Shown here piece after piece: positions 1-64,000 of a stretch of DNA of 64,000 nt. Made by a program: the position numbers and the translations under genes. Location of the stretch: the NCBI RefSeq assembly GCF_000214355.1, contig NC_015577.1, positions 434,001-498,000 on the forward strand, written 5' to 3'. Within the stretch, counting starts at the first letter, position 1; each line of letters opens with the position of its first letter. The notes under the pieces are model-generated. The model worked only from the letters and a program-made list of their open reading frames with translations. It was not told where the DNA came from and did not search any database. This DNA comes from Leadbettera azotonutricia ZAS-9 (GTDB taxonomy: Bacteria > Spirochaetota > Spirochaetia > Treponematales > Breznakiellaceae).

Positions 1-858
1 AATGAAGATGATGCTGAAACATTTCAAAAGGAATTTGATAAATACCTTAAAAAACGGACAAAGGTTAATTTTATAAAATTCTCAACTAAAACGGTAAATA
101 TGCTTTATAGCAAAATAAATCCAATTAAGCAAGCAAGAGGTGGCTATTTAGTTTATGCGGATTATACAGATAACAGAAAAAATCAGTTCTTCTCAGTTTT
201 TTTGATCAGAGATAAAACCGATAAGAGATTCAAAATCAAAGACGGGGTTATTAATATTGATGAGGTTATTTGCGTTGAAACAGACAAACTCGCCATGGCT
301 TGTAGGATAAATATTAAAAATTATCAAGGTCACAAGACAGGTGATTCTGAAACATATCTTGGCTTTGTAAGTATAAAACAATCAGATACATCTAATTATT
401 TTTTAGATTGGATAGGATCAGAAAAAAAGGAAAGGGATACTGAAGATACCAGAAATCTTGTCAAAATTTTAAACAATATTGATGTTCCTGATGAAGATGG
501 GAAACCCATGTCAAAGGAAGGCTTTTGTAGAAAAGCGTATGATATTATACGCTCCTTTGGGAAATCGCCTGTAAATATAAACGCTTTAAGTACGACACTT
601 TTTGGCGATGAATCAAAACTAAGCAAGTATGCTGAAGAAAATAATATAATATTAAACTCAGAATTTATTCAAGACTCTAAAACAGTTCATAAATTAATTA
701 GTTTTAGCGTTTTTATTGATAATATCAAACTCGAATTTCCATCAGAATATTATGGTGGAATAGTATCAATTGATGACACTGACCCTGATTTGGTTCTAAT
801 TCGTTCTGCAAAACTTGCAAGGGAAATAGAGCTAGAGGGATCAGAATGGAAAATTTAA
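1..858 (+). CDS. NdpA/YejK-like nucleoid-associated protein, 5' end outside the window
   Basis: The reading frame is open from the first base, so the start lies before the window and about 285 residues are visible. The pattern of a GGYLVYADY segment followed by a hydrophobic FFSVFLI strand, and the late VHKLISFSVFIDNIKLEFP segment, fit the 37-kDa nucleoid-associated protein family (NdpA/YejK, PF04245), which binds the nucleoid. It overlaps the next gene by 13 bases, so the two are translationally coupled. The codon use is AT-rich, like the rest of the island. In accessory regions such proteins sit beside membrane or effector genes. The family call is from memory of motifs; the role here is unknown. 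Confidence 0.65.
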   Translation, partial: NEDDAETFQKEFDKYLKKRTKVNFIKFSTKTVNMLYSKINPIKQARGGYLVYADYTDNRKNQFFSVFLIRDKTDKRFKIKDGVINIDEVICVETDKLAMACRINIKNYQGHKTGDSETYLGFVSIKQSDTSNYFLDWIGSEKKERDTEDTRNLVKILNNIDVPDEDGKPMSKEGFCRKAYDIIRSFGKSPVNINALSTTLFGDESKLSKYAEENNIILNSEFIQDSKTVHKLISFSVFIDNIKLEFPSEYYGGIVSIDDTDPDLVLIRSAKLAREIELEGSEWKI

Positions 859-2051
859 ACACGGCCCTTGATATTTTATGGACTATTAAATCTGTATCTT
901 TATCAATAAACGATAAACTAACATTCAAAGTTCTACCTGATAAGGTTGATGCAATAAAAAAATATCTAAAAGAAAGTAATATAAGTGTTGATGACTTATC
1001 TACAACTGATGAAATTAAATTAAACAAATCGTTTTATGAACAATATAATATTCAGCCTTATGATAGCTTTAATACTTTTTTTAACCGATTCAAGACATCA
1101 GATATTGGTGGTAGAATTATTGTCATCTTGCAGGAAAAAGACAATGATTTTGTCGTGTTTGGAAAACATGGAAATCCAGAAGCATATTTTTATCCTTCGG
1201 GAGAACGTGATATAAAAACACCAAATTATTATTATCTAACAAAAATAAAAGAAGATTTTATACCCAAGATAGCAGATTACACTGATACAGCACATACAAA
1301 ATATATTTTTCTTTCCCCGGAATGTGGTAAATTTGAACTTTTTTATGGTGTATCACCAGATAAAATGGAAACAACCAAACCACTTGAAAATATCTATACA
1401 AATATTAAAGACATTTTAACCCGTCCAAAGGGATGGGAATATATAATGAAAAATCGGATAATCAGAAGCCTTGAAATTATTGAACAATCAGGACAGCGTT
1501 TTTATTGGTTGATTGACAATCTTGACCAACTCATTGAAGCAACATTAAGAGATTATGAGCTGTTCCTGACCTCACATAAACATGAAACAATTATAGAAAA
1601 ATATGAACTGGAAAAAGATTTTTTTGCAGATAAAATCAGAGCAATTCTTGAGAGAATCTCTACAAATTTATTATCTATTCCTATTACCTTTTCTGCCGCA
1701 CTTTTTGGATTTAGAGAAGTCACTGAAAAATGGTTAATTAATATTTTTCTTATCGCCTTGGCTGTATTTGTCTGTTTTTCATGTGTTATCCAGGGGATAT
1801 TTATTTCAGAATTATCAGTAATAAAAAAAGAAATTTATTCAAAAATAGATTATTTTTCACGGGGATTGTCTTTCTTACGGGAAAGATTTAATGTTATTTC
1901 GAGACCTCTAATTAATAAAATTATTTTTTTACAAATATTAACAATTATTGTAATAGTTGTTTTTATCGGCTTATATTTACTCTTAGCAAACAATTATATA
2001 GATTTTTCCCTTGTTTTTTCCTGGTTAAAGCGGGGCACCCCAGTTGATTGA
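846..2051 (+). CDS. Membrane protein coupled to NdpA-like gene, family unrecognised
   Basis: 401 residues starting inside the 3' end of the NdpA-like gene. The first 270 residues are soluble and mixed charge. The C-terminal third has three hydrophobic stretches (about residues 274-289, 298-320 and 358-382) with a charged segment between the last two, so the soluble part probably faces the cytoplasm. I recognise no catalytic motif. The 13-base overlap says the two proteins act together. A soluble DNA-binding partner with a membrane partner is an architecture seen in some phage-defence systems (Kiwa, for example), but no homology to those is claimed. Confidence 0.7.
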   Translation: MENLNTALDILWTIKSVSLSINDKLTFKVLPDKVDAIKKYLKESNISVDDLSTTDEIKLNKSFYEQYNIQPYDSFNTFFNRFKTSDIGGRIIVILQEKDNDFVVFGKHGNPEAYFYPSGERDIKTPNYYYLTKIKEDFIPKIADYTDTAHTKYIFLSPECGKFELFYGVSPDKMETTKPLENIYTNIKDILTRPKGWEYIMKNRIIRSLEIIEQSGQRFYWLIDNLDQLIEATLRDYELFLTSHKHETIIEKYELEKDFFADKIRAILERISTNLLSIPITFSAALFGFREVTEKWLINIFLIALAVFVCFSCVIQGIFISELSVIKKEIYSKIDYFSRGLSFLRERFNVISRPLINKIIFLQILTIIVIVVFIGLYLLLANNYIDFSLVFSWLKRGTPVD

Positions 2052-2324
2052 TCGCAAGTCATATAAACAGATCTCGCGCAATTTTAAGGGCGAATTATAT
2101 TATCAAAATTATCTACAGAAAATGACCAGAAAACACATTGTATAATAGATACAGGTAGACAATTGTAATAATAATGTTAGCGATAATTAACGTAGTATCT
2201 GTGTAAAAAAACATAGAAAATACCTTTGCTGAAAACAATGCCTCTGTTCTTTTAGGTTGGGCGATTATGCCTGAAGTCTCATCCTGGGATTTTTAATCGG
2301 GCGGCGAAGTTCCTTTATAACCTC
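2052..2324. other. Intergenic gap after the NdpA module
   Basis: About 270 AT-rich bases between convergent gene pairs. I see a TATAAT-like hexamer near 2141 but no good -35 partner, no convincing open frame and no strong terminator. Confidence 0.4.
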
Positions 2325-2561
2325 CTATACCGCTGCAGCCCCAATCTTCCCCCGTCCCGTCCTATCCCGACAAAGTGAAATCCCCCAGGAAGCCAAAGTA
2401 ATCTCCGCCTTATGATTAATTTCATCAACAGACAACCCCTCGTTTTCGTCCTGGACCTTTAAGCGGATCGCATGAATTTCTTTCGATAATTCAAGAGAAT
2501 CCTTCAAAGCCGGATCATTAGTAATCCGGGGATCGTTCATATAATCCTGCACCGTCTTCAT
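2325..2561 (-). CDS. Small protein paired with PIN toxin, probable antitoxin
   Basis: 78 residues, charged and helical in its first 60 residues (repeated Asp-Pro turns, then a Glu/Lys-rich helix). It overlaps the upstream PIN gene by four bases (2558-2561), the ATGA arrangement typical of toxin-antitoxin pairs. The last 20 residues (after LASWGI) are Arg/Gly-rich and look unlike the rest, so the 3' end may be altered by a frameshift. I infer antitoxin from context only; I do not recognise a DNA-binding fold. Its place downstream of the toxin is the reverse of the most common order. Confidence 0.6.
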   Translation of the reverse strand: MKTVQDYMNDPRITNDPALKDSLELSKEIHAIRLKVQDENEGLSVDEINHKAEITLASWGISLCRDRTGRGKIGAAAV

Positions 2562-3040
2562 AAATCCAATACCTCCACAGGACGGTATATCCCGATACCG
2601 TCAAAGCCTTCCCGGATATTGACCTTCCTGACCTTTTCCACCGTCCAGGGCCGGGCAATATGTTCAAAGTTCAAACTCACAATAAAGTCTAATCCATTGG
2701 CCGCCGTTATCGCAATATGGGCGGCATCCGTTGTATAGGCAGCCGGAACCGCCTTTTCTGCAATATATAATCCCGCAAGCCGCTTAGCATCCTCATTTTC
2801 AGGCAGCACAATGACCCCATAATCAATAACCAGCCGCTTCATAGTATCCCTCTTCTCGGAATTGGTCTCTGCTTCAATCTCCTGGACGGCATAGATAGAC
2901 GTATACGCTTCATATTTTCCAGCCTTGATCTGGTCAAAAATCTGCCGTACCTGGGCTTTAAGCTCCGAATACCCCGGCATATCCGGGGCATAGTAAAAGC
3001 TGAACATTGTCGTTTCAAGGTAAATTTTTGCCGTTTCCAT
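2558..3040 (-). CDS. PIN-domain ribonuclease (VapC-like toxin)
   Basis: 160 residues. It begins KIYLETTMFSFY, the first PIN strand with an acidic residue, then a mid-protein YAVQEIEAE helix, TDAAHIAIT with the conserved Asp and His, and a late FIVSLNFEHI strand. These are the usual PIN landmarks and the length fits. PIN toxins cut RNA using metal held by the acidic cluster. The first acid is Glu rather than the more common Asp, as in one subgroup of these proteins. It forms an operon with the small downstream gene. Confidence in the fold is good; the RNA target cannot be told. Confidence 0.75.
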   Translation of the reverse strand: METAKIYLETTMFSFYYAPDMPGYSELKAQVRQIFDQIKAGKYEAYTSIYAVQEIEAETNSEKRDTMKRLVIDYGVIVLPENEDAKRLAGLYIAEKAVPAAYTTDAAHIAITAANGLDFIVSLNFEHIARPWTVEKVRKVNIREGFDGIGIYRPVEVLDL

Positions 3041-3139
3041 CTATAAATAATATATCATACAGACAGAATTTTGTAAAATGTCCACTTTTTCATACGCTAA
3101 TGATTAGACGTTTTTCACACCGACATACCCCCGTACGCC

Positions 3140-3379
3140 TTAGGGGAATTCATAATCTCCCGTAAAAGCCGGGAATTCAAAACGCCGTTTTTTCAGTAAC
3201 CGCCTATGGCAATATTGATCTATGGTGTAGGTTGCAGTTATAAGACAAAACCGGGAAAGGGCATCCTCCCTGTCGTCAACAGAAAGCAGGGCCTTAAAGT
3301 CAGCCAAGGGCATTAAGGTATGTAGGTAATCGGGTATAACGGTCTCCCAAGAAGAACCGTGGGTTCTTCTTGAAGCCAA
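3140..3379 (-). pseudogene. Phage head-tail connector-like remnant
   Basis: The frame encodes ADFKALLSVDDREDALSRF followed by ATYTIDQYCHRRLLKK and ends GDYEFP. This is the style of the N-terminal half of phage head-tail connector (gp6-like) proteins, where an alpha-helical start leads to a Tyr-Cys-rich helix and a GDYE..PLREYPV segment. Here the frame stops right after GDYEFP, so the protein is cut short. It stands alone among non-phage genes, about 11 kb from the phage head cassette at 14,145-21,972. Next to it (3407-3423) is an inverted repeat that recurs beside the excisionase and integrase genes. The family call is tentative. Confidence 0.4.
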
Positions 3380-3406
3380 AGTAACCCGCCTAATCGGAGG
3401 TGTAAG

Positions 3407-3423
3407 TAGGGGTTTCCCCTAAT
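3407..3423. promoter_or_regulatory. Inverted repeat, copy 1 (taggggtttcccctaat)
   Basis: The inverted repeat taggggtttcccctaat has near relatives at 20194-20212 and 22104-22121, upstream of the excisionase-like gene and of the integrase gene. The shared sequence suggests an operator or end motif of one mobile element family. Confidence 0.5.
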
Positions 3424-3495
3424 TTGTGAAGATTTTTGAGAGATTTTTTGGGTAGGATCAAGTTTCCCCGAAGCGTACAAATTATTTAATAAACA

Positions 3496-3539
3496 GTTTA
3501 CCACTGGTTTACATTTAGTTTACCTTTTCCCCTTATGCT
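3496..3539 (+). promoter_or_regulatory. OmpR/PhoB-type operator and promoter
   Basis: GTTTAC occurs three times at 3496, 3507 and 3518, exactly 11 bases apart. The last copy is followed after ten bases by TATGCT (3534-3539). Direct repeats with an 11-base period that take the place of a -35 box about ten bases from the -10 are the known layout of PhoB/OmpR-family activator sites. An OmpR-family regulator gene lies about 3 kb downstream (6669-7361). That it binds here is inference. Confidence 0.5.
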
Positions 3540-3560
3540 GAAATATAAGGAGATTCAAAC

Positions 3561-3644
3561 ATGGAAAAGCAAGAGGACAACCGAAAAGGTAAAATCTTCT
3601 CAACTTTGACCAAATGTGTAATTATTACGCATGAGGATTGTTAA
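3561..3644 (+). CDS. 27-residue peptide gene (probable)
   Basis: The frame encodes 27 residues, starting MEKQEDNRKGK and ending with a short hydrophobic stretch and a final Cys. An AAGGAG ribosome site (3547-3552) lies eight bases before the ATG, and the operator-promoter at 3496-3539 would start transcription near 3546. The agreement of operator, -10, ribosome site and frame is why I list it in spite of its size. It resembles nothing I recognise; it could also be the shortened start of a lost regulator gene. It has two Cys residues (positions 19 and 27). Confidence 0.4.
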   Translation: MEKQEDNRKGKIFSTLTKCVIITHEDC

Positions 3645-3703
3645 CAATTGGACAAGAGGCATTAAAAGCCATCTGTTTTATTGTGTTTTTTAAGTAAAAT
3701 AAC

Positions 3704-3732
3704 TTGGCATGGTTTTTGTTATATGTTTATAT
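3704..3732 (+). promoter_or_regulatory. Promoter for exported protein gene
   Basis: TTGGCA (3704-3709) and TTATAT (3727-3732) are separated by 17 bases. A short palindrome, tggtcgttgacca (3735-3747), falls at the expected start of transcription and could be an operator. Confidence 0.45.
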
Positions 3733-3775
3733 GGTGGTCGTTGACCATTGCTAATTTTTCTTTCTAGGAGTTTTT

Positions 3776-4171
3776 ATGAACAAGACAACGCGAGTTTTCA
3801 TGTTTGCCTTTATCAGCCTGCTTTGTGCCGGCTCATTATGGGCTCAAGACTGGTCGCATGGCCGAGGGCGTATACCTGCCGGACATGGAAGGCTCGTAAT
3901 GAGTGATCCGGTAATCGTTAATGGCAATTTACAGCTTATTGAGGGGCGCATTGCTATAGTTTCCGACGGTAAAACTTATTATGCAAATGGCCCAATCCAA
4001 AGACTTATCGGATTTGTAGATGGATTACAGGAAGGCGCCGCAGTCAGACTGGAAGGTCCCGCAACAGCAATACCCTTTAATACCAATGCGCAATTTTTAT
4101 GGGTAACCAAACTTACATTTAATGGGAAAACCTACGATTTTCCAACTACTGCGGAGGGCTATTGGCTATAA
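3776..4171 (+). CDS. Exported small protein, paralogue of 31709-32233
   Basis: 131 residues with a clear signal peptide (basic start, hydrophobic core, cleavage likely after LWA near residue 23). The mature part is clearly related to the protein at 31709-32233: both share an IA..S...TYY strand, R.IGF(V/I)DGL.EGA, V.LEG, AIP.N and VTKLT.NGK.YD. The pattern suggests a small beta-rich periplasmic or surface domain. The ribosome site is TAGGAG before the ATG. It lies just upstream of the DUF4405 operon, in the same direction but with a hairpin between. Function unknown. Confidence 0.75.
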   Translation: MNKTTRVFMFAFISLLCAGSLWAQDWSHGRGRIPAGHGRLVMSDPVIVNGNLQLIEGRIAIVSDGKTYYANGPIQRLIGFVDGLQEGAAVRLEGPATAIPFNTNAQFLWVTKLTFNGKTYDFPTTAEGYWL

Positions 4172-4179
4172 TATAAAGT

Positions 4180-4216
4180 GATGTTTGGTGTTATCGTAAT
4201 GGTAACACCAAACATC
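4180..4216 (+). terminator. Strong hairpin after exported protein gene
   Basis: Arms of 14 bases (4180-4193 and 4203-4216) pair perfectly around a nine-base loop. There is no run of T after it, so it may stabilise the upstream mRNA or weaken read-through into the DUF4405 operon rather than end transcription fully. Confidence 0.55.
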
Positions 4217-4266
4217 CACGACAAAATAATCTGATTTAACGGTATTGATAAAGGAGTCTATCAAAA

Positions 4267-5148
4267 ATGAAAAATACTAATTTAATCAAAATCATCTTTG
4301 ATACAATTATGCTTATTCTATTGATAATGGTTTATTGCGCTTCCGCAACAGGGTTAATATACCATGAAATAACCGGCTTAATAATTTTTTTACTATTTTT
4401 TATTCATCTTTTTTATAACCGGAAATGGGTTATACAAGTAGGAAAACGAATTTTTGATAAATCTTTTAATCGAAAACAGAAATTTATGTATGTACTTAAT
4501 ACATTATTACTTATACTATTTATTACAGCAGGAATAAGCGGGATTATGATGTCAAAAATAGTGTTCAAACTTGAAGGCCGTATAGGAAATATGTTTATCC
4601 TGCGATATGTACATGTCTTTTCTGCCGTATTATCAGTAATATTGATTGGCATACATATTGGCATACATTGGAAAATGATAATTCATACAATAAAAACACG
4701 TATCGATATACCAGCTATTATCAGTAAAATATGTGTTATAATAACGATTCTTGCCATATTCGGAATTAGCACCTATGGGATTATAACATCAATGACCGTT
4801 CAAGAAAACAGAGAACATGGCCCTACTATTCAGAGTATTTCCGTTTTAAGTATCTTTGAAGATGTTTTTAATATTAAAAAAATAAAGGAGGATTGGAATA
4901 GACATGAATTATTTTTAAAAAGGATGGCAGAAAGCGCATTGGAAGGAAATAATAACGACTCTACAATCCGTGATTTTGACGGTGAAGGCCGAGGCGGTCC
5001 TGAAACACACGAAGGACCAAAATTTCAACCATATTATGTAATGATCATGGGAATGGAATATTTATCCATCCTACTATTGGTTTCTCTGGTAGTATTTTTA
5101 ATTGAAAGAAATATTAGTAGAAGGAATAAACACTTATCAAAAGAATAA
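4267..5148 (+). CDS. DUF4405 membrane protein (cytochrome b-like)
   Basis: 293 residues with at least five membrane segments: near residues 10-31, 36-50, 80-97, 115-137 and 155-175, plus one near the C terminus. Histidines in the helices (H33, H47, and the RYVHVFSA and GIHIGIHW segments) are placed as haem ligands would be in DUF4405 flavinylation-associated cytochromes. This family is thought to pass electrons across the membrane. A hydrophilic Gly/Glu-rich loop precedes the last helix. A good AAGGAG ribosome site lies upstream. It heads an operon with DUF4491, kinase and regulator genes, so a redox or envelope signal may feed the kinase. Family call fairly firm; role inferred. Confidence 0.75.
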   Translation: MKNTNLIKIIFDTIMLILLIMVYCASATGLIYHEITGLIIFLLFFIHLFYNRKWVIQVGKRIFDKSFNRKQKFMYVLNTLLLILFITAGISGIMMSKIVFKLEGRIGNMFILRYVHVFSAVLSVILIGIHIGIHWKMIIHTIKTRIDIPAIISKICVIITILAIFGISTYGIITSMTVQENREHGPTIQSISVLSIFEDVFNIKKIKEDWNRHELFLKRMAESALEGNNNDSTIRDFDGEGRGGPETHEGPKFQPYYVMIMGMEYLSILLLVSLVVFLIERNISRRNKHLSKE

Positions 5149-5163
5149 GTATCCAGGATAAAA

Positions 5164-5505
5164 ATGCACATACATGGAATAATAATTGGAATAATAGCAT
5201 TCGTGATGATAGGAATATTTCATCCTATTATTATATATGGCGAATATCATTTTGGGACAAAGATATGGCCATTATTTTTCATAATGGGAGTTTTTTTATG
5301 TATCATTTCATTATTTGTAGATCAAATAATGATAAGTGCAACAATGGGGATAACCGCTTTCTGTTGTTTTTGGAGTATTCACGAATTATTCCAACAACGA
5401 AAACGAGTTGAACGGGGATGGTTCCCTAGCAAAGCCGCTCATCATGAAAAGCCGATACGATCAGACCCTTTGCTGCGTACAGAACAACCGGAGGAAAAAG
5501 AATGA
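5164..5505 (+). CDS. DUF4491 small membrane protein
   Basis: 113 residues with three membrane helices. The segments IGIFHPIIIYGEYHFG, WPLFFIMG, FWSIHELF and KRVERGWFP are hallmarks of DUF4491. Its function is not known. The gene is 15 bases after the DUF4405 gene and its stop overlaps the kinase start (ATGA at 5502-5505), so all belong to one mRNA. The FHP...E.H helix has conserved His and Glu residues. Confidence 0.8.
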   Translation: MHIHGIIIGIIAFVMIGIFHPIIIYGEYHFGTKIWPLFFIMGVFLCIISLFVDQIMISATMGITAFCCFWSIHELFQQRKRVERGWFPSKAAHHEKPIRSDPLLRTEQPEEKE

Positions 5506-6656
5506 CGATTAAACGGCGTTTATTTATATCGAATATCATTTTGTTGGTGGTAATAGCAGCGGGGTTTATGCTATTTGGAAGTGTTATTCGATATATCGTA
5601 AGAGAGACACTGCGTAACAACAGCCCCAATTTATTTACTGTACTGAATACTGAAAATGACTTTGAAAAAATGATGACGATTGATTCATCCTTTCTCCGGT
5701 CTTTCAGCATTGCATTTCTTGCTTTGGCGGCTTTTATAGTTATTACTAATATCATCATAACCCGCCGCATGATACGGAACATTATTATGCCCCTGAATAT
5801 TCTTTCCATCGGCGCAGCCCAAATCAGGGATAGCAACCTTTCTTTCCGTATTGAATATACTAAAGATGATGAATTCCGTCTATGCTGTACTACTTTTAAT
5901 GATATGGCCGCTAGGCTTGAAACCATGATTCGAGCCCGGGAAAAAGATGAAAACGCCCGCCGAGAGCTCATAGCCGGAATGTCACATGACCTCAGAACTC
6001 CACTGACATCCATTAAGGCGTATCTTGAGGGGCTTGAAAAAGGAGTTGCCGATACCCCTGAGAAACAAAAAAAATACATGGATACTATTAGGTCAAAAAC
6101 CAATGATCTGGAAAAAATAATCAATCAGTTGTTTTTATTCTCAAAACTAGACTTGAAAAAATTCCCTATGAACATACAGACAATTACTACAGAAAATATC
6201 ATCCAGGGATTATATGATGATTATGCGGAAGAGTACCAGCATAAGGGTTTAGCGATAATTACCGGCACAGTTACCAATGAAATAGTTACCGCTGATATAT
6301 CATGGATTCGTACTGTTTTTGTTAACATCCTAGAAAACAGCGCAAAATATAAAACAAAATCTACCGGAACTATTGTAATCAGCAGTAATCACATTAACAG
6401 GCCTTCGGGGAGAATGGCGGAAATACACCTGCTTGATGATGGGCCGGGCGTTCCGCCAGAAACATTGGATCGCTTATTTGATGTTTTTTATCAGGTAGAT
6501 TCATCAAGAAGCAAGCGGGGAAAACAGGGAAGCGGCCTTGGGCTTGCCATATCCGCACGATTACTCAGGCATATGGGAGGTACAATCCGCGCCGAACTAG
6601 GATCGGCAGGAGGCCTTAATATAGTAATTTCCTTACCGCTTGCTGCGGGTAAATAG
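5502..6656 (+). CDS. Sensor histidine kinase
   Basis: 384 residues. Two membrane helices (about 9-31 and 64-86) enclose a short extracytoplasmic loop of about 30 residues, too small for a large ligand domain. A HAMP segment follows, then the H-box with His162 (SHDLRTPLTSIK), an N-box (ILENSAKYK), G1 (DDGPGVP) and G2 (GSGLGLAI). It is a complete class I kinase. The small loop suggests it senses the membrane or a partner, such as the DUF4405/DUF4491 proteins encoded upstream. The gene overlaps the DUF4491 stop and lies 12 bases before its regulator gene. Confidence 0.93.
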   Translation: MTIKRRLFISNIILLVVIAAGFMLFGSVIRYIVRETLRNNSPNLFTVLNTENDFEKMMTIDSSFLRSFSIAFLALAAFIVITNIIITRRMIRNIIMPLNILSIGAAQIRDSNLSFRIEYTKDDEFRLCCTTFNDMAARLETMIRAREKDENARRELIAGMSHDLRTPLTSIKAYLEGLEKGVADTPEKQKKYMDTIRSKTNDLEKIINQLFLFSKLDLKKFPMNIQTITTENIIQGLYDDYAEEYQHKGLAIITGTVTNEIVTADISWIRTVFVNILENSAKYKTKSTGTIVISSNHINRPSGRMAEIHLLDDGPGVPPETLDRLFDVFYQVDSSRSKRGKQGSGLGLAISARLLRHMGGTIRAELGSAGGLNIVISLPLAAGK

Positions 6657-6668
6657 GAGCGATAAATT

Positions 6669-7361
6669 ATGGAAATACTTATTATTGAAGATGATCCAGC
6701 AATCGCCGAAATTGAGCGGGATTTTCTTGAAATGAACGGATTCACCGTTACGATTGCAGCGAATGGCAATAAAGGTATGGACCTTGCCTTAACCGGAAAA
6801 TTCGCTCTGGTGCTTTTAGACCTTATGCTACCTGGAAAAGACGGGTATGAAATATGCCGTAATATCCGAACAAAAATTGACATACCAATTTTGATAGTTT
6901 CCGCTAAAGGTGAAGATCTGGATAAAGTCCGTGGTTTAGGCCTCGGTGCCGATGATTACATTACCAAACCCTTTTCGCCAACTGAATTGGCGGCTAGGGT
7001 TAAGTCCCACATTGCCCAATATGAACGACTGAAAAACAGAACAGCAGATACGAAAAATGACGCAGATATCATCATCAGAGAATTCCGAATTATACCAAAA
7101 ACACGCCGGGTATTTGCTGCAGATAAAGAAATATATCTTAAAAACAAAGAATATGAGCTATTCTATTTCCTTGCTTCCAACCCTGAAATAATATTCAGCA
7201 AGGACCATTTGTATGAAACGATATGGGGTGAAGATACTTACGGCGATATAAAAACGGTAGCGGTTCATATTAATAGGATACGTGAAAAAATTGAAAAAGA
7301 TCCCGCAATCCCTGAGCATATACAAACCGTGTGGGGTGCAGGATATAGGTTTGTGCCTTGA
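6669..7361 (+). CDS. OmpR-family response regulator
   Basis: 230 residues. Receiver domain with the acidic pair at residues 8-9, phosphate acceptor Asp51 (LLDLMLPGKDGYE), the Ser/Ala and Lys switch residues (SAKGEDL, YITKPF), then a winged-helix domain ending in the WGAGYRF signature. It has full length for the family. AGGAG precedes the ATG. It pairs with the kinase just upstream. The 11-base direct repeats at 3496-3523 are a plausible binding site. Confidence 0.95.
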   Translation: MEILIIEDDPAIAEIERDFLEMNGFTVTIAANGNKGMDLALTGKFALVLLDLMLPGKDGYEICRNIRTKIDIPILIVSAKGEDLDKVRGLGLGADDYITKPFSPTELAARVKSHIAQYERLKNRTADTKNDADIIIREFRIIPKTRRVFAADKEIYLKNKEYELFYFLASNPEIIFSKDHLYETIWGEDTYGDIKTVAVHINRIREKIEKDPAIPEHIQTVWGAGYRFVP

Positions 7362-7364
7362 TAA

Positions 7365-7592
7365 AACCATAAATCAATCTTTAAGGACGCTGAAATACAG
7401 AACCATATTATCGAAGTTCGTAAAGCATTATGGTTTTTTCAAAAATATTTTAGTGAAAGGATAAATATAGGCCAGGGATATTTTAGTAATATCGAACTAC
7501 GGGAACACACAAGTGACAGGTACTCATTTTTAACATATATTCCGGATTTCAAGACACTCTTGAATTATTTTGCAAAGTGGTTTCACTAATTA
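7365..7592 (+). pseudogene. Decayed XRE regulator remnant
   Basis: The frame after the regulator stop reads IIEVRKAL, then a damaged helix (WFFQKYF), then RINIGQGYFSNIEL. This matches the intact XRE protein at 11381-11740 (IIEVRKALGLSQKEFG...INVSQGYFSNIEL). There is no start codon, the turn region is altered, and the C-terminal part no longer resembles the family. It is a fossil of the same regulator family now found three times between 7.3 and 11.8 kb. Confidence 0.7.
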
Positions 7593-7616
7593 TTGAAATA
7601 AATACATAAGGAAAAT

Positions 7617-7717
7617 ATGATGGGTAGTAAGCCTGTAGGCAATACTTCAATAAATAATCGGTTTCTCGAAATTCGTAAGGCAAAAGGACTTACCCAAGAA
7701 GAATTTGCGGATAGGAT
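7617..7717 (+). pseudogene. XRE regulator, N-terminal part (split by IS element)
   Basis: ATGATG start with AAGGA upstream. It encodes about 33 residues including FLEIRKAKGLTQEEFADRI, the first two helices of an XRE helix-turn-helix. The frame runs straight into the IS element at 7718. When the element and one copy of the duplicated GGAT are removed, the frame joins perfectly to 9126-9390 and gives 121 residues, the same size as the related XRE protein at 11381-11740. The break must be recent, since neither half has decayed. Confidence 0.9.
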
Positions 7718-9121
7718 TGTATTGCCCAAGCCGAACTTGCCGTTTTTTGAAGGAGCATATAAGCTAGTTCAGAGTCCGGCATTTTGATTTTGCCAGTAGC
7801 TCTGTCTTTGAATATATGCAGAATGCAGTTTTTGTCTGCGCTCTGCAAGACGAATATAAGTCCTCCCCTCAAAAACATCAAGGGGACTTAAATAATAAAT
7901 CGAGCCGTGGAGCCGCTTTTCGTTGTAATATTTTATCCAGCGGCCCATCCTGGCTTTGGCATCTTCATAGCCGAAATAAGCAGCCTGCCTCACATGCTCG
8001 GTTTTGAATGTCCGGTGGAAGCGTTCGAGTTTGCCGTTGCTCTGCGGATGCGCCGGGGCGGTAAATGTTTGTTCCAGCTCAAGAAGCATTATCAAATCAC
8101 GAAAGTCTTTCGAAACAAACTGGCCGCCGTTGTCGCTGATAATGCGCGGCCTGGCCTCCGGGTGTCTTTCATGCGTCCGGGAGATGAGAATCTCCGCATT
8201 AAGCCCGTCCATGTTCCGGCATAAGTCCCAGCCCAGGATCATCCGGCTGTATCCGTCAAGAACGCTGATGAAATAATAAAAGGCCCCGTCAATCCTGATG
8301 TATGAAAAATCAATATGCCAATGTTCGTGTACCCCTTGAGGCTGGTCAAACCCTTTTTTCTTCTCCTCGGCCAGTTCTGCCCACTTCTTCGTCAAGCCGC
8401 TGCGTTTCAGCACGTTGTAGACGCTGGAGGGGGATGCCGCCGCCACATCCTCGTCTACCATCTGCCAGCACAACACCCGGTATCCAAGCTTCATCCGGCT
8501 CTGGCAGTACGCAACGATGGCCTCTGTTTCGGCAGGGGTCAGCCAATGCTCCCGGGGTATATGCCCGTTATGCCTCGTCTCCTGGTTGCGCCGTGCCTGC
8601 CATTCCCTCCAGGTGCGTTCCGGCACCCCGGCGAAGCCTGCCAGGGTCAGCATGGCTATGCCGGTCTTTAGGCAAAGGCGCCGCACCTCCCGCTCTATCA
8701 ACTGCCGTTTCTCGAGGCTCATCTTGCTTGTCCCTAACTCTGGCCAACTCTCTTTTTTTTTTAGCTCCAGGACTTCCTGGGCCAGCTCCGCTATGACGTT
8801 GTCCTTCTCCGCTATCTTGGCTTCCAACGCCTTGGACTTCTTCCCCTGCGCCTTCTCGGTTATGTCTGTGCGCTTGATCTCAAAGAGATTGAGCGCCCCC
8901 TCGAAGAGCTGTTTCCTCCAGGCCAGGATCATGCTCGGGTGGATCTCGTACTTGGCCGCCGCCTCGCTCATCGTCTTGCCCTCTTCCAGAACCTCCCGCA
9001 GGATGTTCACCTTCTGCTCAGGACTGTACCGCTTTCTTCTGCCCATATTCCTCTCCTCGGGCTTGTTGTTACTACCTTATATGCTTAGCTTCTTTTCGGC
9101 AAGTTCAACGTGGGCAGGACA
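7718..9121 (-). mobile_element. Complete IS3-family insertion sequence
   Basis: 1404 bases bounded by imperfect inverted repeats that start TGT and end ACA; both ends share the words gaacttgccg and gcatataag at matching distances. The host bases GGAT are found directly on both sides (7714-7717 and 9122-9125), a four-base target duplication. It carries one transposase frame on the minus strand. Base composition is richer in G+C than the AT-rich surroundings, as expected for a newcomer. Confidence 0.92.
7769..9046 (-). CDS. IS3-family transposase, single fused frame
   Basis: 425 residues. The N-terminal part (about 1-100) is an OrfA-like helix-turn-helix and leucine-rich coil; the rest is the OrfB integrase core with the catalytic triad in WHIDFSYI, SDNGGQF and GKLERFH, the last two acids 36 positions apart (DD35E). 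Most IS3 elements have two frames joined by a ribosomal frameshift. Here they are one continuous frame, and the junction (ELKKKESW) sits on a run of ten A in the coding strand (8753-8762). All parts are intact, so the element may be active. Confidence 0.93.
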   Translation of the reverse strand: MGRRKRYSPEQKVNILREVLEEGKTMSEAAAKYEIHPSMILAWRKQLFEGALNLFEIKRTDITEKAQGKKSKALEAKIAEKDNVIAELAQEVLELKKKESWPELGTSKMSLEKRQLIEREVRRLCLKTGIAMLTLAGFAGVPERTWREWQARRNQETRHNGHIPREHWLTPAETEAIVAYCQSRMKLGYRVLCWQMVDEDVAAASPSSVYNVLKRSGLTKKWAELAEEKKKGFDQPQGVHEHWHIDFSYIRIDGAFYYFISVLDGYSRMILGWDLCRNMDGLNAEILISRTHERHPEARPRIISDNGGQFVSKDFRDLIMLLELEQTFTAPAHPQSNGKLERFHRTFKTEHVRQAAYFGYEDAKARMGRWIKYYNEKRLHGSIYYLSPLDVFEGRTYIRLAERRQKLHSAYIQRQSYWQNQNAGL

Positions 9122-9390
9122 GGATAAAGATAAGCCGCTCTATGATTAGCTCCATCGAGGAAGGGCAGCGGGAAGTAAAGGACCGCCTTATTTCTTTGGT
9201 CTGTTTTGTTTTTGGGGCAAATGAACATTGGATTAAAACCGGCAAAGGAACCATGTTCGATACTCCTAAAAATGAACGGCTGGAACGGATTATTTACCAT
9301 TTCAATAATTTAGACGAAAACTCCCAGGATTTTGTTTTGCAACATCTGGATCTGCTTATAAAATACCGGGAAAAAGAGGGTATAAAGTAA
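9122..9390 (+). pseudogene. XRE regulator, C-terminal part (split by IS element)
   Basis: Continues the protein begun at 7617: KISRSMISSIEEGQREVKDR completes the recognition helix, then FGANEHWIKTGKGTMF and a C-terminal helix ending IKYREKEGIK. It matches the intact regulator at 11381-11740 in the same order (NEDWLKNGAGEMF ... DYVMQQIDLAVKYHEK). An internal ATG at 9142 could start a fragment without the first helices, which would not bind DNA normally. The gene is in line with the small gene at 9534. Confidence 0.88.
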
Positions 9391-9483
9391 GGGATTCTAC
9401 GGTCCCATGCCCATCATAATTTAAAATTAGGCAATGCCATTTTTGAACTAATCCTGTATACCAGAAATTTACCGCTTGACCGT

Positions 9484-9523
9484 TTGACACAGTGCGTGAT
9501 AGACTAATAATACAATGTGTCAA
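9484..9523 (+). promoter_or_regulatory. Promoter within an inverted repeat
   Basis: TTGACA (9484-9489) and an A/T-rich -10 (TAATAATAC, 9505-9513) lie inside the inverted repeat TTGACACA (9484-9491) / TGTGTCAA (9516-9523). A repressor bound there would cover the promoter. The nearest candidate is the XRE protein whose gene, just upstream, is broken by the IS element; that link is inference. Confidence 0.5.
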
Positions 9524-9533
9524 GGCAAACCTA

Positions 9534-9815
9534 ATGGACAATAAAAACACGATTACCCAAAACCAGTGGATTGTCGATCTTTCCGCCATGACTTGTCGCC
9601 ACATAATCACGAACCTGGCCTTGCATTTTATACCGGAAGGCAAATCCCTCAAGCCAGAAATTCAGGATATACCCCTGGAATTATCAGCAACCATTGCCAA
9701 AAAACAAAACGATGTTTCTTATTTACAAAAGCTCATTGAGGAGGGCAAAGATGCTTTCCTCCGCGTCTACGCCGAAACCAATACAGACAACGGGGAAGGC
9801 CCATCCATTATTTAA
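9534..9815 (+). CDS. Small protein, unrecognised family (paralogue of 11908-12402)
   Basis: 93 residues from ATG 9534. A more upstream ATG at 9492 lies inside the promoter and is rejected. It is related along its whole length to the C-terminal half of the protein at 11908-12402: both have W(I)(V/A)DLS.MTCRH, N..LHF..EG.SL.PEIQD.PLEL, TIAKK, LQ.LIEEG and FLR.Y.E. The shared Cys-Arg-His and the regular hydrophobic spacing suggest a compact helical domain. I do not recognise it. Both copies sit beside XRE genes, so they may be partners or targets of those regulators. Confidence 0.7.
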   Translation: MDNKNTITQNQWIVDLSAMTCRHIITNLALHFIPEGKSLKPEIQDIPLELSATIAKKQNDVSYLQKLIEEGKDAFLRVYAETNTDNGEGPSII

Positions 9816-10308
9816 TATATTTTCTTAATTTAGCATTTATTGCAAAAAAATAATTTTCTAATTCTTTACCCCAATTATCATCTTTATCGTCATATTTGTA
9901 TAGTATTTTTGTTATTTCTAAATATTTGTTTTTTAATATTTCTCTTTCTTCTTTTGTCATATTTTCATTCCGTTCTTTTTCTTGATCTGCATATTCTTTT
10001 TCAAATCTTTTGTGTCTCATCTCTATAATATAATTTTTTAAATTTTTTCCATTCACAATATCAAAATTGTAATCATTAAGTAATATCATTAATCTTATTA
10101 TTTTTTCTTCATATATAAAATATTGATTAACAATTTCTTTCCACCTTTCATACTCTGCATATTGGTCTGCTTCTTTACGATCAGTTGTTGGATTAAATTT
10201 TTTTCCGCCTCCATTCTTTTCAAATGCTTCTATTATTTCACTTATTGAATAAAGAGGGTTTCTATACTCATTGATTTTATATAAAACCAATTTTAGTTCT
10301 CTTAACAC
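9808..10308 (-). CDS. Charged hypothetical protein of the DUF4238 operon
   Basis: 166 residues, rich in Lys and Glu, probably all helical with a coiled-coil tendency around residues 95-130. No family recognised. The first usual start is GTG at 10308, but this has no ribosome site. In the same frame 21 bases upstream an ATA codon (10329-10327) stands five bases after GGGAG, and would add FNLSLE before the GTG, making the N terminus a better helix. A rare AUA start is therefore possible. The gene follows the small membrane peptide gene and is the last of the XRE-DUF4238 operon. Its 3' end overlaps the convergent gene at 9815. Confidence 0.6.
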   Translation of the reverse strand: MLRELKLVLYKINEYRNPLYSISEIIEAFEKNGGGKKFNPTTDRKEADQYAEYERWKEIVNQYFIYEEKIIRLMILLNDYNFDIVNGKNLKNYIIEMRHKRFEKEYADQEKERNENMTKEEREILKNKYLEITKILYKYDDKDDNWGKELENYFFAINAKLRKYIK

Positions 10309-10354
10309 CTCTAATGATAAGTTAAATATATTTTCTCCCTTTAATTGGATTTTC

Positions 10355-10444
10355 CTAAGTTTTTAGTCCCATTGCAATAAAAATAATAGTTAATATTGCA
10401 ACTATTAATTCAACACTGTCCTTTATTAATAAAAACATATTCAT
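10355..10444 (-). CDS. 29-residue membrane peptide
   Basis: ATG 10444 with AGAGGT six bases before it. The peptide has a charged start (IKDSVE) and then a hydrophobic helix of about 17 residues (ELIVAILTIIFIAMG) ending GLKT, so a single-pass membrane peptide. It sits between the DUF4238 gene and the charged hypothetical gene, in the same direction. Its size and build resemble small toxins or holin-like peptides. No homologue recognised. Confidence 0.5.
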   Translation of the reverse strand: MNMFLLIKDSVELIVAILTIIFIAMGLKT

Positions 10445-10480
10445 ATTATACCTCTTGTCCTGTTTATTTCATTAATTAGA

Positions 10481-11380
10481 TTAAACTAATCCTTTTTTAC
10501 TATTGGAAAATAGAATGCCTCCACATTGACTTATCATTTTTGCATTATAATTTTTTACGTTTATTTCTTCTAGATCTAAAATATTCCCTGTTCCGAGAAA
10601 ATTCTCTTTCAAACATATTAAGAGTGCTAGGTTTGGAGTTATTGGATAATAAAATTCAAATTCATTTATCGTTAATTTTCTTAAATTGTTTTTGTCGGCG
10701 GCAATATTTACAACTGGCTGGTCAGATGTTAAAAATGGAATATCCGTATTATTATTTAATAAAACACATTTAAAATGATTTCTTTGCATAGATAATGTTG
10801 CCGCCAGATTTATTGCCAAAATATGAGAAACAAGATTCCAGCAATTCTCATAATTTACATTTTTTATTTCAATGTGTGTTTTCATCATTATTTCTTTCAT
10901 TGGTTTTGTTCTAAAATATTGTTCGCTTAAGAAGATATTAAAATCAATGTTTCCCTGGTCAGTATTATAAAATGAAATATCTTTCTTGTATAAGAAATTT
11001 AAATACTTTATAGAATTATTTTCAATATCAGTATGTATATCTTCATTGAATTCTTTAATTAGTTTATCTATTTCCTCTAAAATGTTACTGTCTTCAATTT
11101 TATCCTTTATGCTTATTATCTCATTTGCCCATAAAAACCTTGCTAGCCATTGTTTATCAACTTCTAATATTATTTTATTCATATCGTTAAAGAATATTTT
11201 TTTAATAAACTGGATATCATCTATAGTTAACATTTGTAATTTATAAAAATAATTCTCACTTGCAAAACCCTTTGTACCGGCAACAAGTAATTTCCCTTTG
11301 TTTTTACAAACAATTTTTCCATTCTTATCTGTCCACGGCTTTAAATAATGTTGCCATACATAATGGTTTAATTTCTTCAC
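10481..11380 (-). CDS. DUF4238 protein
   Basis: 299 residues. The start HYVWQHYLKPW, the later PFLTSDQPVVN and the FYYPITPNLALLI segment are the three landmarks of DUF4238, a family of unknown function often found in variable genome regions. The start is GTG at 11380, placed directly after the XRE stop codon, so the two are one mRNA with coupled translation. The gene is very AT-rich. No membrane segment. Operon: XRE, DUF4238, membrane peptide, charged protein. Confidence 0.75.
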   Translation of the reverse strand: MKKLNHYVWQHYLKPWTDKNGKIVCKNKGKLLVAGTKGFASENYFYKLQMLTIDDIQFIKKIFFNDMNKIILEVDKQWLARFLWANEIISIKDKIEDSNILEEIDKLIKEFNEDIHTDIENNSIKYLNFLYKKDISFYNTDQGNIDFNIFLSEQYFRTKPMKEIMMKTHIEIKNVNYENCWNLVSHILAINLAATLSMQRNHFKCVLLNNNTDIPFLTSDQPVVNIAADKNNLRKLTINEFEFYYPITPNLALLICLKENFLGTGNILDLEEINVKNYNAKMISQCGGILFSNSKKGLV

Positions 11381-11740
11381 TTACTTTTTATCCCCGTTTT
11401 TCTTTTCATGGTATTTAACCGCCAAATCTATCTGTTGCATAACATAGTCCTGTAAAAGCCCGTCCAGTTTCCGAAAGTCCCGGACAATCTTATCAATTTT
11501 AAGGTCAACTCCATTGTTGAACATCTCCCCGGCCCCGTTCTTTAACCAATCTTCATTCACCCCATATACCGAGCATATCAATAAGATAATCCGGTCATTG
11601 ATTTTCCGTTCCTGCAACTCGATATTACTAAAGTATCCCTGGCTTACGTTGATCCGCTTCCCGAATTCCTTTTGAGACAGCCCCAGGGCTTTCCGTACTT
11701 CAATAATGCGCTCGTGTATTTCCCGTTTCTGTTCTTTCAA
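11381..11740 (-). CDS. XRE-family regulator heading DUF4238 operon
   Basis: 119 residues. Helix-turn-helix at about residues 10-65 (IIEVRKALGLSQKEFG, then SQGYFSNIE), followed by the GVNEDWLKNG motif and a C-terminal helix that probably forms the dimer. It is the intact relative of the remnant at 7365 and of the IS-split gene. It diverges from the 11908 gene, and the 167 bases between hold that gene's consensus promoter, so it probably controls both directions. It is the first gene of the DUF4238 operon. Confidence 0.88.
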   Translation of the reverse strand: MKEQKREIHERIIEVRKALGLSQKEFGKRINVSQGYFSNIELQERKINDRIILLICSVYGVNEDWLKNGAGEMFNNGVDLKIDKIVRDFRKLDGLLQDYVMQQIDLAVKYHEKKNGDKK

Positions 11741-11803
11741 GTGGAACTATCTCCCCAAATTATAATACCCCAAATATGCCCCTTTAGCAATAATTCCCTT
11801 TCC

Positions 11804-11832
11804 TTGACAATATATCATTGCATTATTATAAT
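11804..11832 (+). promoter_or_regulatory. Consensus promoter for 11908 gene
   Basis: TTGACA (11804-11809) and TATAAT (11827-11832), both perfect, are 17 bases apart. The predicted leader is about 69 bases, with AAAGGG just before the ATG. Such a perfect promoter usually needs a repressor; the divergent XRE protein is the likely one. Confidence 0.75.
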
Positions 11833-11907
11833 TATATCTATGTAGAATATTTTGTTATTTCGGCGTTTATTTCAGTCCATTTCCCTATTTTTTTGTAAAA
11901 GGGTGTT

Positions 11908-12402
11908 ATGATGACAGAGCAGGAAAAAGTAGACTTCATTTCACAACAGATGAGGAGTTTGGATGCTGAAAGTTTGACCCATATTGCAGAACTCACCTGC
12001 GCCCTCGTCAGCCTCCCTTCCCCTATCCCCCCGGATGCCGCCACTTCAACTGCCCCTATTCCTCACACCGATAAAGGAGCCGTCCCGCCATCCCTCCTAT
12101 GCGATAAAAAAGTCAGGCCAAAAATGCCCGGTGATATAACCATCATACAAGGTTCCTGGATAGCCGACCTTTCCACCATGACCTGCCGCCATGTAGCCAA
12201 CAACATGATATTACACTTCGCAAAGGAAGGAAACTCCCTCATGCCGGAAATTCAAGATATGCCCCTGGAACTCTTATCAACCATAGCGAAAAAGCCGGAC
12301 AATCTTTCCAGTTTGCAAGAACTCATTGAAGAAGGGGAAGAAGTTTTTCTCCGTATCTACTTTGAAGCCAAAATAGAAAACGGCGAACCCCCGAAATCAT
12401 AA
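11908..12402 (+). CDS. Larger member of the unrecognised 9534 family
   Basis: 164 residues. The first 40 form an amphipathic helix region, residues about 45-75 are a Pro/Ala/Thr-rich linker, and the rest is the domain shared with the 93-residue protein at 9534 (WIADLSTMTCRH ... PEIQDMPLELLSTIAKK ... LIEEGEEVFLRIY). The other copy has only this domain, so the domain can stand alone. No family recognised. A perfect promoter drives it and it faces away from the XRE-DUF4238 operon. Confidence 0.75.
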   Translation: MMTEQEKVDFISQQMRSLDAESLTHIAELTCALVSLPSPIPPDAATSTAPIPHTDKGAVPPSLLCDKKVRPKMPGDITIIQGSWIADLSTMTCRHVANNMILHFAKEGNSLMPEIQDMPLELLSTIAKKPDNLSSLQELIEEGEEVFLRIYFEAKIENGEPPKS

Positions 12403-13031
12403 GCCCGTAGCAGTACAGCTTTTTTTACCCAAGACCAATAAAAGGGGGAAGTCTCCCCCACGCTTCAAAGCCTTCGGCTTTTCCGCTTCCCCCTCTACGG
12501 GGGCAAGCCCCCGTAACGCCCCCAAAGAAAGAAGAAATTGCTCCGCAATTTCAAAAACATTTACCTACGCCAACCGCCGCCTTTATCCACTCCATACGTC
12601 CCTTCGGGCTATTTACCGTATGGTAACGATTAACAAGGCGCTACCGCGCCCGGCGTTATCAGGGGAAATCATTCCGTAAACCCCTTTGTCATACTTTTTG
12701 CTTATGCGGCGGTGAGCGCCGCGCAAAAAGTACGCCAACCCTCCGCTAAGGAACCTACGGTTCCACGCTCCGGGCCGGGGCAATCTCCATTCGCATATCG
12801 GGAAATTTATTCCCTCCCTCAGCCGCATTTTTTAAGACTAACGTTAGCGGTAGCCATCATCCCTATAGAGTTAGGGTCGGTGGGTATGTGTTTTTCCCCT
12901 CGGGGGGAACCAGGGGGGCGGGGCTTGTGAGCCCCCCTGGCTCCCCCCTCAATAGGGAAAAAACAAAGGGGCGGGTCTGGGCTCAAGGCGGGGTTTTCCC
13001 TGTCTTATTCTATCCCGGTTCGGAGGTTTTT
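12403..13031. other. Hairpin-rich non-coding block
   Basis: About 630 bases without a convincing gene, but with many strong inverted repeats. The best are 12496-12515 (nine-base arms, loop AA), 12534-12552 (eight-base arms, loop TCC), 12692-12732 (ten-base outer arms with an inner GC stem) and 12902-12948 (18-base arms with one mismatch). G/C runs alternate with A/T. Open frames here only read across the repeats. It could be a transfer or replication origin, or the template of structured RNA. Confidence 0.5.
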
Positions 13032-13259
13032 ATGTATGGTCCTAATCTTACAGAGTTCGGCGCCGTTGCGGTTCGCCGTTTGGCGTGGGCTATCGGTACA
13101 AACATGGCGGAGGCCATAGATTTTATGGCCCTGTACTTGCCGCAAAAAATGGACATGGCCTTTGTTTGTAAGTATTGCAAGGACAAGTCAAAATGCGGGG
13201 CTTGCTCTTTTAATCCCCAGGTCAATAACAGCCAAAAAACGGCTTTACCAGCCGTCTAA
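13032..13259 (+). CDS. Small protein with four-Cys motif
   Basis: 75 residues from ATG 13032, chosen because GGAGG stands five bases before it; the frame extends upstream but only through hairpin sequence. The N-terminal half is helical. Residues about 47-56 read CKYCKDKSKCGAC, a CxxC-x5-CxxC arrangement fit to hold zinc or an iron-sulphur cluster. I recognise no family. It leads a row of three small genes in the same direction. Confidence 0.6.
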   Translation: MYGPNLTEFGAVAVRRLAWAIGTNMAEAIDFMALYLPQKMDMAFVCKYCKDKSKCGACSFNPQVNNSQKTALPAV

Positions 13260-13305
13260 ACTACATCCCCCCGGTTTCTGCCGGGGGCATATTCAGGGGG
13301 TTTCT

Positions 13306-13563
13306 ATGGTTTGTTATCAGGTAACAGCGCAGTTTGTTTTTTTCCAGCATAAACCGCTATTGGCTTCTACCAGTACAAAAAAACAAGAAGCAAAGGCTTT
13401 TCTTGTTCTGTCCGGATTGCCTTTCGGTCATGCCCTCAAATACAGCCGCTTTTTTCATACTCAAAAAGAAGCGGCTAACTATGTTTCCTATCTCAATAGG
13501 GTTTACAAAAACCGTATTATTTCCAGCCCCGCCCATCAGGACGGTCAATTATCTTTATTCTAG
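13306..13563 (+). CDS. Small mobile-element protein
   Basis: 85 residues from ATG 13306 with a GGGGG ribosome site. The frame goes on upstream, but those codons overlap the previous gene. The sequence YSRFFHTQKEAANYVSYLNRVYKN suggests a small alpha/beta domain; it ends QLSLF. No function known. It is followed after 11 bases by the next gene, so it is part of a small operon. Confidence 0.55.
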   Translation: MVCYQVTAQFVFFQHKPLLASTSTKKQEAKAFLVLSGLPFGHALKYSRFFHTQKEAANYVSYLNRVYKNRIISSPAHQDGQLSLF

Positions 13564-13574
13564 GAGTAACCAGA

Positions 13575-14081
13575 ATGAAAAGCATTACTACTATTCAGGA
13601 CTTAGTAACCTATATCAAAAATAATTCCTCATGGTCTACCGCCACCGTTCAAAACGTCATAAACTCTTTAGGGTACAATCCTGCAGATGATCGCCCGGAA
13701 AGCCTCAAAGAACTATCCGGCAACCTTGCGGACTGTTCCAAACATGGAGCGGACGGCGGCTTTTCCGGCTTCTGTTACCATTCCGAAACAATCGCCTTTT
13801 TCCTCCACAACCGCAGGGACATCATAAAAAACCTGGAACTATTGGCGGAGGAACTAGGGGAGGACATTATAAAAATGGTTCAAGGTTTCGGCGTGTTCCG
13901 CTATGCCACACCCCCAACAGCGGGGGAAGTAGGAAAGGCCCTCTGGGATTCAGGCAAACTACAGGACAATTTAACCACCTTGTATAATGTTTTCTCTTGG
14001 TTCTGCTTAGAGGAAATCTCCCATACTTGGTTCAGGTACTTGGAAGATAACCCGGATTATTACGCAGAATTAACCGCATAA
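13575..14081 (+). CDS. Phage/plasmid-type conserved hypothetical
   Basis: 168 residues. The central HGADGGFSGFCYHSETIAFF segment is typical of a protein family carried by phages and plasmids (possibly DUF7222). The protein is soluble. TAGGAG precedes the ATG. It ends the 13032-14081 operon just before a two-way terminator shared with the capsid gene. Function not known. Confidence 0.6.
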   Translation: MKSITTIQDLVTYIKNNSSWSTATVQNVINSLGYNPADDRPESLKELSGNLADCSKHGADGGFSGFCYHSETIAFFLHNRRDIIKNLELLAEELGEDIIKMVQGFGVFRYATPPTAGEVGKALWDSGKLQDNLTTLYNVFSWFCLEEISHTWFRYLEDNPDYYAELTA

Positions 14082-14090
14082 CATGACAAA

Positions 14091-14125
14091 AAAAGGCCGC
14101 CCGGTTATCCGCCGAACGGCCTTTT
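14091..14125. terminator. Two-way terminator
   Basis: Arms AAAAGGCCG and CGGCCTTTT are perfect complements with A and T runs on both sides, so it can serve the plus-strand operon ending at 14081 and the capsid gene ending at 14145. Confidence 0.8.
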
Positions 14126-14144
14126 GCTTTTTAGCAATGATGCT

Positions 14145-15452
14145 TTATGGTTTTGTTTTCAGTATGACCATATTCCCCGATGGCCGTGTAACCAAAAACC
14201 CGTCCCGCTTGCGGAACCGCAGGAATAGTTCCCCGTATTCCATGCTTTCGGTTGTACCGTCAAATTTTTTGATCTCGATCCCCTTCCGGTTTCCGTGTTG
14301 AATTCTTTTAGGGTTCATAAAGATCGCAAAAGCCGTATCGTTTTCAACCGCCCCGATCTGCGGCATGATGGAAACCTCATGATACGGATACAGATCGAGC
14401 TTGCCCGGCATGGCCTCCGTAGGATGCCTCCAAATTGGCCGCCCGTCAGCGTCCTCAATGTTGGCAATGTGGTTAAGGACCGTTTCATGCAGGAACCACG
14501 CACAATCCTTGCGTTCCTCCGCAGGAACCCGGTAAACAGCGTCCCGGAAGTCCTTCCACGTCAAGCCGTTTATATCCGCCCCGGCAATTTCAACCTCCTC
14601 CGCCCCATCCACCGCCATTGCCCCGGTAAAGGGATCATCATCGGCAAGCAAACATTGACGGTCAAATTCCACCGCATAGGCTTCGGTGAATTCCTCCATG
14701 AACATAGTCCCCAGATCGATAAAAACATCCTCCTCAAATTCATCGTACCAAGGGATATACCCGGCCAGCGTATAGGCTTTCAGTTCAACCCGCTGCGCCC
14801 CCTGGGGCTTGCTCCCCGTGATCTGCTGCCCGTAGGCAGTAAGCCAGTGAAGCTGAACCCCGCCCCGGTCCCGTGTCGGCAGGAAGATAGAAGGCCCCAT
14901 CATCGGCCTATGACGCACCAGCCCCATCATTACCGATTTTTTGGCAGCGTCAGTCATGATTTCCGTTTCGTAAATCGGATTGATGAGGTATTGATCATTG
15001 GTTGCCATGTTCCCCATCGGCGAGCCGAGGGCTGCCTTTTCATTGACGTTCCAGCCCTTTTCCCCCCAACTAACATCACGGGGATTAGTCCAGTTATCCG
15101 CCTTGAAGTTCGGCGAAAAAGACAAATCGGCAAGGGCCTTGTGGTTCCTCGCCCAGGCCGCCGCAATCCCCCTGCCAATGTTGTAGCACAATTCCCGCCG
15201 GGTCAGTTCTTTGGGGTAGGCCGCCTTCGTTTTAAGCTCATCCCGCAGACTCTTGACCGTGGCTTTCAGGGCTTCGGTCTCCGCCTCCTGCCCATCGGAA
15301 ACCGCCTCCAAGGTCTTGACGATTTCTTCAAGGATAAACTCTTTTTCCCGGAAGTATTCCGCCGCCTTACTCTGATCGGTAAAACCCGAAGCCTCGACCT
15401 TTTTCATAGCCGCCAGCTTCGCCTTTATCGCCGCAATTAGTTCTTTACCCAT
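14145..15452 (-). CDS. Phage major capsid protein (HK97 fold)
   Basis: 435 residues. An N-terminal helical, charged part of about 115 residues is the scaffold-like delta domain usually removed by the protease; then the capsid body with TLAGYIPWYDEFEEDVFIDL, WFLHETVLNHI, IWRHPTEAMPGKLDLYP and the last strand DGFLVTRPSGNMVILK, all in HK97-type order. AAGGGG precedes the ATG. It follows the protease gene, as is usual. It is the last gene of the head cassette; no tail gene follows. Confidence 0.85.
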   Translation of the reverse strand: MGKELIAAIKAKLAAMKKVEASGFTDQSKAAEYFREKEFILEEIVKTLEAVSDGQEAETEALKATVKSLRDELKTKAAYPKELTRRELCYNIGRGIAAAWARNHKALADLSFSPNFKADNWTNPRDVSWGEKGWNVNEKAALGSPMGNMATNDQYLINPIYETEIMTDAAKKSVMMGLVRHRPMMGPSIFLPTRDRGGVQLHWLTAYGQQITGSKPQGAQRVELKAYTLAGYIPWYDEFEEDVFIDLGTMFMEEFTEAYAVEFDRQCLLADDDPFTGAMAVDGAEEVEIAGADINGLTWKDFRDAVYRVPAEERKDCAWFLHETVLNHIANIEDADGRPIWRHPTEAMPGKLDLYPYHEVSIMPQIGAVENDTAFAIFMNPKRIQHGNRKGIEIKKFDGTTESMEYGELFLRFRKRDGFLVTRPSGNMVILKTKP

Positions 15453-15474
15453 ATTTTACCCCTTCATATTCTGT

Positions 15475-15522
15475 GGAGTTTGCGTACGCAAACTCCTAAA
15501 CAAAAATGCGTTAGCATTTTTG
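15475..15522. promoter_or_regulatory. Two palindromes between protease and capsid genes
   Basis: A perfect 22-base palindrome (15475-15496) and a hairpin with nine-base arms and a GTTA loop (15501-15522) lie side by side in the gap; the second overlaps the protease stop. Both would form in the mRNA just before the capsid ribosome site, so they may stop or cut the mRNA and set the capsid level. Confidence 0.6.
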
Positions 15523-16173
15523 TATAAATCCACCCCAAAAATCGGAGCTTGATTTCCTGTTACTAATTTCCTTATGCCTTGCTGTTGCCAAGGCATAAGG
15601 ATTCGCCGGAACATTGCACACACTGAATTCCAAAAGTTCCTGTTTTCTGAAAATCAATGACGTTCCATCTTCACCATCCTTTTTTGACGGAATTTCTATC
15701 TCGATAGGGCGGAACCCCACCGACCCCGCCCGGATTACTCCGGCCTTGACTCGTTCCCCGATACCCCAGCCAAAGGGATCAAATTCCTTGCCGTTAAAAA
15801 TGATAATCCCCCGCAGCCCCTTTTCATCGGCAACAATGTTTTCCGCCCGGCCAATCGCCGGAATGTCAAAGCAATGCGCCCACTGGATAACCGGGTTTTT
15901 CAAATAACATGAAAAGTCCCAACCAGAGGGATCAATCCGTTCCCCCATACGATCCAAGTCAAAACTTGAAAAGACCCACGGTACACCGCCGCCGCCTTCC
16001 CCATCGGAACATCCAACGAAGTTCCCCCCGGAAAGAGCAAACGGCACAGGGGCAATCAACTCAATGTCAGACGGCACCTTTACGGTCTGCCCCTCCGGTG
16101 TAACCCCAAGGAATTGTAAAATCCCTTTACCGTCCAATTCCTTAAATTCCCCGCTCTTATAACGAATTAACAT
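15511..16173 (-). CDS. Prohead serine protease
   Basis: 220 residues. SSFDLDRMGERIDPSGW, NPVIQWAH with the catalytic His100, AGSVGFRP with Ser151 and ELLEFSVCNVPANPYAL are the four landmarks of HK97-type prohead proteases. It cuts the capsid delta domain during assembly. The gene lies between the LuxR-like gene and the capsid gene. Length normal. Confidence 0.88.
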   Translation of the reverse strand: MLIRYKSGEFKELDGKGILQFLGVTPEGQTVKVPSDIELIAPVPFALSGGNFVGCSDGEGGGGVPWVFSSFDLDRMGERIDPSGWDFSCYLKNPVIQWAHCFDIPAIGRAENIVADEKGLRGIIIFNGKEFDPFGWGIGERVKAGVIRAGSVGFRPIEIEIPSKKDGEDGTSLIFRKQELLEFSVCNVPANPYALATARHKEISNRKSSSDFWGGFIQKC

Positions 16174-16185
16174 ACAACCCCCTTG

Positions 16186-16842
16186 TTACATACACAAATC
16201 ATCCCGGCGTATCTCATCCAGCAAAAAACACTGCTTAAAAAGCCCTAAACTATTCTTCACACAGTAGGACGTAAAAAGCGCCTTCTTATGAATCTCCACG
16301 GTTTTAACACTAACCCCCAGGGTATCCGCAATTTCCTTACTGCTTTTCCCATCCAGAATCAGGCGCTTAACATCTTCCTGCCGGTCCGTCAAATCAAGTT
16401 TCAAATCCGGTATATCATCGGGCAAGGCTTCGTAGGCTTCCTCAACATTGCCGGAAATATACGCTTCATTACGGAGCACCTTTTTTAGTGCCCGGCGAAA
16501 CGAGCTTAACCCGGAGTTAAAATCAATAACGCTCTTTACACCGAACCGTAGAAATTCTACCAGCCCTTCCGCTTGATACGAATTGACATTGATCACCGCA
16601 ATATTCAGGTCAGGCCGATCCTTTAATAAAAGACCAATCCGGCGAGGCGTAGCACTCAAATAAAACACAGCGTCGAACAAGATAAGTTCAGGGCTTAACA
16701 TACTAATAAGCCGGTTAAGGTCTCTGCCCCCTTTGGTGGTTGCCATAACACGCCGCAAATGCAACTGTTTCAGCAGGTAGATACCCAGAAGGTTCAGACT
16801 TTCCGAGCGGCTTACCAGCAGAACCGGACTAAGCATTTTCAT
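16186..16842 (-). CDS. LuxR-type regulator inside phage head cassette
   Basis: 218 residues. The C terminus (151-190: LTDRQEDVKRLILDGKSSKE then IADTLGVSVKTVEIHKKALF) is a textbook LuxR helix-turn-helix. The N terminus is receiver-like, with an Asp at 57 (LILFDAVFY), but lacks the acidic pair near residue 12 (SRSES) needed to bind magnesium, so it is probably not phosphorylated. It starts inside the portal gene (overlap 16829-16842) and ends 13 bases before the protease gene. A regulator in this place is unusual for phages. Confidence 0.85.
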   Translation of the reverse strand: MKMLSPVLLVSRSESLNLLGIYLLKQLHLRRVMATTKGGRDLNRLISMLSPELILFDAVFYLSATPRRIGLLLKDRPDLNIAVINVNSYQAEGLVEFLRFGVKSVIDFNSGLSSFRRALKKVLRNEAYISGNVEEAYEALPDDIPDLKLDLTDRQEDVKRLILDGKSSKEIADTLGVSVKTVEIHKKALFTSYCVKNSLGLFKQCFLLDEIRRDDLCM

Positions 16843-18076
16843 TGTCCCCTCCCTTGCCCCCGGTAGTGGGTATCATATTTTTGGGTCGATACCACACATC
16901 ACCCCAGGGCTTCTTATCCTTCCCCCTTTCCTGTAACACTTCATTGATTGTCTTTAATCCCGCATTGATTTCCGCAATATCCCGGTTGCTTTGAGCATCT
17001 TCGCTTTCCTGTAGTTCAGGTATATCACCCAGGTTAAATTTTCCGGTTTCGCGCAATCCAAAGCGGATAAAAAATTGAGTCTCCAGAATGTTTTCAAATT
17101 GTCGTAATGTTGGAATTAAGGTATATTGCCAGAAGGCGCTATGCTGTTCCTGGGTATCCTTCCCGGACAGTGCCGTTGACTTGTCTGATATATTGGCAAC
17201 CCGTGGCGGGATGCCGTACTTTGCTAAAATAGTGTAGAGGTTCCAGCGTTTAAGCTCGAACAGTTTTACCACTTCCGGGGTAAAGGACAGCGGTTCAAAA
17301 CTGGTTCCCTTGCCGAGTACCGCAATTTTCCGGTTCGCCTTTACCGCCCCGTATTTGCTTTCCCACCGCTTCTCTAATGCGTCAGCTTCTTCCGGCCTGA
17401 TAGTCTGATCAGTTTTCAGTATCCCCATCGGGACCGCATTATTTTTTAGTAATTGGGAATTTGCTTTATTGGCGTAGTAGTCCTGTTCCAGTTCCAGGGA
17501 AAGGGCAATAAGCGGATTAACCCCCCGTACCGGATTCCAGGGGTTCCAGTCCCGGAACTGGATCAATTCGTCAGTCAAAATAGGTATCAGATCGGTATCA
17601 GTCTGAAAAAACCACCGCTTGTTTAGTTGATGAAATGGATCATATACGCCCCCCGCCGTAACACCTTCATGCCGCACCCGTCTCGGATCAAGAATGTAAA
17701 TTTCATGCGGCAACCCGCCATCGTAATCCGGCCCAAACCACCAGAACGCCTCGCCTTCCAGATACCACCAAGCCGCCGTTTCCTTCCAAAGATCATAGCC
17801 GGACACCATGCGGTTCGGCCTTCGGAACAGTTCATACAGCGGCCCGCTTGTTACCTCGTTACCCCCTCGGATCAAACCAAATTCCGCACGGGCAATATTG
17901 CGGATCAAAATACTTACCGCAATGTTCACCCATGCCGAATATAAGTATGCACTACTTTCTGACAAAATTGGTAAATTATTTTGAAATTCGTCATCCATCG
18001 GATAGTCCGGCCTGTCCGCTTTCGATTGAAACTTAAACTGTTTTATTCCCCTGATGAGCGGCGTAAAGATACTCAT
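16829..18076 (-). CDS. Phage portal protein
   Basis: 415 residues. LIPILTDELIQFRDWNP, NNAVPMGIL, PEEADALEKRWESKYG, the VLGKGTSFEPLSF segment and GIPPRVANISDKSTALSGKD match HK97-type portals, the ring through which DNA enters the head. It overlaps the terminase gene by four bases (18073-18076) and the LuxR-like gene by 14. Full length. Confidence 0.88.
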   Translation of the reverse strand: MSIFTPLIRGIKQFKFQSKADRPDYPMDDEFQNNLPILSESSAYLYSAWVNIAVSILIRNIARAEFGLIRGGNEVTSGPLYELFRRPNRMVSGYDLWKETAAWWYLEGEAFWWFGPDYDGGLPHEIYILDPRRVRHEGVTAGGVYDPFHQLNKRWFFQTDTDLIPILTDELIQFRDWNPWNPVRGVNPLIALSLELEQDYYANKANSQLLKNNAVPMGILKTDQTIRPEEADALEKRWESKYGAVKANRKIAVLGKGTSFEPLSFTPEVVKLFELKRWNLYTILAKYGIPPRVANISDKSTALSGKDTQEQHSAFWQYTLIPTLRQFENILETQFFIRFGLRETGKFNLGDIPELQESEDAQSNRDIAEINAGLKTINEVLQERGKDKKPWGDVWYRPKNMIPTTGGKGGDNENA

Positions 18077-19302
18077 TGCGCTATTACCCCCTGCTGCACA
18101 TCGGAAAACACCGCATACCGGAGGGCATCCATAAAATGATCATTGACCTTGATTATTTCTCCCGCCTCATCCCGACAGTAATCCCAAATCTCCGAAAGAA
18201 CGCCAGTACAGCCATCGGCGACAAAAAATTGTCCCCGTTCTATCTTCGCATTGATAAAATCAATTCCGCTTTCAACGCTGTTATTTGCTTTAACGCCCCC
18301 GGTAATTTCCTGTATCCGTTCCCCGCCAGCCGGATCGCAGTACACCGGAAAACTGAAACTATCAGGCCCCAGATCAAACCAATGGCGGGCGGTAAGTTCT
18401 TCGTTAAAAGATTTAGTGGTCATGTTGAAAGCACCGTAGTCGGCAATCACATAAACAACCTCATGCACCCAGCCGATTTTTACATTCGTAATATTCAGGC
18501 CGAAGTCCTGTCCTGCACAAATCCGGTCATAGTCCTTGGGCATATCCGCTGCTTTCAAAATCATGGATTCATCGAAAAGCTCATAGATCACGCCCTCGGC
18601 CTTAACCCACGCCCCATCCCGGAACCGTGCCTTTTGTTTTTCCGGCATGGCCCCCAGCACATCGGAAATATAGTCATCGGGCAAATGCTCCGCATTATCA
18701 GCCGGATTAAGTATCATCGAGGCGTACAGTTCCGGCTTTACCAGCGGTTCCCCGTTTAGGAATTGCTGCTTGCGAATGAAAATCCGGTAAGCCCAATGCA
18801 AAGGGCTTCCAGGGTTGCAGTCGTACAGAAACAAATTCCGGCACCCCGGCACCCGCATAGCCAACCGGGAATAGGCCGTAGTAACCGAAATATAACTAAG
18901 CTGCGAAATCTCATTGAAGTAGATCGTATTATATTCATGCCCCAGGATTTTATCCGCTTGTTCCCGATCCCCTAATCCGCCAATCCAAATCTCCGACCCG
19001 TTGAAAAGGGTAATCATGCTTTCATGTGCCAGATAGTTATAGCGGTTAGTCCCAACGGTATTGGTAAGGGCCGGTAAAAGCGTTTCCCGCAGTACGGAAC
19101 TTCGGGCATCCTTGGCCCGGTAACGGCAAATCAAATGCCGGGAACTCGCAAAGCGGATCGCCCGGTAGATGATCACCATCACCAGCACCGTAGTCTTGCC
19201 CGACCGGGAACCGCCAAACAACAAGATATGTTTTGCGCCGCCCTTTACCAGTTTTAACGCTTGCCGTTGTACCGTAGTGGGCTTAAACACCGTCATACTC
19301 AA
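18073..19302 (-). CDS. Phage terminase large subunit
   Basis: 409 residues. Walker A GGSRSGKT at 30-37, Walker B with Glu131 (NTIYFNEIS), then an RNase H-like nuclease part with AGQDFGLN, VYCDPAG and DHFMDALRYAV supplying the acids. This is the PBSX-type terminase motor that cuts and packs DNA. It overlaps the portal gene and the small subunit gene by four bases each. Complete, so packaging may work. Confidence 0.92.
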   Translation of the reverse strand: MSMTVFKPTTVQRQALKLVKGGAKHILLFGGSRSGKTTVLVMVIIYRAIRFASSRHLICRYRAKDARSSVLRETLLPALTNTVGTNRYNYLAHESMITLFNGSEIWIGGLGDREQADKILGHEYNTIYFNEISQLSYISVTTAYSRLAMRVPGCRNLFLYDCNPGSPLHWAYRIFIRKQQFLNGEPLVKPELYASMILNPADNAEHLPDDYISDVLGAMPEKQKARFRDGAWVKAEGVIYELFDESMILKAADMPKDYDRICAGQDFGLNITNVKIGWVHEVVYVIADYGAFNMTTKSFNEELTARHWFDLGPDSFSFPVYCDPAGGERIQEITGGVKANNSVESGIDFINAKIERGQFFVADGCTGVLSEIWDYCRDEAGEIIKVNDHFMDALRYAVFSDVQQGVIAQ

Positions 19303-19841
19303 AGCCCCTCAAAATCCGGCAGAAACGTAATCTGCCCGTTCTTATCGACCTGTCCCTCCGGCTTATCCTTCCCGGTAACAAGCCCCGCACTTTCCCGCTC
19401 CGCCCGTATCGCCGTAGAAACCCACTCCGTTACCGTCCCTTGGCCCAGCTCCGCCGGGTCCATCAGGTCAAGTTTCTTTTCAACCACCCGCAGCATTTTT
19501 CCCGTAATGGCCCGGTGAACCTTCCCCTGTTCTTCAATGGTTTTCCGCAGCTCCGCCTGTTTCAGTTTGTCTACATAGCCGTCATAATCCGCCGCCCGTT
19601 CCCGCCACTTGAACGCCGCCGCCCAGCCCCGCCAAACCCGGTACTTCTTCCCCCGCTTTTTTTCATCCTCCTCTGCTGCTTCAACTGCCTTGCGGATATT
19701 CCGTTCCGGCCCAAAATCCCGGAAAGCGCAGAACGCCGCAAACGCCCCCGCACTTTCCCCGGCCAGCCGTTCCCAGCTTTCAAAAGGCATTATTTCCGCT
19801 TGCACCGCTTCAATCGTTTTGTCTATTTCAGTAGGTTCCAT
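19299..19841 (-). CDS. Putative terminase small subunit
   Basis: 180 residues from ATG 19841 (MEPTEIDKTIEAV), chosen for the G-rich ribosome site just before it; an ATG at 19892 would add 17 residues and overlap more of the excisionase-like gene. The RVWRGWAAAFKWRERAADYD region and the long helices after it are like small terminase subunits of spirochaete prophages. The identity rests mainly on position before the large subunit. Confidence 0.6.
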   Translation of the reverse strand: MEPTEIDKTIEAVQAEIMPFESWERLAGESAGAFAAFCAFRDFGPERNIRKAVEAAEEDEKKRGKKYRVWRGWAAAFKWRERAADYDGYVDKLKQAELRKTIEEQGKVHRAITGKMLRVVEKKLDLMDPAELGQGTVTEWVSTAIRAERESAGLVTGKDKPEGQVDKNGQITFLPDFEGL

Positions 19842-20109
19842 CCCGCCCCCCTTCCGGTAGTTCCTCCCCCGGTACGCCATCTTGCTGTCCATCCCCAGCA
19901 GTTAAATAAAGCTCCTCCCCCGCAAGCGGCTTTACTGCCACCTTCCCGCCCGTGTTAATCCACACATCTATTTCCGAGGGCCGGAACCGGATCGCCTTAA
20001 AAATCTTGTGGAAAGGTATCTGGTGTAAAAACACATACTTGCGAATAGCCGCCACACTTAACTTGGTCAGCTTCGCCACATCGTTAATGTCTAATAATTG
20101 TTCAACCAC
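19828..20109 (-). CDS. Excisionase-like DNA-binding protein
   Basis: 93 residues. LLDINDVAKLTKLSVAAIRK followed by IPFHKIFKAIRFRPSEIDVW is the MerR-type winged helix of the excisionase family (HTH_17). The 35-residue tail is disordered. It is the first gene of the packaging operon, preceded by an inverted repeat at 20194-20212. Such proteins direct excision or, in satellites, act as AlpA-like activators. Confidence 0.75.
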   Translation of the reverse strand: MVEQLLDINDVAKLTKLSVAAIRKYVFLHQIPFHKIFKAIRFRPSEIDVWINTGGKVAVKPLAGEELYLTAGDGQQDGVPGEELPEGGRDGTY

Positions 20110-20371
20110 GATTCACCCCCAAAACAGCAAAGCCAGAAGCCGTTCCCTTGGCCTTGCCGTATAGTGAAAATCGCATGGTTAGATCAGGAAGTAATTAGGG
20201 GTTTTCCCTAATTGCATGCTTTTGTTGGTTTTTTTTAGGGTAAAGAAAGCCCCCTGTCCGGAAGTATTAGCGGCTTTTCATCCCGCCATTGATTGCGCTC
20301 ATAATCAGTCAATTAGTTGGTGAAGGGGTAAGTAAGCGGCGGCGCAGTTAGGAGAAGGCCGGGCCAAACAA
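20110..20371. other. Upstream region of packaging operon
   Basis: About 260 bases without a gene. It contains the inverted repeat at 20194-20212. No promoter for the operon is clear. Confidence 0.4.
20194..20212. promoter_or_regulatory. Inverted repeat, copy 2 (attaggggttttccctaat)
   Basis: Perfect seven-base arms (ATTAGGG / CCCTAAT) with a five-base centre, about 85 bases before the excisionase-like gene. Copies at 3407 and 22104. Confidence 0.55.
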
Positions 20372-20522
20372 GAGCCGCCGGGTTTGAGGGCAGGGCAGCG
20401 AGCCTTCCCGACAGCGGAGCCGGGTTTGAGGGCAGGGGCGATGAGGCTTCCCGACAGCGGAGCCGAGTTTAAGGGCAAGGGCGATGAGGCTTCCCGACAA
20501 CAGAGCCGGGTCTGTGGGCAGA
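20372..20522. repeat. Tandem repeat, 43-base unit
   Basis: Three and a half copies beginning GAGCCGGGTTTGAGGGCAGG at 20372, 20417, 20460 and 20503; the period is 43 bases, the first unit having two extra bases. Copies differ at a few places. It lies between the excisionase-like gene and the integrase 3' end. There are no unique spacers, so it is not a CRISPR array. Confidence 0.85.
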
Positions 20523-20525
20523 AAA

Positions 20526-20561
20526 AAGCCCCTACCGCCAGTGATGGAGCGATAGGGGCTT
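20526..20561. terminator. Hairpin at integrase 3' end
   Basis: Arms of 13 bases (20526-20538 and 20549-20561) pair with one mismatch. The stem lies just beyond the integrase stop on the minus strand and would end its transcript. Confidence 0.65.
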
Positions 20562-20580
20562 ACAGTCTTGAAATGTTCGT

Positions 20581-21972
20581 TTAGCCGTGCCGGTGTTTTT
20601 TCCGGTGAACCGTTACCAGCGCCCGCCTTGCTTCATGCCGCCCGGTAGTATATCGCCGGACCCGGCCCGGTTGCCTTGCCGGTTCCCCGGTCCCGCTAAC
20701 CGCAGGGGTTTCTGATAATAAGATATGGTCTTGAACATCAGCAATTTCGGTGAAGGTAGTGGTATCAAAATCAGTATAACGCTCGGTCATTTGCTCGGTA
20801 ACATGGCCGATAACCGCACGGGTTTTAGCGTCAGCAACATTATTAACCCGCAGGGTGGTGTTGAAGAAATGCCGCCACGCATGGGGCGTTAAGTTCCGCT
20901 GTTTCTTTTCGTCCTCGTCAATGCCAATCTTGGAAAGTCCCGCCGCCAGCGCCTTATTAAACATATACCGGGAGATGGGGGAAGCCCCGCCGTCATCGGA
21001 GAACAAGAACCCGTCCCCGTTCAATGCTTTTAGTTTGTCCAGCGGATCAAGAACAGTACGGGAAGTGGGTATCTGCCGTACCTTTTTAGTCTTAGTTTGT
21101 CGGTAGTTGTGTTTGGTATCATATTGCCCCGCCACCCTGATATAGTTTTCAAAGATGCAGGAACCTTTAAGCCCCAGCACTTCCCCGATCCGCATACCCG
21201 TTACCGCCGCCGTCATGTTGGCAACTTGCGCTAATTCATGGGCAAAGGCAAATTTCCGTAAATCCTTTTTTTCCTTCCCTGCTTGATCCGGCCCTTCCAG
21301 CAAGGGAACGGCGCTTTTCATTTTCGGGGTAAACATATCCCGTGCTTCGGTGGGTGTCAGGATTTCAACTACTTTCCCCTCGGCGGTCAATTCCTCGACT
21401 GTTTCAGCAGGGTTAAACAGTATCAGCTTTTCCGCAACCGCCTGTTTCAGCATAAGCCGCAAAATCCCGTAAATCACATTAGCCGATGATGTTTTAAGTT
21501 TTTTCACCGTACCCGGCGTTAAGACCCCGGCATCCTTGGGTTTCTGCCCCTTCTTTTCCTGTTCCGGTAAGTTCGTCAGGAACCTGTCGCAATCTTCACG
21601 GGTAATCCGGTCAAGCCGCATTTTCCCAAAGTAGGGCAGTATCCAATTTTTTGTATGCCGCTTGCAGGTATCGACATAGGCTTGGGTCAGCCCCTTGCGA
21701 TACTTCTTGGCTTTCAGGTATTGGCAGGTATCCCATTCCCACCATCCTTCCGCAAACTCCGCAAAGGTCTTTATCTTCTTGCGCTCCGCCGGAAGCAGCA
21801 ACCCGTCCTTCATAAGCTGTTGGCACTTCTTAACCGCCAGGGTCTTGAGGCTCTCCCCCGTGGAATGGGGGTTAATCCTGAACCCGTCCTCATCATAGGC
21901 TTGGTAATAATAAATCACCTTGCCAGTAGCCATCTTGCGTGGAAAAACCGTAAAATTCGCCTTAACTCTCAT
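20581..21972 (-). CDS. Tyrosine recombinase (phage integrase)
   Basis: 463 residues. N-terminal arm-binding part, a core-binding SAM-like domain (about 65-180) and a catalytic domain with Arg261 (GMRIGEVLG), His364 and Arg367 (HAWRH), His390 and Tyr399 (TERYTDF). All residues needed for strand exchange are present, so it should be active. The C terminus after 420 is a basic tail. It is transcribed toward the packaging genes. An inverted repeat at 22104-22121 lies upstream of it. Confidence 0.93.
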   Translation of the reverse strand: MRVKANFTVFPRKMATGKVIYYYQAYDEDGFRINPHSTGESLKTLAVKKCQQLMKDGLLLPAERKKIKTFAEFAEGWWEWDTCQYLKAKKYRKGLTQAYVDTCKRHTKNWILPYFGKMRLDRITREDCDRFLTNLPEQEKKGQKPKDAGVLTPGTVKKLKTSSANVIYGILRLMLKQAVAEKLILFNPAETVEELTAEGKVVEILTPTEARDMFTPKMKSAVPLLEGPDQAGKEKKDLRKFAFAHELAQVANMTAAVTGMRIGEVLGLKGSCIFENYIRVAGQYDTKHNYRQTKTKKVRQIPTSRTVLDPLDKLKALNGDGFLFSDDGGASPISRYMFNKALAAGLSKIGIDEDEKKQRNLTPHAWRHFFNTTLRVNNVADAKTRAVIGHVTEQMTERYTDFDTTTFTEIADVQDHILLSETPAVSGTGEPARQPGRVRRYTTGRHEARRALVTVHRKKHRHG

Positions 21973-22103
21973 AATTCCCTACCTCTCCCGGATTCTGCTG
22001 TCTTTGCTGCTATCACCCAGGAATTCACCATTTCAGGTAAAACCGACCAGCAACGCTAAGTCTATATGTCATAAGGAATTATCACACTTTAAGAACGCCC
22101 GCT

Positions 22104-22121
22104 ATTGGGGTTTTCCCTAAT
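22104..22121. promoter_or_regulatory. Inverted repeat, copy 3 (attggggttttccctaat)
   Basis: Third copy of the motif at 3407 and 20194, about 130 bases before the integrase start. One arm base differs. Confidence 0.5.
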
Positions 22122-22145
22122 CTTTACTTTTTTCTGAAAAAAAGC

Positions 22146-22174
22146 TTGACCCCGCGAGGTTTTATGAGTATTTT
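22146..22174 (+). promoter_or_regulatory. Promoter of candidate small RNA
   Basis: TTGACC (22146-22151) and TATTTT (22169-22174) are 17 bases apart and predict a start at 22181, directly before the first stem of the RNA described next. Confidence 0.45.
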
Positions 22175-22180
22175 AAATTA

Positions 22181-22337
22181 ACCTGATAACACGGTTATTC
22201 AGACCAGCGTTTTACAGTAATGTTCTACACCTGAATTATTCATTGGTCTGAATTGCTTAAACATCTACTGCAGCAGCAGCCGGTTATCAGAGTTGCCTCC
22301 CGGGTTTCTTCACCTCCTTTTCCCGGGGGGTTTTTTT
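22181..22337 (+). ncRNA. Candidate structured small RNA with anti-Shine-Dalgarno loop
   Basis: The roughly 157-base segment has its own promoter, an outer stem (22183-22190 CTGATAAC with 22283-22290 GTTATCAG), an inner stem of nine perfect pairs (22198-22206 with 22244-22252) and ends in a rho-independent terminator (22296-22304 with 22322-22330, then seven T). The terminator loop holds CACCTCCTTT (22311-22320), equal to the 3' end of bacterial 16S rRNA. No open frame of note. Small RNAs with CU-rich loops block ribosome sites on mRNAs; that role here is inference. It could instead be an attenuator left by a lost gene. Confidence 0.5.
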
Positions 22338-22344
22338 ATGTCCA

Positions 22345-22375
22345 AATATGACATTATCACATATTTTGTCATATT
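22345..22375. promoter_or_regulatory. Operator over acyl-CoA synthetase promoter
   Basis: AATATGACA (22345-22353) and TGTCATATT (22367-22375) are perfect complements and overlap the first two bases of the -35 box at 22374. Such a site suits a TetR- or GntR-type repressor of fatty-acid genes. Confidence 0.55.
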
Positions 22376-22401
22376 GACAGAAAAGGGGAAAATCGCATAA
22401 T
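22374..22401 (+). promoter_or_regulatory. Promoter of acyl-CoA synthetase gene
   Basis: TTGACA (22374-22379), 16 bases, CATAAT (22396-22401). Transcription should start near 22408, only three bases before the ATG, leaving no room for a ribosome site. Confidence 0.5.
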
Positions 22402-22410
22402 TCTATAATT

Positions 22411-24345
22411 ATGGAACAGGCGAAGGAACAGCTAAAAGAAAAGACCCTGCCCCTCATGCTTCGTTCCCGGGTGAGGGAAGCGCCGGAGATCGTTGTCCAA
22501 TACTCAAAAGATCCGGCGGGCTGGTTTATCACCAAGACTTACCATCAGCTTTATGACGAGGGCCGGTGGGTCGCGGCGGGGCTTTTGGAATTGGGGGCCA
22601 AGCGGGGGGACCTGGTGGGGCTTATCTCGGATAACCGCCAGGAATGGCTGGCAGCTGACTTCGGCATTCAGGCGATCGGGGCTGCGGATGTGCCCAGGGG
22701 GTCTGACACCCTGAACCAGGAGCTGAGTTACATACTTTCGTTTACGGGCTGCGGCATTTCTTTTGCAGAAAACCAGAAGCTGGCAGTCAAACTGCTTTCG
22801 TGCAAGGCGGATTTGCCTGAGCTAAAAATCATTGTTACCTTTGAGACTGTGGGCGCTGAAATTAAGGCCGAGGCCGAATCCCTGGGGATAACAATTTATT
22901 CCTACCGGGAACTCCTCAACCTGGGGAAAAACCGCAGGGAGATTTACCCTGGCGAGGTGGATGCTGAAATTGCCAAGGGCAAGGGGGATGACACTGTTAC
23001 GGTGATCTTTACTTCGGGCACAACAGGCGAACCCAAGGGGGTCATGCTGACCCACAAGACTTTTCTCTGCCAGGTTCCGCGTTTCCATTTGGTTTTTGAC
23101 ACCAAGCCCGGGGAGATTTGGCTTTCGGTACTGCCTGTGTGGCATGTGTTCGAGCGGGCCATCGAGTATGTGGCTCTCTACCATAAAAACGCCATTGCAT
23201 ATTCCAAGCCCATTTCGTCGGTACTTATGGCGGATTTTGCAAACATCAAACCCCACTGGATGGTGGCTGTTCCCCGGGTGTGGGAAGCTGTCATGGACGG
23301 TATTTACCGCAGCGTAAAACTGATGGGGAAATTCCAGGAATTCTTTTTCAACTTTTTTGTTTCTTTCGGTCTCATGTATGCTTATTTTAGGGATCTTGCA
23401 TTTGGGCTTATCCCCAATTTCCATGGGAGGGTAAGGGCTGTCGATGCGGTTCTGGGGTTTTTCCCCTGGCTGCTTTTGGCGCCTGTCCGGGGCCTGGCGT
23501 ATCTCATTGTGTTCCGCCGCCTCAAGCTCAGGCTGGGCGGCCGCTTCAGGGCTGGTATTTCCGGGGGCGGCGCCCTCCCTGCCAGGGTGGACCACTTCTT
23601 CAACGCTGTGGGATTGCGGCTGCAGGAAGGGTATGGCCTCACTGAGACTTCGCCCATTGTGAGCGTGCGCCAGTACCGCAAGAGCCGGCGGGGGACTATC
23701 GGGCAGATTCTGGTTGACGATACTGAATTCAGGATTCTGGATGACAAGGGGCGCGAATTGCCCCCGGGCAGCAGCGGCATACTTTATGTCCGGGGCCCTC
23801 AGGTGATGAAGGGCTATTACAAAAAGCCTGAACTGACTGCCGAGGTATTGAGCGCTGATGGCTGGCTTAACACGGGGGATATTGCCATGCATACCCGGGA
23901 CGGGGAGCTTCGCCTTACGGGCAGAGCCAAGGATACTATAGTGCTCAGGGGGGGCGAAAATGTTGAGCCTGTCCCCATTGAGAACAAGCTTAAAGAAAGC
24001 CCCCGCATCGGGCAGTGCGTGGTACTGGGGCAGGACCAGAAGTATTTGGCAGCCCTCATTGTGCCGGTGCAGGATGCGGTCATGGCTTTTGCGGAGGAGA
24101 ACAATATCCCCATTGTGGATTATGAGCTGCTCCTCCAGCAGCCTGAGATTGTCGAGATTATTTCGACTGATGTGGCGGATTTGGTCAACGCCAGGAATGG
24201 ATTCAAAGCCTTTGAGCGGATTTATAAATTCAAACTTTTGCCCAGGGCTTTTGATCAGGGAACTGAAATATCATCCAAACAGGAACCCCTGCGCCATAGG
24301 ATCATGATCAATTACGCAAAGGATATTCAAACCCTTTTTAAATAA
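22411..24345 (+). CDS. Long-chain fatty acid-CoA ligase (AMP-forming)
   Basis: 644 residues. The AMP-binding motif TSGTTGEPKG is at 201-210, GYGLTETSP at 407-415, then the hinge TGDIAMHTRDGELRLTGRAKD and the late catalytic region. It joins fatty acids to CoA using ATP. The length and the insert after the VLPVWHVFER segment are those of the FadD15-like long-chain ligases. No ribosome site is seen; the promoter implies a near-leaderless mRNA. A perfect operator overlaps the promoter. The 3' end overlaps the convergent NUDIX gene by 19 bases. Confidence 0.88.
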   Translation: MEQAKEQLKEKTLPLMLRSRVREAPEIVVQYSKDPAGWFITKTYHQLYDEGRWVAAGLLELGAKRGDLVGLISDNRQEWLAADFGIQAIGAADVPRGSDTLNQELSYILSFTGCGISFAENQKLAVKLLSCKADLPELKIIVTFETVGAEIKAEAESLGITIYSYRELLNLGKNRREIYPGEVDAEIAKGKGDDTVTVIFTSGTTGEPKGVMLTHKTFLCQVPRFHLVFDTKPGEIWLSVLPVWHVFERAIEYVALYHKNAIAYSKPISSVLMADFANIKPHWMVAVPRVWEAVMDGIYRSVKLMGKFQEFFFNFFVSFGLMYAYFRDLAFGLIPNFHGRVRAVDAVLGFFPWLLLAPVRGLAYLIVFRRLKLRLGGRFRAGISGGGALPARVDHFFNAVGLRLQEGYGLTETSPIVSVRQYRKSRRGTIGQILVDDTEFRILDDKGRELPPGSSGILYVRGPQVMKGYYKKPELTAEVLSADGWLNTGDIAMHTRDGELRLTGRAKDTIVLRGGENVEPVPIENKLKESPRIGQCVVLGQDQKYLAALIVPVQDAVMAFAEENNIPIVDYELLLQQPEIVEIISTDVADLVNARNGFKAFERIYKFKLLPRAFDQGTEISSKQEPLRHRIMINYAKDIQTLFK

Positions 24346-24845
24346 GCAGCCATGGCGCGGCGGGTGGAATCGAAAGCCAAATCTTCCGGTTTCACCTCAT
24401 CTGGCCTTAGAAAACGTATATCTTCTATTTCCCCTGCTTCGGGGCGCAGATCTGCCGCGGTCAGATCCGGCGCATGGATTGTGAAAAAAAGATCGCAGGT
24501 ATTGTACACAATATTTTTGTAAGGATAGATATTCGGGAAGGACGCGAAAAGCTCAATCTCCGTTCCGGGGGGAGGCGTCCAGCCTATCTCTTCCTGAAGC
24601 TCCCGGCGCAGACCTTCCAGGGCGCCTTCGCCGGGATCGACAAAACCGCCGGGCAGGGCAAGCTTACCCCTGGAGGGCTCTTTGCCCCTCACGAGGAGTA
24701 TCACTCCATTGGGGGTTGATACTACGCAGCCTGTGGCGGCAGCGGTGTTATGGTAATAGGTAAAGCCGCAGTCGGGGCATTTAAAAACCCTGTTGTCCTT
24801 AAAGATGATTTTTGTTGATCCGCAGGCAGGGCAAAACTTGAACAT
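24327..24845 (-). CDS. NUDIX hydrolase with zinc ribbon
   Basis: 172 residues from ATG 24845 (MFKFCPACGS), preferred to an earlier ATG that would overlap the divergent gene. A four-Cys zinc ribbon (5, 8, 23, 26) precedes the NUDIX box at about 67-89 (GGFVDPGEGALEGLRRELQE then EIG). The layout is like NADH pyrophosphatase or ADP-ribose-type hydrolases; substrate uncertain. It faces away from the thioesterase gene. Confidence 0.85.
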   Translation of the reverse strand: MFKFCPACGSTKIIFKDNRVFKCPDCGFTYYHNTAAATGCVVSTPNGVILLVRGKEPSRGKLALPGGFVDPGEGALEGLRRELQEEIGWTPPPGTEIELFASFPNIYPYKNIVYNTCDLFFTIHAPDLTAADLRPEAGEIEDIRFLRPDEVKPEDLAFDSTRRAMAAYLKRV

Positions 24846-24865
24846 AAAAAAAAGTACCATGCCAA

Positions 24866-24895
24866 TTGAAAAGCAGCAAGCACCTGGGGTAAAAT
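24866..24895 (+). promoter_or_regulatory. Leaderless promoter of thioesterase gene
   Basis: TTGAAA (24866-24871), 18 bases, TAAAAT (24890-24895). The start of transcription would fall on the ATG at 24901. Confidence 0.5.
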
Positions 24896-24900
24896 GGATC

Positions 24901-25302
24901 ATGATTGCAGAATGTACTTTGCAGGTGCGCAGCTATGAATGTGACAGCAACGGCCATGTAAACAATGCCAATTACCTTAACTATCTTGAATATGCGCGCT
25001 ACGAATTTTTAAAGTCCATTGGGTTTGATTACCCAAAGGTCATCAGCTCCGGTTACGGCATGTATGTGGCCCGCATCGAAATCGATTATAAAAAATCGGT
25101 CTTTACCGACGAGACCCTGGTTATACAATCGTGGCCTCTCAAGAAAGGCGCGGTAAGTGGGATCATTGCGCAGAAGATACTGAGAGGCGAGGACGTCATC
25201 GCGGAGGCAAAGGTCACCTGGGCTTTTGTGGATTCCAAAGGCGTGCCTACCAAGATACCGCCTGAATGGAATATGCCGGGGTTCCTGCCTGACAAAGCCT
25301 AA
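24901..25302 (+). CDS. Acyl-CoA thioesterase (4HBT hotdog fold)
   Basis: 133 residues from ATG 24901. YECDSNGHVNNANYLNYLEY with Asp15 is the 4-hydroxybenzoyl-CoA/YbgC-type active site, on the first long helix of a hotdog fold; the later strand VIQSWPLKKG fits as well. It cleaves acyl-CoA esters. The frame extends upstream but only across the divergent promoter region. No ribosome site; see the promoter entry. The end overlaps ddl by four bases, convergent. Confidence 0.85.
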   Translation: MIAECTLQVRSYECDSNGHVNNANYLNYLEYARYEFLKSIGFDYPKVISSGYGMYVARIEIDYKKSVFTDETLVIQSWPLKKGAVSGIIAQKILRGEDVIAEAKVTWAFVDSKGVPTKIPPEWNMPGFLPDKA

Positions 25303-26396
25303 ATGCTGGTCTTAAGGCTTTTCTCTTTTTCAAAACGCTTTATGGCAAGCTGAATAAGGGTATCTATCAATTTGCTGTAAGAGATGCCGCCGGCTTCCCA
25401 AAGCTTGGGGTACATGCTGATTTTTGTAAAACCCGGCATGGTGTTGATCTCGTTGATGATTGCTTCGCCATTGGGCTTGAGGAAGAAGTCCACCCGTGAA
25501 AGACCTTCGCACTCCAGGGCCTTAAAGGCTTTTATGGCAAGCTCCTGAATTTGCCTGATTGTTTCCGGCGGCAGCCTGGCCGGAATCTCCAGGGTTGCCC
25601 CTTTTTCGTCTATATACTTGGCATCGTAGGAATAAAACTCGTGGGTAGAAATGACTTCACCCGGGAGGGACGCTTCGGGCTCTTCGTTGCCCAGGACCGA
25701 ACATTCCAGTTCCCTGCCGGGGATAAATTCTTCCAATATTGCCTTGGTGTCGAACTTAAAAGCCTCGGCCAGCGCAGCATGGTATTCTTCTTCATTATGG
25801 ATTTTGCTGACCCCCACGGAAGAACCCATATTGGCGGGCTTGATGAAAATGGGCAGGCCAAGTGCTTCAGTTATTTCCTTAAAGGGAGGGGTTTTTTCGT
25901 GGGACTTAAGGGATTTGAATTTGCCTATGGGGAGGCCGGCATCGCGGAAGAGGCGCTTCATCACGTCCTTGTCCATCCCTACAGCCGATGCCAGCACCCC
26001 TGTTCCTACAAAGGGGATGTTCGCCAGCTTGAGGAGGCCCTGGACGGTTCCATCCTCCCCAAAAGGACCGTGCAAAATAGGGAAAACCACATCGATAGTC
26101 TGGGCTGTAGGCTGAGGTTCCCCTATGGATAAATTGGATATTTTCCCTCCGCTTTCGGGAACCAAGGCTACCCAGTCAGACGAGTGGTTCAATGCGATTA
26201 GGCGGGGATTTTCCGCATGGAGAAGGAAACCTGAGGCATCGCCTTTTAGCCAGCGGCCATCCTTGGCAATGCCTATAAGCACAGGGTTGTATTTTTCCCT
26301 ATCCAGGGCGTCGAATACGTTCTTTGCCGATTGGAGCGAAACTTCATGTTCCGCCGACTTGCCGCCGAAAAGTATGCCTACATTGATTTTCTTCAC
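25299..26396 (-). CDS. ddl: D-alanine--D-alanine ligase
   Basis: 365 residues, ATP-grasp. The start NVGILFGGKSAEHEVSLQSA, the FPILHGPFGEDGTVQGLL loop, IPFVGTGVLASAVGMDKDVM, IKPANMGSSVGVSK and the final EINTMPGFTKISMYPKLW are all standard Ddl motifs. It makes the D-Ala-D-Ala end of the peptidoglycan stem. The loop HEFYSYDAKYIDEKG carries the Tyr-Asp-Ala-Lys-Tyr of D-Ala-specific enzymes, so D-lactate ligase is unlikely. Confidence 0.95.
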   Translation of the reverse strand: MKKINVGILFGGKSAEHEVSLQSAKNVFDALDREKYNPVLIGIAKDGRWLKGDASGFLLHAENPRLIALNHSSDWVALVPESGGKISNLSIGEPQPTAQTIDVVFPILHGPFGEDGTVQGLLKLANIPFVGTGVLASAVGMDKDVMKRLFRDAGLPIGKFKSLKSHEKTPPFKEITEALGLPIFIKPANMGSSVGVSKIHNEEEYHAALAEAFKFDTKAILEEFIPGRELECSVLGNEEPEASLPGEVISTHEFYSYDAKYIDEKGATLEIPARLPPETIRQIQELAIKAFKALECEGLSRVDFFLKPNGEAIINEINTMPGFTKISMYPKLWEAGGISYSKLIDTLIQLAIKRFEKEKSLKTSI

Positions 26397-26447
26397 TGTT
26401 CCAGTATAGTGGGATGGTCTTTCTGTGGCAATGCTTTTTAGGGTGGA

Positions 26448-26564
26448 ATGAAAACGAAACGAAATTCTCCATTTATTGGGTTGGCCCTGGCGGCCTTTTT
26501 ATTTGCTGGCTGTGCCGGGGACCGCAGCCAGCTGGCGCACCGCCATTACTACCGTGCGTTTTAG
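26448..26564 (+). CDS. Possible 38-residue lipopeptide
   Basis: ATG 26448 with AGGGTGG before it encodes a basic start, a hydrophobic core and the lipobox LFAGC (Cys22), then only 16 more residues. A processed product would be a 17-residue lipid-anchored peptide, similar in size to lysis or entericidin-type peptides. The 3' half overlaps the end of the TetR gene on the other strand, so it may also be the stump of a lost lipoprotein gene. Confidence 0.35.
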   Translation: MKTKRNSPFIGLALAAFLFAGCAGDRSQLAHRHYYRAF

Positions 26565-27113
26565 ATCGTCTACCGCGGTCTGCTTGAGTATGACCAAGCG
26601 GAATGCTGCGGTTTCCACAAGCCCGTAAAGGAGATTGTCGGCATCCTTGATATTGACCTTGGCAATTTCGCCTTTTTTGATGCCTTCTATAAGGATAGTC
26701 GCAAGTATGTGCCGTAAGCGTATGGTGCGGCGGCGCACACGGTAATCGGGATCGTGGCTGCCCTTGGCAAGGTAGAGCAGGTAATTCATTATCACCGTAA
26801 GAAGGCGGCGGTTTTCTTCGAGCTTGTCTATTACCTTTATGAGCATGAGCGAAAGTTTGTCAACGGAATTGAGGGTTTCGTCGCTGCCGACTTCTGTTAT
26901 GTCATGCTCCAGGCCCGCGAGGAGCTGCTTTATGCTGAAGTTAAAAATATCCTTCTTGTTTTTAAAATAGATGTAGAGGGTAGTTCTGGTGATGCCGCAG
27001 CGGTCGGCTATCTTTTGAAAGGTAACGTCTTCGAAGCCATCGTCCATAAAAGCATCCAGCGCTTTTTCGAGTATCTCCCTTCTGCGCTTGTCGTGTTCAA
27101 CAACAATAGACAT
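26499..27113 (-). CDS. TetR-family regulator
   Basis: 204 residues from ATG 27113 (MSIVVEHDKR). The helix-turn-helix is at about 8-54 (EILEKALDAFMDDGFEDVTF, IADRCGITRTTLYIYFKNKK). The C-terminal ligand domain is helical and not specific. The gene follows the RNA methyltransferase gene by eight bases, in one operon. A fatty-acid signal is possible, given the acyl-CoA synthetase operator at 22345, but not shown. Confidence 0.88.
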   Translation of the reverse strand: MSIVVEHDKRRREILEKALDAFMDDGFEDVTFQKIADRCGITRTTLYIYFKNKKDIFNFSIKQLLAGLEHDITEVGSDETLNSVDKLSLMLIKVIDKLEENRRLLTVIMNYLLYLAKGSHDPDYRVRRRTIRLRHILATILIEGIKKGEIAKVNIKDADNLLYGLVETAAFRLVILKQTAVDDLKRTVVMAVRQLAAVPGTASK

Positions 27114-27121
27114 ACATACCC

Positions 27122-28297
27122 CTAAATTTTTTCGTATTGATATAAATAGGAATGGATTGCCCCATTCGTAATATCCCTGCAAGAGTCGGCCTTTCTGCCA
27201 AAGAAGGACTCAAAGCCCGGGTGGTCCGTGATGAGGGCGAGCTTCCAATCCCGGAAGCGTTCGGATAGGCCGCCCATTTCGGCATATACTTTTTCCGCCG
27301 ATTCAGCGTCCCCCAGGCGTTTGCCGTAGGGCGGGTTGGTAATGATAAAGCCGGTGTCTGTATCATTTTCAAATTTCGGCGCAGCTGCCTGCTCCATGGG
27401 GAGGGCTTTAAATTCCGGCAGTACGACGCTCCCCTGGAGGGGCGCCCTGATGCGCTCCAGGTTGGCTTTGGCGTTTGCAACGGCCCTGGGGTCTGCATCG
27501 CTGCCGGCTATGCGCACAAGCCTTGTAAAATCGGCCTTGCCTATGAATTCTTCCCGCACCTGCTTTTCGACAACTTTGTCCGAGATGAGGAGCTTGTCCA
27601 GGGCAAAAGGCCGCCTGAGTCCGGGGGCCAGATCCCATGCGTACATGGCTGCCTCGGCGGCAATAGTGCCCGAACCGCAGAAGGGGTCATAGAGGGGGAA
27701 TTTCCGCTTCCACCCCGAAAGGAGTATGATGGCTGCGGCTGTGGTTTCCCGCAATGGCGCGATGCCCCCGTCGGTGCGGTAGCCCCGCTTAAAGAGGGGA
27801 TCGCCCGAAAGGTCCAAAAGTATGGAAGCTCTGTCCTTTTCGATATAGACTCTGATTTCCGCGATGTCGTCCCCTTCGGGGAGGCGGGCGAGCTTCAATT
27901 TTTCGCAGAGCTTTTCCGCAGCAGCCTTGTGGACCACCGCCTGTATGCTGGTTTCGGCGCTGAGCCTGGAACGGTTGGTCCGTACCTTGGCTACCCTGAG
28001 CCCCATGCCGGAAGGTATGAATTCTTCCCAGGGAACTGCCCTGACGCCTTCAAAAAGGGCGTCAAAATCCCCAGCCTGGAACCAGGCGGCTTCGAGGAGC
28101 ACCCTGTCGGCTGTCCTTAGGCCCATGAGGGTTTTGTAGAGCCCCTGCAGGCCGGCCTTAAAGCGCACCCTGCCAAAGCCCCCCTCGTCCATTTTGAGGC
28201 CCATTTTGCGTATTTCGTTGGAGACAACTTTTTCGGCCCCTACTGCGCAAAGGGCTGCGGCTGTGTATTCTTTCTGCACTCTAACATTATAGCACAA
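27122..28297 (-). CDS. THUMP-domain RNA methyltransferase (RlmL-like)
   Basis: 391 residues. N-terminal ferredoxin-like and THUMP domains (about 1-165), then a Rossmann methyltransferase with YDPFCGSGTIAAEAA for SAM and IITNPPYGKRLG, the NPPY motif for methylation of a base amino group. This is the YcbY-N/RlmL class that makes m2G in 23S rRNA. It is the first gene of the pair with TetR. Target site not provable here. Confidence 0.88.
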   Translation of the reverse strand: MCYNVRVQKEYTAAALCAVGAEKVVSNEIRKMGLKMDEGGFGRVRFKAGLQGLYKTLMGLRTADRVLLEAAWFQAGDFDALFEGVRAVPWEEFIPSGMGLRVAKVRTNRSRLSAETSIQAVVHKAAAEKLCEKLKLARLPEGDDIAEIRVYIEKDRASILLDLSGDPLFKRGYRTDGGIAPLRETTAAAIILLSGWKRKFPLYDPFCGSGTIAAEAAMYAWDLAPGLRRPFALDKLLISDKVVEKQVREEFIGKADFTRLVRIAGSDADPRAVANAKANLERIRAPLQGSVVLPEFKALPMEQAAAPKFENDTDTGFIITNPPYGKRLGDAESAEKVYAEMGGLSERFRDWKLALITDHPGFESFFGRKADSCRDITNGAIHSYLYQYEKI

Positions 28298-28329
28298 AAT
28301 GTTAATTTGTCGAGAAAGATCCGGTTGTA

Positions 28330-28358
28330 TTGATAAAGCTTTGTAGAACCCCTATAAT
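28330..28358 (+). promoter_or_regulatory. Strong promoter of phosphofructokinase gene
   Basis: TTGATA (28330-28335), 17 bases, perfect TATAAT (28353-28358). AAAGGAG follows before the ATG, so this mRNA has a short leader with a strong ribosome site. Confidence 0.8.
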
Positions 28359-28379
28359 TATCAATCAAAAGGAGTTCTT

Positions 28380-29723
28380 ATGGCCGATGCTATTGATTTT
28401 ACTATTGAAGAATTGGGAAAGCGCAGCATAAAGTCGCCCATTGCCATGTCCACTGTACGTGGGGATATGATAGCCAACTATGTAACGGATGATCAATTTT
28501 TACGTTATAATACGGAGGTAAAAGTAGGCCCTCAGCCGCCCCTTAAGCGATCCCAGATTATAGAATGTGCCGGTCCCAGGGAAATGATCTATTTTACCCC
28601 TGCCCATGTGCATGCAGGCATCGTAAGCTGCGGCGGCCTTTGCCCTGGCATTAACGACGTGATCCGCTCCATTGTGCGCTGCCTGTGGTACCGCTATGGG
28701 GTAAAGAGGATTTCGGGAATACAGTACGGGTATAAGGGTTTCCTCCCGGAATACCAATTCGGCGTAACCCAATTGGACCCCGACAAGGTGGATGAGATTC
28801 ACAAGCTCGGGGGTACGTACCTTGGAAGCGCCCGGGGCGGCGGCAAAGAGGTGGGGAAGATTGTGGATGCCATAGAACAGCTTAATCTCAATATGCTCTT
28901 TACCATAGGTGGTGACGGCACCCAGCATGGCACCCTGGACATTGCCGACGAAATCGAAAAACGACACCTTAAGATCGCCCTGATTGGCATTCCCAAGACT
29001 GTTGACAATGACTTCTCCCTCATCCAGAAATCCTTTGGTTTCGATACTGCCGTTGACAAGGCGGTGGAAGTTGTTGCGGCTGCCCACATGGAAGCCCGCT
29101 CCGCCATAAACGGCATAGGCCTTGTAAAGGTCATGGGCCGTGAATCGGGCTTCATCGCCGCGCACACCGCCCTTGCAAGCCACGAGGTCAACTTTGTGCT
29201 CATTCCCGAAGTGCCCTTCAACCTTGAGGGCTATAACGGTTTCCTTACCCACCTTGAGAAGCGCATTGTAAGCCGTCACCACGCGGTGATTATCGTGGCC
29301 GAAGGAGCCATGCAGGATCAGCTTATCACTGATAAACAGCTTGACGCCGGCGGAAACCTTAAATACGCCGATGTGGGTACCTATCTCCGGGACAGGATCA
29401 CCAAGTACTTTGCTGAAAAGAAGATTGAGATCAATCTCAAGTACATCGATCCCAGCTACATTATCCGCTCTGCCCCTGCCAACCCTGCCGATTCCATCTA
29501 CTGCGAAAGGCTGGGGAACGCTGCGGTGCATGCGGCCATGGCCGGCAAGACCAGGCTCATCATCGGCCTGGTGAACAATGAATTTGTCCACCTTCCCATC
29601 AAGACGGTTATTTCCACCAGGAACCATGTAGACCCCGAGGGCAACCTTTGGCGGGACACCCTGGATGCTACCCATCAGCCGGCTCTCATGGTGAACCAAT
29701 TCGGCGATGGCAAAGCTAAATAA
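28380..29723 (+). CDS. 6-phosphofructokinase, long spirochaete/plant type
   Basis: 447 residues. [25 protein letters not shown] (177-184), PKTVDND (205-211, catalytic Asp209) and [14 protein letters not shown] are the core motifs. Relatives are often annotated as pyrophosphate-dependent. The residue after GGD is Gly180, which usually means ATP use, while Lys206 is a feature shared with pyrophosphate enzymes and with the plant/trypanosome ATP enzymes. ATP use is the more likely. Glycolysis, cytoplasm. Strong promoter and ribosome site; followed by the LarA-like gene. Confidence 0.9.
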
Positions 29724-29739
29724 AGCCTGGTGATTTGGG

Positions 29740-31032
29740 GTGTCGGAAAAAACCTATCTTGCAAAGGGCGGACCTCTTCTGGATCTTTCGGACCAGGAGA
29801 TAGATGAACTTTTCTCCCAGGCTCTTCATGATGCGCTGGGAGATATTAAAGGTTCGGGCCCTGCGCTGCTCCTTCCCCCGGATATAACCCGCTTCCATTC
29901 GCGGGCAGGCTTCCTTACCGATATTGCTTCCCGCGAACTTTCGTGCACCGTGATGCCTGCCCTGGGCACTCATATGCCCATGACCAACGCAGAGCTTGGC
30001 CGCATGTTCCCCAAAACCCCTCTCGATAAATTCCGCGTCCATGACTGGCGCAATGATGTGGTCGAGCTGGGCCGCCTCGACGCCGCCTGGGTGGAAAAAG
30101 CTACCGAAGGCAAAGTCGGCTATGACTTCCCGGTGCAGGTCAACAAGCTGCTGGCGAACGGCGGCTTTTCCCTTATCGTGTCCATGGGGCAGGTAGTCCC
30201 CCACGAGGTGATAGGCATGGCCAACCACGCCAAGAATCTCCTGGTGGGGACAGGCGGCAAGGAGGCCATAGACAAAAGCCACTTTGCAGGGGCGTGCTAC
30301 GGCATGGAACGCATGATGGGCAGGGCCGACACGCCTGTGCGCGCCATGTTCGACGAGGGCCTCCGTTGTTTTGGCAATAAGCTGCCCCCTGTTTTGTACG
30401 CCCTTACGGTGATAGGTTCCCGCAGCGACGGTTCACTGGCAGTCCGGGGCCTCTTTGTGGGTTTTGGCAGGGAATGTTTTGCCAAGGCTGCCGCCCTTGC
30501 CCGTGAAGTCAACGTGGACATTATGGATGAACCCATCCATAAAGCAGTGGTCTACCTGGAGCCCGAAGAATTCCGCACCACTTGGCTGGGCAACAAGGCC
30601 ATTTACCGTACCCGCATGGCCATGGCCGATGGCGGCGAACTTCTGATCCTGGCGCCGGCTCTTGAGCGTTTCGGAGAGGATCTTGGCGTCGATGCGCTTA
30701 TCCGCAAATTCGGCTACCGCCCAGGTAAAGTCATCCTCGAAAAAGCAGCTAGCGAAAAAGAGCTGGCCGAAAATTTAAGCGTTGCAGCCCACCTCATCCA
30801 CGGCTCAAGCGAAGGCCGCTTTACCGTGCGTTACTGCCCCGGCCCCGGCTTGAGCCGCGCCGAGATAGAATCTGTAGGCTATGAATGGGGCAGTCTCGAA
30901 GAGGTCCTTGCCCGCTACGATGTCAGGAAGCTTTCCCTGGGCTGGAACACCCTTGCCGACGGGGAGCGCATTTTCTTTGTGCCGAACCCGGCGCTGGGAT
31001 TGTGGGCGGAGAGGGCGAGGTTTGGGGTGTGA
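29740..31032 (+). CDS. LarA-like (DUF2088) nickel-racemase family protein
   Basis: 430 residues, GTG start 16 bases after the phosphofructokinase stop. LLPPDITRFHSRAGFLT, MPALGTHMPMT, GQVVPHEVIGMANHAKNLL and KSHFAGACYGMERM follow the order of the lactate racemase family, whose members use a nickel-pincer nucleotide to epimerise hydroxy acids. The true substrate is unknown; no larB, larC or larE cofactor genes are in the window. Weak ribosome site, so it is probably co-transcribed with the upstream gene. Confidence 0.75.
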   Translation: MSEKTYLAKGGPLLDLSDQEIDELFSQALHDALGDIKGSGPALLLPPDITRFHSRAGFLTDIASRELSCTVMPALGTHMPMTNAELGRMFPKTPLDKFRVHDWRNDVVELGRLDAAWVEKATEGKVGYDFPVQVNKLLANGGFSLIVSMGQVVPHEVIGMANHAKNLLVGTGGKEAIDKSHFAGACYGMERMMGRADTPVRAMFDEGLRCFGNKLPPVLYALTVIGSRSDGSLAVRGLFVGFGRECFAKAAALAREVNVDIMDEPIHKAVVYLEPEEFRTTWLGNKAIYRTRMAMADGGELLILAPALERFGEDLGVDALIRKFGYRPGKVILEKAASEKELAENLSVAAHLIHGSSEGRFTVRYCPGPGLSRAEIESVGYEWGSLEEVLARYDVRKLSLGWNTLADGERIFFVPNPALGLWAERARFGV

Positions 31033-31090
31033 ACGAGCTTTCTCAACCGTTAGCCGGAGAGAAATGCATTATTTATATTTCTGCTTAAAA

Positions 31091-31450
31091 TTATAAGGCT
31101 TCGATTTCTTCTTGTGAGAGATGGGTGGCAGCTGCAATCTTTTCTATAGGATCACCCTGGGCTTTTAACGCCCGGGCTATTTCCCTCCGGCTATCCATAA
31201 CCGCATCTGCCAGAACAGCCGCGTCATCACGGCGGTATTTTTCCTTGAGGTCGGCGATCATGCGGCGGCGTTCGCTCCAGGTGAGTTTTTTATATTCCGC
31301 AATAATGGGGCGGACTTCGGGGTGTTTTTCTGCAAGCATGTTGAATTCCTCCTCCTTTCGGCATTTGAAGAACTGAAGCCACGCCCACATAGGAGAGCCA
31401 TCATCATCCTTGGGCAGCTTCGGCAATTCTATTATATAGAGTTTTAGCAA
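31091..31450 (-). pseudogene. Rpn-family nuclease/transposase remnant
   Basis: 119 codons matching the C-terminal third of Rpn (PD-(D/E)XK recombination-promoting nuclease) proteins: IIELPKLP, MWAWLQFFKCRKEEEF, a long basic helix region and the final IAAATHLSQEEIEAL. The nuclease domain with its acids is missing. The first possible start is a TTG, and a stop codon lies a few codons before it in frame. It is a 5'-truncated fossil. Confidence 0.65.
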
Positions 31451-31708
31451 ATTCGTAAAAATTTCCTTGAAATGTTATTCTGAAGGGGTACCTATACGAT
31501 ACTTATATTGGGAATTGCATAATGGGCAAATTTTTCCCAGCAGGGTAAATTTTGCTTTGCCTTTGTCTCTTTGTGATGATTTTTTAAGGTTTTCATGCCC
31601 TTTTGTCCTCCAATCCCGCTTGGCACGGAATTTGCTAATATATAGACGGGCCGTTGGCCTGATTTCAGTTTTGACAAGAAAACTTCTGCAGAGGTTGAAG
31701 GGATTTTT
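31451..31708. other. Gap before exported protein gene
   Basis: About 258 bases. TTGACA at 31672 is a possible -35 for the following gene but no clear -10 follows. Otherwise nothing recognised. Confidence 0.35.
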
Positions 31709-32233
31709 ATGAAACGAATTTGTTTATGCGTAATTTTGGTCGCTGCTACGGCAGGGCTGGTTTTTGCCCAGGGAGAAAATCGCCGGGAGTCTAAAGCCGC
31801 TCCGGTGAAAATTACCATCAGCGGGGCTTTGGGGGTTGCCAACGGGTCTATTGCCTTAAAGAGCGGGAATGACACCTACTATGTCATGGGGCTTGATCGT
31901 TTTGTGGGTTTTATCGATGGGCTTAAGGAGGGCGCCCAGGTCAGCCTTGAAGGGTATGCTTTTGCGATTCCCCAGAACAACGAAGGGAAAGTTTTTAGGG
32001 TTACAAAATTAACCCTGAACGGAAAGGACTATGATCTGGATTCCGGGAAACGCCTCGCCGGACACCCCAAGGGCTTTGCCGGAGGCCCCGGAGCTTTTTG
32101 GGGGCCGGGGAATTTCTATCCCCATCAGGGCTGGGCCCCCGGACCGGGAAATGCACCTGGGCAAAAACATGACAACAGGCAAAGGCCGCAAGGGAATAAA
32201 TTCGACAACCGCAGGCCCGGCGGCCGGAGGTAA
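31709..32233 (+). CDS. Exported small protein, paralogue of 3776-4171
   Basis: 174 residues. Signal peptide ending VFAQ near residue 21; then the domain shared with the 3776 protein (GSIALKSGNDTYYVMGLDRF, VGFIDGLKEGAQVSLEGYAF, VTKLTLNGKDYD); then a Gly/Pro/Asn-rich tail of about 55 residues absent from the other copy. GAAGGG lies before the ATG. Function unknown. One copy is in the core and one in the island, so the island copy may derive from a duplication or a related donor. Confidence 0.75.
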   Translation: MKRICLCVILVAATAGLVFAQGENRRESKAAPVKITISGALGVANGSIALKSGNDTYYVMGLDRFVGFIDGLKEGAQVSLEGYAFAIPQNNEGKVFRVTKLTLNGKDYDLDSGKRLAGHPKGFAGGPGAFWGPGNFYPHQGWAPGPGNAPGQKHDNRQRPQGNKFDNRRPGGRR

Positions 32234-32237
32234 AGCG

Positions 32238-32972
32238 TCACGCTGGAATCAGGACGAGGGTCCAGGGTTTGCCCCCCGGCCTGAAGGTTCCCTTGAGGGC
32301 GCCTTCGGGGGAGACAGAGAGTTTTGTCTCCATCCCGTCCTTGTGAATAATGCTGCATTTGTCCAGCCTTTGGACAAGAAAACGGAAGAAGCCGGCTGCG
32401 CTTCCTGCGGGGAAGGGGCCGGCTTCCAAATATCCATACAGTGTTTTAAGCTCCTTCAGGATTTCTGTTTCTGCAAAGAGGGGAAGCATTTCGAGGCTTG
32501 TTTCAAGGGTCCGCATGACTGCAAGGATGACGGGGTTTGCTTTATTAAGCGTAAAGGTTTTATCATTCGCAGCATAACATTTAATTATCATTTGTTTCGC
32601 AGTTTTTCTGTCAATTTTAAAGTTCTTTGCAAAGAAATCATCATCATAATCCTCTGGTGCTTCTGAATAAAAGAGGAAATCTTCTTCATCGATCTTTTGG
32701 TATTTTAAGAAATCAGTCTGGGAAAAAACAAAGTCGTCGAAAGACCCTGCCTTTGCCCTGGTGAAATCAAGGCGGCCCAGATCCCCCTGGATTCTGCAAA
32801 GCCTGGTATAGCGGCGTTCAAGGCGCTGTTTTATGAGGCCGTTGGCCGGGTTTCCTGTCCACACCGGCAGGGATGCCAATTCCCGCAGGAGGGGAATGGC
32901 AAGGCTGGGGTCATCGGGAAGGTTCTCAAGGATCATAAGGCTGGGGTCATTGCCCGCTTTACGGTTTTCCAT
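32238..32972 (-). CDS. Hypothetical protein, 244 residues
   Basis: No family recognised. The first 60 residues are Leu/Pro-rich; the middle has an acidic, Phe/Asp-rich stretch (EEDFLFYSEAPEDYDDDFF); the end has two helices and a small beta part. No signal peptide or membrane segment, so it is cytoplasmic. It faces away from the oxidoreductase gene, and its stop is four bases from that of the exported protein gene. Confidence 0.6.
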   Translation of the reverse strand: MENRKAGNDPSLMILENLPDDPSLAIPLLRELASLPVWTGNPANGLIKQRLERRYTRLCRIQGDLGRLDFTRAKAGSFDDFVFSQTDFLKYQKIDEEDFLFYSEAPEDYDDDFFAKNFKIDRKTAKQMIIKCYAANDKTFTLNKANPVILAVMRTLETSLEMLPLFAETEILKELKTLYGYLEAGPFPAGSAAGFFRFLVQRLDKCSIIHKDGMETKLSVSPEGALKGTFRPGGKPWTLVLIPA

Positions 32973-33018
32973 AAAAGTGGTTACATTAAACTACAAATTT
33001 ATTATTAAGGGTAGGCGT

Positions 33019-34107
33019 ATGAGCAAGAAATTAAGGTATGGTATTATCGGCTGCGGCGGGATTGCCAATGGCAAGCACCTTCCGGCTCTGAAGAAAGTTC
33101 CTGATGTGGAAATAGTCGCCTTCTGCGATATTATTCCCGCCAGGGCGGAAAAGGCGAACAAGGAATATTCCGGGGGCAAGGGAAAGGTTTTTGAGAATTA
33201 CAAGGATCTCCTCAAGGAAGACCTGGATGCGGTCTTTGTCCTGACTCCCAACAATTCCCACAGCGAGATTTCTGTGGCAGCTCTCAATTCGGGCAAAAAC
33301 GTCATGTGCGAAAAGCCCATGGCAAAGAACTACAAGGAAGCCCAGGCCATGATCGCTGCCAGGGATGCAAGCAAGAAGCTTCTCACCATAGGCTACCAGA
33401 GCCGCTACAGGCCCGACAGCCTCTATCTCAAGGAAGAAGTTGACTCGGGCGCCCTTGGGGAAATCTACTTTGCCAAGGCCACTGCCATTAGGCGGCGGGC
33501 TGTCCCTACCTGGGGTGTGTTCCTGGACGAAGAAAAACAGGGCGGCGGCCCCCTCATCGACATCGGCACCCATGCTTTGGACCTTACCCTCTTCATGATG
33601 AACAACTATGAGCCTGCCTATGCGGTGGGAACGGTCTATCACAAACTGAACAAGGACAAGAGGGCCGGCAACGCCTGGGGCGATTGGGACCCCAAAAAAT
33701 TCACTGTGGAAGATTCGGCTTTTGGCTTCGTGGTTATGAAGAACGGCGCCACCATCATACTCCAGTCCAGCTGGGCCCTTAACATCTCCACGGATGTGCG
33801 GGAAGCGGTAACTACCCTCTGTGGTACCAAGGCCGGTGCCGACATGGCGGCCGACGGTACTCTGACCATCAACGGCGTCAAAAACGGCCGCCAGTACGTC
33901 CAGACCCCGAACCTTGGCGTTGGCGGCGTGGCGTTCTATGATGGCGCTGCATCCAAGCCCGAAGACGCCGAGGCCCTAACCTTCGCCAACGCCATCAGGG
34001 GCAAGGGAAAGCTCTACGTCCTCCCCGAGCAGGCTGCTGTAGTAACCAGGATTCTCGAAGGCATTTACATTTCCGCCAAGAGCGGCAAGGCGCACTACTT
34101 CGACTAG
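33019..34107 (+). CDS. Gfo/Idh/MocA-family oxidoreductase
   Basis: 362 residues from ATG 33019, chosen for the AAGGG before it; the longer frame upstream runs over the divergent gene. IIGCGGIANGKHLPAL binds NAD(P), TPNNSHSEI and CEKPMAKN carry the conserved Lys, and GGGPLIDIGTHALDL holds the His/Asp of the active site. It oxidises a sugar or inositol-type hydroxyl. The substrate cannot be told. It overlaps the convergent methyltransferase gene by four bases. Confidence 0.9.
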   Translation: MSKKLRYGIIGCGGIANGKHLPALKKVPDVEIVAFCDIIPARAEKANKEYSGGKGKVFENYKDLLKEDLDAVFVLTPNNSHSEISVAALNSGKNVMCEKPMAKNYKEAQAMIAARDASKKLLTIGYQSRYRPDSLYLKEEVDSGALGEIYFAKATAIRRRAVPTWGVFLDEEKQGGGPLIDIGTHALDLTLFMMNNYEPAYAVGTVYHKLNKDKRAGNAWGDWDPKKFTVEDSAFGFVVMKNGATIILQSSWALNISTDVREAVTTLCGTKAGADMAADGTLTINGVKNGRQYVQTPNLGVGGVAFYDGAASKPEDAEALTFANAIRGKGKLYVLPEQAAVVTRILEGIYISAKSGKAHYFD

Positions 34108-34889
34108 AGTTCGAAGATTTCCTGCAGAAACAGCGTGGCTGCCTGGGCTACGTTGAGGCTTTCCATGATGCCTGTGCCGGGTATGCGTACCAGGCAGGAG
34201 CAGGCGTCTTTTACGTCCTTGGGGAGGCCGGTTTCCTCGTTACCCAGGACTATGGCTATACCCGGGCGGGTTTTTCCCGCACCGGGCAGCTTTGCTGACA
34301 ATTCCTTGATTATGTTTGGAAGGTCCCTGATGCGCTGGCGGGCGCGGCCTTCTGTTCCAATGGTGATGATTTTTTGGGATGCTTCTTTGATGAAGGCGGC
34401 GGTGTTCCGCACAGAGCGGACAGCAACATGCTCCATGCCGCCTTCGGCTATGCGGTAGGCGCTGGTCGAAAGCCGGGCTTCGCTGTCCCCTTCGGAGATC
34501 ACGATATAGGGAGCGTCGAAGAAAGCGGCTGAACGGGCTATAGCGCCAAGGTTGTGATCGTTCCCTACCGAATGGAGTATGAGGCCGGTTTTCCCTTTGT
34601 CCGCCCAGGCGTCGAGATCTTCACGGCCCAGGGGCGCAGTTTCCGGGGCCGCGATCATGGCAACTACCCCCTGGTGGTGGCTCGATTTGCTGATCTTCTC
34701 AAGTTCTTCATCTTCGCAGATTTTATAGGGCCTTTTGCGCTCGGCAAGGCCCTTGCAGACTTTTGCAAAGGATTTTAGCCGGTCTTCCCGCAGGAAGAGA
34801 CGGTTGATAGCCTCGGGGTGGTATTCCCCGACAGCGGCAACGGCGTTGCAGCCGCAGACTGCAAGTTCATCGGTCAGTTTGTTCAGCAT
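34104..34889 (-). CDS. TrmH/SpoU-family RNA 2'-O-methyltransferase
   Basis: 261 residues. N-terminal substrate-binding part, then a SPOUT knot with HSVGNDHNLGAIARSAAFF, IVLGNEETGLP and the final VRIPGTGIMESLNVAQAATL, the three family motifs. Target RNA unknown. Starts about 45 bases from the divergent AlaX gene. Confidence 0.9.
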   Translation of the reverse strand: MLNKLTDELAVCGCNAVAAVGEYHPEAINRLFLREDRLKSFAKVCKGLAERKRPYKICEDEELEKISKSSHHQGVVAMIAAPETAPLGREDLDAWADKGKTGLILHSVGNDHNLGAIARSAAFFDAPYIVISEGDSEARLSTSAYRIAEGGMEHVAVRSVRNTAAFIKEASQKIITIGTEGRARQRIRDLPNIIKELSAKLPGAGKTRPGIAIVLGNEETGLPKDVKDACSCLVRIPGTGIMESLNVAQAATLFLQEIFEL

Positions 34890-34933
34890 GCCTGAGTATA
34901 GCCTAGAGGGCAGGGATGTGGTAATACTGTCCT

Positions 34934-36145
34934 ATGCCTACAGAAAAGCTCTATTACGATTTTTGCTCCGGCGATATTTTTAATGCCCGCATCCTCGAGC
35001 TTCGCCCCCTGGGGGATAAGGCCGCGATCATTTTGGACAAGACCATCTTCTACCCCGAAGGCGGAGGCCAGGGCGGCGACAGGGGGACTATCAACGGCAT
35101 CCCCCTTTTGGATGTGCAGGAAAAAAACAGGGAGATACTCCATCTTGTTTCAAGCACATCCGGCCTTGTGCTTGGAGAGGTGGCCCTGCAGCTGGATGCG
35201 AAGAGGCGCAGGGATCTGACAGTAAGCCACAGCGCCCAGCATCTCCTTTCGGGGACTATTCTGCGGCTTACCGGAAAGCACACGGTCTCCATGCATTTAG
35301 GGGATGAAGTCTGCACCATTGATGTGGACGCTCAGGAATTGACTGAAGACGCCCTCCTGGCAGTAGAGGAAGCAGTTGCTGATGCAATCGAAGAAAATCA
35401 TCCTCTTGCTATTCACCTCTGCCCGCCTGAGAAAGTCGAAAGCTTCCCCCTGCGCAAAGTACCGCCCCAGGGCGAGGAAGTAATCAGGGTGGTGGAGATC
35501 GAAGGCTGCGATTTTTCGCCCTGCTGCGGGACCCATATCAAGTCAACAGGGGAAATCGGCATGCTCAGGATATTGGGCGCCGAAAAGCACAAGGGCATGA
35601 CCAGGCTGATGTTTATTGCAGGAAGGCGCTGCCTCGCCGACAGCCGTTCTTTGCGGAAGAACGGGGATATCATTTCCCGGCTATTAAAAGTCCCGGTGGC
35701 GGAAATCGGCAGAGGGGTACTGGATTATATGGACAAGGCTGCTGCCATCGAAAAGCGGCTCAAGGTGATGGAAGAAGATGCCGCCAGGGTTAAAGCAGAG
35801 GCTCTGGTAAAAAAGGCCAGTCAGCCGGCGGCAGGCACTGATAGTACGGGCGCCGCAAGAAATGCTTCTGCCATTTTTGAAGCATACACTGATTCGGATA
35901 TTGACGAGATCCTCCGCATAGGCAGAATGGCGCAAAAACTCACCGACAAGATTCTCGTGCTTGTTTCCGAAAGGGATCTCAAGTTCTGTTGTCTCTGCGG
36001 GGCCAAAGGCGTTGATGTGCGGCCCCTTGTCAAGGATGCCTTTGAAAGGGCCGACGGAAAGGGCGGGGGAGGCCCTTCATTTTTTCAGGGGAGCTTTGCT
36101 TCTCCGGAAGCCCTGGCCGAGTTTATGAAGGCGGTTAGAGTCTGA
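34934..36145 (+). CDS. Alanyl-tRNA editing protein, AlaX type with DHHA1 domain
   Basis: 403 residues. Second half of an AlaRS-like editing domain: TIFYPEGGGQGGDRG, His99 and His103 in HSAQHLLSG, Cys197 and His201 in CCGTH, which hold zinc. After a coiled coil (about 265-300) comes a DHHA1 domain ending GGGGPSFFQGSF. It removes wrongly loaded Ser or Gly from tRNA-Ala. A TAATAC hexamer seven bases before the ATG hints at a leaderless mRNA but no -35 is seen. Confidence 0.88.
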   Translation: MPTEKLYYDFCSGDIFNARILELRPLGDKAAIILDKTIFYPEGGGQGGDRGTINGIPLLDVQEKNREILHLVSSTSGLVLGEVALQLDAKRRRDLTVSHSAQHLLSGTILRLTGKHTVSMHLGDEVCTIDVDAQELTEDALLAVEEAVADAIEENHPLAIHLCPPEKVESFPLRKVPPQGEEVIRVVEIEGCDFSPCCGTHIKSTGEIGMLRILGAEKHKGMTRLMFIAGRRCLADSRSLRKNGDIISRLLKVPVAEIGRGVLDYMDKAAAIEKRLKVMEEDAARVKAEALVKKASQPAAGTDSTGAARNASAIFEAYTDSDIDEILRIGRMAQKLTDKILVLVSERDLKFCCLCGAKGVDVRPLVKDAFERADGKGGGGPSFFQGSFASPEALAEFMKAVRV

Positions 36146-36181
36146 TATTCACCCCAACGCCGCCTCAATTCGCTAAAGTCA

Positions 36182-36847
36182 TTATTGTTCCCATGCCATG
36201 GTTTCAAGCACTGCCGAAGTGCAATTGTCAGAATGTATGGACACCAATAATAGCGGAGCGTAAGTTATAATCGGCGGCGGAACCAGGAACATCCACACTT
36301 GATGGTACCATGCTAAATTCCTGGCACTGGCAGGTCCAAAGAATGTGTAGCCTTTATCCAGCCTGGCCAAAATATTCTGTGTCGTCTGTACTGTGTTCAG
36401 GGTCGTCTCTCCGTGTTTTCCTTTGTATTCCTCTACTTCCCAGGGATTATCGGAAGATATAAATAAACCATAAGATTCCGTGTCAGTTTCCGCGTCCAGC
36501 ATCCAGCAGCCATCCAGTTCCGACCCTTTCGGTGTTGCTGTAAAAACAAGGGTGTGCTCCATGCTATCGTTTTTAAAAAAGACATAAAAACTGTGCACCA
36601 TAAAAAGATTTTTTTTGGTATTAGCAGAAAAAGCCCTTCTTTCAAATGCTTTGACTTCATAACCTTTCGGATTCGCCAAAATGCCTTGCAAATATTCCTG
36701 AACCCGGACAGGGTTGGATGGATCCCCCCGTAAAAGGTCTTCAGGTTTTGTGTTAAGGTCTTTGTTGGCTTGAATTGAAGCGCATCCGGGGAATAATAAC
36801 GAAAACGCTATTATCAAAACAAAAGAACTATTTTTTGCTGATTTCAT
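36182..36847 (-). CDS. Putative lipoprotein
   Basis: 221 residues. Signal peptide with lipobox LFPGC (Cys22). The mature part is a mixed alpha/beta domain; no family recognised. It follows the Mla operon in the same direction, 18 bases after the MCE gene, so it may be the lipoprotein partner (MlaA/MlaB-like in role, not in sequence) of that transporter. Confidence 0.65.
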   Translation of the reverse strand: MKSAKNSSFVLIIAFSLLFPGCASIQANKDLNTKPEDLLRGDPSNPVRVQEYLQGILANPKGYEVKAFERRAFSANTKKNLFMVHSFYVFFKNDSMEHTLVFTATPKGSELDGCWMLDAETDTESYGLFISSDNPWEVEEYKGKHGETTLNTVQTTQNILARLDKGYTFFGPASARNLAWYHQVWMFLVPPPIITYAPLLLVSIHSDNCTSAVLETMAWEQ

Positions 36848-36865
36848 TTAATTGACCTGGGCATC

Positions 36866-38326
36866 CTAATTATTCAGTACCGGCACCAGTCCGACTAAGC
36901 CTTTCACTTCCCGGTCGGCAAAGCGGAGGCCGCCGCCGAGGAAGAAGTCGCGGTTTTTGCTCAGGGCGTCGTTGATGCCCCCCCGGAAGTAGATCCAGTT
37001 CCAGGGTTTATTTGAATCGGGATCGAAGAATGGGTAGATGGTGAGTGTCCCTCTGAGGTTCGGCATCTCGCCGGTCCTGAAGTTGAAGGCTTCGCCCGAT
37101 ATGCTTGCCCAGCTCAGGGGTTGTATGTCCAGGCCAATGCCGGCGCTGTTTTCGAGGAGGCCGCCCCTCAGGGTAAGGAAGCCGAAACGGCGGGCAAGCT
37201 CCGCGTCAATGTTGAAGGAGTAGCGGGTTTCGGTGGTGTCTTCGTAAGTGACTGCGCCCGAACTGTCGGTGGTCTGTTTTACGGTGCGGCTTGCGACACC
37301 GTCGGGGGCCGAAGAAACCCCTATCCTGTACCAGCGATCATTGGAACGCGGATCGAGCCTGATGGATGCTGCAGCCCTTACCTGCTCGGACAGGAAGTCA
37401 TAGCGGGCATTGGTATCCACCTGTATGCCGAGGCCGGTAGCCTTGCTCACAATTTCCCCCGCGTCAGTGACAACACCGTCAATGTTTTTGGCCAGGTGAT
37501 TGACACTGTCCAGGGCGTCTTTTAGTTTTACTGCGGCCTCTTCGGTTGTTTGCGCTGTCCTGAGCAGGCTCAAATAGAGTTCACCGTCATAGAGGGCCTG
37601 GCCGACATTCCCTCTGCCCGCGCGTATGTCTTCGGTTATAGCCCTGAGATTGGCAATCAATTCGTGCATATCTGTGACTGAAGCGCCTATATCTGTTTCG
37701 CCGTTCCTGAGGAGCCCTTCGGTCCTTTCGGTTATCAATGCTGTGGATGTCAGAATGCGGGAAATATTGTCCAGCTGGGCATCGGTGCTGGCATCGATTT
37801 TTTGTGCTATGGAATTGAAAGTCTGAAGGGATACCGCCAAAAGAGCCAGCTGGTTTTTTTGGAATTCCTCGAGGAGGCCTGTAATCTGCCCACCCATCTC
37901 CTGGACTGTCCCCATAATGGCGCTCATGTCGCCTGAGCCGCTCCTGTCGGTGTTGATAAAGCCTCCAGGCGCCAGAAGGGGAGTCAATTCGGTGCCGGGA
38001 TCAAGGGCAAGCACCGAAGTACCCAGGATGGAGGAAGATTTTCGGCTGAGCATGGCATCCTGGTGGAGTTCAACATTCCTGAGCAGCCCCAATTTAAGGC
38101 GGGCTTCAGTTCCGTTAAGCTCTATCTGCTGCACTTTTCCTACCACTACACCGGCGAGGTAGATTTTGGATCTGGTGGAAAGGCCTGTGGCATCCTGCAG
38201 CACTACTTCGTAGCTTGTAGTGTTCATCTGATTGATGCCGTCGGCGGACAGCACGATATAAACCGTTCCGGCGCCTCCGAGAACAATGAAGAACAACGCA
38301 ATTTTTACATAACGTGAAATATTCAT
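36866..38326 (-). CDS. MCE/MlaD-family lipid-binding protein
   Basis: 486 residues. One N-terminal membrane helix (6-27), the MCE domain (about 35-115: YEVVLQDATGLSTRSKIYLA, GVVVGKVQQIEL), a long helical region (150-300) that in such proteins forms a tunnel or needle, and a C-terminal part of about 180 residues with alternating strands like an outer-membrane barrel. It carries lipid between membranes. The operon order is permease, ATPase, MCE. The barrel-like end suggests it spans to the outer membrane alone. Confidence 0.85.
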   Translation of the reverse strand: MNISRYVKIALFFIVLGGAGTVYIVLSADGINQMNTTSYEVVLQDATGLSTRSKIYLAGVVVGKVQQIELNGTEARLKLGLLRNVELHQDAMLSRKSSSILGTSVLALDPGTELTPLLAPGGFINTDRSGSGDMSAIMGTVQEMGGQITGLLEEFQKNQLALLAVSLQTFNSIAQKIDASTDAQLDNISRILTSTALITERTEGLLRNGETDIGASVTDMHELIANLRAITEDIRAGRGNVGQALYDGELYLSLLRTAQTTEEAAVKLKDALDSVNHLAKNIDGVVTDAGEIVSKATGLGIQVDTNARYDFLSEQVRAAASIRLDPRSNDRWYRIGVSSAPDGVASRTVKQTTDSSGAVTYEDTTETRYSFNIDAELARRFGFLTLRGGLLENSAGIGLDIQPLSWASISGEAFNFRTGEMPNLRGTLTIYPFFDPDSNKPWNWIYFRGGINDALSKNRDFFLGGGLRFADREVKGLVGLVPVLNN

Positions 38327-39075
38327 GCTTTGAACTCGCTGAACGATATGCGGATAAAGTCCTTGACCATTTGGTGATCTGACTTCGCTATTTCTCCGGG
38401 GCTGCCTTCTGCCGCGATATAGCCCTGATCCAGAAAATAGATTTTTTCTGCAATCCTGAATGCGGCGGGTATATCGTGGGTAATCATCACACAGGTAATT
38501 TGCAGCTCCTTGTTAACCCGTACCACCAGGTTATTTATGGTTTCCGAGAGTACAGGATCGAGGCCCGTTGTGGGCTCGTCAAAAAAAAGCACTTCCGGCT
38601 TCATGATGAGCGCCCTTGCCACGCCGACCCGCTTCCTCATCCCCCCGGATAATTCATCCGGCCTTTTAGACTCTATACCGGGCAGCTCTATCCATTCAAG
38701 GAGCGTGCTCACCCTGTTTTTTATTTCGGTTTTGCTGTGTATCCTCAGCGCTTCTTTCAGGGGGAAAGCGAGGTTTTCTTCCACAGTCATGGAATCGAAG
38801 AGGGCAGCGTTCTGGAAGGAATAGCCAAAGGATTTTCTTAAGGGGATAAGATCGCCCTTTCGCAATGCCGAAAGTTCGGTATCCTTGAACCAAACTTTGC
38901 CTGAATCGGGCCGCAGCATCCCCATGATGGTTTTAAAGAGGACGCTCTTGCCGGTGCCGCTCTGGCCTATGACAGCGCAGATGGATTTTTCTTCTATGCT
39001 CAGGCTGATATCCTTCAGCACATGGTTTGAGTCAAACGACTTGCGTAAATGCTCTGTGCGGATGATGCTATTCAT
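38323..39075 (-). CDS. ABC transporter ATPase, MlaF type
   Basis: 250 residues from ATG 39075; GQSGTGKS Walker A, LSGGMRKRVGVARAL signature and VLFFDEPTTGLDP Walker B. It overlaps the permease gene and the MCE gene by four bases each, so the three are made together. Confidence 0.93.
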   Translation of the reverse strand: MNSIIRTEHLRKSFDSNHVLKDISLSIEEKSICAVIGQSGTGKSVLFKTIMGMLRPDSGKVWFKDTELSALRKGDLIPLRKSFGYSFQNAALFDSMTVEENLAFPLKEALRIHSKTEIKNRVSTLLEWIELPGIESKRPDELSGGMRKRVGVARALIMKPEVLFFDEPTTGLDPVLSETINNLVVRVNKELQITCVMITHDIPAAFRIAEKIYFLDQGYIAAEGSPGEIAKSDHQMVKDFIRISFSEFKA

Positions 39076-39839
39076 GCGTAGATCCATCCCATCATGATAG
39101 TGTCCAGAAGATAATCGGCCACCAATATGGCGACCGATGAAATCACCACCGCCTTGGTGGCGCTGTCGCCCACGCCCTTTGCGCCCTGGATGGTCCTGAG
39201 CCCGTTGAAACAGCAGATGGTCGCCACCATGATCCCCATAACCGCCGATTTAATAAGGCCGCAGAAAACATCCCTGGGGCTTAAGAAATCGAGAAGGTAA
39301 TCGGTATAACCTGCGGAGTCCACATTATAGAGATATATTGAAATCGTAAATGCCCCCAATGATCCTATCACATTGGAAAGCAGGGTGAGTACCGGATAAA
39401 TCACTATGGAAGCCACTACCTTGGGCAGCACCAGGTAATGCACCGGTGAAACGGACATGGACTCGAGGGCATCGATCTGCTCAGTTACTTTCATGGTTCC
39501 CAATTCTGCAGCCATGGCTGAACCATTCTTGGCAATGAGCATGAGGGTTGTGATCACCGGGGAAAGCTCCCGCGCCAGGGCAATTGCAACCGCGGCTCCG
39601 ACGCCGATTTCGGCATGAAAGTCCGCAAGTATGGAAACCATCTGAAGGGCAAAGATCATGCCCATGGCCGCCCCTGAAAGGAGGATGATTGGGGCCGAGT
39701 TGACCCCCAAATGTTCAATTTCGTTGATATAGAGGGCAATATGGAAAGGGCGTTTAAAAAAGCCGCCGAACACCTCTCCGACAAAAGCAAAATAGCGGCC
39801 CAGGATTTCCAACTTTTTTATAATATTCCTGAACATGCT
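39072..39839 (-). CDS. ABC transporter permease, MlaE type
   Basis: 255 residues from ATG 39839 (MFRNIIKKLE). Five to six helices with GAAMGMIFALQ, SPVITTLMLIAKNGSAMAAE, LGTMKVTEQIDALESM and VLPKVVAS, the MlaE landmarks. First gene of the operon. Confidence 0.92.
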   Translation of the reverse strand, partial: SMFRNIIKKLEILGRYFAFVGEVFGGFFKRPFHIALYINEIEHLGVNSAPIILLSGAAMGMIFALQMVSILADFHAEIGVGAAVAIALARELSPVITTLMLIAKNGSAMAAELGTMKVTEQIDALESMSVSPVHYLVLPKVVASIVIYPVLTLLSNVIGSLGAFTISIYLYNVDSAGYTDYLLDFLSPRDVFCGLIKSAVMGIMVATICCFNGLRTIQGAKGVGDSATKAVVISSVAILVADYLLDTIMMGWIYA

Positions 39840-39888
39840 TCTATTGTAAACCCCTGTCTCTTTATCTGCTAGTGCTAAACCCAAAACC

Positions 39889-39918
39889 TTGACCTGTAAG
39901 CCGCGTTAGCCGTATCAT
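39889..39918 (+). promoter_or_regulatory. Leaderless promoter of GerMN gene
   Basis: TTGACC (39889-39894), 18 bases, TATCAT (39913-39918); the seventh base after the -10 is the A of the ATG at 39925. Confidence 0.6.
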
Positions 39919-39924
39919 GGTCAA

Positions 39925-40788
39925 ATGGCGCAGCGGAAAGGGCCTGACCCAAAATCCAAGACTCCACCTCCACGCAATGGCACTGCCCGCCGCATACCCT
40001 GGATATTTATTTTTTGGGCTGCCTTTCTTGTGGTGATCTTCAGCCTCTTCCTTTTAAACGGTGATAAGATACGCAAGACCCTGAAAGATACTCAATTTAT
40101 CGAAAGATTGCTCAGTAAGCCTGTGGCGGATACCAGCGTGCAGCCCCTTCTTCCCCTGCCTGGCGATGATTTCTCCGCAAAGACAGAAAACCCCCCAGCC
40201 GATACCGCCAAGCCCAACGGATCCGGGCAGCCTGTCTCTGACGAGCAGCCCAACCCTGCTGATCCGCCGCCGGCCGCCAAGCCTACAGAAAAACCGGCTG
40301 CCAAACCCGCAGGGACCGCTGCTCCCAAACCGGAGCCGGCCAAGCCCGCTGCGCAGCCCCGGACCAAAACGAGCGATCGTACCCTCTACTTTACCCAGAT
40401 TGATTCTGACGGCATCATACTCAGGGTTAAAACCATACGCAGTCTGGCTGTTTCTGATTCTCCCATGGTCGATGCCCTTAAGGCGCTCATCTCAGGGCCG
40501 GATGCCGAAGAAAAACGGCGGGACATGGTGTCCCTCATCCCCCAGGGCGTCAGAATACTGAACGCCACAGTCAGGGGCAATACAGCCTACATCAGTTTTA
40601 GCGAAGAGCTTCAGTACAATACCTACGGTGTTGAAGGCTATGCCGCCGCCCTTAAACAGCTTGTGTGGACAGTTACAGAGTTTCCCAATGTGCGGGATGT
40701 GCAGATCCTCATCGAAGGCCGGCGCATAGATTACCTTGGCGAAGGGATCTGGATAGGAAGCCCGGTGAGCAGGGAAATGCTTAATTAG
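39925..40788 (+). CDS. Membrane-anchored GerMN-domain protein
   Basis: 287 residues. A basic start, one membrane helix (24-44), a Pro/Ala/Lys-rich periplasmic linker (about 75-150) and a GerMN domain (about 155-275: TLYFTQIDSDGIILRVKTIR, GVRILNATVRGNTAYISFSE, LVWTVTEFPNVRDVQILIEG). GerMN domains bind in the cell wall of many bacteria, not only spore formers. The linker could span peptidoglycan. No ribosome site; leaderless promoter. Confidence 0.85.
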   Translation: MAQRKGPDPKSKTPPPRNGTARRIPWIFIFWAAFLVVIFSLFLLNGDKIRKTLKDTQFIERLLSKPVADTSVQPLLPLPGDDFSAKTENPPADTAKPNGSGQPVSDEQPNPADPPPAAKPTEKPAAKPAGTAAPKPEPAKPAAQPRTKTSDRTLYFTQIDSDGIILRVKTIRSLAVSDSPMVDALKALISGPDAEEKRRDMVSLIPQGVRILNATVRGNTAYISFSEELQYNTYGVEGYAAALKQLVWTVTEFPNVRDVQILIEGRRIDYLGEGIWIGSPVSREMLN

Positions 40789-40895
40789 GCGCTCCTTGCG
40801 CAGAGCGTGAGGCTGCACGGGGCGGGGTATTAAACCCCTCAGCACGAATAAATTATTTTACAATTTTACTTCTTTTTTTTACCGCTTTTTTGTTA

Positions 40896-41209
40896 TATTA
40901 TAGGCAAGCATTATGATATTAATTAATTTTTGGAAACGGGTGAAGGACCTGATAAAACAGAAAGGATTGACAGAGATTAAAGTCGCGCAAACCTGCGGAA
41001 TACCTGTAAGCACATTTACAGGCTGGATGTACAAGGGCTTTTATCCCAGTGTATATGACGGGTATAATATTGCTCGTGCTTTAGGGGTAAGCATTGAATA
41101 CCTGATGACAGGCAAAGAAAAACACGAGAAACCCGGAAACACAGAACTTGAAAACATCCGCCTGTTATTGCACAAGGTTGAAGACAGACTGGATAAAATG
41201 AAACTGTAA
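40896..41209 (+). CDS. XRE/CI-like repressor (coding 40913-41209)
   Basis: 98 residues from ATG 40913. Helix-turn-helix VAQTCGIPVSTFTGWMYKG, then ALGVSIEYLMTGKE, the usual motif after the domain, and a short coiled-coil tail. A TATTAT (40896-40901, included in the span) stands 11 bases before the ATG, so the leader is about five bases. The array of GATGAATTC repeats directly downstream (41272-41460) may be its target. Confidence 0.85.
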
Positions 41210-41231
41210 AAAATGAATTCGCCGGGTACAC

Positions 41232-41269
41232 TGGAACCTTCGCCCCATAGGGCTTGGTTGGGGGTTCCA
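41232..41269. repeat. Hairpin before repeat array
   Basis: TGGAACC and GGTTCCA pair, with a further G/C stem inside. No T run follows. Confidence 0.45.
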
Positions 41270-41271
41270 AT

Positions 41272-41445
41272 AAGATGAATTCAGGAATTCATCAAACAAG
41301 ATGATTTTGATCCGGGGAATTCATCAGTTAAGATGAATTCAAGGATTCATCAAACAAGATGATTTTGACCTGGGGAATTCATCAGTTAAGATGAATTCGG
41401 AAATTCATCAAACAAGATGATTTTGATCCGGGAAATTCATCAGTT
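41272..41445. repeat. Tandem array of 58-base units with inverted GATGAATTC sites
   Basis: Three units of exactly 58 bases (41272, 41330, 41388) and the start of a fourth (41446). Each holds AGATGAATTC, then its inverse GAATTCATC, then AGATGATTTTGATC, then GAATTCATC again, so up to 13 half-sites alternate in direction. It lies between an XRE gene and the next gene's -10. Operator array likely. Confidence 0.85.
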
Positions 41446-41491
41446 AAGATGAGTAGTTCCAGGCATCTTAACGCCCCGAATCCATTTATAG

Positions 41492-41497
41492 TATAAT
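41492..41497 (+). promoter_or_regulatory. TATAAT box of barrel gene
   Basis: Perfect TATAAT 14 bases before ATG 41512; no good -35, which suits an activated promoter. The repeat array ends about 45 bases upstream. Confidence 0.45.
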
Positions 41498-41511
41498 CGA
41501 AAAGCGTAAAC

Positions 41512-42522
41512 ATGAAGAAACCGATAACCTTCCATTATATTGCCGCGATCCTTTCGGCTTTCCTGGCCTTGATCCCCGCAAAGGCCGCAGCGGAAGGGGC
41601 AGTCCTTCAGGATACGGCCTCTTCGGGCGGCATCACGGCCTCCACCGATCTAAAGCTTCAAGTCTCCACTATGCCGGAAGCCAAGGCGGGCATTACCCAG
41701 AGCTTCACTTTTCCCTTCCTTCAGGGGGAAGGCCCTCTTACCCAGGACAACAACATCAGGCTGTCTGTCACTGCGGAGGCGACGCCGATTTCGCTTAACG
41801 CCATTGGGGAAGCCTTGTGGACTCCTGTTGCCTTCCTGCAGGTGGCCGGCGGCGGACGGCTTGGATCGGGGTGGAATATCAACCTTTTCGGCAAGGAGAT
41901 ATACGGCATAGGCATCAATCACCGGGGGGAGGATATGGGCGACGGAAAGCATCACCGGGAAGTAATATCCGGGGAACCTTTCGACAGCTTGATGTGGAGG
42001 CTTTATGGCGGCCTGGCCCTGCAGTTCGACCTGGCGGCGATTATTCCGGGCGACTGGAACCACATCCTGTTCCGGGCATACAACGAAGGCCGCTACAACG
42101 TCTACAACAGGGCGGCCAACGGCGAACCCTGGGTTTTCGAGAACGATCAGGGAAGGAACCGCAATGGCTGGACCTGGTACGGCGCCTATGTCCTGGGTTA
42201 TCAGATGCCCCTCTCCCCGGTGTTGGACACCATAGCCTTCATGGTGGAGACCGATAAAAATTTCTACAATAATCCAAAAGGAGCGGGATGGGGGGACGAT
42301 TTGACCCGCTGGATCTTCTCGATGCTCTTCAATTTTACCATAACCCCCCGCTTCGGGCTTGTCCTGGCTATTCAGGTAAGGACTTTAAACAACTATGGGA
42401 CAAGCGATCTTGAAAACCGGGAAGGCATTTATTACCAGGATCTGGAGCTCAGCGATAAATACGGCAAGCAACGGCTTGCCTTTTACCGGACTGCGCTGAT
42501 TATGAGCTATAAGCTGAGGTAA
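41512..42522 (+). CDS. Probable outer-membrane beta-barrel protein
   Basis: 336 residues. Signal peptide with cleavage after AKAAAE near residue 28. The rest has alternating strands with aromatic edges (AYNEGRYNVYN, WTWYGAYVLGYQMPL, FYRTALIMSYKLR), ending in an aromatic strand like barrel proteins. No family recognised. There is no clear ribosome site. The repeat array just upstream suggests strict regulation. Confidence 0.65.
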   Translation: MKKPITFHYIAAILSAFLALIPAKAAAEGAVLQDTASSGGITASTDLKLQVSTMPEAKAGITQSFTFPFLQGEGPLTQDNNIRLSVTAEATPISLNAIGEALWTPVAFLQVAGGGRLGSGWNINLFGKEIYGIGINHRGEDMGDGKHHREVISGEPFDSLMWRLYGGLALQFDLAAIIPGDWNHILFRAYNEGRYNVYNRAANGEPWVFENDQGRNRNGWTWYGAYVLGYQMPLSPVLDTIAFMVETDKNFYNNPKGAGWGDDLTRWIFSMLFNFTITPRFGLVLAIQVRTLNNYGTSDLENREGIYYQDLELSDKYGKQRLAFYRTALIMSYKLR

Positions 42523-42568
42523 ATTCGGAAGAAATACCGATAATAGTTACAGATAAGGGGTTGACTAT

Positions 42569-42598
42569 TTGACAGCCCCGGAAATTATCTGCTATAAT
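42569..42598 (+). promoter_or_regulatory. Promoter of M23 peptidase operon
   Basis: TTGACA (42569-42574), 18 bases, TATAAT (42593-42598). The leader is about 38 bases with AGAGGTG before the GTG start. Confidence 0.75.
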
Positions 42599-42642
42599 CA
42601 TCTTTGCTGAAGGGTGATTAACAAAGTTTTAAGAGGTGATGC

Positions 42643-43686
42643 GTGGCGTCTGTCCATGAGTACAAGCGGTTTGAAAACAGCCTCGTCCAAAAGGTGAAGA
42701 ACGGCGCTTCTGTAGCTGCCGGAGCTGTTGCCGCGTTCTTTAAAGCCATAGGCAGAGCCATAACCCGGCGCTATACGGTGGTTCTTGTTCCCCACTCGGA
42801 AAAAAAGGTCTATAACCTCCATATCACGGTTTTTTCGATATTTTGCTTTTTCCTGGTCCTGGCAGGCGTTCTGGGCGCCTTCTTCTGGTACGGGGCTTCC
42901 TATAACCACACCAGGGGCACCCTGGCCGACAAGAACACCCGCCTAAGAGACACACAGGCAAGCCTGGATCAGCTCCGGGACGAGGTTACCCAGCTTTTAC
43001 GGGAGGCCAGGAATTTTGAGCCTGCCCTGAGTTCCACCCTTTCGACCCTGGGCGCCGATGTAAAAGGCATCAACAACACTGCGGTGGCTTCCGCCGGCGA
43101 CCTTTCATCTTTCTTCGATATAAAAGAGACCCCCGAGGGCATCATCCAGGAAGTTGAGGATGTGCGCCGCCTTTCGGAATACCTTGCCGCTGCTTCCGGG
43201 CCGGTCAAGGAAATCGGCACCCTGCTCGATTCCCAGAGCGCCCTCCTCACCGAGATTCCTTCTATATGGCCCATCAAAGGCGGCATCGGCCATGTCTCCA
43301 TGTTCTTCGGGCAGAACGAAAACCCCTTCACCGGACAGTACTATATCCATAAGGGCATAGACCTCTCCACCTACCGCCAGGGCGATCCCATACTGGCAAC
43401 TGCGGACGGACAGGTTGTGGCGGTGGAATTTGAACAGGGCGGCTTCGGCAACAATGTCATTATACGGCACAAGCACGGCTTTTATACCCGCTACGGACAT
43501 ATGCTTTCCTTCAGGGTGAAGGCGGGCCAGCGGGTGCAGCAGGGCGAAGTGATTGGCTACATAGGCAATACCGGCCTTTCCACAGGGCCCCATGTCCATT
43601 ACGAGGTTCACATCGGGTCCGATGTGGTTGACCCCTTCAAATACCTCAATATCCGTTCCAGCATAGCCAAACCTGGCGCCAAGTAG
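42643..43686 (+). CDS. M23 (LytM) family peptidase
   Basis: 347 residues, GTG start. One membrane helix (about 62-85), a coiled coil (90-130), a helical region, then the M23 domain with His236 and Asp240 (HKGIDLS), GFYTRYGHML, and His317/His319 (GPHVHYE), all zinc ligands or catalytic. It cuts peptidoglycan cross-links or, as a LytM factor, activates amidases. It heads a run with the bactofilin gene, as is common, since bactofilin places such enzymes. Confidence 0.9.
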   Translation: MASVHEYKRFENSLVQKVKNGASVAAGAVAAFFKAIGRAITRRYTVVLVPHSEKKVYNLHITVFSIFCFFLVLAGVLGAFFWYGASYNHTRGTLADKNTRLRDTQASLDQLRDEVTQLLREARNFEPALSSTLSTLGADVKGINNTAVASAGDLSSFFDIKETPEGIIQEVEDVRRLSEYLAAASGPVKEIGTLLDSQSALLTEIPSIWPIKGGIGHVSMFFGQNENPFTGQYYIHKGIDLSTYRQGDPILATADGQVVAVEFEQGGFGNNVIIRHKHGFYTRYGHMLSFRVKAGQRVQQGEVIGYIGNTGLSTGPHVHYEVHIGSDVVDPFKYLNIRSSIAKPGAK

Positions 43687-43693
43687 ATCCTCT

Positions 43694-44140
43694 ATGACCA
43701 TTCACGAAGATTTCTCCATTAATACCATCATCGGTCCCGGCACAAATGTTTCCGGCGACATAGAATCCGGGGGCTTCACCCGGGTGGACGGCAATATACT
43801 GGGGGATGTCAAAGCCAAAGGCCGGGTTGTCATAGGCGAACGGGCCAGGATGAGGAGCAATGTGTCGGGCACCTATGTTACCGTGGGCGGCGTGGTCTGC
43901 GGGAATGTGCTGGCGTCGGAAAGGCTCGTCATACTTGCCACGGGCCTTGTAATGGGCGACATCATCACCCGGCGCATCCAGGCTGACGAAGGCTGCCTCA
44001 TACACGGCAAGGTCAAGGTGTGCAAAAACGACGAAGCCTGGAACAAGGCCATTGCCGAATACCGCGATATTTCGGGCTTCAGGGAATCCCACGGCAGGGA
44101 ACATGCGACAGCCGCTGCCTTTGCAAAGAACCATGGATAA
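43694..44140 (+). CDS. Bactofilin
   Basis: 148 residues. A central right-handed beta helix with repeating GN..GDV..KG.VVIGERA, GNVLASERLVI and GDIITRRIQ turns. Bactofilins form filaments under the membrane and guide wall enzymes; in helical bacteria they affect cell shape. It follows the M23 gene by seven bases and its stop overlaps the YaaR gene. Confidence 0.9.
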   Translation: MTIHEDFSINTIIGPGTNVSGDIESGGFTRVDGNILGDVKAKGRVVIGERARMRSNVSGTYVTVGGVVCGNVLASERLVILATGLVMGDIITRRIQADEGCLIHGKVKVCKNDEAWNKAIAEYRDISGFRESHGREHATAAAFAKNHG

Positions 44141-44711
44141 GGTCGATTTAACAAGCAACCCTGCATCGTTATTGAACTCCCAGCTTTTCAACAACCCAAA
44201 AACGCAAGCCAAGAAATCCAGGGGAAAAGGCGGCATCGATGCGGCCCGTTTTTCCGATGCCCCGGAACGCTCCTTCCTCGAAGCCCTGGGGGATTTAGGC
44301 CCGCTAAAAGACACCAGCCCCTCGGAAGAAGCAGTGCAGCAGCTTCTGGACAATGTCCGCAGCACTGGGGACGATCTTAAAAACAGGCCTTTCCCTGGCG
44401 AAATTCTCAACTATAAAAAGGCAGTGCGCGATTTTATCCACTATGTGGTGGAGAACAGCTATGCCCTGGTAGAAAGCGCCGGCATACCAAATGCGCAGAA
44501 ACCAGGCTACAAAGGCTCCCTCCGGGAAGACCGCATAAAACAGATTCATTATCATAGCATTCAAGTCATAGACCGCAAGCTGGACGAGCTTGCCGCGAGC
44601 ATACTTTCGGGGCAGGCAAGCCGGATGGACCGGGTTGCGAAGCTCGATGAAATTACAGGCCTCTTGGTAGACCTGACCATTACAGGTAAAATAAAGGAAA
44701 GAGATGAGTGA
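44133..44711 (+). CDS. YaaR/DUF327-family protein
   Basis: 192 residues from ATG 44133, which overlaps the bactofilin stop. A disordered start, then a helical domain (about 60-190) with NRPFPGEILNYKKAVRDFIH and HSIQVIDRKLDELAASIL typical of DUF327. Function not known in the family. It overlaps the PSP1 gene by eight bases. Confidence 0.8.
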   Translation: MDKVDLTSNPASLLNSQLFNNPKTQAKKSRGKGGIDAARFSDAPERSFLEALGDLGPLKDTSPSEEAVQQLLDNVRSTGDDLKNRPFPGEILNYKKAVRDFIHYVVENSYALVESAGIPNAQKPGYKGSLREDRIKQIHYHSIQVIDRKLDELAASILSGQASRMDRVAKLDEITGLLVDLTITGKIKERDE

Positions 44712-45669
44712 TCAGGACAGCTACGAAGATATAATAGAAGACGAGATGGACGAAGACATCTCCTCCCTGGAGGACAAACCCCAGGATGAGGAAACATCTT
44801 CAGTCATCACCGGCGAAGACCTCGGCTCGCTGAACCCGGATACCCCGGTCTACCGCTTAAGGCTTGTCTATTCCAACGAGACCTTCCTGGCAGTCTGGCC
44901 CGGCGAAGCGCTCTTGCCTGGGGGTATGGTGGTGCTGCCTACCCGGTATGGCAGGGACTTGGCCCAGGTCATAGGCCCTATACAAAAACATGGCCAAGCC
45001 ATGGGCGAATTCGCCAAAATAGACAGGCCCGCCTCCGGCGAGGATTTGGAAAAAGCCAAATCCCACAAAGAGCAGGAAAAAGAAGCTTTCAGTATTTGCA
45101 GGGAAAAAATAAAAGACCACCGCCTGGAAATGAAGCTTGTTTCGGTCCACTACCTTTTGGAAGAATCAAAAATCCTCTTCTTCTTTACCGCAGAAAACCG
45201 GGTGGACTTTAGGGAACTGGTAAAAGATCTGGTAGGGATTTTCAAAACCCGCATAGAGCTGCGCCAGATCGGCGTGCGGGATGAATCCCGGGTAGTGGGC
45301 GGCCTCGGGGTCTGCGGGAGGGGCTATTGCTGCCATGCGGTCTCGGACAAGCTCAAGCCTGTGTCAATCAAAATGGCAAAGGATCAGAACCTCTCCCTCA
45401 ATTCCATGAAGATCTCGGGCCCCTGCGGAAGGCTTCTCTGCTGCCTCTCGTACGAACACCTTTTCTACAATGAGCAGCGCCGCATCATACCCCAGGAAGG
45501 CTGCAAAATCTCCTTTGACGGCTCTGTCTGGAAAGTTACCGAAGTGAACGTGGTGCTCGGAAAGCTCAAGCTGGTCACCGAAGATGGCAGATACATGCAG
45601 CTCCCCACCTCGGCTTTTGAAAAAGCCGAAGGCCGCTGGAGCGTCAAGCCCGGGTCAGCTGCACTATAA
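44704..45669 (+). CDS. PSP1-domain protein (RicT/YaaT-like)
   Basis: 321 residues. An acidic start of about 45 residues, then PSP1 domain with VVLPTRYGRDLAQV, FFTAENRVDFRELVKDL, GVCGRGYCCH and CGRLLCCLSYEH. The Cys motifs hold Fe-S clusters in the Bacillus RicT protein, which takes part in mRNA processing. Order YaaR then YaaT-like is also found in Bacillus. Confidence 0.88.
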   Translation: MSDQDSYEDIIEDEMDEDISSLEDKPQDEETSSVITGEDLGSLNPDTPVYRLRLVYSNETFLAVWPGEALLPGGMVVLPTRYGRDLAQVIGPIQKHGQAMGEFAKIDRPASGEDLEKAKSHKEQEKEAFSICREKIKDHRLEMKLVSVHYLLEESKILFFFTAENRVDFRELVKDLVGIFKTRIELRQIGVRDESRVVGGLGVCGRGYCCHAVSDKLKPVSIKMAKDQNLSLNSMKISGPCGRLLCCLSYEHLFYNEQRRIIPQEGCKISFDGSVWKVTEVNVVLGKLKLVTEDGRYMQLPTSAFEKAEGRWSVKPGSAAL

Positions 45670-45934
45670 ATTCTTCAAGATGCTTAAGGCCCGAAATATC
45701 CAGGGTGTAGAAGATATTCTTCCCGATTTTGTGCCGCGCAACAAGACTGGATTCACAGAGTATTTTCATGTGATGGGAAAGGGTCGGCTGGGAAAAGGGG
45801 AATTTCTTGAGCAGCGACGCGGCGCTCATCGTATCTTGAGGGTGGGTACTCCTTTTATCCATCAATAAACCAATAATCTCGAGCCTGTGCTCATCGCCCA
45901 GGGCACGGAAAAGCCTTTCGTAGTTCTTTAACAT
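45644..45934 (-). CDS. ArsR-family regulator
   Basis: 96 residues. YERLFRALGDEHRLEIIGLL, ASLLKKFPFSQPTLSHHMKI and ARHKIGKNIFYTLD are the winged helix of the ArsR family. The usual metal Cys motif on helix 3 is absent (Cys only at CESS), so the signal is unlikely to be arsenite. Its end overlaps the PSP1 gene by 26 bases, and its start overlaps the small upstream gene. Confidence 0.85.
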   Translation of the reverse strand: MLKNYERLFRALGDEHRLEIIGLLMDKRSTHPQDTMSAASLLKKFPFSQPTLSHHMKILCESSLVARHKIGKNIFYTLDISGLKHLEEFIVQLTRA

Positions 45935-46104
45935 TTATCCCTCTTTCTTGGGTCCTGCTTTTTCTTTCGGGCAAAAGATCCCTTGGCTGCCTTTCGTGCA
46001 GCTTCTTCGGCAGTCTGGGCAATCTTTGCGCAGCGCAGAAGCCCGGCTTGATTATCCGGGTTTAGGGTCCTAAATACTTTCAAAAGCTCGCTTTTTTCTT
46101 TCAT
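45928..46104 (-). CDS. Small basic protein before ArsR gene
   Basis: 58 residues from ATG 46104; earlier starts are possible. Helical, ending in a Lys/Arg-rich tail, so it may bind nucleic acid. It overlaps the ArsR gene by seven bases. No family recognised. Confidence 0.45.
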   Translation of the reverse strand: MKEKSELLKVFRTLNPDNQAGLLRCAKIAQTAEEAARKAAKGSFARKKKQDPRKRDKC

Positions 46105-46180
46105 TTGATAATCCATTGAATGATAAATATAAATCATCAGATGAACTATGTCAATTATACTGCTGCTCAAGGGCTTTTTC

Positions 46181-46210
46181 TTGCATTTCTTTTTGAAAAG
46201 ATGGTATCAT
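46181..46210 (+). promoter_or_regulatory. Leaderless promoter of XRE gene
   Basis: TTGCAT (46181-46186), 18 bases, TATCAT (46205-46210); the seventh base after it is the A of ATG 46217. Confidence 0.6.
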
Positions 46211-46216
46211 GCATGA

Positions 46217-46540
46217 ATGAATCATCGGGTTGCCGAAATACGCAAAGAACTCGACCTCAACCAGGAAGAATTTGCTGACCGCCTGGGCTTAAAGCAAACC
46301 GCCCTCTCCATGATCGAATCGGGGAAGAACGCCCTGACCGAGAAGAATATCAAAATAATCTGCTCCGTCCTCAATGTAAGCGAAACCTGGCTGCGCACTG
46401 GCATAGGTCCCATGTTCGAGGCATCCCCATACGAAAAAGAATTTTTTGCTGTTTATAAAACCCTGCTCCCCGAGACCCAGAAGGCGCTGCTCAAATTTGC
46501 GAAGGAGCTGCTCAAGGTACAGAAAAAGACGGCGAAGTAG
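46217..46540 (+). CDS. XRE-family regulator
   Basis: 107 residues. Helix-turn-helix AEIRKELDLNQEEFADRLGL, KQTALSMIESGKNALTEKN, then LNVSETWLRTGIGPMFE, and a dimer helix (ALLKFAKELLKVQKK). It is of the same general type as the regulators in the island but not close. Leaderless. The pyrG promoter begins 13 bases after its stop. Confidence 0.88.
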   Translation: MNHRVAEIRKELDLNQEEFADRLGLKQTALSMIESGKNALTEKNIKIICSVLNVSETWLRTGIGPMFEASPYEKEFFAVYKTLLPETQKALLKFAKELLKVQKKTAK

Positions 46541-46552
46541 CCCTGTCCCTCA

Positions 46553-46581
46553 TTGACCAAATCTCCCCTCCCCGCGATAAT
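46553..46581 (+). promoter_or_regulatory. Near-leaderless promoter of pyrG
   Basis: TTGACC (46553-46558), 17 bases, GATAAT (46576-46581); the start would be near 46588, two bases before the ATG. Confidence 0.6.
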
Positions 46582-46589
46582 GTTTCTAC

Positions 46590-48224
46590 ATGAACAAGTT
46601 TATTTTCGTCTCCGGCGGGGTTTGCTCCAGCCTTGGGAAAGGCGTTGCAGCCTCTTCCCTGGGGGCTTTGCTGGAAGGGCGGGGGCTTAATGTCCGAATG
46701 GTGAAATGCGATCCCTATATCAATGTCGATGCGGGGACCATGAGCCCCTACCAGCACGGGGAAGTTTATGTAACCGATGACGGGGCCGAAACTGATCTGG
46801 ATCTGGGGAATTACGCGCGTTTCACGTCGAGCCCCCTCTCCAAGGCCAACTCGGTGACCACGGGGCAGGTTTATGAATCGGTAATCAAAAAAGAGCGGGA
46901 GGGGCGTTACCTGGGGCGCTGTGTCCAGGTTATCCCCCATATAACCGACGAGATAAAGGCGCGCATCCAGGCGGTTGCCAAGGAAGATACGGACACGGAT
47001 ATTGTCATCGTGGAGATTGGCGGCACTGTGGGGGATATCGAATCCATCCCCTTCCTCGAGGCTGCCAGGCAGCTTATCCACGAGGCGGGGCGGGGCAATG
47101 CGATTTCGGTGCACCTCACGTTGATACCTGAAGTCGCGGGGGGAGAACTCAAGACCAAGCCCACCCAGCACTCGGTGAAGGCTATGCAGGAACAGGGGAT
47201 TCAGCCGGATGTGCTTATCTGCCGCGCGCCGGTTATGCTCGACGAGGCTACCCGCCGCAAGATCGGGCTCTTTACCAATATGGAAAGCGACGCGGTTTTC
47301 ACTTCTTACGATATTGACACTACCATTTATGAAATTCCCCTGGTGTTCTACGAGCAGAAGCTCGATCAGGTCGTGCTGAAGAAGCTCGGCATCGAGGCCA
47401 GGCATGCGAATCTCAAGTCCTGGCACTCCATGATGGATCGTTTCCGAAACCGCAAGGGCAAGGTAAGGATAGGCATTGTGGGCAAATATATGGAACTCCA
47501 CGATTCTTACAAATCTGTGTACGAAGCCCTCTTCCATTCGGGGCTGGAATGCGGCGTGGAAGTAGAATTGGTGAAGATAGATTCGGCTCGGCTCGAAGAG
47601 TCCGAGCCTGCGGAAAGCATACTGGGCGCAAAGGCGCTGGGGGGCGGCATTGACGGCATACTTGTCCCGGGCGGATTTGGCCAGAGGGGGATCAAGGGCA
47701 TGGTCAAGGCTTCGGCCTGGGCGAGGAACAACAAGATCCCCTACTTCGGTATATGCCTGGGCATGCAGATCATGGTGATCGACTGGGGCCGCAATGTGCT
47801 GGGCTGGGAGGACGCTGATTCCACAGAGTTCAACCAGGATACCAAGCACCCGGTGGTGGGCCTTTTGGAAGAGCAGATTGATGTGAAAAACTACGGCGGC
47901 ACCATGCGGCTTGGGGCAAGCCTTTCTTTTGCCCAGAGCGGCAGCAAATTCCTTGCGGCGTATAAAGAACCCAAGGTCTCGGAACGCCATCGACACCGTT
48001 ACGAATTTGCCAATATATACCGCAAGGAAATGACTGAAACGGGTTTAAAGATTGGCGCCCTCACCGAAGACGGCAGCCTTGTGGAATGCGTGGAATGGCC
48101 CAACCATCCCTGGGGTTTGGGTGTCCAGTTCCATCCGGAATTCAAATCCAAGCCCACAGCCGCAAGCCCCCTCTTTAGGGATTTTATCGCCGCTGCCAGG
48201 GATGTAAAGCAGACAAAAGGCTAG
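46590..48224 (+). CDS. pyrG: CTP synthase
   Basis: 544 residues. Start KFIFVSGGVCSSLGKGVAAS with the ATP loop, then CDPYINVDAGTMSPYQHGEV; the C-terminal glutamine amidotransferase domain has Cys389 (FGICLGMQIM) and the late VQFHPEFKSKP His/Glu pair. It turns UTP, ATP and glutamine into CTP. Full length. It is followed after one base by lptA, an order common in spirochaetes and many Gram-negatives. Confidence 0.97.
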   Translation: MNKFIFVSGGVCSSLGKGVAASSLGALLEGRGLNVRMVKCDPYINVDAGTMSPYQHGEVYVTDDGAETDLDLGNYARFTSSPLSKANSVTTGQVYESVIKKEREGRYLGRCVQVIPHITDEIKARIQAVAKEDTDTDIVIVEIGGTVGDIESIPFLEAARQLIHEAGRGNAISVHLTLIPEVAGGELKTKPTQHSVKAMQEQGIQPDVLICRAPVMLDEATRRKIGLFTNMESDAVFTSYDIDTTIYEIPLVFYEQKLDQVVLKKLGIEARHANLKSWHSMMDRFRNRKGKVRIGIVGKYMELHDSYKSVYEALFHSGLECGVEVELVKIDSARLEESEPAESILGAKALGGGIDGILVPGGFGQRGIKGMVKASAWARNNKIPYFGICLGMQIMVIDWGRNVLGWEDADSTEFNQDTKHPVVGLLEEQIDVKNYGGTMRLGASLSFAQSGSKFLAAYKEPKVSERHRHRYEFANIYRKEMTETGLKIGALTEDGSLVECVEWPNHPWGLGVQFHPEFKSKPTAASPLFRDFIAAARDVKQTKG

Positions 48225-48225
48225 C

Positions 48226-48834
48226 ATGAAAACAATTGCTCTTTTCCTGTTGGCAGCAATACTCATAGTTCCGTCATGGGCTGACACTTTTACATTTAAA
48301 GCGGATCGCATGTCAGGCGGTAAGGCTTCGGGGAGGGAGATAACCGTACTGGTCGGAAATGCCGAGGTAAGGTCGGACAAGCTGCTGCTCAAGGCTGACC
48401 GTATTGAGATACAGGGGGAGGACAATCAATTCATAGACTGCACCGGCAATGTTACGGGCATGGAAGAAGAGAAGAATATTTTCTTCCAGACCGACAGGCT
48501 CCGCTATGACCGGACCCTCAAGATTGCACGGCTCGAGGGGAACTCCTCCCTGGAAGACAGGAAAAATGAAATCGTAGCCAAGGGCAGGTTCATCGAATAC
48601 GACGATCAGGCCGAGGTTACGGTGTTCCAGATTTCGGTGCGCCTTTTTAAGGACAATTTGGTCTGCCGTTCAGAATACGCAGTATACCGGAGGACTGAAA
48701 AAATCCTCGACCTCTCGGGGTTTCCGGTGGTCTATAAAAAAGACGACGAATTCCGGGCGGATAAAATCCGGGTCGATCTTGACACCGACGATGTCACCAT
48801 GGAAGGGGCCGTTTCAGGCTCCATAAAGAATTAG
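48226..48834 (+). CDS. lptA: LptA-like periplasmic protein (OstA domain)
   Basis: 202 residues. Signal peptide ending SWAD near residue 20, then repeated strands of the OstA/LptA jellyroll ([54 protein letters not shown]). It is followed after one base by lptB. LptA carries lipopolysaccharide across the periplasm, but Treponema are thought to lack LPS, so it may move another glycolipid. Confidence 0.82.
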
Positions 48835-48835
48835 C

Positions 48836-49588
48836 ATGCCGGATATAAGCTATGCGCAAGAAGAGCATACCCTCGCTGTAACGGAACTCCGCAAACGTTT
48901 TGGGTTAAAAGAAGTTGTGCGGGGCGTGAATTTCTCCATGCATAACGGAGAAGTGGCAGGCTTGCTGGGGCCCAACGGCGCGGGCAAGACCACCATCTTC
49001 TACATGATAGTCGGTTTTTATAAACCCACCAAGGGCACAGTCACAATGGACAATGCGGATATTACCACCAAGCCCATGTACCGCAGGGCGAGGCAGGGCA
49101 TTGCCTACCTTCCCCAGGAAGCGTCCATATTCCGCAAGCTCACGGTAGAAGAAAACATTTGGGCCATACTCGAAAGCCGCCGCGATATAGACAAGGCTGC
49201 GAAAAAGGAACGTCTCGAATCGCTGCTCGAAGAATTCGGCATTGCCAAGATACGCAAACAATATGGCTTTACACTCTCGGGGGGCGAGCGGCGGCGCACT
49301 GAAATTGCGCGGGCCCTTGCCACTGAACCCAAGTTCCTTCTATTGGACGAGCCTTTTGCGGGAATAGACCCCATTGCGGTTTATGAAATAAAACAAATCA
49401 TACGCCGCCTTGCGGTAAAGGGCATAGGCATACTCATAACAGACCACAATGTGCGGGACACTCTCGAAATTACCACTGAAGCCTTCATCATCAACGAGGG
49501 AACTATTGTTGCGCGGGGCGGACGGGAGGAGATCCTCGCCAACGAAATGGTGCGCGAGATTTACCTTGGCAGCGAGTTCAGGATGTGA
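48836..49588 (+). CDS. lptB: ABC ATPase LptB
   Basis: 250 residues. Walker [11 protein letters not shown]-loop [18 protein letters not shown], signature [15 protein letters not shown], Walker [13 protein letters not shown] and the [13 protein letters not shown] switch, all typical of LptB. No lptF or lptG genes are in the window. The stop overlaps the next start (GTGA). Confidence 0.93.
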
Positions 49589-50562
49589 AAACTCTTCCCC
49601 GGATCCTCATCGCTTTTTTTGGCCTTCTCGCATTGGGGGCATTGCTCCGTTCCCTTCTTCTCATACAGCAGCTCAGGGTAGACAGCAACGAAGTTGGCAG
49701 CGATCCGCTTAACTATCATTTTTCCCTCTATCTCCCGGACAACCGGAATTCTTTTTTCGCAGGCATTATACGGGGGGCCGAACAGGCCGCGGCGGAAATG
49801 AGGGTGGCGGTCTCGATTCATTCGATAGATCCGGCAAAATTCGAGCTTGAAATGGCTTCTTATACTGGTGTCGATGGTATCATTGTATGTCCCTATATGG
49901 ACGACAATTTGGCTCGGCGGCAGCTTGAAAAGATCGGGGCCAACCGCATACCGGCTGTGATCATCAACCACAATGTGCCTCACGATCAGCCCTGGCCATT
50001 CATCGGCACCAACAATTTTGATGTGGGCCGCCGCATAGGCTTGCTTGCGGGGCGCCTCAGCGATGAGCAGGTGCTGCCCGCGGTGGTCTACAGCGACAAA
50101 TCGCCGGGCTTTTACGGCGAGCGGGAACTTGTGGAGATGGGCATCACCGCTGCATTGGGCAGCCGCCTTGGACAGCCCATACTGGGGCTCAGGACCAATC
50201 TGAATCCCCTGGACGCAGAGGAACTGCTCTACCGGCTTTTCAGGAGCGGCGCCTTTGATGCCGCAAATCCCGAAGGGGCGATCAATACCATCATCTTCAC
50301 TGATTCAAATGACACTATTGCTGCTGCCCAAACCCTGGTGGACATGAATCTCGTAGGCCGCATACAGGTTATAGGGTTTGGAGCCGATCCGGCCATCGAA
50401 GAGAATATCAGAAAAGGGGTAATCGCCTGCTCCATACTCATCAATGGCGAACGCATAGGCTACGAAGCCATACGTTCCCTTGAGGCGTTAAAACGCACAG
50501 GCTATACATCGGCCTCAATAAATCCGGAAATCCAGATTATTACCAGGGAAAGCCTCAAATGA
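49585..50562 (+). CDS. Membrane-anchored sugar-binding protein (XylFII-like)
   Basis: 325 residues, GTG start overlapping lptB. An N-terminal hydrophobic helix (about 6-28) without a lipobox anchors a type I periplasmic binding fold ([50 protein letters not shown]). Its gene overlaps a YesM/LytS-like kinase gene. An anchored binding protein next to kinase and YesN-like regulator is the layout of the clostridial XylFII-LytS-YesN xylose sensor, so it probably senses sugar for the kinase rather than feeding a transporter. Confidence 0.82.
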
Positions 50563-52079
50563 AAAAGCAAAGGCGTTTCAAGGTGTTTGGATCTTTCAGG
50601 GCACGCATACTGGCGGGGACTTTTGGCGTATTTTTTATACTTATACTATCGGCTGCATACATATTCTTTTCAGCCAGGCATTTGCAGACCATTCAGGACA
50701 GGAGTTTCGAACAGGAGCGCTTCATCGCGTCCATCAGGGATGATCTCGCCGGATTTCAGGAGCCTTTATTGGATTACCTTTCCACAAGATCCTCCAATGC
50801 CCTTGCCCGGCTTCTTATCAACTCGCAAAACCTCAGGGGCAAGCTCCCCACCTATACACCCATAATTGCCGATCCCATTGCCCTCAAGGAACGGGAACTT
50901 TATATCCTCATCTACACGTACCTGAACCTGGCAGATCAAGCGGTGGAAGAAAAACGGGGACGCAACATCGCGGCTTATACAAGCATCTACGATGAGATGG
51001 ACGACCTTATGAGTTATATTGACAATGAAATAGAGACTATTTCGACAGAACGTTTCCGCAACCGCATGGAATCATACCGGGTTTTCATTATTGAATCGGG
51101 AAGCGTGCAGATATGGAACTTATTCTTCATTGTTTGTATTTCTGTTTTTGCCATGCTTCTCCTCTTTATTTCTGTGCGGAGGATCACTGGCCCTCTGGAA
51201 CGCCTTGCGGTCATGGCGGTGGAACTTTCCGGGGGCAATTTCGATATTGAAGATATTGAAACCAATTCTGTTGATGAAATCGATCAGGTAGTTGAAGCAT
51301 TCAACCGCATGAAAGGGGAGATGCGCAATTACATCGAAGAGATACGCTGGCAGGAAAATATCAAAGCTGAATACATGCAGGAAAAAATGAGGAACCTTAA
51401 AATGGAAGGCCTCATCAGGCGGGTGGAGATTTACGCACTCCAGGCCCAGATGAACCCCCACTTCCTTTTCAACACATTGAATACGGGCATGCAGCTTGCC
51501 ATCGTCGAAGGGGCCGACAGAACCAGCGAGTACATGGAGTACATGGCCCAGCTTTTCCGCCATATCATACGCAACAAGGAAGTTTTCGTCCCCCTGCGGC
51601 ACGAAATCGACGGCCTCAAATTTTATTTCAGCATACTAAAAGTGCGGTTCCCAAAAAACCTTGAACTCATCCTGGATTACGACGAAGCCCTCCTTGATAC
51701 CTGCAAAGTCCCTGTTTCTATCCTTCAGCCCCTGGTCGAAAATTGCGTTATCCATGCGTTCAAAGATCAAACCCCCGATGTCTCGGGCAGTAAATCGCTT
51801 ATCAACGTAAGGGCAGAAAAACAGGGGACAAGGCTGATACTTTCGGTGCGCGACAATGGCTGCGGCATGGAAAAAGAAAAGGCCGAGGATCTGCTCCACC
51901 CCCTTTCCATAGATGAATCTTCCATTTCGAGGGTAATGGGTCTCGAAAACGTAATACAGCGGCTTTACTTCTTTTACCCCGATGACCGCGAGGTGATTGG
52001 CATAGAGAGCGCCAAAGGCGAGGGAAGCGCGGTATTTATACGCATCGATACCGGGAGGGCGCCGTGTACCGGGTTTTGA
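50559..52079 (+). CDS. YesM/LytS-like sensor histidine kinase
   Basis: 506 residues. Two membrane helices (about 12-34 and 188-208), a helical sensor region between, HAMP (about 210-262), the His_kinase domain with NPHFLFN (His301) and a GHKL ATPase with VPVSILQPLVENCVIHAF and DNGCGME. It starts within the end of the binding-protein gene and ends within the regulator gene, so the three are coupled. Confidence 0.92.
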   Translation: MKKQRRFKVFGSFRARILAGTFGVFFILILSAAYIFFSARHLQTIQDRSFEQERFIASIRDDLAGFQEPLLDYLSTRSSNALARLLINSQNLRGKLPTYTPIIADPIALKERELYILIYTYLNLADQAVEEKRGRNIAAYTSIYDEMDDLMSYIDNEIETISTERFRNRMESYRVFIIESGSVQIWNLFFIVCISVFAMLLLFISVRRITGPLERLAVMAVELSGGNFDIEDIETNSVDEIDQVVEAFNRMKGEMRNYIEEIRWQENIKAEYMQEKMRNLKMEGLIRRVEIYALQAQMNPHFLFNTLNTGMQLAIVEGADRTSEYMEYMAQLFRHIIRNKEVFVPLRHEIDGLKFYFSILKVRFPKNLELILDYDEALLDTCKVPVSILQPLVENCVIHAFKDQTPDVSGSKSLINVRAEKQGTRLILSVRDNGCGMEKEKAEDLLHPLSIDESSISRVMGLENVIQRLYFFYPDDREVIGIESAKGEGSAVFIRIDTGRAPCTGF

Positions 52080-53572
52080 TTGTCGAAGACGAAGAGCCGG
52101 TACTGGAAAGCTACGAATTCATGCTCCGTAGCGCCGAGGGCTTTTCTCTCTCCGGCAAGGCAAGGACAGGTTTTGAAGCCCTGCGCCTTATCCCCGAGCT
52201 TGAGCCTGATCTTGTTTTTATGGACATCAATATTCCGGGCATGGACGGTCTTTCGGTAATAGAGGAAGTGTACCGCAAATACCCCGCGATGGTATTTGTG
52301 CTCTCCACGGCTTATGAACGTTTCGACCTGGCCCAGCGGGCCATACCCCTGGGTGTCTTTGCCTATTTGGTAAAACCTGTCGCAAAGAAAACTTTTTATG
52401 CCACCCTTGATAAAGCCCGTGCCCATCTTGAAACCCGAATAAAACGCGGAGATTCATCGGCAGAAGAAAGCCATGCGGGGAAGCCTTCACGCTTTCCTCT
52501 TTTGGGGGAATACCTGCGTAATCCTTCCCCTGCGGAACTGTCTTCCGATGAATGGGAAACAATCAAAATCAAATTCAGTCTCCCCTCCGCAAAAGGCCTC
52601 ATCTGCCTTCTGGAATTCGAAGAGGCTTCAGAGAAGGAAACTGCCGTACTCGCAGAAAAACTGTCACACAAATACTGCTGCCTGTTTGAAACATTGGGGA
52701 GCCTGGGCTGCATCTTTATCTCAGGAGATCCGCGAAAAGAAGAATTGGAGAAATACCTCAAAGCCTGCCTCAGGGAAACAGTACCGCCGGAAATTTCCTG
52801 CCAATACGGTATAGGAGGAATATTCGAAGGGGCAAAGCTGGGCATTTCGTTTACAGAAGCACAGGAGGAGCTGCAGAAAAAAATCGATTATGCGGACTTA
52901 ATATTGAAAGAACGCCTCAGGCTGATGCAGCTGCGCAAGAAAATCGGCATATCCGATCCTGATGAAACACGAAAGCTCTTCAATCTCCTCTGGGAAGAAA
53001 TTTTCGCCCACTGCGATTTTACCCTGGCCAAGGCAAAAATGATCCCGGTATTTATGTTCCTCATGGACGACATTTCAGGTTGTTTCGGCGGGAGCGGAAT
53101 AGAAGACCCTGATGCTTCAGGAGAAAAATCCATGCCCGTCTCCCCTGCTGAGGAGATCATGGCTCTTAGAGACAGGCAGGCATGGGAGGCATGGGCGTCT
53201 CAAGCCTTTGAGGAATTGCTCCAGGAAGCGGGCTTGAAGCGTTCGGCAAAACTTCCCCTGCCTCTGGCAAAAGCCCTGGAATACTTACGGGTTCATTACG
53301 CCGGGCCTGTCACCCTCAATTCAACAGCCGAGGCTGCTCAGGTTTCGGCCGCCTACCTGAGCCGCCTCTTCTCCGAACAGCTTCGCACCGGATTCACCGA
53401 TTACCTCACGGAACTCCGCGTCGAAAAGGCGGAAAAACTGCTCCGGGAGACCCGCATGAACATCAAGGAAGTGTCATTTGCCGCAGGCTTTCAGGATCCC
53501 AACTACTTCAGCAAGATTTTCCGCAAGGCCACAGGCATGCTCCCCAGCGCTTTTAGAGGCAGAGAAAAATAA
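52064..53572 (+). CDS. YesN-like response regulator with AraC domain
   Basis: 502 residues, GTG start inside the kinase gene. Receiver with Asp54 (LVFMDINIPGMDG) and LVKP switch, a 260-residue linker domain, then two AraC helix-turn-helices (LNSTAEAAQVSAAYLSRLFS and IKEVSFAAGFQDPNYFSKIF). It should activate the transporter operon that follows; two matching operator sites lie directly downstream. Confidence 0.92.
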   Translation: MYRVLIVEDEEPVLESYEFMLRSAEGFSLSGKARTGFEALRLIPELEPDLVFMDINIPGMDGLSVIEEVYRKYPAMVFVLSTAYERFDLAQRAIPLGVFAYLVKPVAKKTFYATLDKARAHLETRIKRGDSSAEESHAGKPSRFPLLGEYLRNPSPAELSSDEWETIKIKFSLPSAKGLICLLEFEEASEKETAVLAEKLSHKYCCLFETLGSLGCIFISGDPRKEELEKYLKACLRETVPPEISCQYGIGGIFEGAKLGISFTEAQEELQKKIDYADLILKERLRLMQLRKKIGISDPDETRKLFNLLWEEIFAHCDFTLAKAKMIPVFMFLMDDISGCFGGSGIEDPDASGEKSMPVSPAEEIMALRDRQAWEAWASQAFEELLQEAGLKRSAKLPLPLAKALEYLRVHYAGPVTLNSTAEAAQVSAAYLSRLFSEQLRTGFTDYLTELRVEKAEKLLRETRMNIKEVSFAAGFQDPNYFSKIFRKATGMLPSAFRGREK

Positions 53573-53580
53573 TAGGAAAA

Positions 53581-53627
53581 TTTTGACATCAAAAATTTCC
53601 TCCTTTCCTTCACTTTTGACACCAAAA
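53581..53627. promoter_or_regulatory. Two operator sites before sugar transporter operon
   Basis: TTTTGACATCAAAA (53581-53594) and TTTTGACACCAAAA (53614-53627) are near-identical palindromes 33 bases apart, about three turns of DNA, so on one face. They suit a dimer of the AraC-type regulator encoded just before. Confidence 0.65.
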
Positions 53628-53724
53628 TGACGAAAATTCTCCATTATTGTCATGACTTTCTTATATGCAGAAGCGTAATTCGGCTGCATACTAAAAGTAA
53701 TCTTAATCCTTATGGAGGAATATT

Positions 53725-54873
53725 ATGAAGAAATCACTCGTAGTGCTTTTGGCGCTCCTGACTGCCGCTTCCCTTTTTGCAAGCGGCGGTTCACAGAGCG
53801 GCGGCAGCAGCAGCGCTTCCAGCGGCTCGGCCCTCATCGGTATCGCAATGCCCGAAACCACCGTTTTGCGCTGGGTAAAAGACGGCAACAGCCTTAAGTC
53901 AGAAGCCGAAAAACGCGGCTACCGCGCTGAACTCCAGAACGGCAACGGCGACCAGGTTCTGCAGAACCAGCAGATCGGCAACCTTCTGACCCAGGGCGCC
54001 AAGCTCCTCGTAGTCGGCCAGTTGAATGACGGCGTTGCTTCCGCTATTTCCGATGCAGCCCGCGACAAGGTTGCGGTTATTGCGTACGACCGTATTATCC
54101 AGAATTCAGCTGACTATGATTATTACATCACCTTTAATAACTTCAAAGTCGGCCAGCTTCAGGGACAGGGCCTGGTAAAAGGCATGAACCTTGACGCAGC
54201 CACTGCTGCCAATCCCAAGTACATCACCTACTTTGCCGGTTCCCCCACTGACGGAAACGCCTTCTTCTTCTTTGACGGCGCCACCAGCGTTCTTAACCCC
54301 TATATCGAAAAAGGCGTTCTGAAAGTTGTAGGCCCCGCGCCCAAGACATCTAAAGATACCGCTGAATTCCAGCGCATAGCCACAGAAGGCTGGCTGCCCA
54401 ATATCGCCAAAAACAGGATGGAAAACCTCCTTACAGGCGATGCCCGCAACGTAACCCTTGATGCAGTTCTGGCGCCCAATGATACTCTGGCCCGGGCCAT
54501 TATCGAAGCGTGTCTTGCAGACGCCAAATATGCCAGGAAGCTCCCCGTAGTATCCGGGCAGGATGCTGAAGCCGCTTCTCTTGCCATGATCAAGAGCGGA
54601 CAGCAGTACATGACCGTATTCAAGGACACAGGCAAACTGGCCGAAGCTGCCATCATTCTCGCAGACCAGATCCTCAAGGGCGTGGCTAATCCCACCGTCC
54701 CCGGCGCAGTCCTCGCGTCCAGTATCGGTCTTGAGAGCATCGGCGATACCGGCAAAAAAGTGGTAAAGGCCTATCTTCTCGACCCCATCAATATCACCCA
54801 GGACAACTGGAAAGAACCCATCACTGCCGGCTTCATCACCCCTGATGAAGTTGCAGCCAACGGTTTGCAGTAA
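53725..54873 (+). CDS. Periplasmic sugar-binding protein (ChvE-like)
   Basis: 382 residues. Signal peptide to about residue 20 and then a Ser/Gly-rich stretch; no lipobox Cys. Type I fold: LIGIAMPETTVLRWVKDGNS, VIAYDRIIQNSADYDYYITF, VLAPNDTLARAIIEA, VVSGQDAEAASLAMIKSGQQ are the ChvE/XylF motifs. It binds an aldose in the periplasm. GGAGG before the ATG. A strong hairpin after it probably raises its level over the other subunits. Confidence 0.9.
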   Translation: MKKSLVVLLALLTAASLFASGGSQSGGSSSASSGSALIGIAMPETTVLRWVKDGNSLKSEAEKRGYRAELQNGNGDQVLQNQQIGNLLTQGAKLLVVGQLNDGVASAISDAARDKVAVIAYDRIIQNSADYDYYITFNNFKVGQLQGQGLVKGMNLDAATAANPKYITYFAGSPTDGNAFFFFDGATSVLNPYIEKGVLKVVGPAPKTSKDTAEFQRIATEGWLPNIAKNRMENLLTGDARNVTLDAVLAPNDTLARAIIEACLADAKYARKLPVVSGQDAEAASLAMIKSGQQYMTVFKDTGKLAEAAIILADQILKGVANPTVPGAVLASSIGLESIGDTGKKVVKAYLLDPINITQDNWKEPITAGFITPDEVAANGLQ

Positions 54874-54919
54874 GAGTATTAAAGCGCCTCTTGCTAGAAG
54901 CGCTTCCCTGTGAAATAAT

Positions 54920-54965
54920 AAGGCCGGGTGTGAAGAAGCGGCAATACCGCTTCATATCCGGCCTT
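54920..54965 (+). terminator. Attenuating hairpin between binding protein and ATPase genes
   Basis: Outer arms AAGGCCGG / CCGGCCTT and an inner GAAGCGG-type stem form a long hairpin without a T run. Binding proteins are needed in excess; such stems protect the upstream mRNA or stop most transcripts. Confidence 0.7.
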
Positions 54966-55001
54966 CTATGTCTTTATGGATTGTTTGTAAGGATACGACA
55001 C

Positions 55002-56528
<1,527 letters not shown>

Positions 56529-56539
56529 GGAGTGTACCA

Positions 56540-57733
56540 ATGAGCGATACAGCAGAGAAAAAATCCGGTATAGGCAGTTTGTTGAAGAGCAATTTAAGGG
56601 GCTATTCAATGTTCTTTGTCCTGGCATTGATAATGCTTGCTTTTGCCTATCTTACAGGGGGTACCAATTTCTCATCCCGTAACTTTACCAATATTCTTAT
56701 TCAGTACAGTTACGTGATGATCCTTGCAGTAGGAATGGTGATGGTGATCATCGTATTGGGCATAGACCTTTCAGTTGGTTCTGTATGCGCTTTTGTAGGA
56801 TCCATCAGCGCTATGGTATACAATACCGGTATAGGTATGGGGCCTACGCTGATTATTGCCCTGGCTATCGGGGTTTTGGTAGGCGCCTTTTACGGATTCT
56901 GGATAGCCTACATGAATGTACCGGCTTTCATTGCAACTCTGGCGGGGATGCTCCTTTTCCGTGGTTTAAGCTACATCGTTACGAGCCTTAATCCCATTCA
57001 GCTGCGTGACAACGGCTACAAACAAATGGCTTCAGGGTTTTTCCCCAATATATGGATGAACGAAGCTGAAACTCTTGATCTCCTTCCCATCATTGTAGGA
57101 GTGCTGGTAGCGGTACTATTTATAATTTTCGATATTATTACCCGGCGTAACCGGAAAAAGAATAATTATGAGGTTTCCCCGATTTGGGCTTTTGTTTTAA
57201 AACTAATCATAATCAGCGCGTTGATAATCGCATTGAGCCAGCGTTTTGCAACATACCGGGGCCTGCCGATTGTTGTGGCGGTTTTGGCAATAACGATATT
57301 TATCTTCCAGTTTATGATGAACAACACGATTCTGGGACGCTACATTTATGCGGTCGGCGGAAACGCCAGATCAGCAAAACTGTCGGGAATAAACTCGGAA
57401 CTGGTTGTCTTCATTGTATTCTGTTTGATGGGCCTCCTCACCGGCCTTGCCGCGGTTATCCATACAGGTTACATGAACTCCGCCCTGCCCGCAGCCGGTA
57501 CCGGCTTTGAAATGGACGCCATCGCTTCCTGTTATATAGGCGGTGTTTCCGCAGCCGGCGGTATAGGCACCGTGGGCGGCGTTATTGTCGGCGCATTGAT
57601 TATGTGCGCTATCAACAACGGCATGTCCCTCATGAACTTGGGCGCCGCATGGCAGCAGGTTGTCAGGGCCATCATCCTGCTTCTGGCTGTGTTCTACGAT
57701 GTCTACACCCGGCGCAAAGCGGGATTAGGTTGA
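56540..57733 (+). CDS. Sugar ABC transporter permease (GguB-like)
   Basis: 397 residues with ten or so helices. VVIILGIDLSVGSVCAFV-like motif, MNVPAFIATLAGMLLFRG, YAVGGNARSAKLSGIN and AIASCYIGGVSAAGGIGTV are the branched-type sugar permease landmarks. An insert near 190-225 with charged residues is typical of GguB/XylH. Eleven bases after the ATPase gene. Confidence 0.93.
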   Translation: MSDTAEKKSGIGSLLKSNLRGYSMFFVLALIMLAFAYLTGGTNFSSRNFTNILIQYSYVMILAVGMVMVIIVLGIDLSVGSVCAFVGSISAMVYNTGIGMGPTLIIALAIGVLVGAFYGFWIAYMNVPAFIATLAGMLLFRGLSYIVTSLNPIQLRDNGYKQMASGFFPNIWMNEAETLDLLPIIVGVLVAVLFIIFDIITRRNRKKNNYEVSPIWAFVLKLIIISALIIALSQRFATYRGLPIVVAVLAITIFIFQFMMNNTILGRYIYAVGGNARSAKLSGINSELVVFIVFCLMGLLTGLAAVIHTGYMNSALPAAGTGFEMDAIASCYIGGVSAAGGIGTVGGVIVGALIMCAINNGMSLMNLGAAWQQVVRAIILLLAVFYDVYTRRKAGLG

Positions 57734-57751
57734 TAGAGAGCCGCGTACAGC

Positions 57752-58753
57752 ATGACCCCGAAGGAAAGGCTTTATGCCCGGCTGGCCGGAAAACCGGTAG
57801 ACAAGATCCCCAATTTGAATATTTTTATGTCTCTTGTGGCAAAAGAAGCGGGAGTTACCTACAGCAAGTATATTTTGGATTATAGAAAACTAGCCGAAGG
57901 TAACCTCATCTGCGCTGAAAAATATGGTGTTGATTATGTCAGCACCATTTCCGACCCCATGAGGGAAGCGTCAGCTTTCGGTACAGTGGTTGAATACCCC
58001 GAAGACAACAACCCTTACGCAAAAGTTCCGCTGGTTACGGATGATATGGATCTCTCGGTACTGAAGCTTCCCGATCCCGCCGATAGCCCCCGCACTCTGG
58101 ATCGCATCAAGGGCTGTGAACTCCTGCGGCAAAAAGTGGGAAATGAGTATCCCGTCATCGGCTGGATAGAAGGCTGTATTGCCGAAGCCGCCGATCTTCG
58201 CGGCCTGGATAACCTTTTGATGGATCTGGCAGCCGAAGAAGCCTATCTGGACGAATTCTTCGACATTGTTTTTGAGCAGCAGAAAAAATTCGCCAAAGCC
58301 CAGATAGACGCCGGGGCTGACTTTATCGGCCTGGGCAATGCGGCAGCCTCCCTTATCGGCCCTGAACTCTACGGCAAATACGGCCTCTCCCGGGACAAGG
58401 CCATGGTGGAATACATCCACTCCTGCGGTGGAAAAGTAAAACTACATATATGCGGCAATATCACTCCCCTTTTAAAACTTCTCACCCAGGTTGCTCCCGA
58501 TATAATAGACATAGACTGGATGGTTGATTTCGCAGAAGCAGTTAAGGTATTTAAAGACACCCCCACTGCCGTAAGCGGCAATGTCGATCCTGTGGCGGTA
58601 ATGCTTCAGGGTACGTCTCAATTTGTGGAAACCCAAATCCGCCATTGCATTGATGCCTGCGCAGCAAATAGCTGCATTGCCGCAGGCTGCGAAGTTCCTG
58701 CTGCCTCTCCAAAGGAGAACATTCTCCTTATGGATCGATTGCTGTATAAGTAA
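57752..58753 (+). CDS. Uroporphyrinogen-decarboxylase-fold protein, MtaA-like
   Basis: 333 residues. TIM-barrel of the UroD family with the zinc site of corrinoid methyltransferases: His232 and Cys234 (LHICGN) and Cys313 (AAGCEVP). True UroD lacks these. Such proteins move methyl groups from corrinoid to a thiol. In this operon, 18 bases after a sugar permease, the role is unclear; it may act on a methylated sugar or aromatic. No corrinoid protein is encoded nearby. Confidence 0.8.
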   Translation: MTPKERLYARLAGKPVDKIPNLNIFMSLVAKEAGVTYSKYILDYRKLAEGNLICAEKYGVDYVSTISDPMREASAFGTVVEYPEDNNPYAKVPLVTDDMDLSVLKLPDPADSPRTLDRIKGCELLRQKVGNEYPVIGWIEGCIAEAADLRGLDNLLMDLAAEEAYLDEFFDIVFEQQKKFAKAQIDAGADFIGLGNAAASLIGPELYGKYGLSRDKAMVEYIHSCGGKVKLHICGNITPLLKLLTQVAPDIIDIDWMVDFAEAVKVFKDTPTAVSGNVDPVAVMLQGTSQFVETQIRHCIDACAANSCIAAGCEVPAASPKENILLMDRLLYK

Positions 58754-58813
58754 TACTATAGTTACTGTATGATTCATTATTTTAACCGGAATATTCGATG
58801 GAGTTCTTCGCGG

Positions 58814-59920
58814 GTGAAAGCTGTTGCCGTTTTTTTTGGCCTCCTGCTCCTCGCCGCCTGTACGGCCGCAGGAAAGGCCGGACCCGCAGCCATTTCAGGA
58901 ACAGCGGGCTCAGGCGGAAATGCGGCCCCAGGCAATTCATCGCAAAAAACTGAATCAGGCGCAAAGGATGCGGAGGCCCGCCCTGTCATTGGCTTTTCGA
59001 TCGCCACCGATACTTTTATAACTGAAAGGTGGAACAAGGATTTAAAAGTGTTTTCAGGCGCGGCCCAGGAATTGGGGGCTGACGTGATAGTTCAGCTTTC
59101 CGCCGGAGGCACCAGGGAACAGATTGCGCAGATCAACTACATGATAAACCAGAAGATCGACATACTCGTGGTCATAGCCCATGACACGGAGATGATCTCG
59201 GGCGTAATCAGGCAGATTCGGAACGCGGGAATTCCCGTAATCGCCTATGACCGGATGATAGTCGGTGTTCCGGTGGACGCTTATATCTCATTCGACAGCC
59301 TTGAAGTGGGCCGCCAGTATGGTTTAGCTGTAAGCGAAGCAGTTCCCCAGGGTAAATATCTTGTGGTTAATGGGTCCCTTCACGATGTAAACAGTTTTGA
59401 AATCAGCAAAGGTCTCCACCAGATAATCGATCCCCTAGTCAATGCCGGCGCTGTCACGGTGGAACAGGAAATCTATCTTGAAGAATGGAGCTTTGACGAA
59501 GCCCTGGAACGCATCGGCGCCATTTTTGAAGAAACCACCGATTTCGATGCCATAATCTGCGGCAACGACAATATCGCAAGCGCAGCAATCCAGCTTTTAT
59601 CAGAACGCCGCCTGGCGGGCAAAGTGGCGGTAGTGGGTCAGGATGCCGAACTCATTAGCTGCCAGCACATCGTGGAAGGCTTGCAGCTCATGACGGTCTA
59701 CAAACCCATCGGCAAACTTGCCAGCCGCGCCGCCCGCCTTGCCATGGCCATTAAATCAGGCCAGGACTTCCCCCCGGACACCTTTACGGACAATCAGAGC
59801 GGCACCCCGATCCCCTCATACATCGAAAAGCCCATAGCGGTCAACAAAGACAATATGGACATAGTTATTCGAGATGGTTTCCATTCAAGGGAAGACATTT
59901 ACCGGAATGTGATGGATTGA
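58814..59920 (+). CDS. Sugar-binding lipoprotein (XylF-like)
   Basis: 368 residues from GTG 58814, or 383 from ATG 58769. The GTG has GGAG ten bases before it and gives a compact lipoprotein signal (LLLLAAC). A linker of about 40 small residues follows, then a type I binding fold: IGFSIATDTFITERWNKDLK, DRMIVGVPVDAYISFDSLEV, IICGNDNIASAAIQL, VVGQDAELISCQHI, much like XylF. Second binding protein of the locus. Confidence 0.85.
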   Translation: MKAVAVFFGLLLLAACTAAGKAGPAAISGTAGSGGNAAPGNSSQKTESGAKDAEARPVIGFSIATDTFITERWNKDLKVFSGAAQELGADVIVQLSAGGTREQIAQINYMINQKIDILVVIAHDTEMISGVIRQIRNAGIPVIAYDRMIVGVPVDAYISFDSLEVGRQYGLAVSEAVPQGKYLVVNGSLHDVNSFEISKGLHQIIDPLVNAGAVTVEQEIYLEEWSFDEALERIGAIFEETTDFDAIICGNDNIASAAIQLLSERRLAGKVAVVGQDAELISCQHIVEGLQLMTVYKPIGKLASRAARLAMAIKSGQDFPPDTFTDNQSGTPIPSYIEKPIAVNKDNMDIVIRDGFHSREDIYRNVMD

Positions 59921-60761
59921 GGGAAAGGCAATAGAGGATCATAGCCGCCCAGATAAAAATAAACGCCCAGAGATCGCGGATGGAAAATGTTTCGCCGAAA
60001 ACAAAAACCCCCAGAAAAAACAATATGGTCGGATTAATAAACTGAAGAAAACCCACTGTAGCAAGGGGGAGGAATTTTGCTCCCTGGGAGAAGGCCAAAA
60101 GGGGTACTGCGGTTATAATACCGCAGGACGCAAGAAGAATCCAGCGCAGTGGAGAAAGAGAAATCAGCTGGGGAATATCAGACGGGGGAAGCAGGAGAAA
60201 CGCAAGGCCGATGGGCAATGCCGCCAGGGTTTCCGCTCCCAGGGATTCCATGGAACCGGCTTTGTTTTTCTTTTTTAAAAGGCCGTAAAAGCCGAAACTC
60301 AGAGCCAGAAGTACGGCCATAACAGGAAAGACCCCTGAAAAAAGGGTTTTGAGTATTACACCGAAAACCGCGAGGCCAAAAGCCGTCCACTGGAGGGGAG
60401 TTAATTTCTCTTTCAAAAAAATAAGGCCCAGAAGTATAGAAACAAGGGGATTCATATAATAGCCCAAAGACGCATCCATGGTGTGCCCTGTGTTGACCGC
60501 CCAAATATACAGGCCCCAGTTAAATGCAAGCGCCAGGGATGCAGCAACGGTAGATTTGCCGTTTTTTGAAAGCAGTTGTATCCATGTTTTATTTTTTATT
60601 GCTATGAGAGGCAAAACGGTAAATACAAGAGAGAAGACGATTCTGCATCCCAGAATGTGCAGGGGGCTTGTAAAGCTGAGAAGATGCCAGTAAAGAGGTA
60701 AAAAACCCCAGCAGATATAGGCAAAAGCAGCGTAAAGTACGCCTTTTCTGAAACCGGTCAT
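59865..60761 (-). CDS. rarD: EamA/RarD-type transporter
   Basis: 298 residues from ATG 60761, which overlaps the stop of the glucosidase gene (ATGA), so they are coupled. Ten helices; FAYICWGFLPLYWHLL, ILGCRIVFSLVF, NWGLYIWAVNTGHTMDASLG and YYMNPLVSILLGLIFLKE are RarD motifs. Substrate unknown. Its end overlaps the convergent binding-protein gene by 56 bases. Confidence 0.87.
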   Translation of the reverse strand: MTGFRKGVLYAAFAYICWGFLPLYWHLLSFTSPLHILGCRIVFSLVFTVLPLIAIKNKTWIQLLSKNGKSTVAASLALAFNWGLYIWAVNTGHTMDASLGYYMNPLVSILLGLIFLKEKLTPLQWTAFGLAVFGVILKTLFSGVFPVMAVLLALSFGFYGLLKKKNKAGSMESLGAETLAALPIGLAFLLLPPSDIPQLISLSPLRWILLASCGIITAVPLLAFSQGAKFLPLATVGFLQFINPTILFFLGVFVFGETFSIRDLWAFIFIWAAMILYCLSLNPSHSGKCLPLNGNHLE

Positions 60762-62459
60762 TTCGTCATCCTGATTTTTGACATTATTCCTTCCCAGGGA
60801 AGTATCGAACCTGCCGTTGCCATACGGCCTGTATTGGAAATGACCGCATTGCCGGAGATCCACGCTTCCACCGCCTGCCTTGCCTTTTTTGACAACTGAA
60901 TTTCCTTATCCGAAAAATTGAGCAACACCACATAGGCTTCGCCATGCAGTTCCCGGCGGTACGCCATGATGCGGGTGTCGGCGTAAACAGGAATAAAGGC
61001 GCCGCTTTTTAGGCACTCACTTGAGAGGCGCAGTTGTATCAGCTTTTTGTAAAAAGCCAGCACTGAATCGGGATCATTTTTCTGCGCCTCATAATTGATA
61101 CGCGTGTAATTACGGCTAATTCCCAGCCAGGGCCTGCCCGTTGTAAACCCGGCGTTCACGCCGGAATTCCACTGCATGGGCGTGCGGGCATTATCCCGGG
61201 AAGAAATTTTTATCCACCTCCACCTGAGCCATGCGGGGATGTGAAGCTTCTTCATAAGTTTGTTAAGGTTATGGCTTTCCACATCATTGACTTCGTCAAG
61301 GCTTTTAAAGTCAAAATTGGTCATGCCGATTTCCTGGCCCTGGTAAATAAAAGGAGTGCCCCGGAGGGTCAATTCCATCAAGGCCAGAAGTTTGGCGCTC
61401 CGCTTCCACATTTCGCCGTTGTCTTTATACAAAGTAGCGGGATTCTTGCAGGCCCCGAAATGGGAAACTATGCGGGGCTGGTCGTGGTTTTCAAGGTACA
61501 CCGCATTCCATTGGAGGCCCTGCTGCCATTTGGCAAGGAGCTCAAGCAATTTGGAGGCTTGGAATTTCTTTGGAATAAAGCGGGCAATGCGGCGGTCTAT
61601 TTCAAGATGCTCAAAATAAAAAAGCATATCCAGCTCTTTGCATTCCTTGTCGCAGAGAAGCTTTGCCTCAGGAAGATCCACCATCACGGTTTCGCCCACC
61701 GTAAAGCAGTCATAATTATCCAGCACATCCCGGCGCAATTCGCGGAGTATGGCGTGGTTGCCTTCCTGGGATTTATAGTGCTCTATGCCCTGCACGGAAA
61801 GGCTCTTTTTGCCGTCGTCAAGGCTCGTCTTATAAATGATATTGATCACATCGCAGCGGAAACCCGCAGCGCCTTTGTCAAGCCAAAAACGGAAGATTTT
61901 TTTTGATTTCGTCGATTACTTTTGGATTTTTATAATTGAGATCAGGCTGCTTTTTGTGGAACAAATGGAGATAGTACTGCCCGCTTCTTTCGTCAAACCC
62001 CCACACATTCTCCATAAAAAAACCTGTCCAATTGTTTGGCAGGGCTTCCTGAGTCCCGGGCTTCGCCCCGACCTTGGGGGGCTGCCAAATGTAATAATCA
62101 CGGTAAGGGCTGTTGGGATTACGGCTTTTTTGGAACCATTCATGCTCGTCGGAAGTATGGTTTATCACCATATCCATAATGATCCTGATATCCCGCTTTC
62201 CGGCTTCCGCAAAAAGCCTTTCCATATCGGCAAGGCTTCCGAATTTGGGATCGATGGAACAGTAGTCGCTGATATCATAGCCATTGTCGGCATCAGGGGA
62301 TTTATACACCGGCGAAAGCCAGAGAATCCCAATGCCCAGATCCGCCAGCTCATCCAAACGGGAAATAATCCCTGGTATGTCGCCTATGCCATCGCCATTG
62401 GAATCCTGAAAACTCCGTGGATAGATTTGATACGCTATGCGATCCTGCCACCACTTCAT
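60758..62459 (-). pseudogene. Alpha-glucosidase (GH13), split by a one-base frameshift
   Basis: Frames 62459-61878 and 61849-60758 are the two parts of one GH13 oligo-1,6-glucosidase-like protein. The first has IAYQIYPRSFQDSNGDGIGD, WLSPVYKSPDADNGYDISDY and DMVINHTSDEH; the second follows with GFRCDVIN (nucleophile Asp), TVGETVMVD (acid Glu) and LENHDQPRIVSHFG. The break is at a run of eight A in the coding strand (61907-61914); with seven A the frame is open for 566 residues. The rest is undamaged, so this may be a switch, a very recent mutation or a sequencing error. Confidence 0.88.
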
Positions 62460-62462
62460 GCT

Positions 62463-63836
62463 CTAAGACTCCGCCACAACAGGGGCATGCTTAATCACAT
62501 TGACTTTCCACCTGCCGGTGAACAAATACACGATGATCACCAAGAGCACCCCGGCGCTTGCAACAGGGGCGCCGAGCCCTACACCCGCGAGGCCCCAGCC
62601 CAGAGTGATGCCGAAGAAATAGCAAACCGGTACGCGCAGCAAAACTGCGGACAGCATACCGGTTATTAAGGTAAAGAGGGTATGGCCGCCGCCCATCAAA
62701 AAACCGTTGATGCAGAACACAAAGGGGATAATTAAAAAATCAAATGCAAAAGTTCTAAGATAAGCAACGCCATCACGTATCATCTGCGGATCGCTGCCAA
62801 AAATTTCCACTACAAAAGAAGGGAATATCTGCACAAAGGCAAAAAAGGCAAAGGTGATGCAGGCAGAAATGGCAGAGCCTATAAAACAGGCTTTGGCAGC
62901 CCTGTCCGGTTTTCCTGCCCCAAAATTCTGGGCGCTCATGGCAGAGACCGATGCGCTCAAAGCCTGGGTGGGCATAAAGGCGAAACTGTTGAACTTGCCC
63001 ACAGCCCCCACCGCAGCCGATGCGCTCACCCCGCCCACGATGTTGATAATGGCAGTAAGGAACATGAACGAAACGCTGGTAACGCTGTTCTGTATGCAAG
63101 TGGGCAGCCCTATCTTAAAAATGAGCCGCAACTGATCCCCGTAAATATGAAAAGACTTGAGCTTGAAATCAAAATGAAAATCGTTCTTCACCATATAGCC
63201 TATGCAGAGGAAAACGCTTATTGCCTGTGAAATTACCGTTGCCAACGCCGCGCCGAATGCCGCCCAGCCGAAGACGCCCACAAAAACGAGGTCCAGTATC
63301 ACATTGGCAACGCAGGCTGCCAGCACAAAATAAAAGGGCTGCTTGGAATTCCCCATGCCCCGGAGTATTGCGCTCAGGGCGTTGTAACCAAAAATGAAGA
63401 TGATGCCCGCAAGAGTCACCGTGAGATAGCGGTCGCTTTCAACAAAGGATTCTTCCGGGGTGCGGATAAGGCGCAGTATGGGGCCTTTGAGCAAGAGCAT
63501 GACAACCGTAATCACCAGCGCCGCCATGGTAAGGAGGGTGATGATGGTGGCGGTTACGCGCCGCAGCGCCGCCCTGTTCCCCATGCCTATATACTGGCCA
63601 ATAAGCACCGTAGCGCCCATGGCAAAACCGATAACCGTATTGGTCAGGATAAAGGTCACCTGCCCCCCGATATTCACCCCCGAGAGGCTTTCGATACCAC
63701 AGAAGTTGCCTACAATCAGCATATCCGCCACATTGTAAAAGGACTGCACCAGGTTGCTGGCGAGGAAAGGGATGGCAAAAACCACCAATTTGTTCAGCAC
63801 CTTCCCTTCGGAGAGATTATTTTCAATTTTTGCCAT
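62463..63836 (-). CDS. MATE-family efflux transporter
   Basis: 457 residues with twelve helices. IPFLASNLVQSFYNVADMLI, MGATVLIGQYIGMGN, AILRGMGNSKQPF, MPTQALSASVSAMSAQNFGA are MATE/NorM-type motifs. It exports drugs or metabolites using Na+ or H+. It lies four bases before the glucosidase gene. Confidence 0.92.
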   Translation of the reverse strand: MAKIENNLSEGKVLNKLVVFAIPFLASNLVQSFYNVADMLIVGNFCGIESLSGVNIGGQVTFILTNTVIGFAMGATVLIGQYIGMGNRAALRRVTATIITLLTMAALVITVVMLLLKGPILRLIRTPEESFVESDRYLTVTLAGIIFIFGYNALSAILRGMGNSKQPFYFVLAACVANVILDLVFVGVFGWAAFGAALATVISQAISVFLCIGYMVKNDFHFDFKLKSFHIYGDQLRLIFKIGLPTCIQNSVTSVSFMFLTAIINIVGGVSASAAVGAVGKFNSFAFMPTQALSASVSAMSAQNFGAGKPDRAAKACFIGSAISACITFAFFAFVQIFPSFVVEIFGSDPQMIRDGVAYLRTFAFDFLIIPFVFCINGFLMGGGHTLFTLITGMLSAVLLRVPVCYFFGITLGWGLAGVGLGAPVASAGVLLVIIVYLFTGRWKVNVIKHAPVVAES

Positions 63837-63888
63837 TGTGGTTCTAGTGTATCCATTCTTCAGGTTTTTTCATACAACACCTTGCGGC

Positions 63889-64000
63889 TCAGTCCTTCCC
63901 GGCTTTTTCAATCCTCTTAAAATCCTCATCGGAAATAACAGCAAGGCAGCCCTTGCCCCAGAAAGCTATATCATCAAGGGCGAGCCAGCGGCTTTTCTGG
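63889..64000 (-). CDS. C-terminal end of an unidentified gene
   Basis: The last 36 codons of a minus-strand gene (SRWLALDDIAFWGKGCLAVI, then a charged helix ending KAGKD). The start is beyond the window. Family not recognised. Confidence 0.55.
   Translation of the reverse strand, partial: QKSRWLALDDIAFWGKGCLAVISDEDFKRIEKAGKD

Follow-up and report, generated by a model that had tools for sequence, protein, structure and literature searches.

Organization of the sRNA locus

The window analysed here is a 64,000-nt stretch of the Leadbettera azotonutricia ZAS-9 genome (NC_015577.1, positions 434,001 to 498,000). Between the right part of a prophage and a gene for an acyl-CoA ligase, it contains a candidate small RNA (sRNA) gene of the long form, here called class A (Table 1). 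The original prediction had described a promoter, two stems, a terminator and its loop at this locus, and all of them are present in the sequence where it had placed them. The body of the RNA probably consists of the outer and inner stems, followed by a rho-independent terminator at the 3' end that doubles as the effector. The predicted 157-nt RNA folds with -52.4 kcal/mol, corresponding to a z-score of -5.8 against dinucleotide shuffles, and its terminator loop has a predicted unpaired probability of 1.0. Further downstream, the promoter-like site of the ligase ends 10 nt before the ATG, so that the ligase mRNA would be nearly leaderless.

Table 1. Features of the sRNA locus and its surroundings (positions in the window).
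Feature	Position	Strand	Basis or remark
Right part of 36.2-kb prophage (G000 about 419.92-456.14 kb)	1..22144	.	PHROGs, repeat, displaced upstream element
Tyrosine integrase of prophage	20581..21972	-	Pfam PF00589 and PHROG integrase; start 157 nt from att core
Right 16-bp repeat TTTTTCTGAAAAAAAG, putative att core	22129..22144	+	Bounds prophage
Promoter, sigma70-type TTGACC-17-TATTTT	22146..22174	+	Sequence; pair and spacing kept in 111/113 instances
-35 box TTGACC (17-nt spacer follows)	22146-22151	+	Sequence
-10 box TATTTT	22169-22174	+	Sequence
Predicted sRNA transcript, ~157 nt, class A (long form)	22181..22337	+	Promoter/terminator spacing, fold z -5.8, alignment of 64 homologues
Outer stem, 5' arm CTGATAAC	22183..22190	+	Pairs with 22283-22290; both-side changes in 8/13 outer-stem pairs
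Inner stem, 5' arm TTCAGACCA	22198..22206	+	Pairs with 22244-22252; both-side changes in 7/7 pairs tested
Inner stem, 3' arm TGGTCTGAA	22244..22252	+	Same covariation count
Outer stem, 3' arm GTTATCAG	22283..22290	+	Same covariation count as outer 5' arm
Terminator hairpin	22295..22331	+	Arms GCCTCCCGGG (22295-22304) and CCCGGGGGGT (22322-22331); both-side changes in 5/10 pairs
Terminator loop, 17 nt, TTTCTTCACCTCCTTTT	22305-22321	+	Sequence
Anti-SD copy TCACCTCCTTT in terminator loop	22310..22320	+	Equals 16S rRNA 3' tail; other genome copies only at two 16S ends
CACCTCCTTT within terminator loop	22311-22320	+	Sequence
Terminator T-run, seven T	22331..22337	+	Sequence
Promoter-like TTGACA-16-CATAAT of ligase	22374-22401	+	Sequence
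AMP-binding acyl-CoA ligase	22411..24345	+	Also follows the sRNA in the loci of 22 relatives

The arrangement could be read as a 5' leader or attenuator of the ligase gene, which lies downstream on the same strand here and in the loci of the 22 relatives. That neighbourhood is limited to those loci, however, and many copies of the element have other neighbours. Some 74 nt lie between the strong terminator at which the RNA ends and the ligase, and the predicted fold shows no antiterminator pairing. Because of these other neighbours, and because the ligase has a promoter-like site of its own, a leader role is unlikely; we give such a cis element a very low probability.

Conservation of the element

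More than 110 distinct copies of the element were found in spirochaete genomes, nearly all of them in Treponema and the Breznakiellaceae. A BLAST search with a 206-base query (E 0.1 or better) gave hits in 59 of the 99 relatives. Its strong matches span some 50 genera, all in the same family, and cover the terminator block at ~85-96% identity. The 30 loci fetched by BLAST were gathered without requiring the loop, and loop invariance among them is free of pattern bias: CACCTCCTTTT is present in all 30, and the full 11-mer in 29. A pattern scan of the GTDB species genomes yielded 109 stretches, all in spirochaete records, among them termite-gut Treponema MAGs, Breznakiella homolactica and Gracilinema caldarium. 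The loop was part of the search pattern, and its invariance is therefore partly built into this set, as it is into the set of 113 sequences. Viral contigs gave 0 matches to the family loop pattern and 14 to a shorter 17-base pattern, which is near the chance expectation.

The promoter takes the form TTGACC-17-TATnTT across the family. Hexamers of the TTGnnn and TAnnnT types are separated by exactly 17 nt in 111 of the 113 instances (those with enough flank), and the -35 box reads TTGACC in 77 of the 113. The information content approaches 2 bits in the -35 core, the -10 box and the terminator loop, and is near 0.1 across most of the body; CACCTCCTTT reaches 2.0 bits per position in the class A sequences. 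The near-invariant loop sequence of the family is YTCACCTCCTTTT, and the loop is predicted to be exposed in all homologues, with a mean unpaired probability of 0.998 for CACCUCCUUU (113 homologues). Two size classes are distinguished by the distance from the -10 box to the loop. Most copies belong to class A (~105-135 nt), while class B (~60-72 nt) comprises one short hairpin and the terminator without the long body, and some genomes hold both.

Covariation was counted directly on the named structure in 64 class A sequences (alignment A1), since RNAalifold on a MAFFT alignment recovered the terminator only; it misses the outer stem because bulges and variable loops misalign that stem. The named structure has 88.6% paired cells, and both-side changes occur in 20 of its 30 pairs, distributed over the three stems as given in Table 1. 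The 104 both-side cells observed compare with 37 in shuffles, and none of 500 shuffles reached the observed value. Sliding the partner by 1-3 columns abolished the signal. A swap control is uninformative for the outer stem, as its 5' arms are alike between genomes. The terminator stem illustrates the compensation, with CCCGGG replaced by CCCAGG...CCTGGG around an unchanged loop.

Since the promoter is kept, the stems covary and the loop is near-invariant over many genera, the reading of the element as an sRNA gene, already made in the original prediction, is strongly supported; the conserved stems with compensating changes, whose absence was to count against that prediction, are present in the homologues. 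A promoter of its own and a rho-independent terminator are kept together across species, as expected of a stand-alone gene. Selection acts across many genera on the gene, its promoter, the three stems and the near-invariant, unpaired loop.

The element is also similar in length to housekeeping RNAs (6S, tmRNA, SRP or RNase P) and shares a long outer stem with them, and the Rfam 6S model (RF00013) matches neither the element nor any other site in the ZAS-9 genome, where control models did match. A divergent member of this group is nevertheless hardly credible: no family of Rfam 15 matches the element at the gathering score, and the relaxed threshold returns only snoRNA and anti-hemB hits at chance level. 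Moreover, the fold has no symmetric central bubble, an ARAGORN search of the window for tmRNA was negative, and the short copies of class B do without the long body. Searches of the open literature returned no description of these RNAs in spirochaetes. The element represents a computationally well-supported spirochaete sRNA family without an Rfam entry.

A prophage inserted upstream of the promoter

The genes next to the junction, to the left of the sRNA, encode an integrase, an excisionase/HTH protein, terminases, a portal protein and a head protease, as assigned with Pfam and PHROGs. The left copy of the 16-bp repeat that bounds this prophage lies outside the window (G000:C1:419923-419938). 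A single nucleotide separates the end of the prophage from the -35 box downstream of it, and the sRNA body is left intact. Repeats of at least 13 bases of the sRNA itself were not found in the 30 kb to the left. The suggestion that the sRNA might be the integration target holds in that the prophage directly adjoins its promoter, but the insertion is not inside the RNA gene.

In 25 relatives (class A loci), an element of the TTAC-N-TAAT type precedes the -35 box by 30-35 nt. A weight matrix of this element was run across 60,560 positions in the 30 kb to the left of the window. The top-scoring position, 419903, coincides exactly with the left repeat; once the flanks are joined, the element comes to lie 34 nt upstream of the -35 box. 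Therefore, the prophage split the promoter from this conserved upstream element: 36.2 kb of phage DNA are inserted between the two. We infer that lysogeny changed the control of the sRNA in ZAS-9.

In the 25 class A loci (L015, L049 and L060, for example), the upstream element is palindrome-like (TTACNNNNATAGTAATA) and may be a regulator-binding site. A different upstream block, TATGTCATAAAT...GCAAGAAAGTAC, recurs in L042, L064 and L112. Some relatives (L011, L029 and L032) have thrS as the upstream neighbour, which in ZAS-9 lies 52 kb away. Only ~36 kb of this distance is prophage, and the position of thrS alone was therefore not enough to locate the integration site. No homologues of the left-flank proteins were found in the fetched loci.

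Relatives outside the family

When a covariance model built on the terminator was applied, 197 of 294 genomes of the order (E 0.01) and 49 of 247 genomes of a phylum sample (E 0.001) gave matches. About 60 weaker matches, read individually, proved to be a mixture that includes ordinary G+C-rich terminators (L254, L206), and this weak end is not counted as homologues. Relatives in other Spirochaetia carry CCUCC-U loops, and clear relatives with CCUCCUU loops and promoter-like sites of their own are represented by L168, L174, L175, L176, L186 and L202. The bases 5' of the core vary outside the family (UUUUAACCUCC, UUUACCUCC, UUUUCCUCC), while CCUCCUU, the partner of AAGGAGG, remains constant. 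The loci of these relatives have no match in Rfam.

Two hairpins in tandem, both with a GGUUUC(U)ACCUCCUUUCC loop, make up a further form, found in L246-L248. Together with L274, these loci have near-identical GGTTTC(T)ACCTCCTTTCC loops downstream of a TTGACA-type promoter, and their architecture is the closest to that of the 'cuckoo' RNAs discussed below. A second sRNA-like type, carried by T. denticola-like genomes and by several families, contains two CCUCCUU motifs, one upstream and one in the terminator loop (L169, L171, L179, L184, L185, L188-L190, L192, L195-L198, L201, L204, L205 and L278). It has a different promoter-like pair, TGTAAC/GTTACC ... TTGTTATA.

In two members of the phylum (L256, L257), a terminator with a GTTTCACCTCCTTTTC loop directly follows tRNA genes. 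Such cases favour the view that the loop is a mere feature of strong terminators and has no regulatory role. Within the family, however, the model matches just 1-4 sites per genome, with one strong site in ZAS-9; nearly all copies of classes A and B are preceded by a promoter of their own, and stem covariation is seen in the class A bodies, which makes this view quite improbable. The weak second site of ZAS-9 (409422-409465) has a loop without CCUCC and is not counted as a copy. It falls in a 71%-identical stretch outside the window (G000:C1:409374-409465; L002, L277) that resembles the 3' half of the sRNA in decayed form and adjoins an ABC-transporter ATPase gene.

The terminator loop and its proposed mode of action

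The 3.86-Mb genome contains three copies of TCACCTCCTTT, one in the sRNA loop and one at each of the two 16S 3' ends. The identity between the loop and the anti-Shine-Dalgarno (anti-SD, aSD) sequence noted in the original prediction is thereby borne out, and at 11 nt is one nucleotide longer than it had claimed. The window has a single hairpin whose loop holds CACCTCCTTT, compared with a mean of 0 in 100 Markov-shuffled windows. The long form has one aSD loop per RNA, with the sequence UCACCUCCUUUU.

The best reading of the loop is that of an anti-SD seed; the global regulator or stress sponge of the original prediction would be a further, hypothetical role. The sRNA would be a trans-acting RNA of ~157 nt, transcribed by sigma70 polymerase, whose 17-nt terminator loop displays an exact copy of the 16S rRNA 3' tail (UCACCUCCUUU). 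This loop would pair with the SD sequences of several mRNAs, ~4-8 nt at a time, and would keep the 30S subunit off them without Hfq; the Hfq model (Pfam PF17209) has no match in the ZAS-9 genome, whereas control models matched. We consider this mechanism reasonably probable, because the kept bases pair with SD sites, the loop is open, and NfeR1 provides a precedent (see below).

The full 11-nt complement, AAAGGAGGTGA, has no mRNA site in the ZAS-9 genome and is found only antisense to the sRNA gene and to 16S. Long SD sites are scarce genome-wide, with 9 instances of AAGGAGGT-N3-9-ATG and 23 of the reversed control pattern. Pairing would therefore have to use shorter SD matches, and near the starts of genes in and next to the window these are mostly 3-7 nt. 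The nine genes with AAGGAGGT-N3-9-ATG include ilvC and ECF-transporter-like, DnaJ-like and YezD-like genes (names read from the sequences). The sRNA may thus target either a small number of genes with strong SD sites or a broad range of genes with weak effect.

A loop so well conserved could equally bind a protein. It might serve as a decoy of the 16S tail that titrates a protein binding the 16S 3' end (an rRNA-maturation, initiation or hibernation factor, or Era) in place of pairing with mRNAs. The 11-nt identity with the tail and the absence of the full-length loop complement as an mRNA site agree with such a role. However, only the SD-pairing core is kept outside the family, and Era is known to read GAUCACCUCC, whereas the motif in the sRNA loop is not preceded by GA. 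We give the decoy a low probability.

If SD pairing is the mechanism, a terminator loop would itself be used as a seed. A more far-reaching proposal, for which our confidence is slight, is that RNAs copying the 16S tail, tandem two-hairpin forms included, govern initiation globally and without Hfq throughout the spirochaete class and possibly more widely, and that the ZAS-9 prophage exploits or rewires this system by integrating at the promoter. Carrier genomes would then be expected to limit long SD sequences. The regulatory RNAs of treponemes are almost uncharted, and the family described here is common to dozens of termite-gut genera, with relatives reaching other spirochaetes, T. denticola-like genomes included. 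The insertion of a prophage in the control region of an sRNA also offers a testable case.

Comparison with known small RNAs

The sRNAs RsaE/RoxS and LhrC of Firmicutes have CU-rich loops, and their cytosine-rich single strands pair with SD regions. The likeness to RsaE drawn in the original prediction stands as a loose mode of action but does not extend to kinship, as motifs and folds differ and the spirochaete RNA matches no Rfam family. In RepG of Helicobacter pylori, a C/U-rich terminator loop is the seed and targets a G-repeat in one mRNA leader; a seed of this kind would be common to both RNAs, with no homology shown.

AbcR1 and AbcR2 also have CU-rich aSD motifs in unpaired regions that are thought to bind ribosome-binding sites, but they bind Hfq and form three stem-loops (PMC7143759), in contrast to the spirochaete RNA, whose genome has no match to the Hfq model. 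The closest parallel is found in the alpha-r14/NfeR1 'cuckoo' sRNAs of Alphaproteobacteria (PMC10746234, PMC7143759), which likewise combine an ultraconserved unpaired aSD loop with sequence-variable stems, are preceded by a sigma70 promoter and a conserved upstream box, and occur in several copies per genome in some species. The aSD loops of NfeR1 silence mRNAs in reporter assays, and an 8-nt pairing is predicted at the ribosome-binding site (PMC10746234). The alpha-r14 RNAs have three hairpins, each with an identical CCUCCUCCC, whereas the long form in spirochaetes has a single aSD terminator loop, UCACCUCCUUU, that copies the 16S tail exactly; two aSD loops are present in the S. thermophila-like and class C spirochaete forms. 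Alpha-r14 belongs to the Rhizobiales, all 109 stretches matched here are from spirochaetes, and no sequence relation is seen between them. By analogy, the best mechanism for the spirochaete sRNA would be one that resembles the working of the alpha-r14 RNAs without homology; if it holds, anti-SD regulation of the 'cuckoo' type evolved independently in a second phylum, and there in a genome lacking Hfq.
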